A stretch of DNA of 64,000 bases, taken from Dactylorhiza incarnata. Lineage: Eukaryota; Streptophyta; Magnoliopsida; Asparagales; Orchidaceae. The notes beneath the pieces are model-generated. The model did not search any database. It worked only from the letters and a program-made list of their open reading frames with translations, and was not told the DNA's origin. Position 1 is the first letter of the stretch. Each line of letters starts with the position of its first letter. The stretch spans positions 2,046,001 through 2,110,000 of the forward strand of contig JAWHQI010000013.1 in NCBI GenBank assembly GCA_033032865.1. Direction: 5' to 3'. This document shows positions 1 to 64,000 of this stretch, piece by piece. The position numbers and the translations under genes were made by a program.

Positions 1-744
1 TCCCAATGCGGTGTGGCGATAAAAAATTTTAGTGTTGATGTGGATTTCTTAAAAAAAATCAATATGTTGAGTTTTTTGCGAATAGATTTGGGGATAAAAA
101 AAAAGAAAGAAAAAAAGAAAAGCAAAGAAAAAATATATCCCTAGCATTTTAATTGAAACATATAGTTCTATCTATTGGAGTAGGTCGTGTGCACACCCGG
201 TTTCAAAGTCAAATCTGGGGGTGTGTTACACATGTATTATTGGGGTTGCTATGATTTAACACTTTTGTGTGCTCATTTGGGTTGCGATTAGCCTTCACGT
301 TTATCTTTGCATTCCAAACCGTAACCTAAGCCTCGTATTTACCAAAAAATAGTCCTATTGATTCATCTTGTGAGTACACTAGCGCCGTGGAGAGAGTGTG
401 ATAGGGAGAGCTTATGGCTCTCGACGTTGATGGATTTCAGCGGAGATAATTCTGAGTTCCGGTCTTGGGTAACACTCCCCTTCACGTAAAGCTTACTTTC
501 GTACTACGCGTGACCAAGAGATTCACCAACATTCCATTTTTGAGTAAAAATAAATTCCTTTTTACGCATCTACACTTTTTATAAATTAGCTAGCATATTT
601 AGAAACTTCTTCTAATGAATTTCTATGCGCACAAGTATGCAACTTAGCATATTACTCCATGTCGTAATTTTTTAGCTAGCTATGCTTTTCTCACTCCGCC
701 GGATTTGTTTTCTCGGGACGTGCAAACAGGTAAGTCTGGGGGTG
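1..744 (+). repeat. 3' internal tail of a non-autonomous Gypsy-like element (relative of element T)
   Basis: This non-coding sequence runs in from the left edge. It is collinear with 61320-61875 of element T: both have a GTGTGCACACC motif, then TCTGGGGGTGTG, then a conserved block of about 130 bp around GCGCCGTGGAGAGAGTGTG, then a purine-rich TAAGTCTGGGGGTG directly before the LTR at 745. That last motif is the likely polypurine tract. No ORF is convincing. Divergence from T is clearly higher than between T's own LTRs, so this is an older copy or another subfamily. Confidence 0.8.
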
Positions 745-1794
745 TGATGAGTCTGATTTATATAGTGTTTTTCGGACTCTTCTGGGCTAGTTTTCACTCA
801 CTTGCACTTCACTTTTAGTTCATTATTGCTTATATTTCACTTGAACACATTTCTTCACAAAGAGCTCTCTTTGGGCCCGTTTTGGTGTGCAATTGCGCGC
901 TATATTTGTTGGGGGTAAGCACATTGTTCTCCCCAACCCATTTTCTGTATTTGGATTGAGCTGGAAGAGTATTCCCAGCTGTATGATTGTTATTTGGTGC
1001 TGTGCAGGTTGGTAGAATATCCATTATGCCCATATTTCACGTCGGCATGAATCGCACGGTCGTGCATTTCCTTGACGCACGATCGATCCGACTGTGCGCG
1101 TTCATCTATGGCCCAAAATAGCATTCTAGATTTGGTCCTGCATTTTGTTCATGCATGGTTGGTTTACCCGTGCGTGAGTAAAATCGCACGAGCTCCTCTT
1201 TTGTCTAAAAAAATTATGTTTTATTTTGTTCACGCATGGTCGTGCGTTTCTAAAACGCACGGTCGCGCATGAACAAAATTCTGCACTTTTTCTATTTAAG
1301 CTACGATTTTTTAGGTTTTGAAAGAACGAACTGTTCCACGAATTCTTCCGCCGGAAGGAGTGACTGCTCCGTTTTCTTCCACTCTTCCTCCCCCTTTTTC
1401 CCGAGGCCACCTCGCATCATCCAAGCGCTTCAAGGAGATGATTCTACACTCATCGTCATTGCCAAGCAAGGAGTTCTTCGCATCAGACATGACCGGATTG
1501 TAGTTTACCGGAGAGGACGGGTCCATTGGGAGGAAGTGACAGCCATCCTCTACCCTGAACGATAGTGGGGACCAAGCTAGGACGCGGATTGTCACCCCGA
1601 CGATTCCTACCATGAATCTACAACAAACCTTCTGATTCGGTTGTATCTCTTGCATTTTTCTCCTCTTGGACTATTGTTGTTAGTGTAATCTTCTTTATGT
1701 TGATGATGTTGCGCTCTATATTTGTTGAACTTCTAGTTATATATTATGAAATGTTTTCATGTTTTATGAGTGCTTGAGGTGTGCTTTCGTGGAG
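745..1794 (+). repeat. 3' LTR of the same Gypsy-like element, broken at 1794
   Basis: It starts TGATGAGTCTGAT right after the purine tract, as the T LTRs do at 57065 and 61876. Bases about 1420-1640 match T at 57790-58010, including GACGGGTCCATTGGGAGG, and the match continues weakly to 1794, where Copia A begins. Its upstream part (1050-1275) carries GCACGGTCGTGC-type dyads, and a TATA-like CTATTTAAG lies near 1290. The rest of the LTR should lie beyond the far end of Copia A, outside the window. Small ORFs here are shadows. Confidence 0.75.
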
Positions 1795-1976
1795 TGTTGG
1801 AAAAACCCCCTTTTGATTTAACTTAACAAATTACTTAAAAGTGATTTTATCTCTAGGAGTGAATTACAAATTGAATAATGAGGCTAATCTGGTCATTAGA
1901 TGTCTTAGGATGTCACACTCAACCTAGTGTGTCAAGACCAGTTCAAGGGGTGCAAAATTGGGCTAAGTTAACATTT

Positions 1977-2395
1977 GCGTCGAATAGAATTTGATGCCCC
2001 ATCGAGTCCATATCGACGTTGTTCTGCCTAGAATTCCAAGTGGTTCACACCCTCTGTCAAAGTAACTCAAGGCGACATAACATCGAATAGATGTCAACGT
2101 AGAGGTCAGGGACTTGTCGGAGTAACTGGAGAAGTCGACGCAGCTTCTACTTCAACTCGACGCAGAAGATGTTATATGTCGAAGCCATCTAAAGTCGACG
2201 TGACGTCAACTTCATCTCGACGCAGAAGATGAAGCACAGAACCAGGCAGATCAACACGATGTACATGTCGATAAGATATCGACGCAACGTCGACTAGAAG
2301 AGTTCAGTCGGAGCACAGATGAATTCGAAGCATCTCCTAGAAGATCTCGAAGCTATGTCGATAAGAGAAGAAGTGAATTCAACGCTACATCGAAT
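1977..2395 (+). promoter_or_regulatory. dyad array in U3 of LTR A (GCGTCGA-N7-TCGACGC type)
   Basis: Several 21-bp dyads with a 7-bp spacer can be read: 1977-1997, 1999-2019, 2080-2100, and others around 2205-2225 and 2267-2290. Half-sites drift (GCGTCGA, ACATCGA, ATGTCGA, ACGTCAA) but the spacer stays at 7. The array lies upstream of the TATA box, where a cis-regulatory region is expected. Function is inferred from position only. Confidence 0.65.
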
Positions 2396-2496
2396 ACAGT
2401 CTGTAAAAGGTAATCTTTTCAGCTGTCTCTCTGATCCTTATTTCATGGCCCACACACTTCAAGACTGTTCCCCAACGGCTCAATAATTGCCTGAAA

Positions 2497-2503
2497 TATA
2501 AAG
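2497..2503 (+). promoter_or_regulatory. TATA box of LTR A
   Basis: TATAAAG lies in the central part of the LTR, about 100 bp downstream of the dyad array and upstream of the long presumed leader. The transcription start cannot be fixed by eye. Confidence 0.5.
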
Positions 2504-3462
2504 GAGCATTAAAGAAGGACACAAAAGGTTTATTTGAAACATATTCCTTATAGGTGGTCGGGATGAGAATTAAAGAGAATTAGAGAAAGAAAAAGTGATA
2601 AGCAGATTACCTTATCAAGGCATATCAGAAAGGGAAATAAATTCAAATTTGAAAAAGGGAGAATAAAAAGTCAAGAGAAGACAGAGGAAGACAAGGCATT
2701 AATCACAATCAACCGTCTCCTTCATTTTCTAGGGCTTCCTCTTCTTCTCCATCTCCCGCAGGAACCCTAACACTAGAAAAGACAAAAGAAAAGAAGGCTC
2801 TGCTGTTCTTCATCAAATAGAACAGAGGATCTACAAGCTGCTCATCATCACAATCTCTTATCAGCCAGATCATAATCTGAAGAAGAAGAAAGGATCTGAC
2901 AATACAAAGATTCTGCAAATCATCACTATCTAAAGCAAGGACTAATCAAGAGCAGATCCTTTGGAATAACTAATAGGCTGATCTTCATACAGCCATCTTC
3001 AAGAATTCTGAGAACAGAATTCCTTCAACCTTTTCCCTTCTTCTTTCTAATTCTGCAAAAGAGTTTTATTAATCTCTCTTCAAAGGATTCAGTGGTTCAA
3101 GATCTCCTTATCAAAAGATCTAATGGTTCATGATCTCCTTATCAAATGATTAGTGGTTCTAAGAGTCTCCTGATCAAAAGACTCAGGCACAGATGGTGCA
3201 TTCCTACCAGGTGGTAGAAGAGGTGAGTACCCAAGGTTTGGGGAACCTCTATAAAATTCATTGTGTCTGTGCTGTGATTTTCTGTGATGTCCCAGTCTTT
3301 AATTCTGCACTTTATTTTCTGTATTCTTTATTCTGCCTGGTTTGATACTCATAACTCTTTAGAGAATTTATTGTTAAACACAGTTAGGATAGAATTTTTT
3401 AAAACTCTATTCACCCCCCCCCCCCTCTAGAGGAATCTTAGAGGCACACTGTGGACTTTAAA

Positions 3463-3475
3463 TTGGTATCAAAGG
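3463..3475 (+). other. primer-binding site of Copia A
   Basis: TTGGTATCAAAGG follows the LTR by one base. It is a decayed form of TGGTATCAGAGC, the initiator-Met tRNA complement used by most plant Copia elements. The match fixes the LTR end and plus orientation. Confidence 0.8.
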
Positions 3476-3561
3476 GAGGTTGATCAATAAAAGGCTAACA
3501 CCTTGATAAAAAAGACCTCCTACTCTTATTTCTTTTGATATAAATATATTTTATAAAGAAA

Positions 3562-4350
3562 ATGAGTACTAAGGATTATGCTTCCACAAGACCCCCAGTG
3601 TCTAACTTAAACAAGTTCACACTCTAGAAGGCTAGAATAAAATTATATACGAACTCTATTGATGAGGAAATTTTCAATGTCATCCTCACAGGTCCCCCAG
3701 CCCCAATAAGGAAAGTCTCCACTGGGAAGGTCATACAAACCTCAGTTCCCAGAGTTGAATGGACTGCGGATGAGAAGAAGTTCAATGCATGTGATACCAA
3801 GGCCATGAACATATTGGTCTCAACTATCTCTGATGACATATTTCAGAAAGTTGTGACTGCAACTCTGCAAAAGAGATCTGGGAATCTCTCTCCAGACTGG
3901 TTGAAGGATGTTCTGATGAGAGGAAAGACAAAAAGGCTCTTCTCATATCTCAATATGAGAATTTTAAGAAAAAGGCTGATGAAAGCAGTAAAGAAATATA
4001 TGACAGATTCAGCCTCATCATAAATGAGCTAAGAGGGCTTGACAAGGACATCTCTCTGACAGAGATTAATGACAAGCTCCTCATGTGCTTCCCTAGCACA
4101 TGGGACTTTAGAATCTGGGCTATCTAGGGATTCTAGATGCCTCAGGGAGATTTCAACTGATGCTCTCTTAGGAAAGCTCAAGTCTTATGAGCTCCTACTG
4201 AAAATCAGGGTTGAGTCAGAAGCCCAAAAAAGGACACCTACTTCCAAGGAGAGGACTATTGCACTAAAAAGTGCGGAAGCAGAGTCCTCTGCTACTGAAG
4301 AAGAAATGTTTAATCTCTTGGCTAGGAGATTCAAGAAGTGGGACAGGACA
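3562..4350 (+). pseudogene. Copia A gag, N-terminal part (broken)
   Basis: The ATG at 3562 opens a gag closely similar to that of element E (56946-54646, minus). Shared stretches include KDYASTRPP, NSIDEEIFNVILTGPP and, further on, STDALLGKLKSYELLLK. This is the capsid-like gag core that packages Copia RNA. It is dead: codon 22 is TAG (3625-3627), the frame shifts near 3860 and again near 4130, and more stops follow. The reading breaks at 4350 inside KKWDRT, where the CACTA element is inserted, and resumes at 18804 or 18807 depending on which TSD copy is counted. Confidence 0.85.
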
Positions 4351-4381
4351 CACTACAACAAACTGCACCTGTTGTAAGGAC
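4351..4381 (+). repeat. 5' TIR of the CACTA element
   Basis: It begins CACTACAACAAACTGCACC and pairs with 18773-18803 over 31 bp with three mismatches. The ACA target duplication precedes it. Confidence 0.95.
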
Positions 4382-4700
4382 TGGAATGTAACTGAAACAC
4401 AGTTTGTTACTAATAGTTATATTTAGTAACAAAGTTTTTTTGTTGTTACAAAAAATAACTTTTTTGTAACAAATATTTTAAATTTTGTTACAATAATAAT
4501 TAATTTGTTACTATAACTATAAATATTTGTAACAACACTAATGTTACGTTACAAATAGAAAACTTTTCTCACAATAAGTATCAATTGTAACCACATCATG
4601 AAAGTTTTATGTGACAAAGACATTGTCCTTACTAATAGTAATATTTTATTATTAAAGTTTTGTTACAAAAAATATATCATATTTTATTTTCAATTTTTGT
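4382..4700 (+). repeat. 5' subterminal repeats of the CACTA element
   Basis: Many copies of GTTAC/GTAAC within TTTGTTAC or GTAACAAA occur in both orientations in AT-rich DNA. En/Spm-type elements have such subterminal motif arrays, bound by a self-encoded TNPA-class protein. Here that role is inferred from position and density. Confidence 0.75.
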
Positions 4701-4739
4701 CCAATTTTATTATCAAAGTTTTGAATTATTATTTTTATT

Positions 4740-5340
4740 TTTGAAAAAAAAAAATTTTGTATGCGCGCGACATTACCCCGCATCGATAGTGCTCTAACGC
4801 GACGACAGTACTCCTACAGCTCGCAGACATTCGTGCGCGGCTGTCGCAGATATGTGGTACTATTGCGACAAGTATTTTTGCGCGTACGAGGGTTTTTATA
4901 AATCTTTAACTTTTTATAAAAGTTTTTCTGCCTCTCTCCCATGCAGCTCTATCTCTCTCTCACATGAATGAATAAAATATACGGATGAAAATTTCCATCC
5001 ATAAAATTTTGAACAAAACAAATCTAAAAATTAAAAATATATTAAATGTAAAAATGAATGCAAATTAATATAACATTAATTTTTTAATATAATTTTGGAA
5101 TTAAAATAAAATCACGCACGAACCCGCGTGCACGCATATGCACTCTCGCGCGCATGCAAATGCACTCTCTCGCGCACACAAATGCACTCTCGCGCGCACG
5201 CAAATATATGTGCAGCTGCGTTGAGTGCATGTGTCCGTGTTGTGTGTGCAGTTGTGTGTGCATGTGTCGCATGTGTGTGCATGTGTCTGTGCTTGAGCCC
5301 CGCGCGTGATGCATGTGTCACGCGGGGCTCACATTAATTA
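4740..5340. repeat. AT-rich and CG/CA-alternating low-complexity DNA
   Basis: Bases 4760-4900 are locally rich in GCGC and CGCG. From 5115 to 5330 there are degenerate tandem units of about 30 bp (TGCACTCTCGCGCGCACGCA-like), followed by TGTGTGCATG runs. The alternating purine-pyrimidine character is strong. ORFs on both strands are composition artefacts. No gene is seen. Confidence 0.6.
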
Positions 5341-5346
5341 ATTATA

Positions 5347-5366
5347 TGGAGGGAAATTTCCCTCCA
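5347..5366. repeat. 20-bp perfect palindrome, copy 1
   Basis: TGGAGGGAAATTTCCCTCCA is a perfect inverted repeat without spacer. The same 20 bp recur at 8000-8019, and a degenerate form (GGATGAAAATTTCCATCC) lies near 4984-5001. Whether these are ends of an older insertion or separate hairpins is unclear. Confidence 0.7.
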
Positions 5367-5582
5367 TAAAATTGCATGTGCACAAAACAAATCAAAAAAT
5401 TTAAAACATATATATTAATATAATTTTTGAATAAAAATAAGGATCGCACGTTTTTTCAGTCGCGTGCATTGCATTATATAGCTAGCTCTATCTTTTTTGC
5501 TCGGGAGAATAAATAAATTTGTCAGCGCACACGTTTTTTGCTCGGGAGCTATCGTTTTAATGAAAATATATGTCATATATAT

Positions 5583-5794
5583 AGGCAATTGTTAACCGCA
5601 CCCCAGTTTTGGCTATTCGCAACCCTTTTATATGAATTATTACGTGTTTTTTTAGAAATACGCCTTGTACAAGCATTTTTAGGAAAAGTGTTCAACACAA
5701 AAGTTGTAGATATCGTCGAGATCTACAACTTTTGTGTTGAACACTTTTGCTAAAAATGCACGCACGTATTGCCGCCCGAATTGAAACATGGGTG

Positions 5795-5851
<57 letters not shown>

Positions 5852-6061
5852 CGATTTTTTGGAAATACGCATTATGCATGCATTTTTAGGAAAAATGTGC
5901 AACACAAAAGTTGTAGATCTCGACGATATCTACAACTTTCCTGTTGAACACTTTTCCTAAAAATGCTTGTACAAGGCGTATATCCAAAAAAACGCGTAAT
6001 AATTCATATAAATCATGAGTTGTGCGGATAGCCAAAACTGGGGTGCGGTTAACAATTGCCT
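5583..6061. mobile_element. foldback MITE-like element 1
   Basis: The ends are long inverted repeats: AGGCAATTGTTAACCGCACC at 5583 matches the inverse ending at 6061, and the match extends about 36 bp through CCAGTTTTGGCTAT. Each arm holds an internal palindrome of about 70 bp (around 5670-5755 and 5882-5962) built on GTTCAACACAAAAGTTGTAG and its complement. A pure (TA)n run fills the loop. No target duplication is clear. The two short ORFs here are shadows. Confidence 0.75.
5799..5851. repeat. (TA)n microsatellite in the loop of MITE-like element 1
   Basis: An uninterrupted TA dinucleotide run of about 52 bp lies between the two internal palindromes. Confidence 0.95.
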
Positions 6062-6337
6062 TTTTGATTGATGGATGACATGCGCTTTAATTTAATGAAA
6101 ATAAATGTGTAATGAAATTCATAAATACATGTCAAATCACTTCATAAATACAACGTGTTGTTCAATAAAATTTACTTTTTACATAAGATTTATGTTTTTT
6201 TTAAATAAGAATTACCCCCGCTCAATTTTGTCCGCTCTCGGGAGCTCGATCAACTGACAGTGCACATGAGGCCCATGTTCCCCGCTCGACAATACCCCCG
6301 CCTCGACATTGCCCGACAGTGCACATGAGCTTTAAAT

Positions 6338-7033
6338 ACACAAACACGCACAAACACACAGATGACACAAACACAGACTGGGGTGTAACACACATAGATA
6401 CGTAAACACAGACACACACAAGCACAGAAAAACATGCATAGACAGACAAACACTCACACACAACCCAAATACACAGACACAGACAAGCACGTGTACATAC
6501 AGACATAGATACATATACACAAACACATGGACACAGACACAGACCTGTATAGATACATGGACACATACACAGACACATGGACCGACACACATACATACAT
6601 ACACAGACACATACAGACACAAACACATGGACACAAACACAGACACATGGACCGACACATATACGTACACAGACATTCAAATACACAGACACAGACATAC
6701 ACAGACAGTCACAGTCACAGACACACACACACACACACACACGCAGACACACACACACACGCACACACACACACACAATTACGCCACACACACACACACA
6801 CACACACAATTACGCCACGACACACACACACACAAACACCAAAGACAGACACACACAAACATTTGTGTACACACACACAAACACACACAAACACACAAAC
6901 AAAGACACACATAGACACAGACACATGCAGATACATGTAAACACACAGACACACATACATACAGATACAGACACACACATGCACAAGCAAATATAGATTA
7001 TGCACAAACACAGACACAGCCCCCATGCAACAT

Positions 7034-7068
<35 letters not shown>

Positions 7069-7072
7069 CACA
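6338..7072. repeat. very long CA/ACAGACA microsatellite
   Basis: About 735 bp consist almost wholly of CA dinucleotides and ACAGACA/ACACATA variants. Pure (CA)n stretches occur at 6720-6840 and 7032-7066. All long Thr/His/Asp- or Cys/Val-rich ORFs on both strands are repeat artefacts. The short segment ACAATTACGCC is duplicated inside it (about 6774 and 6807). Confidence 0.95.
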
Positions 7073-7205
7073 ATCTCGATTTTGAGTCGAGATCGAGTTC
7101 AATGAGCTCAATCTCGAACTCGAGTTCAATGACCTCAATCTCGATTTTGAGTCGAGCTCGAGTTCGTTGAGCTGGAGCTCGATTACTATTCGAGCTTCAG
7201 CTCAG
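7073..7205. repeat. TCGAG/GAGCTC-rich degenerate tandem tract
   Basis: Repeated units around AATCTCGATTTTGAGTCGAG and CTCGAGTTCAATGA form overlapping dyads. No coding signal is seen. The tract abuts the CA microsatellite. Confidence 0.55.
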
Positions 7206-7337
7206 ATATTTTTGATCATGATGGCGCGCGAGCCATCTCTCGAGATCGAGCAAAAAATGGTCACATATAGAATGTTGAGTCAACTTATCAAATTATGTAA
7301 TAAACTTGCATAAATGACCCCATTTAAAATTACACAA

Positions 7338-7532
7338 ATATTTGGGTACATATGCGCACCTCCCGGAGGTGCGCGAGCAGATTTGACCGTAGGATTGCGA
7401 GATCCCACGGTGGATAAAGCAGTATAAAAGAAGTATTTCAGATGTTTTTACGGGAGATGCATCTCGACCATTGATCGCGAAATCATACGATCTCGCACCT
7501 CCCAAATTTGATGCGCATACGTACTTAAATAT
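7338..7532. mobile_element. possible short MITE with 23-bp imperfect TIRs
   Basis: ATATTTGGGTACATATGCGC at 7338 pairs with the inverse of 7510-7532 (ATATTTAAGTACGTATGCGC) with a few mismatches. The interior holds a second dyad, CACCTCCCGGAGGTGCGCG. At 195 bp it has MITE proportions. No target duplication could be fixed. Confidence 0.45.
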
Positions 7533-7544
7533 TTATCTTAAAAC

Positions 7545-7979
7545 TAGGGAATTGTTAAAGGCAAACCCAATATGGCTATCCGCAAACCAATTTCTATGAG
7601 TTATTACATGCCTTTTGAAAATACGCCTTGGACATGCATTTTTAGGAAAAGTGTTCAACACAAAAAATTGTAGATCTCATCGAGATCTACAACTTTTGTG
7701 TTGAACACTTTTCGTAAAAATGCATGGACAAGGCGTATTTTCAAAAATTCTTCAAAAATTCGCTATAGTTACGATCAGGGCAGCAATACGCTTTGTGCGT
7801 GCATTTTAAGGAAAAAATGTTCAACACGAAAGTTGTAGATCTCGACGAGATCTACAATTTTTGTGTTGAACACTTTTCCTAAAAATGCATGTGCAAGACG
7901 TATTTTCAAAAGGCGCGTAATAACCCTTAGAAATTGGTTTGCGGATAGCCATTTAAGGTTTGCCTTTAACAATTCCCTA
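7545..7979. mobile_element. foldback MITE-like element 2
   Basis: TAGGGAATTGTTAAAGGCAA at 7545 is inverted at the end of the element (TTGCCTTTAACAATTCCCTA, ending 7979). It carries the same internal palindrome module as MITE-like element 1, twice (about 7635-7722 and 7798-7887), so it is a member or chimera of the same family with different outer ends. AAAC flanks both sides (7541-7544, 7980-7983), a possible 4-bp duplication. Confidence 0.7.
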
Positions 7980-7999
7980 AAACTATGACCTGAATTATT

Positions 8000-8019
8000 T
8001 GGAGGGAAATTTCCCTCCA
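8000..8019. repeat. 20-bp perfect palindrome, copy 2
   Basis: Identical to the palindrome at 5347-5366. Both copies are followed by TAA or TAAT. Confidence 0.7.
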
Positions 8020-9340
8020 TAATCGACATATATTTTCTAACCCCCATCCCGTCCTTCATCCTGAAGCATATTCTCGAAACCCTCGACCCCCATCCCGTCC
8101 TTGATCGCGGCTCGCTTCTTCCTCCAGTGAATCGGCACGACTCCTCATGATACCCTCTCCGGCGTCTCTTCTCATGCATTTTTCTTGATCCAGCAGTGTT
8201 CTTGATCCAGCGTTCTTCATCATCTCCTTGAGGTATACCTAAACTCATAGAGTGAAAATGTCTGTGTAAGTGTGTGTGAGCGTTCTTGAGTCACTAAACG
8301 CATGGATTAGGGGTGCAGATATATGGATTAGGGGTGCGAATATGCATTTTTCTTTCTCCGTAGAACTCATCGGAAAACTCCGTCGCCATTTCCGTATAGA
8401 ATACGAAACTATAACGCGGTAAGCTTCCAAACCTAGAGAGAGGAGGTTTACTAAAAAAGTATGTAGAGGGAGGGGAAATGATCAGTGTGCTGCTGCTCAG
8501 ATGGGAATGATGAATTAAAGAGGAGTGAGAGGTGGGGTTTTTTATATGGGGGGATTGAAGCTGTAAAGAGAATGAATTATTGTGGGGGGTAATGAGAGAA
8601 AATCATTCTGATTCATACTCACTATTGTTGTGATTCCTGTCAAAATTGTGTTGAGATTGTGATTCATACATCAATATGTGCATCCCATCTTAGGGCTTAG
8701 AAAATATGTAACACAAGCTTATATAATTTGTTAAATTTATTGCTTGGTTGGATGTGATTAGATCTTACTAATGTATAAGAAGTCAAAAAATCTTTTTAAA
8801 ATATCTAAAAGAATAGTGAGTAATTAATAATATCATTAATTTTCAAAATCTAATTTATATGTGCAGTGTATTTAGCATAGCATACTTCGCTGATTTCTGC
8901 ACAATGCTCCATGGCTCCCATTGAGAATAGAAATAAATTATTATAAGAGGGATACTCTTAATTTTATCTAATAGGGTTAATTTTATTGGGAGATTTTGGT
9001 TGTTTGGTTTGATTGGATCAATTTGTATTGATTTGAATCTACATAAATTTGTGATAAAAATAAAATTTAATAGATTACAAGTTTAAGTTAAAACATTTTA
9101 ACCTATGTTTATATGAAGCATAATATAATGTGTTTTGATTTGATTTCATTTGAATTTAACAAATCCTCAAACCAAACAAAGATGGTCATTACAAGTGCAA
9201 ACACCTATCATTAATCAACATCACGCTCCTGTCGGATGATTTTAAAAAAAATCATATTTTTAGGCAAATAAGATCTTAGATTGTTTATAAAAATATGTTA
9301 ATTAAAAATCAATATTATTTTTCTAGTTTTTTTTTAACCA
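8020..9340. other. non-coding CACTA interior upstream of the transposase gene
   Basis: It includes short direct repeats (CCCCATCCCGTCCTT at about 8042 and 8090; CTTGATCCAGC at about 8187 and 8203). Then comes AT-rich sequence that probably holds the transposase promoter and 5' UTR. I see no supported gene and no unambiguous TATA box. Confidence 0.5.
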
Positions 9341-9392
9341 CGTGCTTACTGTGAGTGTGATATTGTCTTATCCCATTCTTTTTTTGTTAGCT

Positions 9393-12300
9393 ATGGATAA
9401 AATCTGGATTTATGAACCAGATAGATTCAGTTCTACCTATACTAGAGGCGTGGATTTATTTTTAGAGTTTGCACGGGCAAATGCTATTTACTTTGAAGAT
9501 AAAATTCTTTGCCCATGCAATGTATGTCGAAACACTAAAACAAAGAGCCTCATTGAAGTTAAAGCAGACTTGCATTTAAAAGGGTTTTACAGATATTATA
9601 AGGACTGGATACATCATGGAGAAGCTAAACTGACTAGTTCTTTTGTGTTCAATTCGAATAGTAACAATAGTGGACCTTCTCAAAGTCATGAAAGTAACGA
9701 TGATATTGAAGCCATCGATGATTTAGTTGATTTGATACATGAGATTAGAGATGCAGAACTTCCAGAACATTCTAACGAAGATAGTACGGGAACTTTTTCA
9801 AGTCTATTATGTAATGTCAGACATGAACTATACCCAGGTTGCAAAAAATACTCTTTGTTAGCATTCATTGTTAAACTGCTGCATATCAAAGTAATGAACA
9901 AGATGTCAGATAAGTCAGTTAACATGCTTCTTGAATTGCTAAAGGACGTGATGCCAGAAGGTAATCTTATTCCAAAATCTGTTTACTGGGCTAGGAAACT
10001 TCTTTATGGTATAGGTTTGGGCTATAAGAAGATAGACACGTGTAGACATGATTGTGCACTATTTTGGAAAGAGAATGAGAAGAAAGATGTGTGTCCTGTG
10101 TGTGAAGAACCACGTTGGAAATATAACGAAGGAAAAGGAAAATTAATTGCTCAAAATGTTTTGTGGCATTTCCCCTTGAAACAAAGGCTACAAAGACTTT
10201 ATATGTCTTCTAAAATAGCAGCTGACATGAGGTGGCATACTGAGAAGCATATAGAGATAGAAGGTACGTTGAGTCATCCGGTAGATTCACTTGCATGGAA
10301 GAGTTTTGATGCGATTATCCCAGTTTTGCTGCAGATCCACGCAATGTTAGGCTTGGATTGGCTACGGATGGGTTCAATCCGTTTGGAAATATGAGTACTT
10401 CTTATAGTATATGGCCAGTTGTGCTAATTCCATATAATATGCCGTTATACAAAGGTATGAAATATGAGTTTCTTATGATGTCATTATTAATTCCTGGCCC
10501 ACGTGCGCCTGGAAAAGATATTGATGTTTATCTTAGACCACTGATAGAAGAATTAAAAGAATTATGGAATGGTGTTGAGACTTATGACACATACACCAAA
10601 GAGACTTTTAAAATGCATGCTACTCTTATGTGGACAATCAATGATTTTCCAGCTCTTAGTAATTTATTTGGGTGGACCACAAAGGGTTACGGGGCATGCC
10701 CAACTTGTTTATATGATACAGATTCTAAAAGAATTCGAAGTAAGATATGCTACATGGGACATCGTCATTATCTACATAATGATCACCCTTATCGAAGGAG
10801 TAAATTGTTCGATGGAAAGTCAGAAAGACGTTCAAAACCAAGGGAGTGGAGTGACGCACAATTGCTTTCAGATTTAACCAAACTCGAACATAATTTTGAT
10901 AAATTTGGAAAACACCCAAGCAAGCGGAAGAGGAAACGCAACAATGAAGAAGGGAATTGGGTAAAGAGAAGCATCTTCTTTGAACTACCTTACTGGCATA
11001 CACTTTTGATACGACACAACATTGATGTAATGCATGTTGAAAAAAATATTTGTGATAGTGTTTTGGGCACATTGATGAACATTGATGGAAAAAACAAAGA
11101 TATGGAAAAAGCGCGAGAAGATATGCGAGACCTTAACCTCCGGAAGGAGTTACACTTGATTAGAAATGGAAGTACTATAATAAAACCTCAAGCATGTTAT
11201 AATCTATCTTCCGATGAGAAAAAAAGGTTTTGCCATTTTTTAAAAAATGTCAAGTTTCCAGATGGCTATGCGTCAAATATTTCAAGATGCGTAAAGGATG
11301 GGAAGATTTATGGACTTAAATCTCATGATTGTCATGTTCTACTGCAACGGTTAATTCCTATTGTCATTCATGGGTTTCTACGCGCAGATGTCGTTGAGGC
11401 ACTATACGAGCTAGGAGATTTTTTTAAAATTTTATGCTCAAAGACACTAAAGGTAGAACATATCGAGAAGTTGGAGATTAATATCCCAATTATTTTGTGC
11501 AAATTGGAGAGAATATTTCCTCCAGCATTTTTTGATGTAATTATTCACTTGGATATTCACCTTCCGAAAGAGGCAAAGATACCTGGCCCAGTTCACTCAC
11601 GTTGGATGTACCCGATTGAAAGGTACTTGTTTTTTATGCATTTATACTTTATTATCTTACATAGCATAAATGAACAATTTTGTTATTATAATCATTGAGT
11701 TTTCCCTTTAGGTTTCTTAAAACTCTTAAAGGATACGTACGTAATAAAGCTCGTCCAGAGGGTTCTATAGCTGAAGGATATATTGTAAAAGAGTCTTTGA
11801 CATTTGTGTCAATGTACCTAAATGAAATAGAAACAAGGTTCAATAAAGAAAATAGAAATGAAGATTCAGTGGAGCATCAACAAGAGTGTGAATTATCAGT
11901 TTTTGCATCAAAAGTGAGACCCTTTGAACCTCTTCGCCGTTGCAAAGCACTTTCTAAAAAAGATCTAGATGCAGCTCATAACTTCATATTAAACAATTGT
12001 AGCGAAGTAGATGATTTTCGAAGGTTCGATTCATGAAAGAGCTCAATTTCCTTACTTAATTTGTAACAAATTTTGATGTACTTTTTTTTAAATAGTAAGC
12101 ACATGGAGGAGCTTAAAAGGGACGAAAATGAAAGAAACATTGACAAAACTCATCAAGAACAGTTTCATTATTGGTTTCAAGCTCATGTAAGCTCCAAATA
12201 CGAAGATACCCTTGAAGATTGTTAATTTATAGTATCATCTATCTAATTAGCTTCCTATTGTATTTTGTATAGATAAATAGAGTGCATCACACAAACTCGG

Positions 12301-13025
12301 GCGAAGTCTCCAAAGAATTATGGGCATTGGCAAATGGTCCACAATCATACTTAACAAAATTTTACTCTGGTTGTATTGTTAATGAAGTACGATTTCATAC
12401 ACATGATCGAGATGATCGCCGAACAACACAAAATAGTGGTTTACTTGTTGTGGGGGAACATCAAAATATCTTGGTAGAGTTTTATGGAGTATTAAGTAGG
12501 GTCGTTGAATTGACCTATCTTCATGGATATAAAGTAGTATTATTTTGGTGTGAGTGGTTTGACACTGGTGGGAAGAAGACTATGCATAAAGATAAATATT
12601 TTTTGAGCATCGACATAACTTCTCGTTGGTGTGAAGATGATCCATTCGTTCTTCCAAACCAAGTGCAACAAGTGTTCTATGTCGATGACACAAAACTCGG
12701 CGATCCTTGGAAAATTGCACAACTTGTATGTCATAGACACCTTTGGGACATAGAGGAACACGCTGACCTAGAAGTGTAGGAGATGCATGATAACATAGTT
12801 CAACAACACGAGTCCTCAGAAACTGAATTAATATATGCTACCGAAGATCAAAACATGCAATTCCTAGGAAGAGATGATATAGAACCTGATATTATAAATA
12901 TAGAAGTTCTAACTAGAATCCAAGAAGAGGAAGAAATTAATAATATTGTTGATCGAGATGAGTCAATAGATGAGGATGATGAAACACTAGTGCAATATTG
13001 TGACGACAGTGATCATAACATGTAA
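9393..13025 (+). pseudogene. TNP2-type CACTA transposase (frameshifted, multi-exon)
   Basis: The predicted catalytic transposase of En/Spm elements, which binds the element ends and excises it in the nucleus. The start is taken at ATG 9393 (MDKIWIYEPDRF), not 9342, because residues before it look like intron or leader. Exons read as 9393-11622, 11712-12023, 12096-12186 and 12273 onward, with GT-AG borders at each join. Domain order: an N-terminal transposase-associated domain with Cys residues (LCPCNVCRN), the tnp2 core (MEKNICDSVLGTL precedes it as HVEKNICDSVLGTL), then C-terminal DUF4218- and DUF4216-like regions (RFHTHDRDDRRTTQNSGLLV). Damage: one base missing in a T run near 10325 shifts the frame, since ATDGFNPFG is read in another frame than the upstream part. 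An in-frame TAG at 12777 precedes an 80-residue acidic tail ending at 13025. It sits upstream of the second En/Spm gene on the same strand. Confidence 0.9.
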
Positions 13026-13160
13026 AGCTAATCCAAACGGTACGTTAAGTTTTTTCTTATTCATTAGATCGAAACTGTAATGCAATTCTTCCTTTTTATG
13101 ATATCTCTAAATAATTTAATGTGATGTTTAACGTTTGCATCTTATTTACTTCGCAGTAAT

Positions 13161-14897
13161 ATGCCTCCATAAAATGTTATTCTACGGCGCCCTACGACAA
13201 GGAGCAGAAAACAACTGCTTGTTGCTGAAAAACCAACAAATACTGAGGTTGTTGAAATGTCACCTACTCCAAATACACCTTCACCTCCACCAAATACACC
13301 TTCACCTAATCTGCAGCAATCACAAAGTGGATCATTTGCCACCATTAATGATGATGATACCACTATTAATGAAGGAAATGATGAAAGTCCAATACAAGGT
13401 TCTGATAATAGTAATAAGTATACCTTATTTTATTTCACAAGTTTGTATCATTTAATTGAATCATATATTTATTAAGGATTTTTAATTATGCAGTGGGAAG
13501 CTCATCTATAAGAAGAGGTCGTGGGGTGACCACCGGAAAGTCGATTAAGAAAGCAATACTAGAAAATGTATGCTTTATTTAGGTATATTAAAACTTACAT
13601 ACACTTACTATATGTTAACATACTTTTATTTGTTTTGTTAGGACAAGAAACTACTTGAGATTGAGTTTCCTGAAGGTTTTAAGAAGCCGCATCGCTATGC
13701 AAAGCACCTTGCAAATGGTATAGGTGTTACTGTAAGACACAATGCGGGTTTGGATATTTTGAACCCATGGAGTGAATTGGGGGAAGAGCTGAAACTTACT
13801 TTATATGCTGCATTAGGTGTAAGTAATTAATATTTATATACCATATATGTGAATTTGTTTGGGATAACCAAATAATTTATTCTTTTGTAGCAATGGTTTG
13901 TGATAAATAATTGGGAAACAGATAAAAGTGTGCAAGAGTTCATGGAGGAGATGTTTCAACGTAGCTACACACATTGGAGAGGAAGATTATCTGCAAGGCA
14001 TAGAGATTATATTGTGGCAGGAAAGAATCCAAGAGCTAGTAGCCCATTTGAGTGGATCTCAATCGAGAATTGGTGTCAGTTGTGCGATCTCTTTGAAAGT
14101 GAGACTTTTAAGGTGAATGTGACTACTTAAGTAAATTCTGTTTAATACATATGTTATTAATCACACATTCAATGACTAGAATCCAATACTTTTGTTTGCT
14201 TGCAGAAAAGGTCCAAGGCAAATGCTGATAATAGATCACACATGTCGTTTACTCATACGTCGGGTTCTAAATCCTACCATTCCCGACTGCTGGAAATGGT
14301 AATGCAATAAATACATGTGAGTTATTGATTACTATGACATATTCTCAAATATTTTTTTGATATACAGGTTAATCAAAGCCCGGTTGAGAACTTTGCGAAC
14401 ACCCATAAGAAGAATGGGGTGTTTGTCAGCGAGAAAGCAGAAGCGGCATACGTAAGTCAAAATATATTTGAAACTTTCGCAAAATTGATTGATAACATAT
14501 GTTTCTATTATAACACCATATTTTACAGCGTGAAATGGAAAGGACAAGGACAACAACAGATTCTGACAGTGATCTCATAAGCTCTGAGAGAGAAATTATA
14601 AAGACTGCACTTGGAAACAAGTCTGGTTATGACAAAGGGCTAGGCTATGGTGTTGTGCCTTCAAAACGAATGAAGAAGACATTGAATGTGACTACTCAGT
14701 TGAAAGAGAAGTTGAATGTAGCGGAAGAAGAATTGCGCGATGCCACGACTCGTCTAACAGCACAAACAGAGCTTATAGATAAACAAGTAGCTTTGATTCA
14801 AACACACAATGCAGAGATTGCAGGATTAAAGGAGGGGCAAAATGAGCTGAAAGAGCAGCTGGCATTCGTTCTGCAAAAATTTGGGGCAATTCCTTGA
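13161..14897 (+). CDS. second En/Spm-type gene (Transposase_24-like, TNPA-class candidate)
   Basis: A multi-exon reading with good GT-AG borders: first exon to about 13416, then 13494-13567, 13642-13818, 13891-14112, 14206-14298, 14368-14451 and 14529-14897 (TGA). Visible pieces: a Pro/Thr-rich N-terminus, a basic RRGRGVTTGKS stretch, then a conserved block with WSELGEELK, RSYTHWRGRL and RHRDYI, as in plant En/Spm Transposase_24 proteins. A C-terminal coiled coil of about 60 residues is rich in Glu, Gln and Leu. TNPA-class proteins bind subterminal repeats; that role is inferred. The first ATG (13161) is followed after two codons by TAA, so the start is damaged or lies elsewhere. Confidence 0.75.
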
Positions 14898-15325
14898 CTT
14901 TGATGCACACACCATTTACTTTTTGGTGCACTTTTTTGTTGTCAAATGGTTTATGACTGTTAGTTTTTTAGTTTACTGCTTTGTGACTAATTTATTACTT
15001 TTGCTTGGATTATGACTGTTAGTATTTTGGTTCCAAGCTTGGGAATCTGCTTGGTTTGTTGGCTTGGATGATTCTGTTTTGCCGATTATATACTGATTAG
15101 TAGGTTTTGTTAGTGGGGTGTTAGACTATTTGGCATTTTGCTGCTGGGTATGTATTGCAGGTCTTGCTTTGGCCAGAACAGTTTCTCCGGGTATGCAATA
15201 TTACCAATATGTCTGTTGTTTCTGTTTCATTTTCTTCTTTGGCTTCTTCATATGTTGATGGCACAGTACCATATAGTGCAGTATGAGACTGTTGATAAAG
15301 TTCTTCTAGTGTTTTTGTTTTTCGT
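14898..15325 (+). other. 3' flank of the second En/Spm gene and junction to captured DNA
   Basis: T-rich non-coding DNA with near-duplicate phrases (GGATTATGACTGTTAG-like, about 14950 and 15007). No gene is recognised. The boundary where captured host DNA starts cannot be placed better than between about 15100 and 15320. Confidence 0.4.
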
Positions 15326-15906
15326 GGAGGAGATGCAGATTCACAAAAAGGTCGTTCAGAACTGGATCTAGGCCGACGGTGACCGCTTCCGATTCCCTGG
15401 CGGCGGCATAATGTTTCCTCAAGGCGCCGACGCTTATACTGACGACATCAATGAACTCATTCCTTTAACTGATGGGAGTATCAGAACTGCCACTGATACT
15501 GGCTGCGGAGTAAGGATTTATGACAGAGTTGTATGTAAAAGGATTCCTATGAGTTTCTCATTCTGCTTCAAAATTTGTAGGTCGCGAGTTGGGGCGTATC
15601 TCTTGAAGAGGAATATACTCGTGATGTCGTTTGCTCCAAGGGATACTCATGAGGCCCAGGTGCAGTTTGCATTGGAACGGGGAGTTCCGACCATGATCGG
15701 AGTCATGGCGTCGATGAGGATTCTGTACCCTGCCAGATCTTTTGACATGGCTCGCTGTTCTCGCTGCTTGATCCCATGGCAATCTCTTGGTGCGTTCCTG
15801 CCATTATAACTGTGCATAGCTTTTTTAAAATGCACATCTTAAATGACATTTTTCTTCTTCTTCCTGCAGTTGTTCACCTATATGATTGAGGTAGACAGAA
15901 TTCTGC
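15326..15906 (+). pseudogene. captured fragment of a plant PMT-type SAM-dependent methyltransferase
   Basis: Three exon-like blocks match the plant PMT family (Golgi methyltransferases linked to pectin or other wall polysaccharides; function known for the family, not shown here). Block 1 (to 15507): [17 protein letters not shown], then DTGCG, the SAM-binding signature. An intron with GTAAGG and TTTGTAG borders (about 15508-15578) follows. Block 2 (15579-15776): [20 protein letters not shown] and CSRCLIPW. After a second intron, block 3 (15868-15906): MIEVDRILR. It is broken by TAG after QNWI at 15369, a 2-base loss near 15592 and loss of both gene ends. Introns are kept, so capture was from DNA, not from mRNA. 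Confidence 0.88.
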
Positions 15907-16196
15907 GTCACTTATCCCATACATCTTTCTGCAGCACTTATCCCATGCATCTTTCTGCAGCACTTATAAGAGCCACTATGGACAAGTTGGTATTTTATGG
16001 GTTCTGGGTGACTATTATAGGTTTACTTTTTTTTAGTAATTCCTGGAATTTAGTTGCGTTCAATTGAATTGTCAACCTACTTAAAAAAACGCATGTTGGA
16101 ATATGGCTCAAGTAAGCATTATTCTAATTAGTTTCTTCAAGTAATGATGATATGAGGTGGGTTGATTAGGATGTTGTTTGTTTTGGGAATTGTAGA

Positions 16197-16356
16197 ACCT
16201 GGATGGATGTACAGTGGCCACAGCCGCCAGAGATGAGATGTTGAGATTTTGGAATGCATTTGGGAATCCAGGAGTTGATAAGCCTGCAACTAAGGCGGCA
16301 TGCTCGAAACCATTTTCCAACTACAGTCGCATCACCATGTCACCGGGGACATCATG
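16197..16356 (+). other. exon-like block of unknown origin in the CACTA element
   Basis: After a T-rich tract ending in GGGAATTGTAG there is a stretch of balanced composition readable as DGCTVATAARDEMLRFWNAF and onward to about TMSPGTSW, then GGTATGGC as a possible donor. I do not recognise the product. It could be another exon of captured host DNA or a separate captured gene; position after the PMT fragment makes the same capture event plausible. Confidence 0.35.
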
Positions 16357-16479
16357 GGTATGGCTCTGCGGGATCATTGGTCTTCACTCGGTGATTTGCT
16401 TGTTTTTTTTTGATAGGGTTTCGATTGGGTGTGATTTGCTTTGTTCTTTGGGGGCATGTGTTTGGGTTTTGATTGGATG

Positions 16480-18390
16480 ATTATATTCTTAAGGTTGCTA
16501 CATGATCTAATATTTGGTCCCTTCCAGTAATCATGCAGTTCTTTCAACTATTTCATATGTTGCCTAATTTGATGTTGATGGAATGATTTAGTAGTAATTT
16601 TGAGCAAATTAAACTATAACATTAATAATTTTGGTATGCAGCATGTTGTATTTTTTTCCAAACTCCTAGTGATTTATTCATGAGCTGCATAGAGTACTAT
16701 TACTAAAACTTTAACCAATTTATTTTATGAATTATGATAATCCACTTCCCCTTTTGTGAAAATGGATAAATTTTGACTTATGATGATTTAGGAAGGAGAA
16801 GTGGGTTTCCATTCCCAGTCTTTAAGCTATTTTTAAGTGCACATTCTTTTCTAATTAAAGAGGCAGTTCACTCTTATGGAACAAAATGGAAGTTGTAGAA
16901 AGAAGAAGGAAAACTTATGGTTATTTCAACAAAGTTTAGGCAACTTAATTAGGAATGTAGATTTTTTTTTCTTGTTTGTGTGCCTGCACATTAAAATTTG
17001 TTGCATTGCGATTTGTTACCTATTTTGTTCATATTACGATTGAAGATGTGCAATTATGTATAAAATGAATCTGGTTTCAAGTCGTGCATGCACATGACAA
17101 AGTGGAATTACTAAATTGTTTTATTAAACTTGAGCATTGTTTTTCTTGCTCTAGTTGGATGCTTTCATCTTTTGGTTGTCATGAACTTCTGCTTGCTAAT
17201 ATTTTTGATCTATTACTTTCAGTTTTTTTTACTTCTCAGGACGTTGCTTGTCATCAATTTATCATACCGTTTTTCTATTTTCGCAGGTTGCCTGTGAAGA
17301 TCATTATTCAGGGTTCAACTCTTGAGGATTCTTGTAAGAAAGCTTCACTTTACTGTGCATTATGAGTTAAATTTATGAGAAAGAGGACTTCTATCCATAC
17401 TATAATAGGCAATATGGTTAACTAATTTTATAGATGGGCAATGTATATATGTTTTTTGTGTGTATTACTTCTACATGAATTTGTACTTGCATGTATCAAG
17501 ATTGAGTTAAAGTGTTTGCATATAAGATGTTTGTTCCAGCTTGATTTTTTCCCAATTTTGCACATGCGCACATATAATTCAAGTGGTACTAGTGACCTGT
17601 TATTGTATGGTGACAGTGTTTGTTCTGAGATGGTCTGCTACACAGATGGTTTGCTACCAACATGTCTTGGATTCAGTTATTATATGATTCAGTTATATAC
17701 TATATGATTAAGACTATCCTGAGATTTTCTTATCATGTATATAAAACAATATGTAAACTGATATCATGCCTTTGTTTAGTGTTCTATATATTACAATTTA
17801 ATAAAATCTTGCCATTTCATGTAATGTTGTCATTTAGTTTTTGACCTGTTTACTATTGGTTTTTTATTGTCTCTCTTGATCATCTGTAAGAATACACGAG
17901 AAGGGCTTATGCTCAAATTTTGAGCTACGGGGCAAGCAACTCTATGTTCGAATGACATAATGTTTTTCCTTTTTTTGTTTGAAATGATCTTCTGGATTGG
18001 AGTCGGTATTGCTCTCTTTTAATTGTAGGGTGATCTTAATTGCTCTCTTTTATTTGTAGGGTGCTCGAGCATTGACCGACAAGTGACGAAAGATTTATTA
18101 GTCAGAAAGTGATGGACGATTCATTTTCCGAAAAATGACGGAAGATTTATTAGAAACATGTTGATCTTGTAATGTAATATTGTATTATTTTAGAAGAGAT
18201 GATAATAACTTGTACTCTATGTAATACTTTTTTGTGTGAATAAATACATGTTGATCTTGTTACGAAATATTAAATGTGTGTTTTCAAGATTATTATTTGT
18301 AAAAAAATCTCAGGTACACAAAAAATAGAAATGGAATATTTTTGATATATAAATGAATTGGCTGTAGTAAGAGAAATGGAAAACAAATGT
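16480..18390. other. AT-rich CACTA interior without recognisable genes
   Basis: T-rich intron-like DNA. Short ORFs of 60-95 residues are rich in Leu, Phe and Tyr and look random. Short direct repeats are visible: TTGCTCTCTTTTAATTGTAG and a near copy at about 18011 and 18039, and ACATGTTGATCTTGT at about 18156 and 18246. Confidence 0.5.
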
Positions 18391-18772
18391 AATGATTTTT
18401 TCGTTACTATTGTTTAATCTATTGTAACGAAATAATGTTTATTCTACTTTATTGTAACGAAGTTAGTTTATTTTTAGTGAGGAAAAAATAAAATATTTGT
18501 AACGAAATAGTTTTAATCGTAACTGTTTTTTTGTGAGGAAAAAAAAAACATTCGTAACGAAATAATATTTATTGTGACCAATTTATTGTGAGGAAGAATC
18601 TTTTTTTGGTGAGAAAGTATCGTTTGTTACAATTCATTTATTTGTAACGACATGCATACATTCGTTACAATAACCTATAGCGTCGAGCTTTAGAGGAGGA
18701 CCGTTACTTAAAGATTTTTTCGTTACCAAAGAGTTTTTGTAACGAATTTTGGCACTTATTGTAACGAATTAG
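18391..18772 (+). repeat. 3' subterminal repeats of the CACTA element
   Basis: More than ten GTAACGAA/TTCGTTAC motifs in both orientations lie in AT-rich DNA up to the TIR. The 5' end uses GTAACAAA instead; the 3' motifs keep the CpG form. Confidence 0.8.
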
Positions 18773-18803
18773 GTCCTTACTATAAGTGCAGTTTGTTGTA
18801 GTG
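18773..18803 (-). repeat. 3' TIR of the CACTA element
   Basis: Inverse of 4351-4381 with three mismatches, ending GTTTGTTGTAGTG at 18803. The ACA duplication follows. Confidence 0.95.
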
Positions 18804-20016
18804 ACAGAAGATTCCAGAAGGAGAGAGAGAAGTTCAAGCAAGCCAAGGTATGATAAAACTCCTAAACATGAGATAATCTGTTTTTCTTGCAGGAAACCCT
18901 GACACTTTTCTACTGAATGTCCTGAGGAAGACAAGAAAAGGAAAAACAAGCAGAAGAAGGAGCACGGGAAGAAGTCCTTCATGAGAAAGGATAAGAAAGG
19001 AGAAAGAGGTCTCTTAGCTGAGACCTGGAGTGATTCAGATTCATAATCAAGCTCCTCCTCATCTGATGATGGTGAAGTTAGTGGACCAGAAGAAGCCTGC
19101 CTAATGGCTTTGGAAGATTCCACTAATGAGTTTGAGGTAAGCATCTTTGAAGATTTTGACTTTTCTTCAAAAGATTTTAAAAGATGTTTTACAGAATTCT
19201 GCGAAGACTATATTGACAATCAAAAGGAACTTGAAATAATCAAGTCTGAAATAAAAGCTATTAGTTTAGATCCTTTATCCTCAGTTAACAATAATCTGAA
19301 AGGTGAATTGTTTAAGAAAGAAGAAGAAATAAAATTCTTAGATAAGGAAAATTTAGGCCTAAGAAAAGAACTCTCAAAAGCAAAGGCCTTTGAAGACTCC
19401 CTCAATGGAAGGAGTCAAAAGATCAAAGAGATCTCACAAAATCTCTCTAAGAGATTTGATCATCTTAATCAAGAATCTCAATAACTCACAAACAAACTTG
19501 TTTGTGACAGACCAAGTACATATGTTAGATCTAGGCTTGATAATTTATTAGACTCATGTGGAGAACATGATAAAAATAACCCTAATAAAATAACCACATT
19601 TAATAGGGTAAACGCCAGTGATGAATCAGGAATCCTAGGTAAACTGCCCTTAGAAAATTTAGATCTCCCTTTGGAAAATGAATGTGCTACATGCAGAAGT
19701 TATAAAAATGAAATACAAGAGATGGATGAAACTTTTGAGGAGTATAGAAATGATTACCAAGCCCATATTGATTCTTATATCTCCACTCTTAAAAATAGCA
19801 CAAATGCCTACAATAAAGCCAGACATGATTTAATGATCAAGAATGATAAATTAAGGTCAGAAATCCACTTGCTTAAGAAAGTTGTAAATTCAAATTCACA
19901 AGCCATGAATGATATGAATCATACGTCGAATAGAACTCGACGCAATCTTTGGGATGCGCCGAATGCATCTCGACGGACTCCTGCATATGCGTCGACATCA
20001 TCTCGAAGTAGCTATG
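18804..20016 (+). pseudogene. Copia A gag, middle part (zinc knuckle 1, coiled coil, dyad-encoded repeats)
   Basis: Continuation of gag after the CACTA insertion. Zinc knuckle 1 (about 18880-18925) reads CFSCRKP then a stop in place of Gly, then HFSTEC: a CCHC frame with one nonsense codon. An acidic/Ser-rich part follows, with a stop at about 19045. Then one open frame runs 19104-20016, broken only by TAA at 19482, with heptad-like Leu/Ile/Glu/Lys spacing typical of long Sirevirus gags. From 19923 the protein becomes an 11-residue repeat ([AT]-S/P-x-x-x-R-R) encoded by the 33-bp dyad array. The end at 20016 is the insertion point of Copia B. Confidence 0.85.
19923..20009 (+). repeat. 33-bp dyad array in gag of A, left part
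   Basis: Units start at 19923, 19956 and 19989, each a dyad of the form half-site, N7, half-site (ACGTCGA..TCGACGC, GCGCCGA..TCGACGG, GCGTCGA..TCGAAGT). The array continues in phase on the other side of element B at 43065. Confidence 0.9.
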
Positions 20017-21274
20017 TGTTGGGTTTTCCTTAAAGGTATACACATTAAATGTGCGCAGCGGAATATATCAAGAACAACCCAAAGAGACATGTTGATCGTG
20101 CTAAAAGCATGAATCAAGAAATTGAGGGAACAATAAATTTACCTTCTAGGGATTGAGTCGATACACAATCAAAATCTCCAAGAAAAGTCTTCTACGATCT
20201 GGAATCCTATTCCAAGTCCTTGCTTTGTGCTTCCTTCAGCTACATCAACGTCGGACTGCTCGTCGGAGGAGTTAGTGTAGAATTGTGTCTACGCCTCTAT
20301 AGAAGTCCACACGAGTAAGGTGAAACCCAAGCCTCTTGTCCAATATGAGCTAGGTAGGAGAAGGAATGCCCTCTACGTCTCCACAGATTACTAGATCTGT
20401 TAAAGGAGATGAGGTGACTCCAAGGAATGCGGCTAGAACCGAACGGGAACACTTCCCATCGATGTCAATAAGTGGCATGATCTTGCGGGAACGATTCCCT
20501 TCAATCTTCAGAAGTAACGACTAGATCCCAAAGGAACGATTCATCTTGATCTACTGGTCGGCGAGAGACTTCACATACGGGTAAGGGCACGCCATCGGAA
20601 ATTGCAAGTCGCCGGTCGTCCGCTTCCGTTCTTCTCTCGGGATCACTTCAAAGGGATAACACTACTAAAACCTAAAAGGTTTAGGCTATTTATATCCCGA
20701 GAAAAGAAAGACCACGGCATCTGCTATCCACAAACCAAGTTAAAATAGAATTCGTCGAGTGCACATGGGTCATCGAGATCATTCGACGAATTCGTCGAGA
20801 CATTCGATGATTTTGTCGAGATCAATCGATGATTTCGTCGAGAGGGGATTCGTCGGTTAGATCTTCTTCGCCGATACCTGTCTGATGGAATGACTCTACA
20901 AATATATCCAATTTGTCGAGTCATCTCGATGAATTGACATACTTCGTCGGGTCATTCGAAGGACTGTTTCGTCGAGTAGATCTAATTAGCCGATGAATCC
21001 CCTCGACGACATGAAATAAGTTTCTTCGAGATATTCTCGAAAACTTGCCAACATGCTCCATACAATATTCACAATACCTATGGAGCAATCAGTCGACTCG
21101 ACCCAATTCCAATAAGTGTAGGATTGGTCCTTAACTCATATCCTATATGAGTAAGGCCAACACAAACAATCTCCAACTTCTCTAATACTCTTATGTGCGA
21201 CCCTATAGGCTCATATCGCATTGGCAGTAAGACTAACTGTTGATTCCTTCTGGATCATCAAAGAAACTCCAACA
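20017..21274 (-). repeat. 3' LTR of Copia B
   Basis: Runs TGTTGGGTTTTCC to AAACTCCAACA in plus coordinates. On the minus strand a TATAAATAG box lies at about 20696-20687. Upstream of it is a dyad array (20753-21050) with half-sites TCGTCGA and TCGACGA/TCGATGA spaced by 5 or 6 bp. A purine tract (minus GTGGGAGAC) abuts the inner end. Confidence 0.92.
20753..21050 (-). promoter_or_regulatory. dyad array in LTR B (TCGTCGA-N5/6-TCGACGA)
   Basis: Examples: TCATCGA-N6-TCGACGA near 20770, TCGTCGA-N5-TCGATGA near 20795, TTGTCGA-N6-TCGATGA near 20815, TCGTCGA-N6-TCGATGA near 20915. The other LTR has the same array at 42535-42810 with partly different mutations. Half-site and spacer differ from the A/C/E code. 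Confidence 0.7.
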
Positions 21275-22236
21275 GTCTCCCACTTGATCTAGAAGGTATC
21301 AACAGAAGTCGTACAAATAATAAGCGGCATCTAGTAATGCATCATTGCTACCCAAGCAATAAGAGTTCATAACTTAATAAGCATGTCTGTGACCAATGTA
21401 TCAATGATGTCACGTCCCTTTGTCCCTTACATCCGGATAGAACTAGAGGCATGGACCGTGTCACCCTCATAATTGTTCAATCCTAATTTCCTGATCTAGA
21501 ATAGACCTTAAGAGATTGGTAGGCTCAATATCAAATATTGGCTCAACCCAGCATGGCCATGTATTTCTCGATCTCATTCCATCAAGGGGCCCATGGATGT
21601 AACTCCTTTCATAAAGGAGGCCAAATTTCATTTCTGTCCACACACAAACACCAAAATGATTCGTAATATACCCAATAACCACCCTTATCAACAACCTTTC
21701 TCAAGTAAGACTTTAGATGGCATCAAAGCATGCTCTTCCTCACTTGATGAATGCTGTGACTTCAGGTCAAAGGACCACAAACACCATTGTCACTTGATAT
21801 CTACTTGTGACATGTTCATATAACAATCCACAAAGTAGTCTCACGGGGGTCTGTCCAGTACAACTTGTTCTTAACAAGTACCCATGTGATGACTTGATAT
21901 CACAATATCATGACCTCTGAGAACCAGTCATGAGTAAACGCACATGCTAGTCTTATGGTCTCATCCTCGCCCTAATTTCTAGGATGATACCTCGACCCGG
22001 GACCTTTTAAGAATGAAGCTTCTAATTAAACATAGGTCCTCACATTCAAGTCACGCACTTGAATTCCTATGGAAGCAATTATTCTAAGGGAATCTATTAT
22101 GCTAATTAATATATCATATAGAAACAATTAACATAATAAAAGAACTTGCCATAAATGCAAAAAGAAATACATAGTACATAACACAATTCATCCAATGAAT
22201 AAATAACCAACAAACATGCAATCCACAAGGCTCCCA
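21275..22236 (-). other. purine tract and 3' non-coding region of Copia B
   Basis: Minus strand: CTAGATCAAGTGGGAGAC abuts the LTR and is the likely polypurine tract. The remaining 0.9 kb to the RNase H end has no supported ORF. Confidence 0.6.
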
Positions 22237-22804
22237 CTAAAGATGATCATTCAGGTATCTAATACCCATTGATCTAACATGACCATCATGCTTCCTTTGC
22301 GCAAGAGGCTTTGTCAGTGGATCCGCCACATTTTCTTCAGTCGGTACTCTACAAATGCTCACATCTCCTCGATCGACAATCTCTCGAATAAGATGGAACC
22401 GCCGAAGTATATGCTTGGAGCGCTGATGAGATCTAGGTTCCTTAGCATGGGCAATTGCACCGTTGTTGTCACAGTAGAAAACTACGGGATAAACAATGCT
22501 AGGAACTACATCTAGATCGCCGATGAATTTCCTAATCCACACAGCCTCCTTTACCGCATTTGCGGTAGCAATATACCCGGCTTCTGTTGTAGAGTCGGCA
22601 ACTGTCTCCTTGCTTGGAACTCATACAGCTTACAGCTCCTCCATTAAGGCAGAATACAAAACCTGACTGGGACTTTGAATCGTCCTTATCAGTTTGGAAG
22701 CTAGCATATGTGTAACCACTTACAATGAGCTCTTCCTCTCCACCAAACACCAAGAATGTATCCTTCATCCTTCTCATGTACTTTAGGATATTCTTGACTG
22801 CTAT
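22237..22804 (-). pseudogene. Copia B RNase H region
   Basis: RNase H removes RNA from the hybrid during reverse transcription. Seen on the minus strand: a YTYASFQTDKDDSKSQSG part, then after a frame change FYCDNNGAIAHAKEPRSHQR, KHILRRFHLIREIV and VADPLTKPL, the standard Copia C-terminus. Two pieces in different frames (22777-22532 and 22542-22237) overlap by a few bases, so one indel lies near 22535. Internal stops are present. Confidence 0.85.
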
Positions 22805-23646
22805 CTAGTGACCATCGCCTGGATCAGACTGATACCTGCTTGTCATGCTCAAAGTATATGAGACATCGAGTCGAGTACACAATATTGCATACATGATTGA
22901 TCCAATTGCTGAGGCATTTGGAATCAACTTCATGCGGTCCTTATCTTCCAAAGATTTAGGACACTGATCCTTAGAGAGACTCACACCATGAGACATGGGT
23001 ATGATTCCCTTCTTGGACTCAAGCATGTTGAACCGTTTCAACACCTTATCAATGTATGTACTCTGGGTCAAACCTAGCAACTTCTTCAATCTATCTCTAT
23101 AGATCTTAATACCAAGTATATAAGTCGCTTCACCCAAGTCTTTCATAGAAAAGCAATCCCCTAGCCTATTCTTAACAGCTTGAAGGGTCGGAATGTCATT
23201 CCCGATCAGCAGTATGTCATCCACATACAGTATCAAGAAAATGACAATGCTCCCACTAATCCTTTTGAAACACAAGGCTCATATTCGTTCTTGATGAAAC
23301 TAAACACTTTGATCTTCTCATCAAAATGCATATTCCAACTTCGAGAAGCTTGTTTCAATCCATAAATGGATCGATTCAACTTGCATATTTTAGTGTCTTC
23401 ACTTGGAGATACAAAACCCTCGGGTTGTGTCATATACACTTCCTCAAGGAGGTTTCCATTAAGGAAAGCCATTTTGAAATCCATTTGCCATATCTCGTAG
23501 TCATAATACGCAACAATAGCAAGTAGAATTCTGATGGACTTGACCATAGCTACAAGGGAAAAGGTCTCATCATAGTTAATACCATGAATTTGCTTGAAAC
23601 CTTTAGCCACCAGTCGGCCTTTGAATGTCTGTACATTCCCATCCAT
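22805..23646 (-). pseudogene. Copia B reverse transcriptase
   Basis: Minus strand: KGRLVAKGFKQ, the finger motif QMDFKMAFLNGNLLEEVYM, YGLKQASRSWN, then the catalytic LYVDDILLIGND. RT copies the element RNA in virus-like particles. A frameshift near 23255 separates palm motif A from the YVDD part, and another near 23640 separates it from the upstream linker. Both catalytic motifs are intact in sequence. Confidence 0.88.
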
Positions 23647-24268
23647 GTTGGTCTTCTTCTTGATTTATATACATGGAGTCCATTTCAGATTTCATGGCCT
23701 CAAGAAACATATCAGAGTTTGGTCCATTCATAGCCTCTTGGTAGGTCGCTGGTTCATCATCATGATCCATAAGCAACACATTACCTATTTGAGTCATGAG
23801 AAATCCATGTCTCTCAGGCTCAACTCTAGGTCTACCAGATCTATGAAGGACTTGTGTTTCTTGATCAGGTTCTCTAGCTACAATAGATTGTAGTCCTTAC
23901 TCAGGTTCCAATTCACGCTCATTCATTATTTGTGGTTCTTGAACCTCTTTAAGTTCTACCTTGGTATTTTCTCTAGATAGAAACTCTTTCTCTAGAAAAA
24001 CACCACTCCTAGCGATAAAGACTTTGCCCTCAAAATGATGGTAGAAGTAATACCCTTTAGTTTCCTTAGGATATCCCATAAGATAACACTTATCTGATTT
24101 GAGTTCCAGCTTGTCAGACATTTGACGTCGTACGTATGCCTCATAGCCCCAAATCTTAATGAAAGACATACTAGGATGCTTCCCAATCCATATCTCAAAT
24201 AGTGTCTTTTGAACCATTTTCTTTGGAACATGATTTAGTGTAAAAGCAGCAGTCTCTAGAGCAAAACC
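23603..24268 (-). pseudogene. Copia B integrase C-terminus and IN-RT linker
   Basis: Minus strand: TLFEIWIGKHPSMSFIKIWG, then GYPKETKGYYFYH and GEVFLARxxVFLE-like residues, the usual Copia integrase C-terminal block, then an acidic linker with NGPNSDMFLEAMKSEMDSM. The frame is the same as the integrase core. A TAG replaces a Trp codon at about 24269, and another stop lies near 23897. Confidence 0.8.
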
Positions 24269-25003
24269 CTAAACCAAAACAGGCAGATCTGCATGACTCA
24301 TCATCGACCGTACCATGTCTAACAAAGTATGATTCCTCCACTCAGAAACACCATTATGTTGCGGTGTCCTAGGTGGGGTGAGCTGTGATACAATACCACA
24401 CTCTTTTAGATGATCACAGAACTCCTGACTCAAATATTCGCCACCTCGATCAGTTCGGAGCACTTTTATCCTTTTTCCCGATTGGTTCTCTACTTCATTC
24501 TTAAAGTCTTTGAACTTTTCAAAGGTCTCAGATTTGTTCTTCATAAGAAACACGTATCCGTATCTACTGAAATCATCAGTAAATGTAATGAAGTAGTGGA
24601 ACCCACCTCTAGCCATATAACTTATGGGTCAGCACACATCACTATGTATGACACCCAAGAGATCATCTGCCCTCTCAGTATGACCAGTGAAAGGGGCTTT
24701 GGTCATTTTGCCTAATAAGCAAGACTCGCATCTCTCAAATGATTCATAATCAAATGAGTCCAATAGTCCATCTCTATGGAGTTTGGATACACATTTCTCG
24801 TTTATATGGCCCAAATCACAATGCCAAATGTATGTAGGATTTGAGTCATTTGTTCTTAGTCTTTTATTATTTTCTACATTATATATCGGATGGTCTAAGT
24901 TCAAAACATATAAACCATTAAATAATTGGGCTACACCATAACAAACATCATTTATATAAATTGAACAATAATTGTTCTTAATTATAAATGAAAAACCTTT
25001 CAT
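24269..25003 (-). pseudogene. Copia B GAG-pre-integrase and integrase core
   Basis: The integrase inserts the cDNA into the host genome. The HHCC zinc-binding part is readable (WHCDLGHINEK, then CESCLLGKMTKAPF). The DDE residues can be placed: VIHSDVC, LRTDRGGEY and NGVSE. A TGA in place of Gly follows HSDVC (about 24626), where the family has CGP. Otherwise the frame is continuous to 24269. Confidence 0.88.
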
Positions 25004-25054
25004 GTCAAGACATGAAATGGATATAATGTTTCTAGTTATGGATGGAACGAAATA

Positions 25055-25516
25055 TCAGTTATCTAAATCTATTATAAGCCCAGTGGGTAAAGAAAGATGA
25101 TAGACACCAACAGCAACTCTTACTCCATTTCCAACGCGTAGGTATACCTCCCCTTTACCCATCATTCTTCTCCTTCCCAGTTCCTGCACTTTTGTACAAA
25201 TATGAGAACCACATCCAGTATCCAATACCCAAGATGAAGGAGCAGAAAGATTTATTTTTATAACGAAAATACTTGAAGCGGAAGTCATACTTCCCTTATT
25301 TTTCTACAGATCCTCAATGTAGAGGGGACAGTGCCTCCTCCAATGCCCTGCCTTACCACAGTGGTGGCACATTCCTTTTTTCGCCAGACCTTTCCTTTTC
25401 AGTGCAGAAGACTTGGGATCAAGATGAGACTTAGATCCAATCTTCGTCTTCTTAGATCCCCTGGCCTTGCCCTTTCCCTTATGCACCATCAGTATGGGGC
25501 TGGTAGGCTTGGCCTT
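25055..25516 (-). pseudogene. Copia B gag C-terminus and protease
   Basis: Minus strand, from the insertion point of C: a basic region (HKGKGKARGSKKTK), a CCHC knuckle CHHCGKAGHWRRHC that is intact, a TAG at 25301-25303 in the gag-protease linker, then the aspartic protease signature WVLDTGCGSHIC. Knuckle and protease share one frame, so gag and pol form one ORF in B, unlike A and C. The upstream gag half is at 40369-40952. Confidence 0.9.
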
Positions 25517-27062
25517 TGAAGGACTTTAATTAAGGGTAGCTAATCACCTAGAGGGGGGGTGAATAGGTTATTTGAAAAACTATTGCAGTTATTAATTATA
25601 ACCTAAAAGACTGATCAGAGCTTTCAAGAATAAGAGCACACACAGAAAAGACACAGAATTTTATAGTGGTTCCCCTTATCTTGGGTAATCCACTTTCCCC
25701 CTTCTCCCTTCTAGCAGTGTGCCAGATAGGGTTTATATCTCCTCCAGAACTCAGACCATAAACAGGTCTTACAGCTCAGATCACAACAGATCTTACAGAC
25801 TCAGATCTCACAGATCTTACTCTCTCAGATCTCAGTAGATCTTACAAACTTAGATCTCACAGATCCTACCTCAGCCTTTATAATTAGGCTTACAGCTCAG
25901 ATTCACCCCTGAATCCTACAACTCAGATCACACATGATCTCACAACTCAGATCTTTGACAGATCCTACACTCAGATCTGATAACTCAGACCCTACAGGGA
26001 TTGATAAAGAAAATAACAATACTTAGACTCTGCTTCTTCAAATTATTGAGTCTTCTTGATCTGCCTGAATGATCAGACAGAAATATTCAATAGAATAGCA
26101 GCAGCAAATGATCTTCTTGATTCGACAGGCTGTGATGACTGTTCTTCTTCGTAGGAAGACAGATTCTTCCTTCTTAATCTTCTTCTTTCAGAAAGATGTA
26201 TTAGCACCAGATTGCTGAAAGAAATCTTCATGTTAGATCAGTTCTGAAAGAGAAGATGACTTCTTCAGATTATTTCTCAGACTTTCCCTCAAAATGATGG
26301 AGACGATAATGGCTTTCGAAAGATAAGAGTAATCAACTGCTTAACACATAGGTCATGCCTTCTATTTATAGCCCGCCATCTCCAACATCTGTTACGCTCC
26401 TCCACGTCAGCACGACGCTAAGTCTTCAACGGTCTTTAATGGCTTCCGAGGAAACAAGGGCTCAGCTAGTTGTAGAAGAAATTTCTCAGCTCAGAGTATC
26501 TGTAGAAAAGGCGCTGAGTACTGAGCATTTCTGTCGACGCTTTTTCCATTAGGTGTCGAGCGATATGTAGATACTCGACACATACTTCTTAGACTGAAGC
26601 TCTTGACTCCTCCTTCTTAGGCATTGAGAAATCATCAGTTATTCGACACCTTTTATTTGTAGAAGTCGAGTAACGTACAGAGGCTCGACGCTTCTTAACT
26701 ATGCCTTCATATCTAGACTCCTCTTGTTGGCGCATAGCTAACTGAAGTTTGGTCGACACTTCTCTTTCCACGGCGTCGAGCGATATAACTTGGCTCGACG
26801 CTTCCAAACTTGGTCTCATAACTCCAGCGGCGACCTTGTCTATTAGAGCAGTAGACATGAGTCAACGCTTTTAGGTCACAGGCGTCGAGCGATGTATGAT
26901 GTCTACACGCTTGTGAACTTGGATGAATTCCTTGAGCACTTTGCCTGACCAGATCTCCTGCACATTGATTCTAGAGAGTATATCAAATACATTCTGAGAT
27001 ATATCTTTGACTTAGGAATGGACTTCTCCAAATCTAAGACATTGTGGACAATGATCCCAACA
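25517..27062 (-). repeat. 3' LTR of Copia C
   Basis: Plus view: TGAAGGACTTTAATTAAGGG to GATCCCAACA. On the minus strand the order is dyad array (26910 down to 26553), TATA box CTATAAATAG (26371-26362), then a long R/U5 with many TCAGATCT/ACAGATCTTAC repeats (25790-25990) and a poly-G/CCTAG block near the end. Confidence 0.93.
26553..26910 (-). promoter_or_regulatory. dyad array in LTR C (GCGTCGA-N15-TCGACGC)
   Basis: 29-bp units at 26553, 26621, 26663, 26773 and 26882, all with a 15-bp spacer. The cleanest is 26773-26801, GCGTCGA then 15 bases then TCGACGC. The other LTR repeats them at 39859-40215 and preserves the spacer despite point mutations. The array lies about 160 bp upstream of the TATA box. 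Confidence 0.85.
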
Positions 27063-27410
27063 ATCTCCCCCTATTTGAAGAAGTCATAATCTCAGTCAAT
27101 GATATATCCCTCTTTTCAAAGATAATCAATATTTTCTAATTTCTATATAGGTAATCAAAATAAAGAGTATAATACCTTATAAAATTAGATTACCAAAACA
27201 TTCTATCCACAGAAATTATCTAAGACATGATTTCCCATATAAGCGCAAAAACACAAGCAGTTCAGAATAAAACATGTCATGAAGAAAAAAAGGATCACAT
27301 CACATGCATATATATGATAATGAAAAATAGTTAGCACTGGGAGCTCATCAAGATTGTTCAAAGATATATCAATTACATTTCTCTGAAAATACTTAGTAAA
27401 GATTAAAATC
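27063..27410 (-). other. polypurine tract and 3' non-coding DNA of Copia C
   Basis: Minus strand TAGGGGGAGATTG abuts the LTR, the usual plus-strand primer of Sirevirus-type elements. The remainder is AT-rich without ORFs. Confidence 0.75.
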
Positions 27411-29960
27411 CTAATGTTGTTCTGGTTCCTTGATCTTTATTCCTCTTTTGCCTCTTTTGGAAAGGGCTTCAGCAACTTCTTTTCTTCTCTTGAAATAGCC
27501 AAACGGCTTTGGAAAGTATCTGATTGGCTCCTTATCACCTGCCTGAACCTTCCCAGCCAATTTGTCAGCCTTGAATTTTATCTTCAGTTCCTCTTGATCC
27601 CTATGCTTCAACCATTCAGCTTCAGAATACAATTTTCCTCTTTCATCTGGATTACCTTTCACAGCTTCCCATGCTGTCAGAATCATTTCTCTTGAAGAGG
27701 GAGACCAATGTTCAAAATCAACCCTTGATTGAACCTCCTCTCTGAACTTTCTTTTACTAGATTCTACTTGCTCACTAGTAAAGTTCTCTCTTTTGCTTTT
27801 ATCCTCAGGACTATACATTTTAGCAATTTGCTTTTGAACTTGTGTAAGAGAAGCTGGCCTGGTCTCAGAAACTTGATCATTCTCATAATCTATGGGAGGA
27901 TATCCAAAAGTTTCTCTTATAGTATTTGAGGTCCACACAGCATGCTCAGAGATTGCTTGAATCATTGACCTCTCCCCCTTTAGGACCTTCAACTATATGA
28001 TCTCTTATAACATTCTTCTGAAACCTGACTTGACCCTCCAAATGATGAATTCCACTTTCAATGGTTTTCTTTACCTTAAGGAGATGGTCATCTATGGTAT
28101 CTGCATTCAACTTTGCTTGATCTTTTAGAATTATAGAGCTCTCATCAATTTTAGCCAAAATAGCAATATCCTGCTGTTGCAGTCTAGCTTCAATCTTAGC
28201 TGTACCTGTAAGGACTTGTGCAACATGTTCTTTATACAAAACTTGCATGTTGTTACTTAGAATTCCTTGATTTGTTTGAACATCATCTACTGTCTTTGTA
28301 ATTCCAGCTTGTGACTCTTTAAGAACCTTTGATGTCTCTTTGATTGTATCAAGTTGTTCAGTTGTATAATCTACTGAAGCACCAGCTCATTTGAAAAACT
28401 TTACCATTCCTTTCTCAAAGCAGTGATCTGATGATTAATTTCAAATCTAATCAATTTCAGCTGGAAATCTACTTCATTTTTCATTTTTGTGTTATTATCT
28501 TCAATATATTGTTCTAATAATCTTCTTTGATTATTAAGCAACACCTCCAGCTGAGGTAGTATAGCACTTAGATCCACATTGATTTCCTTTTCCATTCCAA
28601 TACCTCTACTGCTCTCTTCTTTGATGAAAGAGTCATTTCTCTGGCTCATATGTGAGCTAGAGGATTCTATCTTGATCACCTTCTCATCAAGTTTCTTTGT
28701 TGCTTCAGGCTCTTCTTCCACATCTATAGCATCAACTACAGAATTCACTTTAGCAGGGATCTCAGCCTGAGACTCCCCCTCAAATGGTGCATTGTCTTGA
28801 GCTGGAATTTCATCTTGAGGCTCCCCCTCAATGTCTGCATTGATCAGATCAATTTCGTCTTGAGCAGTGATCTCATCCTGAGCCTCCCCCTCAATTTGAA
28901 AAAACCCTTCAACTCTAGCAGGGGATCCATGATGACTTCCTCTCTCTTCTTCTTCTTTCTCATTCTCATCATTTTCTTTATAGAACTTGTCAACCCCTTC
29001 CAGTAATGGATCAGTACCTGTTGGTGTGTCAGGAGTACTGTCCCTAGGTTTGTTTCCCTCTTCTTCTTCAGATGTTGTGAGGTTAGGATCATGAATTGGA
29101 GAGGATCTAGATTTTCCTTTGGAAGAGGATGAGCTTGATGAGCTTGAAGGAACCTTCTTCTTCTTTTGCTTCTTATCTTTCTTCTGCTTGGGAGAAAGAT
29201 CTACTGGTGGAAGATTTGATAAAACTCTCTCTCATCTCTCTATCATTCTAAGGTCCATCTTCTTCATGTGATTTATCTTGGATCCAAGTTTGTTATTTAA
29301 AGAGTCTGGAATGACTTTTACTAAATATAGAGATAATATCCTACCCATGTTGGGTACTTGGATACACTCAATTATTCTGTCAAACACCACCCTCCCCCAA
29401 TCTGTTCTCAAAGAATGAATAATCCTGGTTAGTAGAATAAACATTTTCCTGGAAATTTTTTAATGAGATCCAGTCTTGCACAACAGGCCCTTTCCGATCA
29501 CATCTGTTAGCAATTTTCCTCTTGAATTCATTCCTTTCCTAGAATACTTCTAGTGATTTCACATGATGTTTCAATTCCACACCATATTTGTGCTAATCTA
29601 ATCTGTTCAGAGCTCACTTCTTCTTCTTCTTCATTGCATTTTAATCTTGGCAGTTCTAGTGCCTTAGCGAGTCTTGATGGAGTGATCTTAATCTTCTTAC
29701 CATTTACAGTGGTCCTAAGATTCGAATTGACGGAGTCTATTACGATATTTGAGTAAAGTTCTAAGACCTCTCGTTTCCAGATAAGAGTCGATTCAGATAG
29801 CACGAATTCTAGTCCTGCTTTGTAGATTAACTCGATGGTTAATTTGATTTCTACTGGAGCTGATTGGAATCCATTGCGAACAAGCTCGCTTCCTTCATAA
29901 AGGTAATCACTGCTCTTGGGAGGAATTGTGGTTGATGATCGAAGAGTGAGAGAATTGATG
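27411..29960 (-). pseudogene. 3' ORF (ORF2, env-like position) of Copia C
   Basis: Downstream of pol and before the polypurine tract, the place of the extra ORF in Sirevirus-type elements. Readable pieces (29803-29528, 29444-29232, 28748-28401, 28248-27946, 27992-27411) lie in several frames, so the gene has multiple indels. The N-terminal piece (KKIKITPSRLAKALELPRL) recalls the plant transposon protein domain found in such ORFs. Later parts are acidic and coiled-coil-like (many Glu, Lys, Leu), ending in a basic segment. No convincing transmembrane segment is seen. The function is unknown. Confidence 0.6.
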
Positions 29961-30119
29961 GAGAAATTTTCTAGGGCAAATAATTTCGAACTTAGAGATC
30001 TAGGGCATATGTACTAATGAAGTGTCTTCTCCATTTATAGAATTTCTAATTCAAGAAGATGAATAGCCGCGCGCCGAACTTGTTTGTCAAGATTGACCAA
30101 ATGGTTCAAATTTACCCTG

Positions 30120-30194
30120 TCGAGACGGACTAGCTATGTTCGCTCAAGCGTTGAGATAGATCGACGCCATTTTTCTTCGGTCGACGCCAGGTAT
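30120..30194 (-). repeat. TCGACGC motif tract between pol and ORF2 of C (left of solo LTR)
   Basis: It holds GCGTTGA-N6-TCGACGC and then TCGACGCCAGGTAT, which continues at 32992-33060 as tandem units of about 20 bp. The same half-sites occur in the C LTR. Confidence 0.65.
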
Positions 30195-30569
30195 TGTAAC
30201 GCCCCTGATTTTCGTTAATTATTTTACGTGCCCGCTGTGACGTAATTTTGGCGTAAGGGCGTTACGTCAGCTCGTCTAGTAGTGTGTTGAGCCTTAGCTT
30301 AGTTAAAGTATGTCTTGTAGATCGAGCGTGCGAGATTTCGCATCGTTTCGAGTTAAGGTAAAGATTTTGGGTGGATATCAAGATTTTAGCTTCGGGAGGC
30401 TTTAGCCCGAGTTTGGCCCATCGGAATTGAATTCTGACTTCGCCGTTGGATTTGTAGCGCCGTGTTTCAGTTAAGGTGCGAATTTCGTAGAAATCTGAGG
30501 TGATCTAGTTTCCCTCGCGGTTTTAAGTGAATGGGGGAATTAATTAATTAATTAATTAATTAGGTTTTT

Positions 30570-30578
30570 TATATAAAG
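30570..30578 (+). promoter_or_regulatory. TATA box of the solo LTR
   Basis: TATATAAAG, 25 bases after a pure ATTA tetranucleotide run (about 30536-30562), followed by C/T-rich leader sequence. Confidence 0.5.
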
Positions 30579-31107
30579 CCTAAAATCTTCTTCCACTATT
30601 CATCTTCTTCCTCCCTCGATCAAATCAGCCGCCGAGCGAAAGGGCGAGTGCGGAGCTTCGAGGAGCGTTCAATCGGCGATTTCTAGGGCTGTAGTAGTCG
30701 GAATCGCGTTTGGAGAGTAGATTTGGAAAGCTCTCGGCGAGATCTTCGTTCTAGCGGTAAGCTTTTCCCGTTTTATGGAATTTTTAGAGTTAGGGTAGTG
30801 ACCTAACCCCTTCTTTCGACCCGAAAAGTTTCAGGAATCTGTGCTCGTGTGTTTCCCTAGCCGATCCATAGCTTTCGGAGCGGAGATCTTCGAGTTTGCA
30901 AGGTTTAAGGCAAGTGGCTTCCTCCTCCTCTTTGTTTGGTTAAAGTCATGGTTTTTCTTTCTCCTGATAGATGCTTGGTGAACTGTGGGCTCGTGTTTCG
31001 AGCGTCTTGTTTGATAGATAGAAAACCCTAATCTTCCCCCATCCGTAGTGTCAGAAATTTCCTCCCGGAAGGCACCACCGTTCCCTAATTTATCCGTTGA
31101 TTGTCCT

Positions 31108-31400
31108 TCTCGAGAAGCCCTGGTAGTTTTCGAGAAGTTGTTTGAGCCAAGTTTTCGAGAAGACCCATTGACCTCTCGAGAAATGCTTGATTTCTCGAGA
31201 AATCCCCCGCTGGAACCCCTTGACCTCTCGAGAAATGCTTGATTTCTCGAGAACTTTCCCGTTGGAATCCCTATACTTCTCGAGAAATCCCTTGTCCTCT
31301 CTCGAGAAATCCCTTGAGCTCTCGAGAAATCCCCTGACCTCTTTCGAGAAATCCCTTGTCCTCTCTCGAGAAATCCTTCCAGTTCCCGAGAAGTGCTGCC
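31108..31400. repeat. tandem TTCTCGAGAAAT palindromes in the solo LTR
   Basis: About a dozen TCTCGAGA palindromes spaced roughly 17-35 bp, separated by CCCTTGACCTC-like linkers. They explain the Arg/Glu/Phe/Ser-rich ORFs on both strands. Confidence 0.85.
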
Positions 31401-31503
31401 TTGAATGCGGTCCTTCTTCTTCTCGATAAATGATGGTAAGAACTTCTTTTTGGGGTGATTTTGTTTGTGTGGTTTCTGGTGGTGGGATTTCAAAATTTTG
31501 GAC

Positions 31504-31660
31504 GGGGCTCTGCCCCGCACCCCGCAAGGGCTCTGCCCCTTGACCCCGCTCGCTGATCAGTCAGCGAGACCACCGCCAGGGGCGCTGCCCCTTGGACCCC
31601 GTTAGGGGCTCTGCCCCTAAGACCCCGCCAGGGGCGCGGCCCGTTGGAACCCCGCCCGGA
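31504..31660. repeat. GGGGCTCTGCCCC hairpin repeats in the solo LTR
   Basis: At least five short palindromes (GGGGCTCTGCCCC, GGGGCGCTGCCCC, GGGGCGCGGCCC) alternate with ACCCCGC linkers, giving a GC-rich island in AT-rich DNA. Confidence 0.85.
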
Positions 31661-32996
31661 ACGCATGTGTTTTCGTTGAGTTCTTGTGTTTGAATCTCGT
31701 GTCCCCTCGGGTGTACTTGGATGATTGCCAGTGACCCTTCGGTGCTCCTGACCTCAAATCCCTCTCGTTTGAACCTCTTTTACTCGTTGTGGTCTGTTAA
31801 CATTTGAGTTACTCTTATGATTCATATTGATCGATGTGTACTTCGTCTCGACCCTATTTCTTAGGGCCTTCCAGTGATTATCCTTTCGGGTAGCGTCCCG
31901 TGTTTAATTAAAATTTAAGTAATAAGAACTACTGTCTTTAGCCTTACACAGTAGTTGTGTTTGGGGGACAGTGGGGGAAATGTTATAGCCTTGCACGGTA
32001 GTCGTGTTTGGGTGGTTGGGTCTAGTGGTACCCCCACCTGGTTTTAGGCTTTGGGTAGCGGAGGTAGTTAACCGCTCCCGTATGATTTGAGCTGATCAGT
32101 CTCTTTAATTGATGAAACTAAATAAATGAACGTGTTGTTCCTCTTTTGGTATTTAGTGCACTTGATGCTTGTTGACTCTTTGTTTAGAGCTCTCTTTCGG
32201 TAAATTTGGCTTGGGTTGGTACCCCTTATGCCTGGCTTGTTTCTCTGCTAGTTTTCTGCCACTTGTAATTCCTTGCTGAGGCGTTCTTTGTTTTATTGAA
32301 TGCCTCAGGTTCAGAGCCGTAACGGCTAGTGGTGTAGCCTGAAGTTCAGAGTTTTAGTAGCTGTTCACCCCGCTGCTGCGAGGTAATTGTTTTTAGTTAC
32401 TTCTTGTGCTCAGACATACTAGTTGGTGCCAATGGGTTAGTGTCATGTTGTTGGCGCCCATTGTGCCCCTTTTTATACTTTATAGTTTATTTGCCAGATT
32501 ATGCCACTACTTTTAAGATCTTGTGTATCTTACCCTCTGGGAATGATTTATGTTAGGCGCACTATAGTTATAAAATGGTTTTTCTTCATCGTCATTGCAT
32601 TCTTTCTAACTGAAACCCTTAACCTTAAAGTCGCCTAAAAGTATTTTCTACTCTTACAATACGCCTAGTTATGTGCATATCATTTACTTCATGCTCCGTT
32701 GTTTGCATACATGTAGGACTTTAAGTAAACTAAATCAAGTACTTTCCGCTGCAACTAAATATACTTTCTCGGTGGACTAGTTGATCCACGAACTGAGAGA
32801 CACAGTTCTTACCTCAAAACCCTTAATAAATCATTTCAAATGATGACTTATCATATGATCATGTTTTGTTTAGTTGAGTAATAGGTTTCCGCCTGAGCGT
32901 CTATAGTTGTCTCCTGTATGACGTGGCATCATGACGTGTATTTTCTCTTACTCTGATATCCTTAAATTCAGCGAAAATGCGGGTTGTTACAGGTAT

Positions 32997-33060
32997 CTTC
33001 TCTCGACGCCAGGTATCCTTTCTTGACGCCAGGTAACTTCTCTTGATGCCTGATAACCTC
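32997..33060 (-). repeat. 20-bp tandem units with TCGACGCCAGGTA (right of solo LTR)
   Basis: Successive units TCGACGCCAGGTATC, TTGACGCCAGGTAAC and TTGATGCCTGATAAC continue the tract at 30120-30194 in phase across the solo LTR. Confidence 0.75.
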
Positions 33061-33134
33061 TCCACTCACCTTTTAGGACTCAATCATTATTTTCATTTAT
33101 TTATTTCAGGACAACTTTAATCCATTTTTAGCAT

Positions 33135-34257
33135 TCCTAATTCAATTTTAAAGTTATTGAATTTTGTTTCATCCAAGGGTTTAGTAAATATATCAGCAAC
33201 TTGTTTGTCAGTGGAGACATATTCAATTGTGATATCTCTATTTTCTACATGTTCTCTAATGAAATGATATCTAATTTCTATGTGCTTAGTTCTGCTATGT
33301 GATACAGGATTATTAGTTATAGCAATAGCACTAGTTGAATCACAATAGAGGAGATTTACTTAGCTGAACTTTATAGTCTTGGAGTTGCTGTTGAATCCAT
33401 AGTAGCTGAGCACAACAGTTTCCAGCTGAGATGTACTCAGATTCTGCTGTAGAAATAGCCACACTGGTCTGCTTCCTGCTACTCCAAGATATTCGTCTTT
33501 TGCCAAGGAATTGACATGTGCCTGATGTACTTTTTCTGTCCTCCTTGCATCCTGCAAAATCAGCATCTAAAAAACCAATTAGTTCAAAGTCATTGCTTCT
33601 AGGATACCAAAGGCCATGATTAAGAGTGCACTTCAGATATCTCAGGATTCTTTTGACAGCAGTGTACTGAGATTCTTTAGGGTTCACTTGATATCTAGCA
33701 CACACACATGTTGAGAACATAATGTAAGGCCTGCTAGCAATTAGGTAGAGCAATGAGCCAATGATGCCTCTGTACAAGGTTTCATCAATAGGTTTCCCTT
33801 TGTCATCCTTGTCCAGTGACATATTTGCTGCCATTGGTGTCTTCATGACAGTGGAATTTTCCATTCCAAACTTCTTGATAATCTCTTTTGTGTACTTGGT
33901 CTGAGAAATGAAAATTCCTTCCTCAGACTGTTTCACTTGGAGTCCTAAGAAGTATTTAAGCTCACTCAAGCTGCTCATTTCAAATTTTCCTTGCATAAGG
34001 TTTGTAAACCTTTTGCAAAGGCTCTTATCAGTTGAGCCAAAGATTATATCATCTACATATATTTGTACTAGAATAATGTGACCTTTAACTATCCTAAGAA
34101 ACAATATCTTGTCTATCTTTCCTCTTGAGAATTTGTTCTCAATGAGAAATCTAGTTAATGTCTCATACCAGGCTCTAGGTGCCTGTTTCAGACCATACAA
34201 TGCTTTTAATAATAGATAGACATGATTTGGATGAGTAGAGTCAATAAAACCTGGGGG
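33135..34257 (-). pseudogene. Copia C reverse transcriptase palm and RNase H
   Basis: Minus strand: [14 protein letters not shown], catalytic QIYVDDIIFGSTD, SSLSELKYFLGLQVKQ, YADADFAG-like FLDADFAGCKEDRKSTSG, STAESEYISAGNCCAQLLW. The C-terminal RNase H part (KHIEIRYHFIREHVE, VADIFTKPLDE) continues in a shifted frame to about 33135 after an indel near 33340. It directly follows the TAA at 34258-34260, in frame with the upstream piece. Confidence 0.9.
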
Positions 34258-35441
34258 TTATTCAACATATACTTCCTCCAATATTATTCCATTAAGGAAT
34301 GCTGACTTTACATCCATTTGATAAACTATGAATCCAGTGTGTGTTGCAAATGCCAGGAATAATCTGATTGCCTCCAATCTTGCCACAGGAGCAAACACTT
34401 GATCAAAATTTATGCCTTCCTCCTGTCTATATCCTTTGGCAACCAACCTTGCTTTGTTTTTGATAATCACACCATTTTCATCCAGCTTATTCCTAAATAC
34501 CCATTTGGTCCCTATGACTTTGTGTTTCTTTGGTCTTGGAACCAATATCCAGACTTTGCACCTTTCAAATTGATTTAGCTCTTCTTGCATAGCTAATATC
34601 CATGAAGTGTCCTTATTGGCTTCATCAAACTTCTTAGGCTCTATTTTGGATAGAAAGCTGTGATGCAAGGCCTCATGTATTGAGTTTCCTCTTCTAGTTT
34701 GCACACCATCAGTTGGATTTCCTATGATCTGTTCTTTGGGATGATCCTTCAGATGTTTGGTTGCATTCCTCCACCTTTCATTTTCCCTTAGAGATTCTGG
34801 TGCATCTGCTTGAGTAGGTTCTTCTAGAGGTTCTGGATGTGGCGGTTCTTCAACAACAATAAGTTCTTCATAATTGTCTTCTGCTTGAGGTTCATCCTCT
34901 CTAGTTACAATTATGGTTTCATTAGTTTCTTCATTATCCTCATTGTGCTGTTCATTGATATTCATCTCCATCAATTCCTGTGTAGAGCCTGCACAACTTG
35001 ATAAACTTCCCAGATCCTTATAAATAAGGCTGGTTTCATCAAATACAACATGAATAGATTCTTCTATCCTATTTGACCTTTTGTTGAAAATTCTATAGGC
35101 TCTACTTTGAGAGCTATACCCAACAAAAATTGCCTCATGTGCTTTTTCAACAAATTTAGTGAGATGGTGCTTTCCATTATTTAATACAAAGCATTTACTA
35201 CCAAATATTTTGAAATAGGATAAAGTGGGTTTTCTACCTTTCAACAACTCATATAGGGTCTTATCCAGTCTTTTGTTAATAAGAGCCCTATTCTGCACAT
35301 GGCATGCTGTGTTTACAGCTTCAGCCCAGAAAAACTCAGGAAGAGAAGAGTCACTTAGCATACTCCTACTAGCTTCAATAAGGGTTCTATTCTTCTCTCA
35401 GCAATTCCATTTTGTTGGGGAGTTCTAGGAGATGAGAACTC
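34258..35441 (-). pseudogene. Copia C integrase C-terminus and RT N-terminal half
   Basis: Minus strand: [34 protein letters not shown], a long acidic Glu/Pro linker, then the RT start ([58 protein letters not shown]). It ends at VYVE followed by TAA where relatives have Gln. The link to the upstream piece is broken near 35390-35442 (stop plus frameshift around [13 protein letters not shown], which holds the third catalytic residue of integrase). Confidence 0.9.
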
Positions 35442-36350
35442 TCATGAAATGCCTAGATTTTCACAAAATTTGGTCATTGCACCTGACTGAAATTCAGTCC
35501 CATGATCACTTCTAATTTTGGCTACATGATTTCCTATTTCATTGATGATTTGCCTAACAAAACTGGTAAATATTTCTAAAGTGTCTGACTTATGTTTAAG
35601 GAAGAATACCCATGTGAATCTGGAATAATCATCAACAATTACAAGGGTGTACGACTTTCCTCCTAAGCAATAGATTGACATTGGTCCAAATAGATCCATG
35701 TGAAGTAGGTATAGACATCTAATGGAATCCTTCTCACCTATTGGTTTGAAGGATGACTTGGTCTGCTTACCCATTTGACAAGCATGGCATGGACCCTCAC
35801 GCACACACTTCCACTTAGGCCCAGCTCTCACTAGGTCTTTTGAAATAAGCTTATTTATAGTCTTATAGTTTATGTGGGCTAACCTTTTATGCCATTGAAC
35901 ACTACTAGAAACTTTATTCTCTGCTACTAAGCATATGGAATTAACTTGATCAGAACATATAAAGTTTAGGCAGTAAATGTTGCCACTCCTAGTGCCTGAG
36001 AGAATTATCTCATTCTCTTTCTTAATCAGGCACTCATCCTTGTGGAATGAAATGTCATACCCAATATCACACAATTGACTTATGTTGATGAGATTGTGTT
36101 GCAATCCATCAACATGAGCAACTTTGGTGATGGTGACAATTCCATTTGTGATTTTACCATAACCTTTAGTTTTACCTTTTTTAGACCCTCCAAAGATAAC
36201 CTTTGGTCCATTCTTCACAGGAGTGTAATCATTCAGCAGACTTTTTGTTCCTGTCATGTGCATAGAGCACCCACTATCCAAGTACCAGATAGGAAGTTGA
36301 TTGGTCTTTGGACAACCCTGCAAGAAGAAATTACCTTTTCTTAGGAGCCC
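35442..36350 (-). pseudogene. Copia C protease and integrase core
   Basis: Minus strand: WYLDSGCSMHMTG (protease active site), GLQHNLINISQL, the HHCC part (WHKRLAHINYK, CHACQMGKQTKSSF), LLHMDLFGP and KIRSDHGTEF (first two integrase acidic residues). It is open from about 36350 to the TGA at 35442. The protease frame is +1 relative to the preceding gag ORF that ends KKR-stop at 36331; the same relation holds in element A. Confidence 0.92.
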
Positions 36351-38730
36351 ACACCAAGTTGGGTCCTAGAACCTTGTTAGTATGAGCTGGAACATTTAGT
36401 TGTTGAATAATCCTTGGTGCTGTGAGAGTTGCCATAGGTCTGAGTACTGGTCTCCCATAGTTGAATCTTGGAACAGTTGGATTGAACCAACAGTCAAGAG
36501 CAAAATGTCCTACCCTTCCACAGCACCAGCATTCATATCTGTTATATCTCCTTGGAGGTCTTCTCACTTCTGTATGTTGACTCATATTTTGCTTAATTGC
36601 CTTATTCAAAGGAGCTATGTAAGTTGTTTTAGTAAATTTTACTGGTTCGGTTTTCTTGTCAGCAGTGGTTTTCACTTCAGGTCTTAGTTCCTCTGTTTTG
36701 AATTTAGTGTTTGCTTTAAATACAAAGGAGTCATGATGAGTTAATACTTTTTCTTTGCATAGTGATTTGGCATCATTGTTACTTGGTTGAATTGAATCAT
36801 ATTTGCTATTAGAACACTCACCCTTATAAAACTTATGCGCACATTTTTGATCATGCTTATTTGTGATAGGCATGGCTTTGTTGAATTTTATAGGTTGCAT
36901 AGGTGCCTTGCCATTACTTTTAGGGTTATTATCTGCCTTCCTATCATATCCTATGCCAGATCTGTATTGTGCAGAAAATGTGTCTATTATGGGAAGGATA
37001 GTTTGTGGTTTTGAGAACTTTGCTACAAGCTTCCTTTCTGCTAGGAGTTTTGCTTCAAGTTCTTTATTAACTTCTCCTTAGTGCATAAAGTCTGTATGTG
37101 AATAATAGACATGATTTTTAGTTTGCTCAGTTCTTTGCTTGTCTTATTCAGCCTCTCAGCTGCCTCAGAGTTTTGGGAATTAGTTTGCTATAATTCAGAT
37201 ATTTCTTTTTGTAACCTTTTATTATGCCTTTTGCTCTTTTTAAGTGCTTTGAGAAGTAATTGATATTTTTCAATAATTTCATCTTCATGAAAGTTAGACT
37301 GTGAGTCATTTTCATCAGAAGAGAATGAATCAATTTCAGATTCAGAATCAGAATTAGATAAAGGAGTTTCATCAAGTACCTTTACATTAGTAGTTGTCTC
37401 CTTATCCTCTTCATCACTCAGTGCCATGAGTCCTACATTTTCTTCTTCATCCTCTTCACTATCAGACCTTGATAGTGGGGCTCTTATCATAGATCTATGA
37501 TTTAGAATGTCTTCACTTTCATTGGCACCCATCAGAGCTATGAGTGCCTCCTCACTATCTGAGTTTGATGATTGAGATTCACTGTCACTAAGAGTGACTT
37601 TGCCTTTCTTGGCTATTAGACTCTTCTCATGTCTCTTGTCAGATTTGTGCCTCCTTTTATCAGATTTCTTGTTGTTCTTTCTCTTTGAAGGACAATCAGC
37701 AATCATGTGTCCTTATTTCCTGCAACCAAAACACACAATTTCTTCTGAATTAAATTTATTGTGTTTAGAGTTGTACCTGTCCTTCTTGGAGTCTTGTTTG
37801 AATCCCTCTGAAGAATTGGAGTGCTTCATAGATCTGGATGACTGAGAGGGTCTAGTTTTCCAGTGTTGTTTTCTTCTTAACATCCTTTTCAGTTGTTTGG
37901 TGAAGAGTGCCAGTTCACCATCTGATATTTAAGAATCAGAATTACTGGTTTCTGATTCTTCTGATTCAGATGGTATCCTGGGGGATAATGACATTCTTTC
38001 TTTGCTTTTCTTGGAACTTTCTGCTTTCAGAGAAATAGGATTTTCCCTGCTGTATCATTCCTCAGCTTTTCTGGTATTCAGATGAAGTTCATGGGACAAG
38101 AGTTTCCCATATAAATTCTGTGGCTGAATATTTCCCAGATTTCCCATTTCCCTGATTGCACAGATTTTGATAACCCATTATTTGTTCAGTGATCTTAAGA
38201 ATTTATCATTCAGCTCATAATCTGTGAAAGTTCTTCCATAAGTTTCTAGACCATTTACAATTTTGAAGAATTTTTCATAGCAGACTGCTATTGAGTCTTT
38301 CTTGTCTTGTCTGAAAGCTTCATATTGCTGATTTAGAAAAGACTTCTTGTCATCTCTGACTTCTTCAGTCCCTTCCATATAGACAATGAGAGATTCCCAC
38401 ATTTCTTTGGCAGTTTTGCAATGAACTAAGTTTTGGAAGGTTGAGTCCTCAATAGCACTAACAATGATGTTCTGAGCTCTCTTATCCATGGAGGCCAGAA
38501 TCACTTCATCTTTGGTCATCTCAGAATAAGTTTTAGGAGTCTTGATACTTCCATCTGTAAATGAAACCTTCATAGGAACAAAAGGTCCCTCTAGAACAGT
38601 TATGTATATCCTAGGATCAGAGGCTTCAATGAAAAGTCTGACCCTTTTCCTTCCAAATCCCAAAGTTTTCTTTTCTGCAAATTGGTAGCTTCATAGATGT
38701 GAATTCTTTGTTTCCTTCTGTATTAGCCAT
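36331..38730 (-). pseudogene. Copia C gag
   Basis: The ATG at 38730 (MANTEGNKEF) opens a gag with LFIEASDPRIYITVLEG, AKEMWESL and ETYGRTFTDYELNDKFL, the retrotransposon gag core. Zinc knuckle 1 (about 37740-37700) reads CFGCRK, then a stop, then GHMIADC. A Ser/Asp/Glu-rich region follows (37600-37260), then a Lys-rich coiled coil. Zinc knuckle 2, CWCCGRVGHFALDC, is intact near 36530-36490. At least three frameshifts (near 38650, 38170 and 37190) and several stops make it non-functional. Confidence 0.88.
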
Positions 38731-38798
38731 CACGACTTAAGAAATCTACCCTTAGAAGATCTTGTTCAGGCTGTTAAACCTTTTCTTGAACAACCTCG

Positions 38799-38811
38799 CT
38801 CCGATACCACT
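38799..38811 (-). other. primer-binding site of Copia C
   Basis: The minus strand gives TGGTATCGGAGC directly next to the LTR end at 38812. It is an initiator-Met tRNA complement with one change from the common form. Confidence 0.9.
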
Positions 38812-40368
38812 TGAAAGACTTTAATTAAGGGTAGCTAATCACCTAGAGGGGAGGGGGGGGGGGTGAATAGGTTATTTGAAAAACTATTGCAGTTATTAAT
38901 TATAACCTAAAAGACTGATCAGAGCTTTCAAGAATAAGAGCACACACAAAAAAGACACACAGAATTTTATAGTGGTTCCCCTTATCTTGGGTAATCCACT
39001 TTCCCCCTTCTCCCTTCTAGCAGTGTGCCAGATAGGGTTTATATCTCCTCCAGATCTTAGACCACAAACAGGTCTTACAGCTCAGATCACAACAGATCTT
39101 ACAGACTCAGATCTCACAGATCTTACTCTGTCAGATCTCAGTAGATCTTACAAACTCAGATCTCACAGATCCTACCTCAGCCTTTATAATTAGGCTTACA
39201 GCTCAGATTCACCCCTGAATCCTACAACTCAGATCACACCTGATCTTACAACTCAGATCTTTGACAGATCCTACACTCAGATCTGACAACTCAGACCCTA
39301 CAGGGATTGATAAAGAAAATAACAATACTTTGACTCTGATTCTTCAAATTATTGAGTCTTCTTGATCTGCCTGAATGATCAGACAGAAATATTCAATAGA
39401 ACAGCAGTAGCAAATGATCTTCTTGATTCGACAGGCTGTGATGACTGTTCTTCTTCCTAGGAAGATAGATTCTTCCTTCTTAATCTTCTTCTTTCAGAAA
39501 GATGTATCAGCACCAGATTGCTGAAAGAAATCTTCAAGTTAGATCAGTTCTGAAAGAGAAGACGACTTCTTCAGATTCTTTCTCAGACTTTCCCTCAAAA
39601 TGATGGAGACGATAATGACTTTAGAAAGATAGGAGTAATCAACTGCTTAACCCATAGGTCATGCCTTCTATTTATAGCCCACCATCTCCAACATCTGTTA
39701 CGCTCCTCCATGACAGCACGACGCTAAGTCTTCAACGGTCTTTAATGGCTTCAGAGGAAACAAGGGCTCAGCTAGCTGTAGAAGAAATTTCTCAGCTCAG
39801 AGTATATGTAGAAAAGGCGCTGAGTACTGAGCATTTCTGTCGACGCTTTTTCCATTAGGTGTCGAGCGATATGTAGATACTCGACACATACTTCTTAGAC
39901 TGAAGCTCTTGACTCCTCCTTCTTAGGCGTTGAGCAATCATCAGTTATTCGACGCCTTTTATCTGTAGAAGTAGAGTAACGTACAGAGGCTCGACGCTTC
40001 TTAAATATGCCTTCATATCTAGACTCCTCTTGTTGGCGCAGAGCTAACTGAAGTTTGGTCGACACTTCTCTTTCCACGGCGTCGAGCGATATTACTTGGC
40101 TCGACGCTTCCAAACTTGGTCTCATAACTCCAGCGGCGACCTTGTCTATTAGAGCAGTAGACATGAGTCAACGCTTCTAGGTCACAGGCGTCGAGCGATG
40201 TATGATGTCTCAACGCTTGTGAACTTTGATGAATTCCTTGAGCACTTTGCCTGACCAGATCTCCTGCACATTGATTCTAGAGAGTATATCAAATACATTC
40301 AGACATATATCTTTGACTTAGGAATGGACTTCTCCAAATCTAAGACATTGTGGACAATGATCCCAACA
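38812..40368 (-). repeat. 5' LTR of Copia C
   Basis: 1557 bp, partner of 25517-27062. It begins TGAAAGACTTTAATTAAGGG and ends CCCAACA; TSD GCCTT follows. The poly-G tract is longer than in the other LTR. The TATA box (minus CTATAAATAG) is near 39676 and the dyads at 39859-40215. Short ORFs mirrored in both LTRs (for example near 39661 and 26355) are not genes. Confidence 0.93.
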
Positions 40369-40952
40369 GCCTTCTTCATGTTGTTCTCGGCAGTTCTCAA
40401 CATGCCAAGGAGCTTGGGCAGTGTCTTTTCTATTTCATTCATGTTATAGTTCAAGATGAACTGCTCATAACTATCTGGCAACGATTGCAGGATCAGATCT
40501 ATGGCCAACTCTTTGCCCAAGGTAAAACCTAGTTTTTCAAGGTTCTCTATATACCCAATCAGTTTGAGTATGTGAGTCCCTACTGAGTCTCGAGCTCTCA
40601 TTTTGCACTGAAATAATGCCTTGGATATGTCAAACCTCTCTTGCCGAGCAATCCCCTCGAACATTTTCTTGAGGTGCCTGATTATCTCATAACCACAAAT
40701 GCTCTCGTGTTCCTTCTGAAGCTCAGAGGACATGGTAGCAAGCATTAGGCATTCCACATCCAAGGTATCATCCTGATACTTCTTGTAAGCATCTCTGTCT
40801 GCTCGCGGAGCATTTTTGGTCGGCTTTGAGGGGGCTTCCCCTTCCAAGACATAGAGCTTGCGCTCTTGCCTGAGAACAATTATCAGTTTCCTATACCAGT
40901 CGAGGAAGTTCGTCCCATTGAGATTGTCTGAGAAAAATTTGCCATGGAAATT
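40369..40952 (-). pseudogene. Copia B gag, N-terminal part
   Basis: Minus strand from about 40952: NFHGKFFSDNLNGTNFLDWY, VLRQERKLYVLEGEAPSKP, ECLMLATMSSELQKEH, LGMLRTAENNMKKA. This is the Copia gag core (UBN2-like). It is a continuous frame up to the insertion point of C at 40369. The natural ATG is not visible; the sequence before NFHG is AT-rich and the N-terminus may be lost. The C-terminal half, with knuckle, is at 25304-25516 in the same frame once C is removed. Confidence 0.88.
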
Positions 40953-41796
40953 CTACAAAAAAATTGCAAAACCTTTTAGTACTACATTTCAAAATACATC
41001 TTATTTTAATAAGGACTATTATTAAAGGGCTCCCACTATTTTAATCAAATCGATAACCCTTAGTATCGATCCGGAGAGTTTATGCGAGCTACTCTCTTAG
41101 TGGACAAGACACGTATTTCACCAACACAATGAGTCTTCTTTGGCGTTTCTCTCACGATGCAGTTATTTAGGTATACAACACTTGCCAATTGTATCATTAT
41201 GCAACTCTTGTATGGTTGGTGAATAACACTTTATTCTCATCCATCATATGGTACATGCCAACCCTATGCCTCTAAGCACTCAACCTTTGAGGTCACTTAG
41301 TTATGTTGGACCCGATGTCAACAGTGGGATATCACAATTATCCGCTCGCACCCTTACCAAGATTGATTAATGCACCTTACTTTGGCAAGCCCACACTTCA
41401 TCGATCGAGGCAGGAAGAGTGTCATCCACCGGAAGTCATCCGTAAACTTAATATTTGTAAAGGGATTTTAAGATAAGCGATTAACATTTGATAATGATTA
41501 TTATTTAATCAATGTGCACACATCTTCACAAACAGACCAAGCATGACCCGGATATATTCCAGATGCACAAAACCATCAACACTTGATGATATGGATTAAA
41601 TCTGAACATTAAGAACATTTCTAAACCTTCAGATTTACATGTACAGGATGCTAGCAAAAGCAAACACCCATATAGCTGTTCACAAGCTCGTCTCTCTAGT
41701 CTTTAGTTTCACAATCTATCATAGAGACAGACGGTTACTGTGAGGGGAACAATTTCTGAAATATGGAATTAGTCGAGAACCTCCCTCTAATACTAC
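40953..41796 (-). other. 5' leader and primer-binding site of Copia B
   Basis: The minus strand immediately inside the LTR reads TAGTATTAGAGGGAGG (41795-41780), a decayed TGGTATCAGAGC-type PBS. The following 0.8 kb is non-coding leader without supported ORF. Confidence 0.65.
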
Positions 41797-43054
41797 TGCT
41801 GGGTTTTCCTTAAAGGTATACACATCAGATGTGCGCAGCGAAATATATCAAGACCAACCCAAATAGACATGTGGATCGTGCTAAAAGCATGAATCAAGAA
41901 ATTGAGGCAACAATAAAATTACCTTCTTGGGATTGAGTCGATACTCAATCAAAAGCTCCAAGAAAAGTCTTCTAGGATCCGGAATCCTATTCCAGTCCTT
42001 GCTTTGTGCTTCCTTCGGCTCCATAAATATCGGACTGCTCGTCGGAGGATTTAGTGTAGAATTGTGTCCATACCTCTATAGAAGTCCACACGAGTAAGGA
42101 GAACCCCAAGCCTCTTGTTCAACAAGAGCTAGGTCGGAGAACGAATGCCCTCTACGTCTCCAAAGATTACTAGATCTGTTAAAGGAGAGGAGGTGACTCC
42201 AAGGAATGCGGCTAGAACCGAATGGGAACACTTCCCATCGAAGTCAAGAGGCGGCATGATCTTGCGGGAACGATTCCTTTCAATCTCTAGAAGTAACGAC
42301 TAGATCCCAAAGGAATGATTCCTCTTGATCTACTGGTCGGTGAGAGACTTCACGTACGGGTAAGGGCACGCCGTCGGAAATCGCAAGTCGCCGATCGTTC
42401 GCTTCCATTCTTCTCTCGGGATCACTTCAAAGGGAGAACACTACTAAAACCTACAAGGTTTAGGCTATTTATATCCCGAGAAAAGAAAGACCACAACATC
42501 TGCTATCCGCAAACCAAGTTTAAACAGAATTCGTCGAGTGCACATGGTTCGTCGAGATCATTAGATGAATTTGTCGAGACATTCGACGATTTCGTCGAGA
42601 TCAATCGACGATTTCGTCGAGAGGCAATTCGTCGGTTAGATCTTCTTCGCCGATACCTGTCCGACGGAATGACTCTACGAATATATCCAATTCGTCGAGT
42701 CATCTCAACGAATTGACATACTTTAATGGGTCATTCGAAGGACTATTTCGTCGAGTAGATCTAATTCACCGATGAATCCCCTCGACGATATGAAATAAGT
42801 TTCGTCGAGACATTCTCGAAAACATGCCAACATGCTCCATGCAATATTCATAATACCTGTGGAGCAATTAGTCGACTCGACCTAATTAAAATAAGTCATA
42901 GGATTGGTCCTTCACTCATATCCTATATGAGTAAGGCCAACATAAACAATCTCCAACTTCTCCAATACTCTTATGTGCGACCCTATAGGCTCATATCGCA
43001 TTGGCAGTAAGACAAACTGCGTATTCCTTCCGGATCATCAAAGAAACTACAACA
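41797..43054 (-). repeat. 5' LTR of Copia B
   Basis: 1258 bp, the same length as its partner. It begins TGCTGGGTTTTCC (mutated from TGTTGGG) and ends AACTACAACA. The TATA region (minus GATATAAATAG) is at about 42475-42465 and the dyad array at 42535-42810. Confidence 0.92.
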
Positions 43055-43406
43055 ATATGTGGGTGTGTCGAATCTCTCTCGATGCAACCAATACCATACT
43101 TCAAATGATTATCGACAGGACTATGCAGGTACGTCTAATCTCACTAGTCACAACTCTAAAACTGCGTCGATTTCTTCTCGAGGCATAATTTCTGCACTGA
43201 ATCTCAAAACAAAACCTTCTATTGCTCTTATGCTTAGATGTTCTTGCTGTTCTAAATTAGGACATATTGCCAAGTATTGCTGGCATAATAATGCAACACT
43301 TCTTCACCTAAGGGGGAACAATGGAAGATCATCTCATTCTTTCAAGTCTCCATATGATGATAGAAGGAAGAGACCCCAACGTGAGAGGGTCTGTATTAAT
43401 GTTTAA
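43055..43406 (+). pseudogene. Copia A gag, C-terminal part with zinc knuckle 2
   Basis: Resumes gag after Copia B in the same frame as 19671-20016. It continues the 11-residue repeat (VSNLSRCNQYH, TSNDYRQDYAG and so on), then an intact CCHC knuckle CSCCSKLGHIAKYC at about 43240-43285, then a basic tail ending at TAA 43404-43406. The pol frame overlaps it in the +1 frame. Confidence 0.88.
43065..43184 (+). repeat. 33-bp dyad array in gag of A, right part
   Basis: Units at 43065, 43098, 43131 and 43164, spaced exactly 33 bp and in phase with 19989 once Copia B and one TSD are removed. Units 1 and 4 keep clear half-sites (GTGTCGA..TCGATGC, GCGTCGA..TCGAGGC); units 2 and 3 are decayed. Confidence 0.88.
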
Positions 43407-45165
43407 TTTACATGTGCAGAGGGAAGGCTATTCAACCACAAACCAGCAGTGGTATCTGGACAGTGGATGCTCCATGCATATGACTGGAGCAAGAGAGTTG
43501 CTGGAAAATTTCAAGGCCAATGAAGGGGCCAAGGTAATCATTAGGAACTCCCACTCTGGTCAAACCAAAGGTTATGGTTTGGTCAGGATTGGAGAAATCT
43601 CCTTTGCTAAAGTAGCTTATGTTGAAGGACTTCAACATAATCTGATCAGCATTAGTTAGCTGTGTGATGGTGAATACAATGTTGTATTCACCAAGTCCTT
43701 GTGACATATAGTTAGTTCTAAGACTGATCAAACAGTTTTGACTGGTCTCAGAAAAAGTAAGGTGTATGTGGTAGACTTTGATTACACAAAGTCTGAGATC
43801 TGCTTGTTTAACTCCCAGTTAAAAAATAGTGAGTTGTGGCATAGGAGACTTAGTCATCTTAACCTTAAGACCAGAGCCAGAATTTCCAAACTGGACCTAG
43901 TCAGGGGTTTACCAAATGGTAAATTTAATAAAGACCATCCCTGTAGAGCCTGCCAACTAGGGAAGCAGATCAAAGCTTCATTCAAACCAATTGGTAAGAA
44001 TGATTCTCCTAGAATCATTTTCCTGCTACACATAGAGCTGTTTGGTCCCATCTCCACTCAAAGCTTAGCAGGGAAGTCATACACTTTATTCATTGTTGAT
44101 GATTTTTCTAGGTTCAGCAGGGTGTTCTTTCTAAAAGCTAAGTCAGGCACCTTCAAGATCCTCTCAAGATTCATTAGACAGATTCAATCTAAACTCAATA
44201 CACAGGTTGCTGTGATCAGAAGTGATCATGGCACTGAGATTGAGAATCAGTTAATGTGTAGATTCTGTGAGGATGAAGGCATCAGACAAAGCTTTTCAGC
44301 TCCTAGAACCCCCCAACAAAATGGGGTGGCTGAAAGGAGAAATAGAACCCTAATTGAATCAGGAAGAACATTGTTAGCTGAATCTAACTTGCCAAAGTCC
44401 TTCTGGGCTGAGGCAATAAATAATGCAAATTATGTTCTGAATAGAAGTCTCATCCACAAGACTAAGTTGAAAAATCCCTATGAGCTGCTGAAGGGAAAGG
44501 CATCCATAGTCACGTACTTTAGAATCTTTGGGTGTACTTGCTTTATCCTTAACAATCGGAAAAACCATCTTGCCAAATTTGACAAGAAGGATGATGATGG
44601 AATATTCTTACGATACTCTTCATCAAGCAAGGCCTATAGGTGCTTCAATAAAAGCTCTCTCAAAATTGAGGAGTCAATGCATGTAGTTTTTGATGAAACT
44701 AACATGGTGTACAAGGGGAAGGATACTTCCACCAGTTCTATCCTGCGGGAAGAACATCAACTAGCAGAGCAGGTGGAAAGGATGAGCATAGTGGATCATC
44801 CAACTGTGTGTCAGGAAAAGGGACAACAGTACATTGACACTGACTCAGGTGATGATTATGAAGAAGAAGAAGAAGAAGAGAAAACTGCAGCACCTGAGCT
44901 ACCAGTCATAGACATCATTCAAGTGAATGAGGATGAAGCACCTACTGTCTCTGAGCAGGTGGTAACTCAGGAAGAAAACTGTCCCCTAGATCATCCCACA
45001 AGATCTAGGATGACTCAAAAAGATCATCCTCCAACTCAAGTAATAGGAGATTTGACAGCAGGAGTAAAGACTAGGAAACAACTAACTTGTGAGACAATGC
45101 TGCAATGTTTTCTGTCACAATATGAACCCAAGAAATTTGAAGAAGCAGGCTATGACCCTCACTGA
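43321..45165 (+). pseudogene. Copia A protease and integrase
   Basis: Protease signature WYLDSGCSMHMTG (Asp at 43459), then GLQHNLISIS. Stops at about 43660 (TAG) and 43702 (TGA) precede the long open part from 43738. HHCC zinc part: LWHRRLSHLNLK, CRACQLGKQIKASF. Integrase acidic residues: HIELFGP at about 44032 (Glu where C and family members have Asp), VIRSDHGTE and NGVAERRN. The C-terminal block (YSSSSKAYRCFNKSS) and an acidic Glu-rich linker end at TGA 45163-45165, which replaces a Trp codon before ISA. The frame is the same as the RT part. Confidence 0.9.
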
Positions 45166-46536
45166 ATATCTGCTGTGCAAGAGGAATTGACCCAGTTTGA
45201 AAGGAACAAGGTCTGGACTTTGGTTGAGAGACCAAAGAATTACCCAGTGATTGGAACAAAGTGGGTGTTCAAGAACAAAATGGACTTAACTTGGGTCATA
45301 ATTAGAAACAAGGCTAGACTTGTGTCCCAAGGGTACATGCAAGAGGAAGGCATTGATTTTAACCAGACATTTGCCCCAGTAGCCAGACTGGAGGCAATCA
45401 GAATGTTCTTAGCATATTCTGCCCACATGAAGATAAAGGTATACCAGATGGGTGTCAAGAGTGCTTTTCTCAATGGGAAATTACAAGAAGAGGTGTATGT
45501 GGAACAACCACTAGGTTTTATCAATCCAACTTTTCCTTCTTTTGTATATAGATTTGATAAATCACTATATGGTCTAAAGCAAGCTCCAAGAGCTTGGTAT
45601 GAGACCTTGTCCACTTTTCTCCTGGAACACAAATTTGAAAGAGGAAAGGTGGATAAAACACTCTTCACAAGAGCACATAAGAATCGGCTACTACTAGTGA
45701 AAATATATGTAGATGATATTATAATTAGTTCCATAGATCAATCTCTATGCAAAAGGTTTGCTCACCTAATGCAGTCAAGATTTGAGATGAGTAGCATGGG
45801 GGAGTTATCCTACTTTCATGGTCTCCAGGTTAGAAAAAATGCAGATGCCATTTTCATATCCCAATCCAAATATACTAGAGAACTCATCAAGTGATTTGGG
45901 ATGGAAAATGCCTCTATCATGAAAACCCCCATGGCTACCAATGTTGTTTTGGATAGAGATGAAAAATGTAAGTCCTTTGATCAAAAGACTTACAAAGCAG
46001 CCATTGACTCTCATCTCTACCTAACAGCTAGCCGACCTGATATAATGTTTGCAACTTGTATCTATGCAATATTTCAGGTTGACCCAAAGGAATCCCACAT
46101 GAGTTCTGTCAAAAGAATTCTAAGATATCTAAAGGGTACTCCTGAACTTGGCTTATGGAATCCAGCTAAATCTGGATTTGAATTGATAGGGTATTCAGAT
46201 GCAGACTATGCTGGATGCAGGCTTGATAGAAAAAGCACTTCAAGAACATGTCAGTTCCTAGGTGGTAGACTGATATCAAGGTTTAGCAAGAAGCAAACCA
46301 CAGTATCCACTTCTACAGTTGAAGTTGGGTATATAACTGCAGGAAGCTGATGTTCACAAATTTTGTGGAAGCAAAATCAGTTGTCAGATTAAAACTTTTC
46401 CCTTGCCAATTCCACAATCTATTGTGATAGCTCTAGTGCAATATCAATTGTTTCCAATCCTGTTCTCCACATCAAAACTAAGCGCATAGAGATAAGGCAC
46501 CACTTTCTCAGGGACAATGTAGAGAAGGGTAAGATC
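45166..46536 (+). pseudogene. Copia A reverse transcriptase and RNase H, truncated
   Basis: In frame with the integrase: [32 protein letters not shown] (Gly where Asp is usual after QM, a palm catalytic position), [40 protein letters not shown] at 45892 replaces an Arg codon. The RNase H part follows (YSDADYAGCRLDRKSTS, then TVEVGYITAGS and TGA at 46348), continuing as HHFLRDNVEKGKI to 46536. The last RNase H residues and the whole 3' end of A are missing from the window because element D begins here. Confidence 0.9.
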
Positions 46537-46546
46537 TGTTGGATCT

Positions 46547-47959
46547 TGAGGTGCCCTTAGAGGGGGTGAATAAGGGTTTTACAAACTTTAAACTTTTATA
46601 GAACACTTTTGATATTTTGGTCGAAGTAAGTTAAATCAAAAGTAAAGAGATAATGAAATTAGAAATGAAATCAATTTTATTAAACAAGAAAAGACATGAT
46701 TATCATTTGTAAAATTGAAAACAAAATCTGGTTTCAATGACGCTAGAAATCGAAGCGAATAATATGAAAACCCTTTTTGTTTTCTATACCGACTCATATA
46801 CCCACGAAGCGGTTGGCTTTAGCTGATTTCTCCCTAGATATATCCTCAAGCCGCTCTAGTCAATCTATCACCAGAAAGGCCTCGAGCACCCCCTAGATCT
46901 ACTCCCTAGACCCAGTCGCCAACACGAGGCGAATTCCTCCCTAAGTCCTACCTAAACCTAGTCGCCAACACAAGGCGAATTCACAAATCGATTACAAAGA
47001 TGAAATAAAGGACAAATACAAAATACAAATATAAAACGCCCTATGAGATAATCTGAATGAGACGCCAAAGAATCGTTGAAGATCGTTGAAGTCCAAGCGT
47101 GCGTTCTTCGCGTTGAGTTAGCGTGTTGATCGAAGCCTCCTTTGATTCCTCCTTTTGAAATATGAGTGGGAGATGTGTTTGTCTGGAAATACGGCCCTCA
47201 CAAAGTTTCTGAAGTGCTGGAATAGGGCTCTTGGCAATCAGTTGTAAGAGAAGTCGAAATTATCCAATTTATAGACTTTGAGCTAACGCCGGCGTTAAGT
47301 GCTAACGCCTGGCATTGACCATGTATAGCAATATATTGATGGCTTGGATCTTCAGAAGAGGAAGGAGATTCTGCACTTTAGGAAATGTTTTATTTTAGGC
47401 AATATCAACGCCGGCGTTAAGGATAACGCGGGCATTGGGCAAATCATTCCTAAAGTTCCTCCTACAATTACGACTGCTTTCTCCTTGCCAAATTCTTCAA
47501 CAGGATAGCGCCCAGCGTTAAGACTAACGCTTGGCATTGAGATTCTTTCTTTAATTTAGCTGGCACGCCATTTCGTCGAACAACATCTTTGTCAAACGTC
47601 TCATTTCATCAAACGCACTTTCATTTCTTCGAACGCTACTCATTTCGTTTAACGTCAATTTATTTCGTCGAACGGCCTCCCATTTTGACAACCTCCATTT
47701 CGTCAAACGAAAATTTTGTCGAACGCATTTGGTCGAACGCCATTTTTGTCTAGTGCTAATGCCCAGCGTTAAGGTTAACGCCTGGCGTTAAACATATTTC
47801 AATCCTTCAGCTTGTGGTTAGTGTCAGACCATTGTTGCAACAACCTGGTGTCATAACTGTCGAAACCTGCATGCTAAAAACATAATGGCAAACAAGATCA
47901 AATACAAGTAGGATTTGTTATTCTCAAATCAAAGGGATGCGGAAAACCATGTTCCAACA
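46547..47959 (-). repeat. 3' LTR of Copia D
   Basis: Plus view: TGAGGTGCCCTTAGAGGGGG (the poly-G block of this LTR type) to ATGTTCCAACA, followed by ATCTCCCCC, the complement of a polypurine tract. So D is minus-oriented and inserted in RNase H of A, with target flank GATCT at 46542-46546. A start at 46537 (TGTTGG) is a less likely alternative. A TATA box (minus CTATAAATT) is at 47274-47266, with dyads of the form GCGTTA-N4/5-TAACGC upstream (47283-47540, 47755-47795). Confidence 0.8.
47283..47795 (-). promoter_or_regulatory. dyad motifs in LTR D (GCGTTA-N4/5-TAACGC)
   Basis: GCGTTA-AGTGC-TAACGC near 47290, GCGTTA-AGGA-TAACGC near 47412, GCGTTA-AGAC-TAACGC near 47515 and GCGTTA-AGGT-TAACGC near 47768. 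They are often flanked by GCCTGGCA or CCGGCG. The region between 47570 and 47745 holds single TTCGTCGAACG-type half-sites. All lie upstream of the TATA box on the minus strand. Confidence 0.75.
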
Positions 47960-50847
47960 ATCTCCCCCTTTTGATAATAACAAATCCAATAGAGATAAAT
48001 CAGATCCATAGTTAATGAATTTGTGTTTTTATAAAGATATGTGACACTCAACAATTATAAGATAATGATAGGAATTATAGTTCATTGATCATTGTGCTCC
48101 CCCTACAAAGATGCTCCCCCTTAGTGTATACTCCCATTAACTAGATACATGCTCCCCCTTAATTTAGTGAATCCTACTCCGTTAATTAATATGATTTAGC
48201 ATTTTATTCTCCCCCTTTGTTATTAGCAAAAGAGGGTGGAGTGAAACAAAACTAGAATAATGAAGACAAAAGTTGGGACATAACTAAGAGAGGATTAAGA
48301 GTTTTGTGTAAACATAAAGTAAGTCATGATCGAGCTAAGGGAGAGAGTAGCACAGTAGAAAAAATTTATGATAGGCATGAAAGAACATTATTCAAAGATT
48401 ATACCACAGGAATGTAATCACTTGCTTTGCAAATTAATTTTTAAAGAAGAATATTACTTATTAAAAAAGATGCAATAGTTTTCGACAAGCACAAGTGAAG
48501 AAAGACCAAAGAAGTGAGCAAGATAAACCATGGTAAACGAAGTACATAATCAAAAGAGAAATGCGGAAAACAAAAACAAAACAAATAAGAGTAGTATTTT
48601 TGTTATAGTTTGACCATTCCAACAATATGTCTAGACTCTTCGCATTTGAGCATTTTAACTTTGAAAATTTTCATAACAAATTGGCAAGCATGATTTAGCA
48701 TATTCAAAAAGATAATAACAACAATGTAACCAATTCATATTTCAAGTAAAGAAAACATTGTAGAAATCATACATTGCAATCTAGTGCTTTTACTTGAGTT
48801 TTTAGAGAATTATGTAATTTTGCATTAGGATCCAATTCTCATGAGTAGAAGCTTTATTAAAAACAATGATGTGTGCATAAGGTGTTTTGATAAAATTATA
48901 CAAGTGAAATAATCAAAACACATGACACATGTAATGAAATAGTAACAACAATATTAAGATTGTAATCTTATAATTACTTTCACACATCACATCTAGAATA
49001 AAATATCAAAGCACAAAACATAAGTACATCTACGAAGGTGCTTTGCCCACACAATGCTCATTAAGACTTATCAGGGAGCGAAGTAGTGCTTGGGGGATCA
49101 CATAAGCATTTTTTATAAGATTTTATTTTTAGTGATCCAATGTACAAATAGAAGTGATAAAAGGAAATATGTTTGCACAAGACACTTTACAATTCTTTCT
49201 AAGGTGCTCAACCTCACAATGCTCATTAAGACTTATCAGGAAGGTGAGTATGCTTGGTGGAGTTATCTTTGGCTTTTTATTTCAGATTTTTATTTTGGGC
49301 CAAAGGTCTCCGAATTCACTTGTTGTTGCAATCATTAATGTTATTGAAATAACACTTCTATATCATGCATGAAATTTATTTTTTGAAAGACGGTGTTGGT
49401 AATTTAGGCATACAACTTAATATGTTAAAACTATTACACTACACAATCATTCAAGACTAAGATTAAGAGCACATGTAGATTACCAAAATAGTGAGTGTAT
49501 AATTCATTGATTACCATAAAGCATTACTCATACTTAGAGGCATGCTAGGCAATCATACACAATTATATATAGACTATTTCATTGCACATACTCAGATTAA
49601 GATCAAAGCATGATGATAAAAATAACGTTTAAGAAATTTGAAATTAAAATTAGACATTGAAGGCTATCTTTAAGTGTATGCCAAAAACAATTTTGACCTT
49701 TTGAAACAAAAATAACTAAGATGTTCGTTCTTGTGAAAATTTATAGTCAAACTATAATTTTGTAAAGAGTTAATGCAAAACAAATAACAAAAACATATTT
49801 TTGAGCATTTTGAATTATTTAATTTTTTTTGTATTTTGGAAGAAAACAACAAAATTAATAACCAAATAATTTGAAATCAGACACAATAAACTGAGAAAAA
49901 CATTGGAAAAATATCAGAAATAGTGCAGAGAAAGTAGAATTTCAATCTAAAAAAAACTAACGCCTGGCGTTAACTGGTTAACGCCGAGACAGTACGCTTT
50001 TTGTGGAGATTTTTTTGAAAAACTTTTCTTTGGCATAGATAGTATGTATATAGTCCTTAGTGAAGAAATTTCAGAGAAGTTGGAAATGATTAGAAGGCTA
50101 TATAAGCATGTTTTATTTGTTCAAAAATGATTTTTATATTTTTATTTGGTTTTCATATATTTGTGACTTACAAGATCATTAGAGCTCAAAAATGATAAAG
50201 AATGAAAAATACAAGATAAGCATGTTCGATCAAAAACAAGAATGCATGAGCATGTTCGATCGATAATAAGAATGCATGAATAATATAATCATAAAGAGTG
50301 CATGCAAAATATATGAAATAGGAATGTCCTATATTATAATACCCTAACTGTATGCCTACACATTAGCCCCGTACTAAGTGACGGATGGGCACGAGGAGCT
50401 GCACACATGCCATAGGATGGGGTGTTAATCCCATATGCACACACTTGAGAATGCTCAACCTAGCACTCTTTCCCCCAGTGTCTCGCAAGGCCACACTAGA
50501 ACCCTCCCCGGTTAAGGAAAATACATGACATAGAGGTTAGGTCTTCTAATGCATACAATCCTATGCCCTCGCTATTGTGAGACACATAATGTGGGTGAAC
50601 GATCATGGACATCCTAAGCATTTTGTACTATGGAAACAATTTAAAGTCACATAGTTATTTTATCTTTCAATTTTTCTACTTTCAGATGGATTCATTATGG
50701 CATTATTGATAACTAACATGAATGATAATATTTATTAGTTGGTAATGCTAGTATGATGAGTTCATATTATGCCATAAGAATATTGCATATTTTTTATATT
50801 GATAGAAATTCAATTTGAAGACCTAGAATTAAGTGATGATATGATTT
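47960..50847 (-). mobile_element. internal 3' part of Copia D, no recognisable ORF
   Basis: It starts with a polypurine tract (minus AAAAGGGGGAGAT) and several CTCCCCC clusters at 48096-48215, then 2.6 kb of AT-rich DNA. One further dyad, GCGTTA-ACTGGT-TAACGC, lies at about 49970-49985 and links it to the D LTR. Direct repeats: CACAATGCTCATTAAGACTT at 49050 and 49215; GCATGTTCGATC units at about 50220 and 50250. No gag, pol or ORF2 homology is seen. The region is cut at 50848 by element E, so D's 5' part should lie beyond the window. Confidence 0.6.
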
Positions 50848-52183
50848 TGAAAGTGCAACCTCACTAGAATTCTCTAGAGGGGGGGGGGTGAATAGAGATT
50901 TAAAATATTTTTTTGCAAAGTTAATAATTATATATATATATGTGTGTAGAGATCACAGATTAGTGCTTCCCACACACCAACAAGAATTAAACAAGTAAAG
51001 AAAATAAATGCAAGAAGAAAAATCACAGCACAACACAAAGAAATATAGTTGTTCCCCAAACTTTGGGTAGTCCACTCTTCTACCCCCTTGGTAGGAATTC
51101 ACTATCTTGCACTGAGTCTTTTGATAAGGAGACTCTTAGAACCACCCTGAGTCTTTTGATAAGGAGACTCTTAGAACCAACTGAGTCTTTTGAAAAGGAG
51201 ACTCTTAGAACCAGTACAACTGAATTTTTTGAAGAGAGATTCTAAAAACTCTTTTACAGTATTTGAGAGTGAAATGAATGTAAGGAAGAAAGAGAAATAA
51301 TATAAAGACAAGAAGGAATCTTCTTCCTAGCAAGAAGGTTGGAAGCACAAGAAGTAGTGAATGAAATCTCTTCTATAGTGAGAAGGAGATTTGCAGCTTT
51401 TCTCTCTTTTAGTGAGAGCTATCAGAGTTTGCAGCAGAATTGCTTCAGAAGCAGGAGAAGATGGAAGCTTGATGGTTGTTGCAGGACTATTTCTCAATTC
51501 TCTCTTTTTCACTTGGGAGCTTTTCCTCTTTTTCAATATGTATATGGTCGATCACTTCTCTATCTTCTCTGCCGACCTCCTTGTTATTTTATAGCTCTGT
51601 CCATTCAAATAATACTATAGGAGGATAATTGATTAGCAGACAGAGAAATAGAAAGATAGAAATATTTCCATAATAATTATATCAATAGAAGGAAAGAATT
51701 CATTCTGATTTCAAATAATGTCCATAATGGTTTTAATCAAATTAGTCAAGAATCTATTAGAGGAAAAGAATGATTCAGAACGGCTATAAAGAATAAATTG
51801 ATTCCATTAAAATCAGATCTATAAAAGAAGAAAAGAGATCTGGCGATTTTTGAATGAAACATAGAAATCGACGTGCGTCGATTACTATTCGACGTAAACG
51901 TCTAATTCGTCCTGGTTGGACGTCGAGAGAAGAATAAGGAATGTGCGTCGACTAAGGTGCATCGAATTCTCAAGATGCGTCGACTCGAAGTCAGAGCTAC
52001 GTCGATATAGGATACGTCGAATTCTTCTTAAAGTTACTTCGACTCATTCTGAAAGGAACGTCGACACCACTTCGACGTTGCGTTGAATACTATTCAACGC
52101 ATATTTACTTAACCTTGATTTTCCTTTCTTAGAATTCATATTCAACTCATTTTCAGGGGTTAAGAGAAATCATTTTCCCAACA
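50848..52183 (-). repeat. 3' LTR of Copia E
   Basis: 1336 bp. Plus view TGAAAGTGCAACCTCACTAG to TTTTCCCAACA. The minus strand has dyads at about 52110-51870, then TATA CTATAAAATAA (51594-51584), then a leader with three tandem units of GAGTCTTTTGATAAGGAGAC (51114-51215) and the poly-G/TCTAGAG block near the end. The polypurine tract (minus AGGGGGAGAT) abuts it at 52184. Confidence 0.93.
51870..52110 (-). promoter_or_regulatory. dyad array in LTR E (GCGTCGA-N7-TCGACGC)
   Basis: Units with a 7-bp spacer: GCGTCGA-TTACTAT-TCGACGT near 51882, ACGTCGA-CACCACT-TCGACGT near 52058 and the perfect GCGTTGA-ATACTAT-TCAACGC near 52081. More decayed ones lie between. The code is the same as in the gag array of this element. 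Confidence 0.82.
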
Positions 52184-52393
52184 ATCTCCCCCTATTTGTC
52201 TTAACCCTATTTAGAGAAAAATTGTATCAGCACATTGATCAATCACAGCAAAGCATTTAAGCAAGTAGAAGAAAAATTAGAAAAGGAAATCTTATAAACA
52301 AATTTTCATGTTCAGATCAATCAGTATTTAACCATAAATAGATCAGTCATTGTTTTTAAGGCATTTCAGGAGGGGTAGGAGGAGTCTTCCTTT

Positions 52394-54172
52394 TTATAGT
52401 GAATACAACTGTTTTAAGAGAGGGGGTTGCTCCTTTTCAGCACCAGGTAGTTCACTCAACTCCCCCTGAGTTACATCAGTTTGCTCCCCCTGGGATGGAA
52501 CTTCCTTGGTTGCTTCTACTTCTGCCTCTTCAGTTTCTTTTTCAGTTCCAGCTTCAGACATATCAGTACCTTGCCACTGAGCTCCTATTTCACCTATCAC
52601 AGTATCTAGCTCCCCCTGAGTTTCAGCTTCTTTAGTTTTCTCACCATCTGCCACATCTTCCTTTTCAACTTCATTTTCTGCCCTGCTTGCCTCCCCTTGT
52701 AACAATACCACTTGATTTGCAGCCTCTCTTGCTATATTGAGTACCTCTATTGTTTGTTCTTGAATATATAGCTCAGGTACTCTCTCATTTCCAATTGACT
52801 TATGGGAGAGAGATTTAGGAGTGGAGGGCTGCTCTTCATCTAGCTTCTCCCCCTTCTTGACCTTCTTGGCCAAGGAGGTTAAGAAAGTCCTGGTTACTCT
52901 AGAGGAAGAGAGAGAGGTCTTCAGACTTTGCACAGAGGCACTAACCCCATCTATTTGGGTGTGCATGTGTAGGATGGAGGAATGAATCTGGGAGCAGTGT
53001 TCATCCAGCATTGCTTAGAATGTTTGAGCTGCTAATGCAATGCACTGAGTGAGGAGAGCTTCAGTGGATGCAGATGGTTCATGTTGTGGTTGGTGATGAG
53101 GATAGAGTGGTGGAGGTGGTGATGAAGCTGGAGAGAAGTAAGTTGATACATGAGGTATGGGTGATAAAGGAGGTGGAGAGGATGAGAAAGTATGAGGAGG
53201 AAGAGATGGAGAAACTACTGTTTGAGCAGGTGTTTGAGAAGATGTAGGTAGAGGAGGGGTTGTGAGGGTGGTAGAGACTAGTGGAGTAGATGATGGTGGT
53301 AGAGAAGGATTGTCTCTTTGAGGAGGAGGAGGAGGAGATGGATGAACAGGAGAGTTAGGAGGAGATGGAGTCTTTTCAGGAATGGAACCAGGCTTAGGAA
53401 TTTGCCTGGTCCATTTGGAGAATAGAGCTATTGACATCCTTTTCCCTGGAGGAATAGGAATTCCTTTTGACCTACATAGTTCAGGGAAGGAGTGGAAGAG
53501 TACTTGACTCATAATCCTCATATATGCATTTTTTTTGTGTAAGTATTTAGAGCTTATCATCTTGAGCAAGCATGTGGCCCAGTCCACCTTCTTCTTCAGC
53601 ACCGGGCCCCCATGATATTCAGTTGCTACTTGGGCACTGCATCATGGGCTGAGGTCTTGCATAGCAGGATTTTTCCTACTATATCTGCTAGCAGTCTGTA
53701 CTCCTCAGAAAAGTCTATTTTCTTTAGATGGATTGGTCTATCTTTTGAAAACTTCATGGTGGTTAGCAGATGCTTGATTTCATCAGGTGTGAGGTCTATA
53801 GATTCATTACCTAATAAGGGAGTGATGAAGACTTATTTAGTTATTCTTTAGAAGCTGATTTTCTTTTCCTATTTGCTTTGAACAAAGATAATATTAGGGT
53901 GTACCTAATGGAAGATCAAAGGTTGTCCTAATGTGTTCTGCAGATATTGAGACAGGTGTCTTATGGATTGTTCCTTGGATTTCTCCTTGTTCAGATATCT
54001 GAACATGAGTCATCAGCTCTGTGAGCTCTGTTTCCAGGAGCTTGTATCTTGTGGAGATGAGCTTATCTAGTCCAGCTTCAGTGAACAGAGCAATGATGCT
54101 CTTGTAGTTTTCTGCGGTGGCTTGGAAGGATTCAAGGTCAATGTCAAAACCAGAGTTGGTTTTGGGAGCCAT
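52394..54172 (-). pseudogene. 3' ORF (ORF2, env-like position) of Copia E
   Basis: ATG at 54172 (MAPKTNSGFDIDLESF). The pieces 54172-53894, 53602-53015 and 53011-52394 share one frame. The stretch between (PDEIKHLLTTMKFSKDRPIH, SEEYRLLADIVGKILLCKTS) is readable with a stop near 53620 and likely indels. A long Pro/Ser/Thr-rich segment (53390-53070) separates an N-terminal globular part (EHIRTTFDLP, as in plant transposon proteins) from a C-terminal acidic, coiled-coil-like part. One TAA at 53015 divides the last two pieces. No clear signal peptide or membrane span. The function is unknown; the position matches ORF2 of element C. Confidence 0.68.
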
Positions 54173-54289
54173 TTTAGGTCAGTGAGAGAGAGAGAGGAAG
54201 AAATCGGCTGGACTGAGGAGCAAGAAGGATGAAGGATGCAGAGTAGTGAAGGTTTCTAACTGAAGATTCTTTTTAAGTCAGGTGAAACG

Positions 54290-54520
54290 TCAAAATGCGA
54301 CACTATTCGAGGCTTATTCGGTACTTCAGTGGATGTGACCAAAAATATTTTAGTATTGCGGCTCATTTTCATGAAATCGACGTTACATCGAGTGGAATTC
54401 GACATAAGCATCGATACAGCTCGCGTTAAGATGCTAGGGTTTCGTATCGACATATGCGTCGATTGTAATCGACGCATGCGTCGATTTCACTTATTGAGTT
54501 GAGTCATCGATGGTGCGTCG
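54290..54520 (-). repeat. dyad tract between gag and ORF2 of Copia E
   Basis: ACATCGA-GTGGAAT-TCGACAT (7-bp spacer) near 54384 and GCGTCGA-TTGTAA-TCGACGC (6-bp) near 54458, plus several lone half-sites. It lies just upstream of ORF2 on the minus strand, a place where a second promoter or splice signal could act, but this is inference. Confidence 0.7.
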
Positions 54521-54645
54521 ACGTTACTTTTGATTTTCCTGAAAAATTCTAGGTGTTTATTTCTTTTTATCTCTTCCTAATCCTAAAGGTTTCTAAGTTA
54601 GTCTTGGACTAATTTTCACATATAGTTTGATTGATTGTGCCAACA

Positions 54646-56946
54646 TTATTTGGCAAGGTGGCCAGTTTTGTTACATATGTAGCACTTGATTATCTTAGTA
54701 TTGTGAGATTTTGAGTTTAGAGAGGGATAGAAGTGTTGATTAGGATAGAAAGTTTGATTTAGATGGGAATTTTGGTTAGGATAGAAAGTATGGTTAGGAT
54801 AGAGGTGTTGATTAGGATAGAAATCATGATTAGGATGAATGGGTCCTGAATAGGGGTTAAGATGGAGGGTTTTTGGAGGATAGGCACTTAAGTTGCTCTG
54901 ATTTTGTATGCGTTGATATCTATTCGACGTATGTTGATAGTTGCGTTGATTTATATTCGGCGCTTTCTCCAGATAGCGTTGATCTGGTATCGACGCATGA
55001 ACAAAGTTGCGTCGATTTGATGTCGACGTACTTTTATTCAAGCGTCGAGTTGAGGTCGAGGCATCTGAGAGATTGCGTCGAGTAAAATTCGACGCACTAT
55101 CATTCATATGTCGATATGAAGTCGACGCAACTGTATCTTCATAAATTTCCTTTTTCCCTTTTTATGATTTGGCTCTTTTATGTATTGTTTCTTTTGGCAT
55201 AATTGCTTCTTCAGATGAAGTTTGAGAGTCATCAGCTGAATAATATGATATTTCATCAAATTGTTTTAATTCCTTGAGGGAGTCTTCTTCCTTATTTAGT
55301 GAGTCTTTTTCTTGGTTTGATTTGCTAGGTTTGGTGAATTTTACAGGGATCATCCAAGCAGGTTTGTTGGATGGAATTTGGCTGGTTGAGGGATCATCCC
55401 CTAGACCAAGATTTTTATGTCTCCTTGTTTGTTGTTCAGTGATTTCCTTGAGAGTTTGGCTTCTCATTTTTATTGACTCTTCAAAAGCTTTTGCCTGGGA
55501 TACCTTATCCTTAAGGAGCTGGTTTTCTATTCTAGCCCTTTCTACCTCCTTTTATATGATGTTAGCCCTTAATTCATAATTTTTAGAGCATTTAACTTCT
55601 CGATTTCTCTGGTTTTTAGCCATATTAATTTATTCTTTTAGATCCTTAATTTCTTGGTTAGCTTTTAGTTGATCTAGACACATTCCCATAAAATCATTTC
55701 TGAAATTATCACTTTGAAAATCTATTTCATCAAAAATGCTTACCTCATCCTTATCCTCAGATTCCTCTATGAGAATAAGGCTATTTTCTCTTTCATCTTT
55801 AGAAGATATGCTTTCTTCTGATCCTGTCTCACTCCATGATTTAGCATCATCATCTATCTTTGAGCCTTCAAGTGCCATTAAGCATAGGTCTTCTTGCTTA
55901 GGCTCTTCATTGTCACTCTTAGAAGAGGAGCTTCCCTCAGAGTCTGTTTCACTCCATGCTTCTGCAATAAAGCCTCTTTCTTTCTTCTTCCCCTTTTTCT
56001 TGAGATCTTTCTTTTTCAGATCTTTCTTTGTCTCAGCATTTTCTGGACATTCTGGGGCAATATGTCCAGGTTTCCTGTAAGAATAACAAATAATTTTTTT
56101 AGTAGGAGTTTTGTCATACCTTGGTTTTGACTCTCTCCTTCTTGATCCATCTGTCCTGACCCATTTCTTGAATTTTCTGGCCAGGAAACTAAATAGTTCT
56201 TCTTCAGTGACAGAGCTTCCTTCTTCTGTTGCTTTTAATGCAATGTTCCTGTCTTTTGAAGAAGTTGGGGTGTTTTCTCTTCTCTTCTTCTCTTCTCTGG
56301 TTTTCAGCAGTTGCTCATAGGATCTGAGTTTTCCTAAGAGAGCATTTGTTGAAATTTCCCTTTGTCCTCTTGTGTCTCTTATTGCCCATATCCTTGAGTC
56401 CAATGAACTTGGGAGACTCATCAGCAATTTGTCATTGATCTCTGTGAGAGAGATTTCTCTATCCAAGTCCCTTAGTTGATTGATGATCAGACTGAATCTG
56501 TCATACATCTCAGAGATGCTTTCTTCATTCTTCTTTTGGAAGTTCTCATATTGAGAGATCAATAGAGCTTTCCTATCTTTCCTTTCATCAGCACTTCCTT
56601 CTACCATCTTTATGAGAGCCTCCCAAATTTCTTTGGCTGATTCACAATCAACAACACTTTGAAAGATTTCATCAGAGAGGGTTGAGACCAGAATATTTAC
56701 AGCTTTTGCATCACATGTTCCTGCCTTCTTCTCTTCAACTGTCCACTCAGCCTTTGGGACAAGTGTTTGAGTCACATCACCACTTGAGTCTTTTCTATAA
56801 GGCTTGGGAGGACCTGTCAAGATAACATTAAATAAATCTTCATCAATAGAATTCATATAAATCCTAATTCTTGTTTTCCAAACTGCAAACTTTTCAAGAT
56901 TGCACATTGGTGGTCTGGTGGAAGCATAATCTTTGATTTGTGCCAT
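54646..56946 (-). pseudogene. Copia E gag, ending at the pol deletion
   Basis: ATG at 56946 (MAQIKDYASTRPP). One frame runs to 54646 with only a few stops (near 55630, 55550, 55162 and 55140). Domains: gag core (NSIDEDLFNVILTGPP, AKEIWEALIKMVEG, MYDRFSLIINQLRDLD), knuckle 1 CYSYRKPGHIAPEC (Tyr replaces the second Cys), Lys-rich and Ser/Glu-rich segments, coiled coil, the 11-residue repeat coded by the 33-bp dyad array (55128-54910), Tyr/Pro/Asn-rich repeats (FYPNQ, LYPNH), and knuckle 2 CYICNKTGHLAK, cut before its last Cys by TAA. Sister elements have pol after this knuckle; here the 3' region follows at once. Confidence 0.9.
54910..55128 (-). repeat. 33-bp dyad array inside gag of Copia E
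   Basis: Seven units start at 54910, 54943, 54976, 55009, 55042, 55075 and 55108, exactly 33 bp apart. Each has a 21-bp dyad: 7-bp half-site, 7-bp spacer, inverse half-site. The cleanest is 55075-55095 (GCGTCGA-GTAAAAT-TCGACGC). On the minus strand each unit encodes 11 residues, [AT]-[SP]-x-x-x-[RQ]-R plus four. Confidence 0.95.
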
Positions 56947-57033
56947 GTGAAAACTAATTTTTAAAAATATATATATAAAAATAAGAGGTAGGATCTTTTT
57001 GATCAAGGAGTTAACCTTTTTAGATCAACCTGG

Positions 57034-57046
57034 CTCTGATACCAAT
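57034..57046 (-). other. primer-binding site of Copia E
   Basis: The minus strand reads TTGGTATCAGAG next to the LTR end at 57047. This is the standard plant Copia initiator-Met PBS, intact here. Confidence 0.93.
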
Positions 57047-57064
57047 TGAAAGTGCACAGTTAAC
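57047..57064 (-). repeat. end of the 5' LTR of Copia E, left of element T
   Basis: TGAAAGTGCACAGTTAAC corresponds to the first bases of the 3' LTR (TGAAAGTGCAACC) with a 6-bp difference (CAGTTA). The last five bases, 57060-57064 TTAAC, are the target duplicated by T. Confidence 0.85.
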
Positions 57065-57339
57065 TGATGAGTCCTGATCATATACACATTTATGGACTCA
57101 TCTGGGCCGCTTTTCGAGTCATTCCACTGCACTTTAGCCCTGTTTCAGCTCATATTTGATATTCCATGCTAAGTGCACCTCTAGGCCCGTTTTTGGTGTT
57201 ATTTCATGTTCTTCATTTTTATTAGTTTTCATGGATTGTTAAGTGCCACTTTCAGTGGCTGGATTCGTGGTTGTGCTGGAACAGGAGTCGTGCGGGTGTT
57301 CCCGGTACAATTCTGTACAGGAACACTGTGCACGATCAC

Positions 57340-57660
57340 GGTTTCTATTGCGCACGACCACTGGTCGTGCGCCGCTGATCGTGTGCACTTAACCCTATTT
57401 TTTGAGTTCTGTCTCGGACAGTGCGCACGACCACCAATGATATTTCTCACAACCACCGGTCGTGCGCCGCTGTTCGTGCGCACTTAACATCAATTTTATG
57501 AGTTCTGTTTCGACCAGTGCGCACGACCACCGGTCGTGCGCCACTGGTCGTGCGAACATGGTATTTTATAAATTTCTTACATTGCAGGCTCCACCCAGGC
57601 AGGCGCACAATCACAGAACTCTAGCGCGCATGACCTTTGGTCGTGTGCCAATGACCGTGC
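57340..57660 (+). promoter_or_regulatory. GCACGACC/GGTCGTGC dyad array in U3 of element T
   Basis: Examples: GCGCACGACC-ACT-GGTCGTGCGC near 57352 and CGCACGACC-ACC-GGTCGTGCG near 57520, plus single arms. The 3' LTR has the array with one more 22-bp unit (about 62340-62362) and fewer C-to-T changes. The array ends about 20 bp before the TATA box. Confidence 0.85.
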
Positions 57661-57680
57661 GCACTATTTATTCCAGCGCC

Positions 57681-57690
57681 TATAAATATT
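57681..57690 (+). promoter_or_regulatory. TATA box of element T 5' LTR
   Basis: TATAAATATT follows the dyad array; the identical box in the 3' LTR is at 62514-62523. Confidence 0.7.
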
Positions 57691-58702
57691 CCTGCTCGCG
57701 ATTTAGGTCAGGATCTTCCGCATTTCTTCCGCCCAGCTCCGCCGTTGCGCCCCTTCCGCAGGTTTTTCGCCCTCTAGGCTCCCTCCATCATCCAAGGGCT
57801 TCAAGGAGGAGATTCTACACTCATCTTCATCGCCAAGGAAGGATTTCTTCGCATCGGACGTGGCCGGATTATAAAACGCTGGAGAAGACGGGTCCATTGG
57901 GAGGTGTGACAGCCCTCCTCTACCCCAGACGATAGTTGGGACCGAGCTAGGATGCGGATTGACAACCCGGTGCTTCCTACCGTGAATCTACAACGAGCCT
58001 CTGGATTCGGTCGTATCTCTTACCTTTTTCTCTTCCTTATGTTGATGTAATGTTTGTAATCTCTATATTTTGATGATGCATGCTATGAACTATGCTTTGT
58101 AATGCTTATTTCATTTATTTGGAATTATTTAGTTCATATGTGTTAATGAGGTGCGCCGCCATCCATTTTCCACTCCACCACCGTGTCCGGTGCCGCACTA
58201 GCAATTGCTAGTGGCGTGCTTGTCGACGAGGTGTTTGCGACCCTCATTCTGTTAGCCTACTCGTCCATCCGCCTATCAAAGCGTGGCATCGCGGCCCGTG
58301 TAATCCATCCCGCTTAACGAAGCAGCGCGCTCAAGGCCTGCACAGTTCGATTCCGCTTGCCTACTCGTCCATCCGCCCTTGCGACGCAGCGCGCTCAAGG
58401 CCTGCCTAGTCTCCATCCCTCCAAGCGAAGCACTGCATAGCGGAATTGCATAGGAGTAATTTAAGTTGTTTTCTTTTATTTTCCACAAACCGATTCCCCC
58501 ATTTCCGCATCCATCCGCTCGAAAGGACTTCAATCTCAAGTCCTTCCTCGATAATAAACTCCACCTTACTATTTTCCTTTGAGATCGATACTTGGGGATT
58601 CATTCCCATTTTATATTACTTGAACGATCTGTACACTGTCGTTTCGTGCCGCATTCTTACTACCGCCTATAGCGGTGTGCTAAGATTTGCGCAACAAGTT
58701 AT

Positions 58703-58720
58703 TGGCGCCGTTGCCGGGGA
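58703..58720 (+). other. primer-binding site of element T
   Basis: TGGCGCCGTTGCCGGGGA, six bases after the LTR end. This is the tRNA-complement type common to Athila/Tat-like plant Gypsy elements, not the initiator-Met type of the Copia elements in this window. Confidence 0.88.
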
Positions 58721-58910
58721 ACACAGTCGTGTGAGTTTTCTGGAGAGGGAGAACCTGAGAGAGAAGCCCTTCCATTTGTAAATTGCATTCCTTTATTTTA
58801 TTTCCTCATATTTTGTTTCCTGTTTTATATTAGGTTGCTTTAGTAATTTATGTTAGGTGTAGTATTTTGCACAATAGCATTTTAATTTTGAATCGTATTA
58901 TCTTCACACT

Positions 58911-59177
58911 ATGTGGGCACATCTCAATATCCGTTGCCGTTGGTGTAGAGATACCTCCCACTCTAGTGATGAATGCCCTACGGAGAATAGTAGGCATAAT
59001 TCTTATAGCCCAGCATATGGAGCACCGACTTTGTCTGGTACTCCATATGGTGCGCGTAAGTCTTATGGATACTCTGCTGAGCCTTTACCATCATACTCTT
59101 TTCGGCTTCAGCCCCCGCTGTGCCAAAGAAGCCCGCAAGGCAGTGCCGGTTTTGTCGGAGCACTGATCATGTCTTGA
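58911..59177 (+). CDS. gag-like fragment with CCHC knuckle 1 of element T
   Basis: 88 residues from ATG 58911. Residues 9-22, CRWCRDTSHSSDEC, fit C-x2-C-x4-H-x4-C exactly. The rest is Ser/Tyr/Pro-rich. It overlaps the next ORF in another frame, and the second knuckle begins just after the overlap, so an original single ORF probably has one indel near 59100-59120. Nucleic-acid binding of the element RNA is inferred from the knuckle. Confidence 0.65.
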   Translation: MWAHLNIRCRWCRDTSHSSDECPTENSRHNSYSPAYGAPTLSGTPYGARKSYGYSAEPLPSYSFRLQPPLCQRSPQGSAGFVGALIMS

Positions 59178-60145
59178 AGGACTGTGCCGAGTATCTTCGC
59201 CAATTGGACGAGGATGACGAGCCGGATATCTGGATCGTCCCAACTCCTAACTCTGGCGGCACACCTTCAACATCCGGTTATGTGTCTTTGTCACCTTCAC
59301 ATCTTGAAGGGTATGGCATGGACACGGTCACCGGATGTGCGGCTGATCTATGCACCGACATTGCTGAGCCTATTCTCCATGTGCATCCACCACCTCTAGT
59401 GGATTCGATTCTTTGTGAGGATTCGGTGCTCGACTTTTATCCGAGCACTATTCCTCTCCCTGTTGTGCATACTACACTCATCTCTGATGACATTGTTGAT
59501 GATGTGTTGCAAGAGGAGGCTGGTGACTTTAGTGTCATGCCTGTTCCTATGGAGGAGGACAACCTTCCAGGTGAAGAGGAGTTTTCCTCAACACCGGTGG
59601 AGGAAGTCCAAATCTTAGGCATGACCACTGTTGATCCCGCCGAACCTTGTAGCATTGAGGACAATGCAAACATTATTTTACTTCCCCAACCTGATGGGAG
59701 TGAGACCGGGATCACTCCCCCGATTGATGTTTATTTATGTTCTTCGTCTTCTTTATTTCTTGATCCCCTTCCTTCATCTGAGTCTGTGCAGGTTGAATCT
59801 TCACAGGTACTTCAGGAGGACTTGGAGCTTTTTGCTCAAGTCAATGATGAGAGCATCCTCTCATGTGAGGAGGTTTATTCCCCCTCCGTAGAGGAAGCTC
59901 CACTCATTGCCTTCGCCTCCTGCTGCCTCCCTGTTGACGACTCCTTGCTAGGCAAGGATATTTTTGGTGAGTTGAGTGAGGATATCTCCTCCTCTTCTTA
60001 CTTTCTTTTCCCTCTACCTATGTCAAGCAGGTATTATTATTTAGGTAGAGGGGTGACTGCCTTATCTCCGTATCGGTACCAGCTACCGAAACGGATAATG
60101 GAGCAGTTACCTGTGCATTTTCTTTTTCATAGGCCCATTAGCTAG
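59120..60145 (+). CDS. gag-like acidic ORF with CCHC knuckle 2 of element T
   Basis: 341 residues. Residues 9-22, CRFCRSTDHVLKDC, form a second perfect CCHC knuckle with the same spacing as the first. The remaining 310 residues are strongly acidic and rich in Ser, Pro, Asp and Val, with many Leu/Pro pairs and no recognised domain. The reading ends at TAG after HRPIS. No capsid-like region is seen upstream. The long open frame in a non-autonomous element suggests coding constraint until recently. It could instead be the remnant of a larger gag-pol. Confidence 0.7.
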   Translation: MPKKPARQCRFCRSTDHVLKDCAEYLRQLDEDDEPDIWIVPTPNSGGTPSTSGYVSLSPSHLEGYGMDTVTGCAADLCTDIAEPILHVHPPPLVDSILCEDSVLDFYPSTIPLPVVHTTLISDDIVDDVLQEEAGDFSVMPVPMEEDNLPGEEEFSSTPVEEVQILGMTTVDPAEPCSIEDNANIILLPQPDGSETGITPPIDVYLCSSSSLFLDPLPSSESVQVESSQVLQEDLELFAQVNDESILSCEEVYSPSVEEAPLIAFASCCLPVDDSLLGKDIFGELSEDISSSSYFLFPLPMSSRYYYLGRGVTALSPYRYQLPKRIMEQLPVHFLFHRPIS

Positions 60146-61875
60146 AACCTTCATGTTTTTAAATAAGTCGTGCTGGGATGACAATAACCCCAGTAGTTAT
60201 CTTCTTTTTCTTGCATTTTTAATTTATCTAATCCTGCGTAGTTAGTTTATTTTATTTCAGCGTTTCTCTTTTCTTTTGTTTTTGCGGAGTTGGCCCCTGC
60301 AGGTATTCTTCTGGTTGGGTGCTGCAGCTTGGTCTAGAGTTAATCGCCAATCTTCTGGTATGCTCACTTGCTGAGCATTGGGTACTCTCTCCCCTTAGCG
60401 CTATTTTGATTTTCCTGTCATATATTATGCGGATTGTTTAGTTTAAGTCTGGGGGAGAGTAGTTTTGTTTACCCGCTCACGTGCACTATTGCACTGCATA
60501 CTAGAAGATTTCATTTAAAATGTTTTGTTTATTTTCATTCCATGCTTCATACACCACTTCACCCGCATAAGCGCACGCTTACATGATTGTTACGTTTCCG
60601 AATAAATTATTTTGGTTTGGAATGTGAATTAGGATGTTAGCTTAGGAATTACTATTGGGAGTGCGATGTTGACTCGCGTAGTGTTCTAGTCGCATCCGCA
60701 TGCTACAGTAGAATTTGAGTAAATTAGATTATCTCTATGCGTTTAACTTATGATTAGTATTTTTGCGTAGTTTTAGATTTGTTATACTCAAATGGTGAAT
60801 GTGAACGAAATTGGTGATAACCCGGTGTTGTGTGTATACGAGCACTAGTTGTGTGTTGCCTGAGTCGGGAGGAAGGTTTACCTTTCTCGTGGGCTAAGAA
60901 CTTGCCCCAAACGACTCTTGAAGCATGGGTGCGAGCGATTCTTCGAGTTAAATGTGATGTAGGCCACCTTTTGGCTAGTTTGAGCCTTGTCTTTCCCTAT
61001 CCTATTCGCTCACCTTTGCAAGCCAACATTTGCGCCTACCACTTCTTTGTTTCAGCTCCTCCTCCATTCACCAAATCCTGAAGCTCATCCTACTTTCGCA
61101 ACCAAATAGCTGTTTAACTGTACTCTTGTTCTATTGGTGTGATGTTTGGAATCTATGTGATGTGAAGGAAAAATAATTTTTATTTGCTGATTATGAACCA
61201 ACCGGAGGATAAGAAAAAGAAGAAAAATAGGTTATTGAAATGAAATTCTAAAAAAAAATTGTATTGAAAAGAAATCCTCCCGAGTGTAATAGAAAATCTG
61301 TTGGTATTTGTGAAGTAGGCCGTGTGCACACCTAGTTTTTATGATAAGTCTGGGGGTGTGTCACACGAGCTTTGTTCTTGGCTTTGTTGGGTGCAGCGTT
61401 CCGTTGACTCAATTTGGTTGCGTAGCCTTCGTGTTTATCCTTGAATATCATACCGCAACCTAAGCCCCAAAATAATCCTAAAGTCCTATTGATTTATCTC
61501 ATGAGTTTGCTAGCGCCGTGGAGAGAGTGTGACCGGGCAAGCTTATGGTTCCCGACGTTGATGGATTTCAGCGGACTTATTCCTGAACCCCGATCTTGTG
61601 CAACACCCTCCTTAGTGGCTTGTTACTTTCACACCGGGCACGATCGTTCAAGTTCTTCACAATTCACCAACTGAGTATTGATAAATCTTTATTTATGATC
61701 TAATACTTTTGTAAGTTAGTTAGCATAGTTAGAATCTCTTTTTACTAAATTTCTATTAGCATGCTTTTGTTACTTCGCACCGTACTCCTTTGTGTAATTT
61801 CCTTTGTTAACTGCCATTTTCACACTCCGCCGAATTCGTTTGCTCGGGACGAGCAAACAGGTAAGTCTGGGGGTG
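60146..61875 (+). other. 3' non-coding part of element T with repeated PPT-like motifs
   Basis: About 1.7 kb without a supported gene. TAAGTCTGGGGG occurs three times: about 60441 (followed by AGAG), 61343 and 61863, the last abutting the 3' LTR and serving as PPT. A block of about 130 bp at 61485-61612 is strongly conserved with 353-480 of the old relative. The small ORF at 60830-61081 is not convincing. Confidence 0.65.
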
Positions 61876-63529
61876 TGATGAGTCCTGATCATATACACAT
61901 TTATGAACTCATCTGGGCCGCTTTTCAAGTCATTCCACTGCACTTTAGCCCTGTTTCAGCTCATATTTGATATTCCATGCTAAGTGCACCTCTAGGCCCG
62001 TTTTTGGTGTTATTTCATGTTCTTCATTTTTAGTAGTTTTCATGGATTGTTAAGTGCCACTTTCAGTGGCTGGATTCGTGGTTGTGCTGGAACAGGAGTC
62101 ATGCGGGTGTTCCCGGTACAATTCTGTACAGGAACACTGCGCACGATCACTGTTTCTATTGCGCACGACCACTGGTCGTGCACCGCTGATCGTGTGCACT
62201 TAACCCTATTTTTTGAGTTCTGTCTCGGACAGTGCGCACGACCACCAACGATATTGCGCACGACCACCGGTCGTGCGCCACTGTTCGTGCGCACTTAACA
62301 TCAATTTTATGAGTTCGATTTCGACCAGTGCGCACGACCACCTACGATAGTGCGCACGACCACCGGTCGTGCGCCACTGGTCGTGCGAACATGGTATTTT
62401 ATAAATTTCTTACATTGCAGGCTCCACCCAGGCAGGCGCACGATCACAGAACTCCAGCGCGCACGACCATTGGTCGTGCGCCAATGACCGTGCGCACTGT
62501 TTATTCCAGCGCCTATAAATATTCCTGCTCGCGATTTAGGTCGGGATCTTCCGCATTTCTTCCGCCCAGCTCCGCCGTTCCGCCCCTTCCGCAGGTTTTT
62601 CGCCCCCTAGGCCCCCTCCATCATCCAAGGGCTTCAAGGAGGAGATTCTACACTCATATTCATCGCCAAGGAAGGATTTCTTCGCATCGGACGTGGCCGG
62701 ATTGTAAAATGCTGGAGAAGACGGGTCCATTGGGAGGTGTGACAGCCCTCCTCTACCCCGGACGATAGTTGGGACCGAGCTAGGACGCGGATTTACAACC
62801 CGGTGCTTCCTACCGTGAATCTACAATGAGCCTCCGGATTCGGTCGTATCTCTTGCCTTTTTCTCTTCCTTATGTTGATGTAATGTTTGTAATCTCTATA
62901 TTTTGATGATGTATGCTATGAACTATGCTTTGTAATGCTTATTTCATTTATTTGGAATTATTTAGTTCATATGTGTTAATGAGGTGCGCCGCCATCCATT
63001 TTCCACTCCACCGCCGTGTCCGGTGCCGCACTAGCAATTGCTAGTGGCGTGCTTGTCGACGAGGTGTTTGCGACCCTCATTCTGTTAGCCTACTCGTCCA
63101 TCCGCCTATCGAAGCGTGGCATCGCGGCCCGTGTAATCCATCCCGCATAACGAAGCAGCGCGCTCAAGGCCTGCACAGTTCGATTCCGCTTGCCTACTCG
63201 TCCATCCGCCCTTGCGACGCAGCGCGCTCAAGGCCTGCCTAGTCTCCATCCCGACAAGCGAAGCACTGCATAGCGGCATTGCATAGGAGTAATTTAAGTT
63301 GTTTTCTTTTATTTTCCACAAACCAAATCCCCCATTTCCGCATCCATCCGCTCGAAAGGACTTCAATCTCAAGTCCTTCCTCGATAATAAACTCCACCTT
63401 ACTGTGTTCCTTTGAGGTCGATACTTGGGGATTCATTCCCATTTTATATTACTTGAACGATCGGTACACTGCCATTTCGTGCCGCATTCTTACTACCGCC
63501 TATAGCGGTGTGCTAAGATTTGCGCAACA
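61876..63529 (+). repeat. 3' LTR of element T
   Basis: 1654 bp. It differs from the 5' LTR by about 48 substitutions and a 22-bp extra dyad unit near 62340. It ends GCGCAACA; TTAAC follows. Confidence 0.93.
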
Positions 63530-64000
63530 TTAACCTCACTAGAATTCTCTAGAGGGGGGGGGGGGTGAATAGAGATTTAAAATATTTTTGTGCAAAGTTA
63601 ATAATTATATATATATATGTGTGTAGAGATCACAGATTAGTGCTTCCCACACACCAACAAGAATTAAACAAGTAAAGAAAATAAATGCAAGAAGAAAAAT
63701 CACAGCACAACACAAAGAAATATAGTGGTTCCCCAAACTTTGGGTAGTCCACTCTTCTACCCCCTTGGTAGGAATTCACTATCTTGCACTGAGTCTTTTG
63801 ATAAGGAGACTCTTAGAACCACCCTGAGTCTTTTGATAAGGAGACTCTTAGAACCAACTTAGTCTTTTGAAAAGGAGACTCTTAGAACCAGTACAACTGA
63901 ATTTTTTGAAGAGAGATTCTAAAAACTCTTTTACAGTATTTGAGAGTGAAATGAATGTAAGGAAGAAAGAGAAATAATATAAAGACAAGAAGGAATCTTC
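63530..64000 (-). repeat. 5' LTR of Copia E, right of element T, cut by the window end
   Basis: After the TTAAC duplication, CTCACTAGAATTCTCTAGAG and onward matches 50860-51324 of the 3' LTR with only about three substitutions plus a poly-G length change. The dyad array and TATA box of this LTR lie beyond 64000. Confidence 0.93.

Follow-up and report, generated by a model that had tools for sequence, protein, structure and literature searches.

The window analysed here, a stretch of 64,000 nucleotides, is plant-type DNA built of nested transposable elements. Its minus strand carries element E, a Sirevirus-like Copia element whose 3′ LTR occupies 50855–52183 (ends approximate) and whose partial 5′ LTR (63532–64000, minus strand) is truncated by the end of the window. 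The LTR pair is 98.9% identical over 469 bp (50857–51323 compared with 63532–64000), and a polypurine tract adjoins the 5′ end of the 3′ LTR. Another LTR element (57065–63529; LTR pair 95.8% identical) has been inserted where the 5′ LTR of E meets gag, and a reading of its ends suggests that it is flanked by a TTAAC duplication. Both LTRs of this nested element carry GCGCACGACC-NN-GGTCGTGCGC palindromes before a TATA-like stretch.

The gag of E extends from 57006 to about 54646, as judged from PF14223 and a zinc knuckle. It includes an N-terminal ORF (55630–57006, minus strand; PF14223, 78.3 bits) and a further open piece (54646–55107, minus strand) that contains the start of a second zinc knuckle, whose zf-CCHC score of 19.2 bits is just below the cut-off of 20.8. 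The gene is broken. Three in-frame stops, including the one that ends the N-terminal ORF, were counted from the start of that ORF to the array described below, and one more lies within the second zinc knuckle. Past gag, the order is a linker of about 470 bp, the 3′ ORF pieces (52394–54178, minus strand), the polypurine tract and the 3′ LTR. The 3′ ORF pieces stand where Sireviruses have their ENV gene and are identified by position only; no Pfam match was found in the five pieces of this ORF that were scanned, and additional ORFs known from plant elements were compared for context (PMC7264820). No pol domain was found in five scanned pieces between gag and the 3′ LTR, and no reverse transcriptase was found in E. 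Two further features agree with Sirevirus traits. Multiple polypurine tracts are represented by AGGGGGAG, which occurs upstream of the 3′ LTR at 52186, 52460, 52484, 52610 and 52847 on the E strand and 16 times in the window (1.09 expected). A polyC stretch near the 3′ end of the LTR, matched to the published description by reading, is present at 50866–50890 in E and at 3410–3436 in element A, which is described below.

Within the gag frame of E, upstream of the second zinc knuckle, lies an array of seven GCGTCGA-N7-TCGACGC dyads with a 33-bp period (54910–55128, minus strand). The preliminary description had reported seven such units, exact or close to this form, set exactly 33 bp apart in the gag frame. 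We reproduced both the frame and the unit starts (54910, 54943, 54976, 55009, 55042, 55075 and 55108; every step exactly 33 bp), and the arms match the consensus at 89 of 98 bases. Each unit consists of a 21-bp dyad, made of two 7-bp half-sites and a 7-bp spacer, followed by a 12-bp linker. Because 33 bp is equal to 11 codons, the gag reading frame runs through the array. With some variation, the units read GCG TCG Axx xxx xxT CGA CGC in the gag sense, followed by four linker codons, and they encode an 11-residue repeat, typically A/T-S-x-x-x-R/Q-R-x-x-x-x. Six of the seven units fall in the open gag piece at 54646–55107. Just past the array, a second tandem repeat in the gag frame (54725–54836) consists of 18/36-bp units that encode FYPNQ/LYPNH-type repeats.

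A matching array was found in a second, older element, A, on the plus strand. When the window was scanned for N7 dyads with at most three mismatches, 21 were obtained, including three (19923, 19956 and 19989) and two (43065 and 43164) that belong to A. The former are units 1–3 of the A gag array (19923–20016) and the latter fall among units 4–7 (43060–43184). The array is split by an LTR element at 20017–43054 (LTR pair 91.9% identical) that is flanked by CTATG and ATATG. If one flank copy is dropped, the linker of unit 3 becomes 7 + 5 = 12 bases long, so that the register continues and the positions total seven. Units 5 and 6 (43098 and 43131) have decayed, with 5 mismatches in 14 bases each, and were counted because they are in register. 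The consensus is matched at 80 of 98 bases in the A array, compared with 89 of 98 in the E array. The gag of A is also interrupted by 4358–18805, a DNA-transposon-rich stretch with transposon proteins. Downstream of its array A has its own zinc knuckle, followed by integrase and reverse transcriptase (RVT_2), and a protease-like motif (43196–43500) is in a different frame from gag and its zinc knuckle. The LTR of A, which was read directly (1795–3450, plus strand, ends approximate), is about 82% identical to the E LTR over 3049–3281. The gag sequences of A and E are 72.8% identical over 929 bp, and the same residue is encoded in 244 of 392 aligned codons. The array occupies the same place in gag in both elements, in the same 33-bp register and with the same count of seven. 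It had been considered beforehand that the array might be limited to the E copy; the seven matching positions in A indicate that it predates the A/E split, and a recent local minisatellite is thereby ruled out.

The half-sites and their spacing had been claimed to hold while the spacers vary freely, and the 14 units of the two arrays bear this out. Mean pair identity was 0.76 for half-sites, against 0.40 for spacers and 0.37 for linkers. When only A-versus-E pairs were taken, the corresponding values were 0.76, 0.38 and 0.38, with 0.29 expected from composition. None of 100,000 random sets of 14 columns reached the half-site mean, either for all pairs or for A–E pairs. The non-CpG columns 4, 7, 15 and 18 were conserved as well (0.74, 1.0, 1.0 and 0.86, respectively), so the CpG mutation rate alone is not a sufficient explanation. 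The outermost columns, 1 and 21, were weaker (0.51 and 0.52). Column 15, which falls on the third position of codon 5, is T in all 14 units though five different residues (T, S, Y, N and D) are encoded there, and column 7 is A in all 14, within codons for N, T and I. Because both gag copies are broken, part of the variation among units is post-insertion decay.

We then compared the units with a synonymous null, in which the residues were kept and the codons were drawn from usage in other gag sequence. The units matched the dyad at 169 of 196 bases, against an expectation of 100.6 (SD 4.3), and none of 20,000 synonymous shuffles reached the observed value. CpG codons accounted for 41 of the 154 codons in the units and for none of the 895 codons in the sampled gag (55630–57006, 54646–54897 and 18867–19922). 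At fourfold sites, the same codon was used in 71 of 94 unit comparisons at half-site codons 1, 2, 6 and 7 and in 4 of 13 at spacer and linker codons; these comparisons are not independent, since the 14 units represent two related elements. For A/E-shared residues in the rest of gag, the corresponding count was 34 of 75. Degenerate positions are thus more conserved in the half-sites than in the spacers and linkers, a comparison that the preliminary description had proposed. Neither of the two outcomes that it had named as refuting was observed, and its inference of selection on DNA or RNA beyond the protein is backed, for two elements, by the synonymous null and the degenerate sites. Together, the synonymous null and column 15 rule out an explanation by the protein alone. 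That the half-sites have been kept at the nucleotide level beyond what the protein requires, with the DNA or RNA probably under selection, is well supported by the sequences of these two elements.

TQT is the binding motif of light chain 8. It is present in none of the 14 unit translations, and light-chain-8 binding repeats in Gag, an interaction named for Sireviruses (PMC2829016), were rejected.

The array codons had also been described as CpG-rich against the rest of gag, and the contrast proved to be stronger than claimed: the N-terminal gag ORF of E (55630–57006) contains no CpG, against 45.3 expected. Element E has 82 CpGs, of which 75 lie within three motif clusters that together span 931 bp (27 in 51850–52176, 25 in 54176–54560 and 23 in the gag array). 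The remaining 7 are spread over 5277 bp, where 186.6 would be expected. Similarly, A has 49 CpGs in its clusters (692 bp) and 18 in the other 6522 bp, where 241.8 would be expected. The gag of a further element, C, is also CpG-depleted (5 versus 84.1 expected). The nested element at 57065–63529 is at 0.93 of expectation and shows no loss, unlike the surrounding E, and the loss is milder in 4358–18805 (0.77 of expectation). Outside the clusters, TpG and CpA were modestly raised (1.01 and 1.24 in E, 1.22 and 1.16 in A), so that deamination is a partial account of the CpG loss. The confinement of CpGs to the motif clusters ties the motif to the question of how such elements meet DNA methylation.

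In the 3′ LTR of E, half-sites are clustered in U3 upstream of a TATA-like box, CTATAAAATA (51866–52102, minus strand). The region 51850–52120 contains 16 half-sites with at most two mismatches, and these form three N7 dyads, compared with 0.19 expected; 0 of 2000 random placements reached three. The remaining half-sites are single or direct. The earlier statement that the same dyad fills the LTR was therefore correct in that the motif is shared and occurs there as N7 dyads, but not for the other half-sites of the region. The second non-coding cluster of E, at about 54285–54525 (minus strand), is in the internal linker before the 3′ ORF, in the gap of about 470 bp between gag and the 3′ ORF pieces, and is not part of the LTR. 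No excess of N7 dyads was detected in this linker cluster (1 versus 0.20 expected; 369 of 2000 placements). The U3 of the A LTR contains a cluster of 27 half-sites (1975–2395, plus strand) with six N7 dyads, against 0.38 expected and with none of 2000 random placements reaching that number.

Same-strand half-sites exactly 22 bp apart were in excess in the LTRs of A (8 versus 0.76 expected), E (4 versus 0.46) and a further element, B (3 versus 0.46; 17 of 2000), and not significantly so in the E linker. A Fourier test of the non-coding clusters gave no significant periodicity at 10.5 or 11.0 bp (564 and 133 of 1000, respectively), and the best period in a scan of 60–199 tenths of a base was 11.5 (31 of 1000). 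Helical phasing consequently rests only on the exact 22-bp spacings.

The half-site extends to other elements. The LTR of C carries the same half-site (26534–26888, minus strand) with a dyad spacer of 15 bp, and four such dyads were found where 0.21 were expected (0 of 2000). Because C has LTR half-sites but only the 5 gag CpGs mentioned above, the gag array is not a general feature. We counted CGTCGA in 15 regions of the window against 200 shuffles each. Enrichment was found for the gag array, the E linker and the LTRs of A, B (both), C and E, where none of the 200 shuffles reached the observed count, and 4358–18805 was also somewhat enriched (5 versus 1.59 expected; 3 of 200). Enrichment was not clear in the LTR of element F (18 of 200) and was absent in the LTR of the nested element (105 of 200) and in the pol of A. 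Since the same half-site core is enriched in the LTRs of other elements at a different dyad spacing, a host-encoded reader is more likely. These results suggest one common reader across families, more simply a host protein; a possible alternative is that C inherited the core from an ancestor in common with A and E.

The repeated motifs of Sireviruses are palindromic, CpG-rich, present in high copy and family-specific, and they occupy the upper half of the LTR, ahead of the TATA box (Bousios et al. 2010, PMC2829016). They also occur in the linker before ENV and at the beginning of ENV; gag is not among the places listed in section 9 of that paper. Such motifs are known from non-coding parts of Sireviruses. 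Element E resembles the published elements in having palindromic repeated motifs in the LTR before a TATA-like box. A half-site cluster also precedes its 3′ ORF, which stands at the place of ENV and gave no Pfam match in the pieces scanned. It differs in the core, since 12 of 13 published motifs have a CGG-CCG core, Tnd-1 being the one without it (Table 3 of PMC2829016), whereas the core here is GCGTCGA/TCGACGC with a 7-bp dyad spacer. It also differs in having a third cluster inside gag, in a fixed 33-bp register. Searches of open-licence papers turned up no report of motif clusters inside gag. The LTR and linker places match those of the published Sirevirus motifs, and the cluster inside gag is new. 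In a selection study of maize Sireviruses, gag was among the less conserved genes (PMC9073684).

We interpret the gag array, with a probability of about 0.85, as the third cluster of a Sirevirus-type repeated motif belonging to the element itself, this one embedded in coding sequence. The motif is a 7-bp half-site of consensus RCGTCGA, arranged mostly as an N7 dyad, and it also occupies the linker that precedes the 3′ ORF and the part of U3 that lies upstream of the TATA-like box. How the cluster acts is less certain. Action as DNA-binding sites appears to be the likeliest mechanism, and we give it an even chance. Each dyad would then be bound as double-stranded DNA by a dimeric, sequence-specific factor, which the host more likely encodes, and the array would extend the LTR control region into the gene, as either an enhancer or an anti-silencing platform, presumably kept by selection despite also encoding protein. 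That many half-sites in the E LTR are direct or single suits the recognition of double-stranded half-sites.

Two known systems were compared with the array. VANC targets are short motifs that are repeated many times within a VANDAL family and diverge between families, and whose presumed reader is a sequence-specific protein (PMC5735166, PMC10398659). The elements described here likewise carry many copies of an element-specific short motif. However, the VANDAL reader, which belongs to an anti-silencing system that removes methylation, is element-encoded and binds non-coding regions, whereas one of the three clusters of E is coding, and the class of element is different. The everted repeats (ER7) of auxin response factors have facing half-sites with a TGTC core and 11 bp between the four-base cores (PMC6207667). 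The half-sites of the array also face each other at this distance, but their core is CGTC. Because the spacing fits and the core does not, auxin response factor sites were rejected: none of the 14 gag units has TGTC on the left together with GACA on the right, the former being present in one unit and the latter in two. An internal promoter before pol was rejected as well, as no TATA-like box was found after the A array in 43060–43500 and the only one near the E array lies inside the array itself.

The main, though fairly unlikely, alternative to the DNA-binding reading is that what has been kept is an RNA or single-stranded DNA structure, a 219-nt fold-back around the fourth unit that would act in packaging, dimerisation, gag/pol recoding or small-RNA production. 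Both gag arrays do fold into long fold-backs. When the half-sites were kept and the rest was shuffled in place, 0 of 150 shuffles folded as well as the native E array (−81.7 kcal/mol for 219 nt, versus −64.7, SD 4.4) and 0 of 150 as well as the native A array (−80.2 versus −65.6, SD 4.5). The same was true of 400 shuffles in E and 400 in A in which both the protein and the half-sites were kept. The linker pairing 1–6, 2–5, 3–4 ranked first of 15 matchings in both arrays. Consistent with a role in recoding or another RNA function, the protease-like motif of A is out of the gag frame, and Sireviruses have been reported to carry an inverted repeat where gag meets pol (PMC2829016). Because both arrays fold beyond what the protein and the half-sites require, the RNA may have a role of its own, and the extra folding is a point against a DNA-only reading, which does not predict it.

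Other results go against the fold-back. The 23 dyads in the sense orientation contain 7 G-T pairs and 20 A-C mismatches, with 4 non-consensus standard pairs, which is the opposite of what a sense hairpin would lead one to expect, and the antisense strand of the E array (54898–55128) is far more stable than the sense strand (−122.3 versus −81.7 kcal/mol, 219 nt). The fold-back could also stem from an inverted duplication, given that the E linkers read as one block and then as that block inverted. Between A and E the units align best when offset by one unit (0.45), so the fold centres of the two arrays may not correspond. In A the first two matchings are only 0.5 kcal/mol apart, and the right-hand part of the A array alone is ordinary in folding (20 of 200 shuffles). 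The native linker order ranked 64th of 720 in E and 5th of 720 in A, and the native spacer order ranked 69th and 1st of 300, respectively. Among the other clusters, the number of shuffles out of 150 that folded as well was 104 for the E LTR, 1 for the E linker and 24 for the C LTR, and for two overlapping stretches of the A LTR it was 81 and 0; extra folding was therefore lacking in two of the three LTR stretches of A and E.

It is improbable that the array is a bait or target of host silencing, in which CpG-rich palindromes would draw small RNAs and methylation and would persist through recombination or mutation with no benefit to the element. Palindromic LTR regions are described as hotspots of small-RNA mapping in maize Sireviruses (PMC5311732), and the motif clusters stand out by their CpG content from the rest of the element, which is CpG-poor. 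Methylated CpGs in silenced DNA would be expected to decay, however, yet the half-sites are the conserved part, including the non-CpG columns 7 and 15. Still less probable is that the array is an ordinary minisatellite in coding sequence, giving a Ser/Arg-rich repeat of 11 residues that is young or is kept for Gag function: although its period is exactly 33 bp and in frame, residues 1, 2 and 6–7 are partly conserved and stop-making changes in CGA were not seen, its age follows from the matching array in A, its spacers and linkers are near random, its CpG codons are absent from the other sampled gag codons and the same dyad is found in the non-coding LTR.

Returning to the array as a coding-embedded cluster of the regulatory motif, we tentatively consider a fairly unlikely dual-coding scenario. 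Some Sireviruses may have moved into gag the motif that is recognised in their promoter. A DNA-binding factor would there keep the body of the element open or drive it from within; binding would preserve these CpGs in an element that has lost almost all of the rest, and the same stretch may also act as an RNA fold-back. In such a scenario, 33 bp would be the shortest step that is both a multiple of 11 bp, half the 22-bp step of the LTR lattice, and divisible into codons. Because the array is in a coding frame, its degenerate codon sites offer a way to tell selection on the protein apart from selection on DNA or RNA, in many copies per genome.

We also searched viral contigs for relatives. None was confirmed among the 78 and 50 stretches obtained with gag and integrase queries, respectively. 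A five-TCGA pattern matched 29 stretches; their best dyads had 2–3 mismatches, and several of these lay at 11-bp steps in repetitive sequence.

Other palindromic or repeated sequences were observed in the window. Element F, represented by another Sirevirus-like LTR and linker (46535–47955 and 49957–49973), has its own palindrome near TTAACGCC-N-GGCGTTAA, with five matches of at most three mismatches in the window, compared with 0.07 expected. The linker of C (31101–31430) contains a cluster of TTTCTCGAGAAA-like palindromes, a motif distinct from the GCGTCGA half-sites of the C LTR. Finally, a segment of ~110–200 bp around AACTTTTGTGTTGAACACTTTT recurs several times within 5564–7951, in both direct and inverted orientation.
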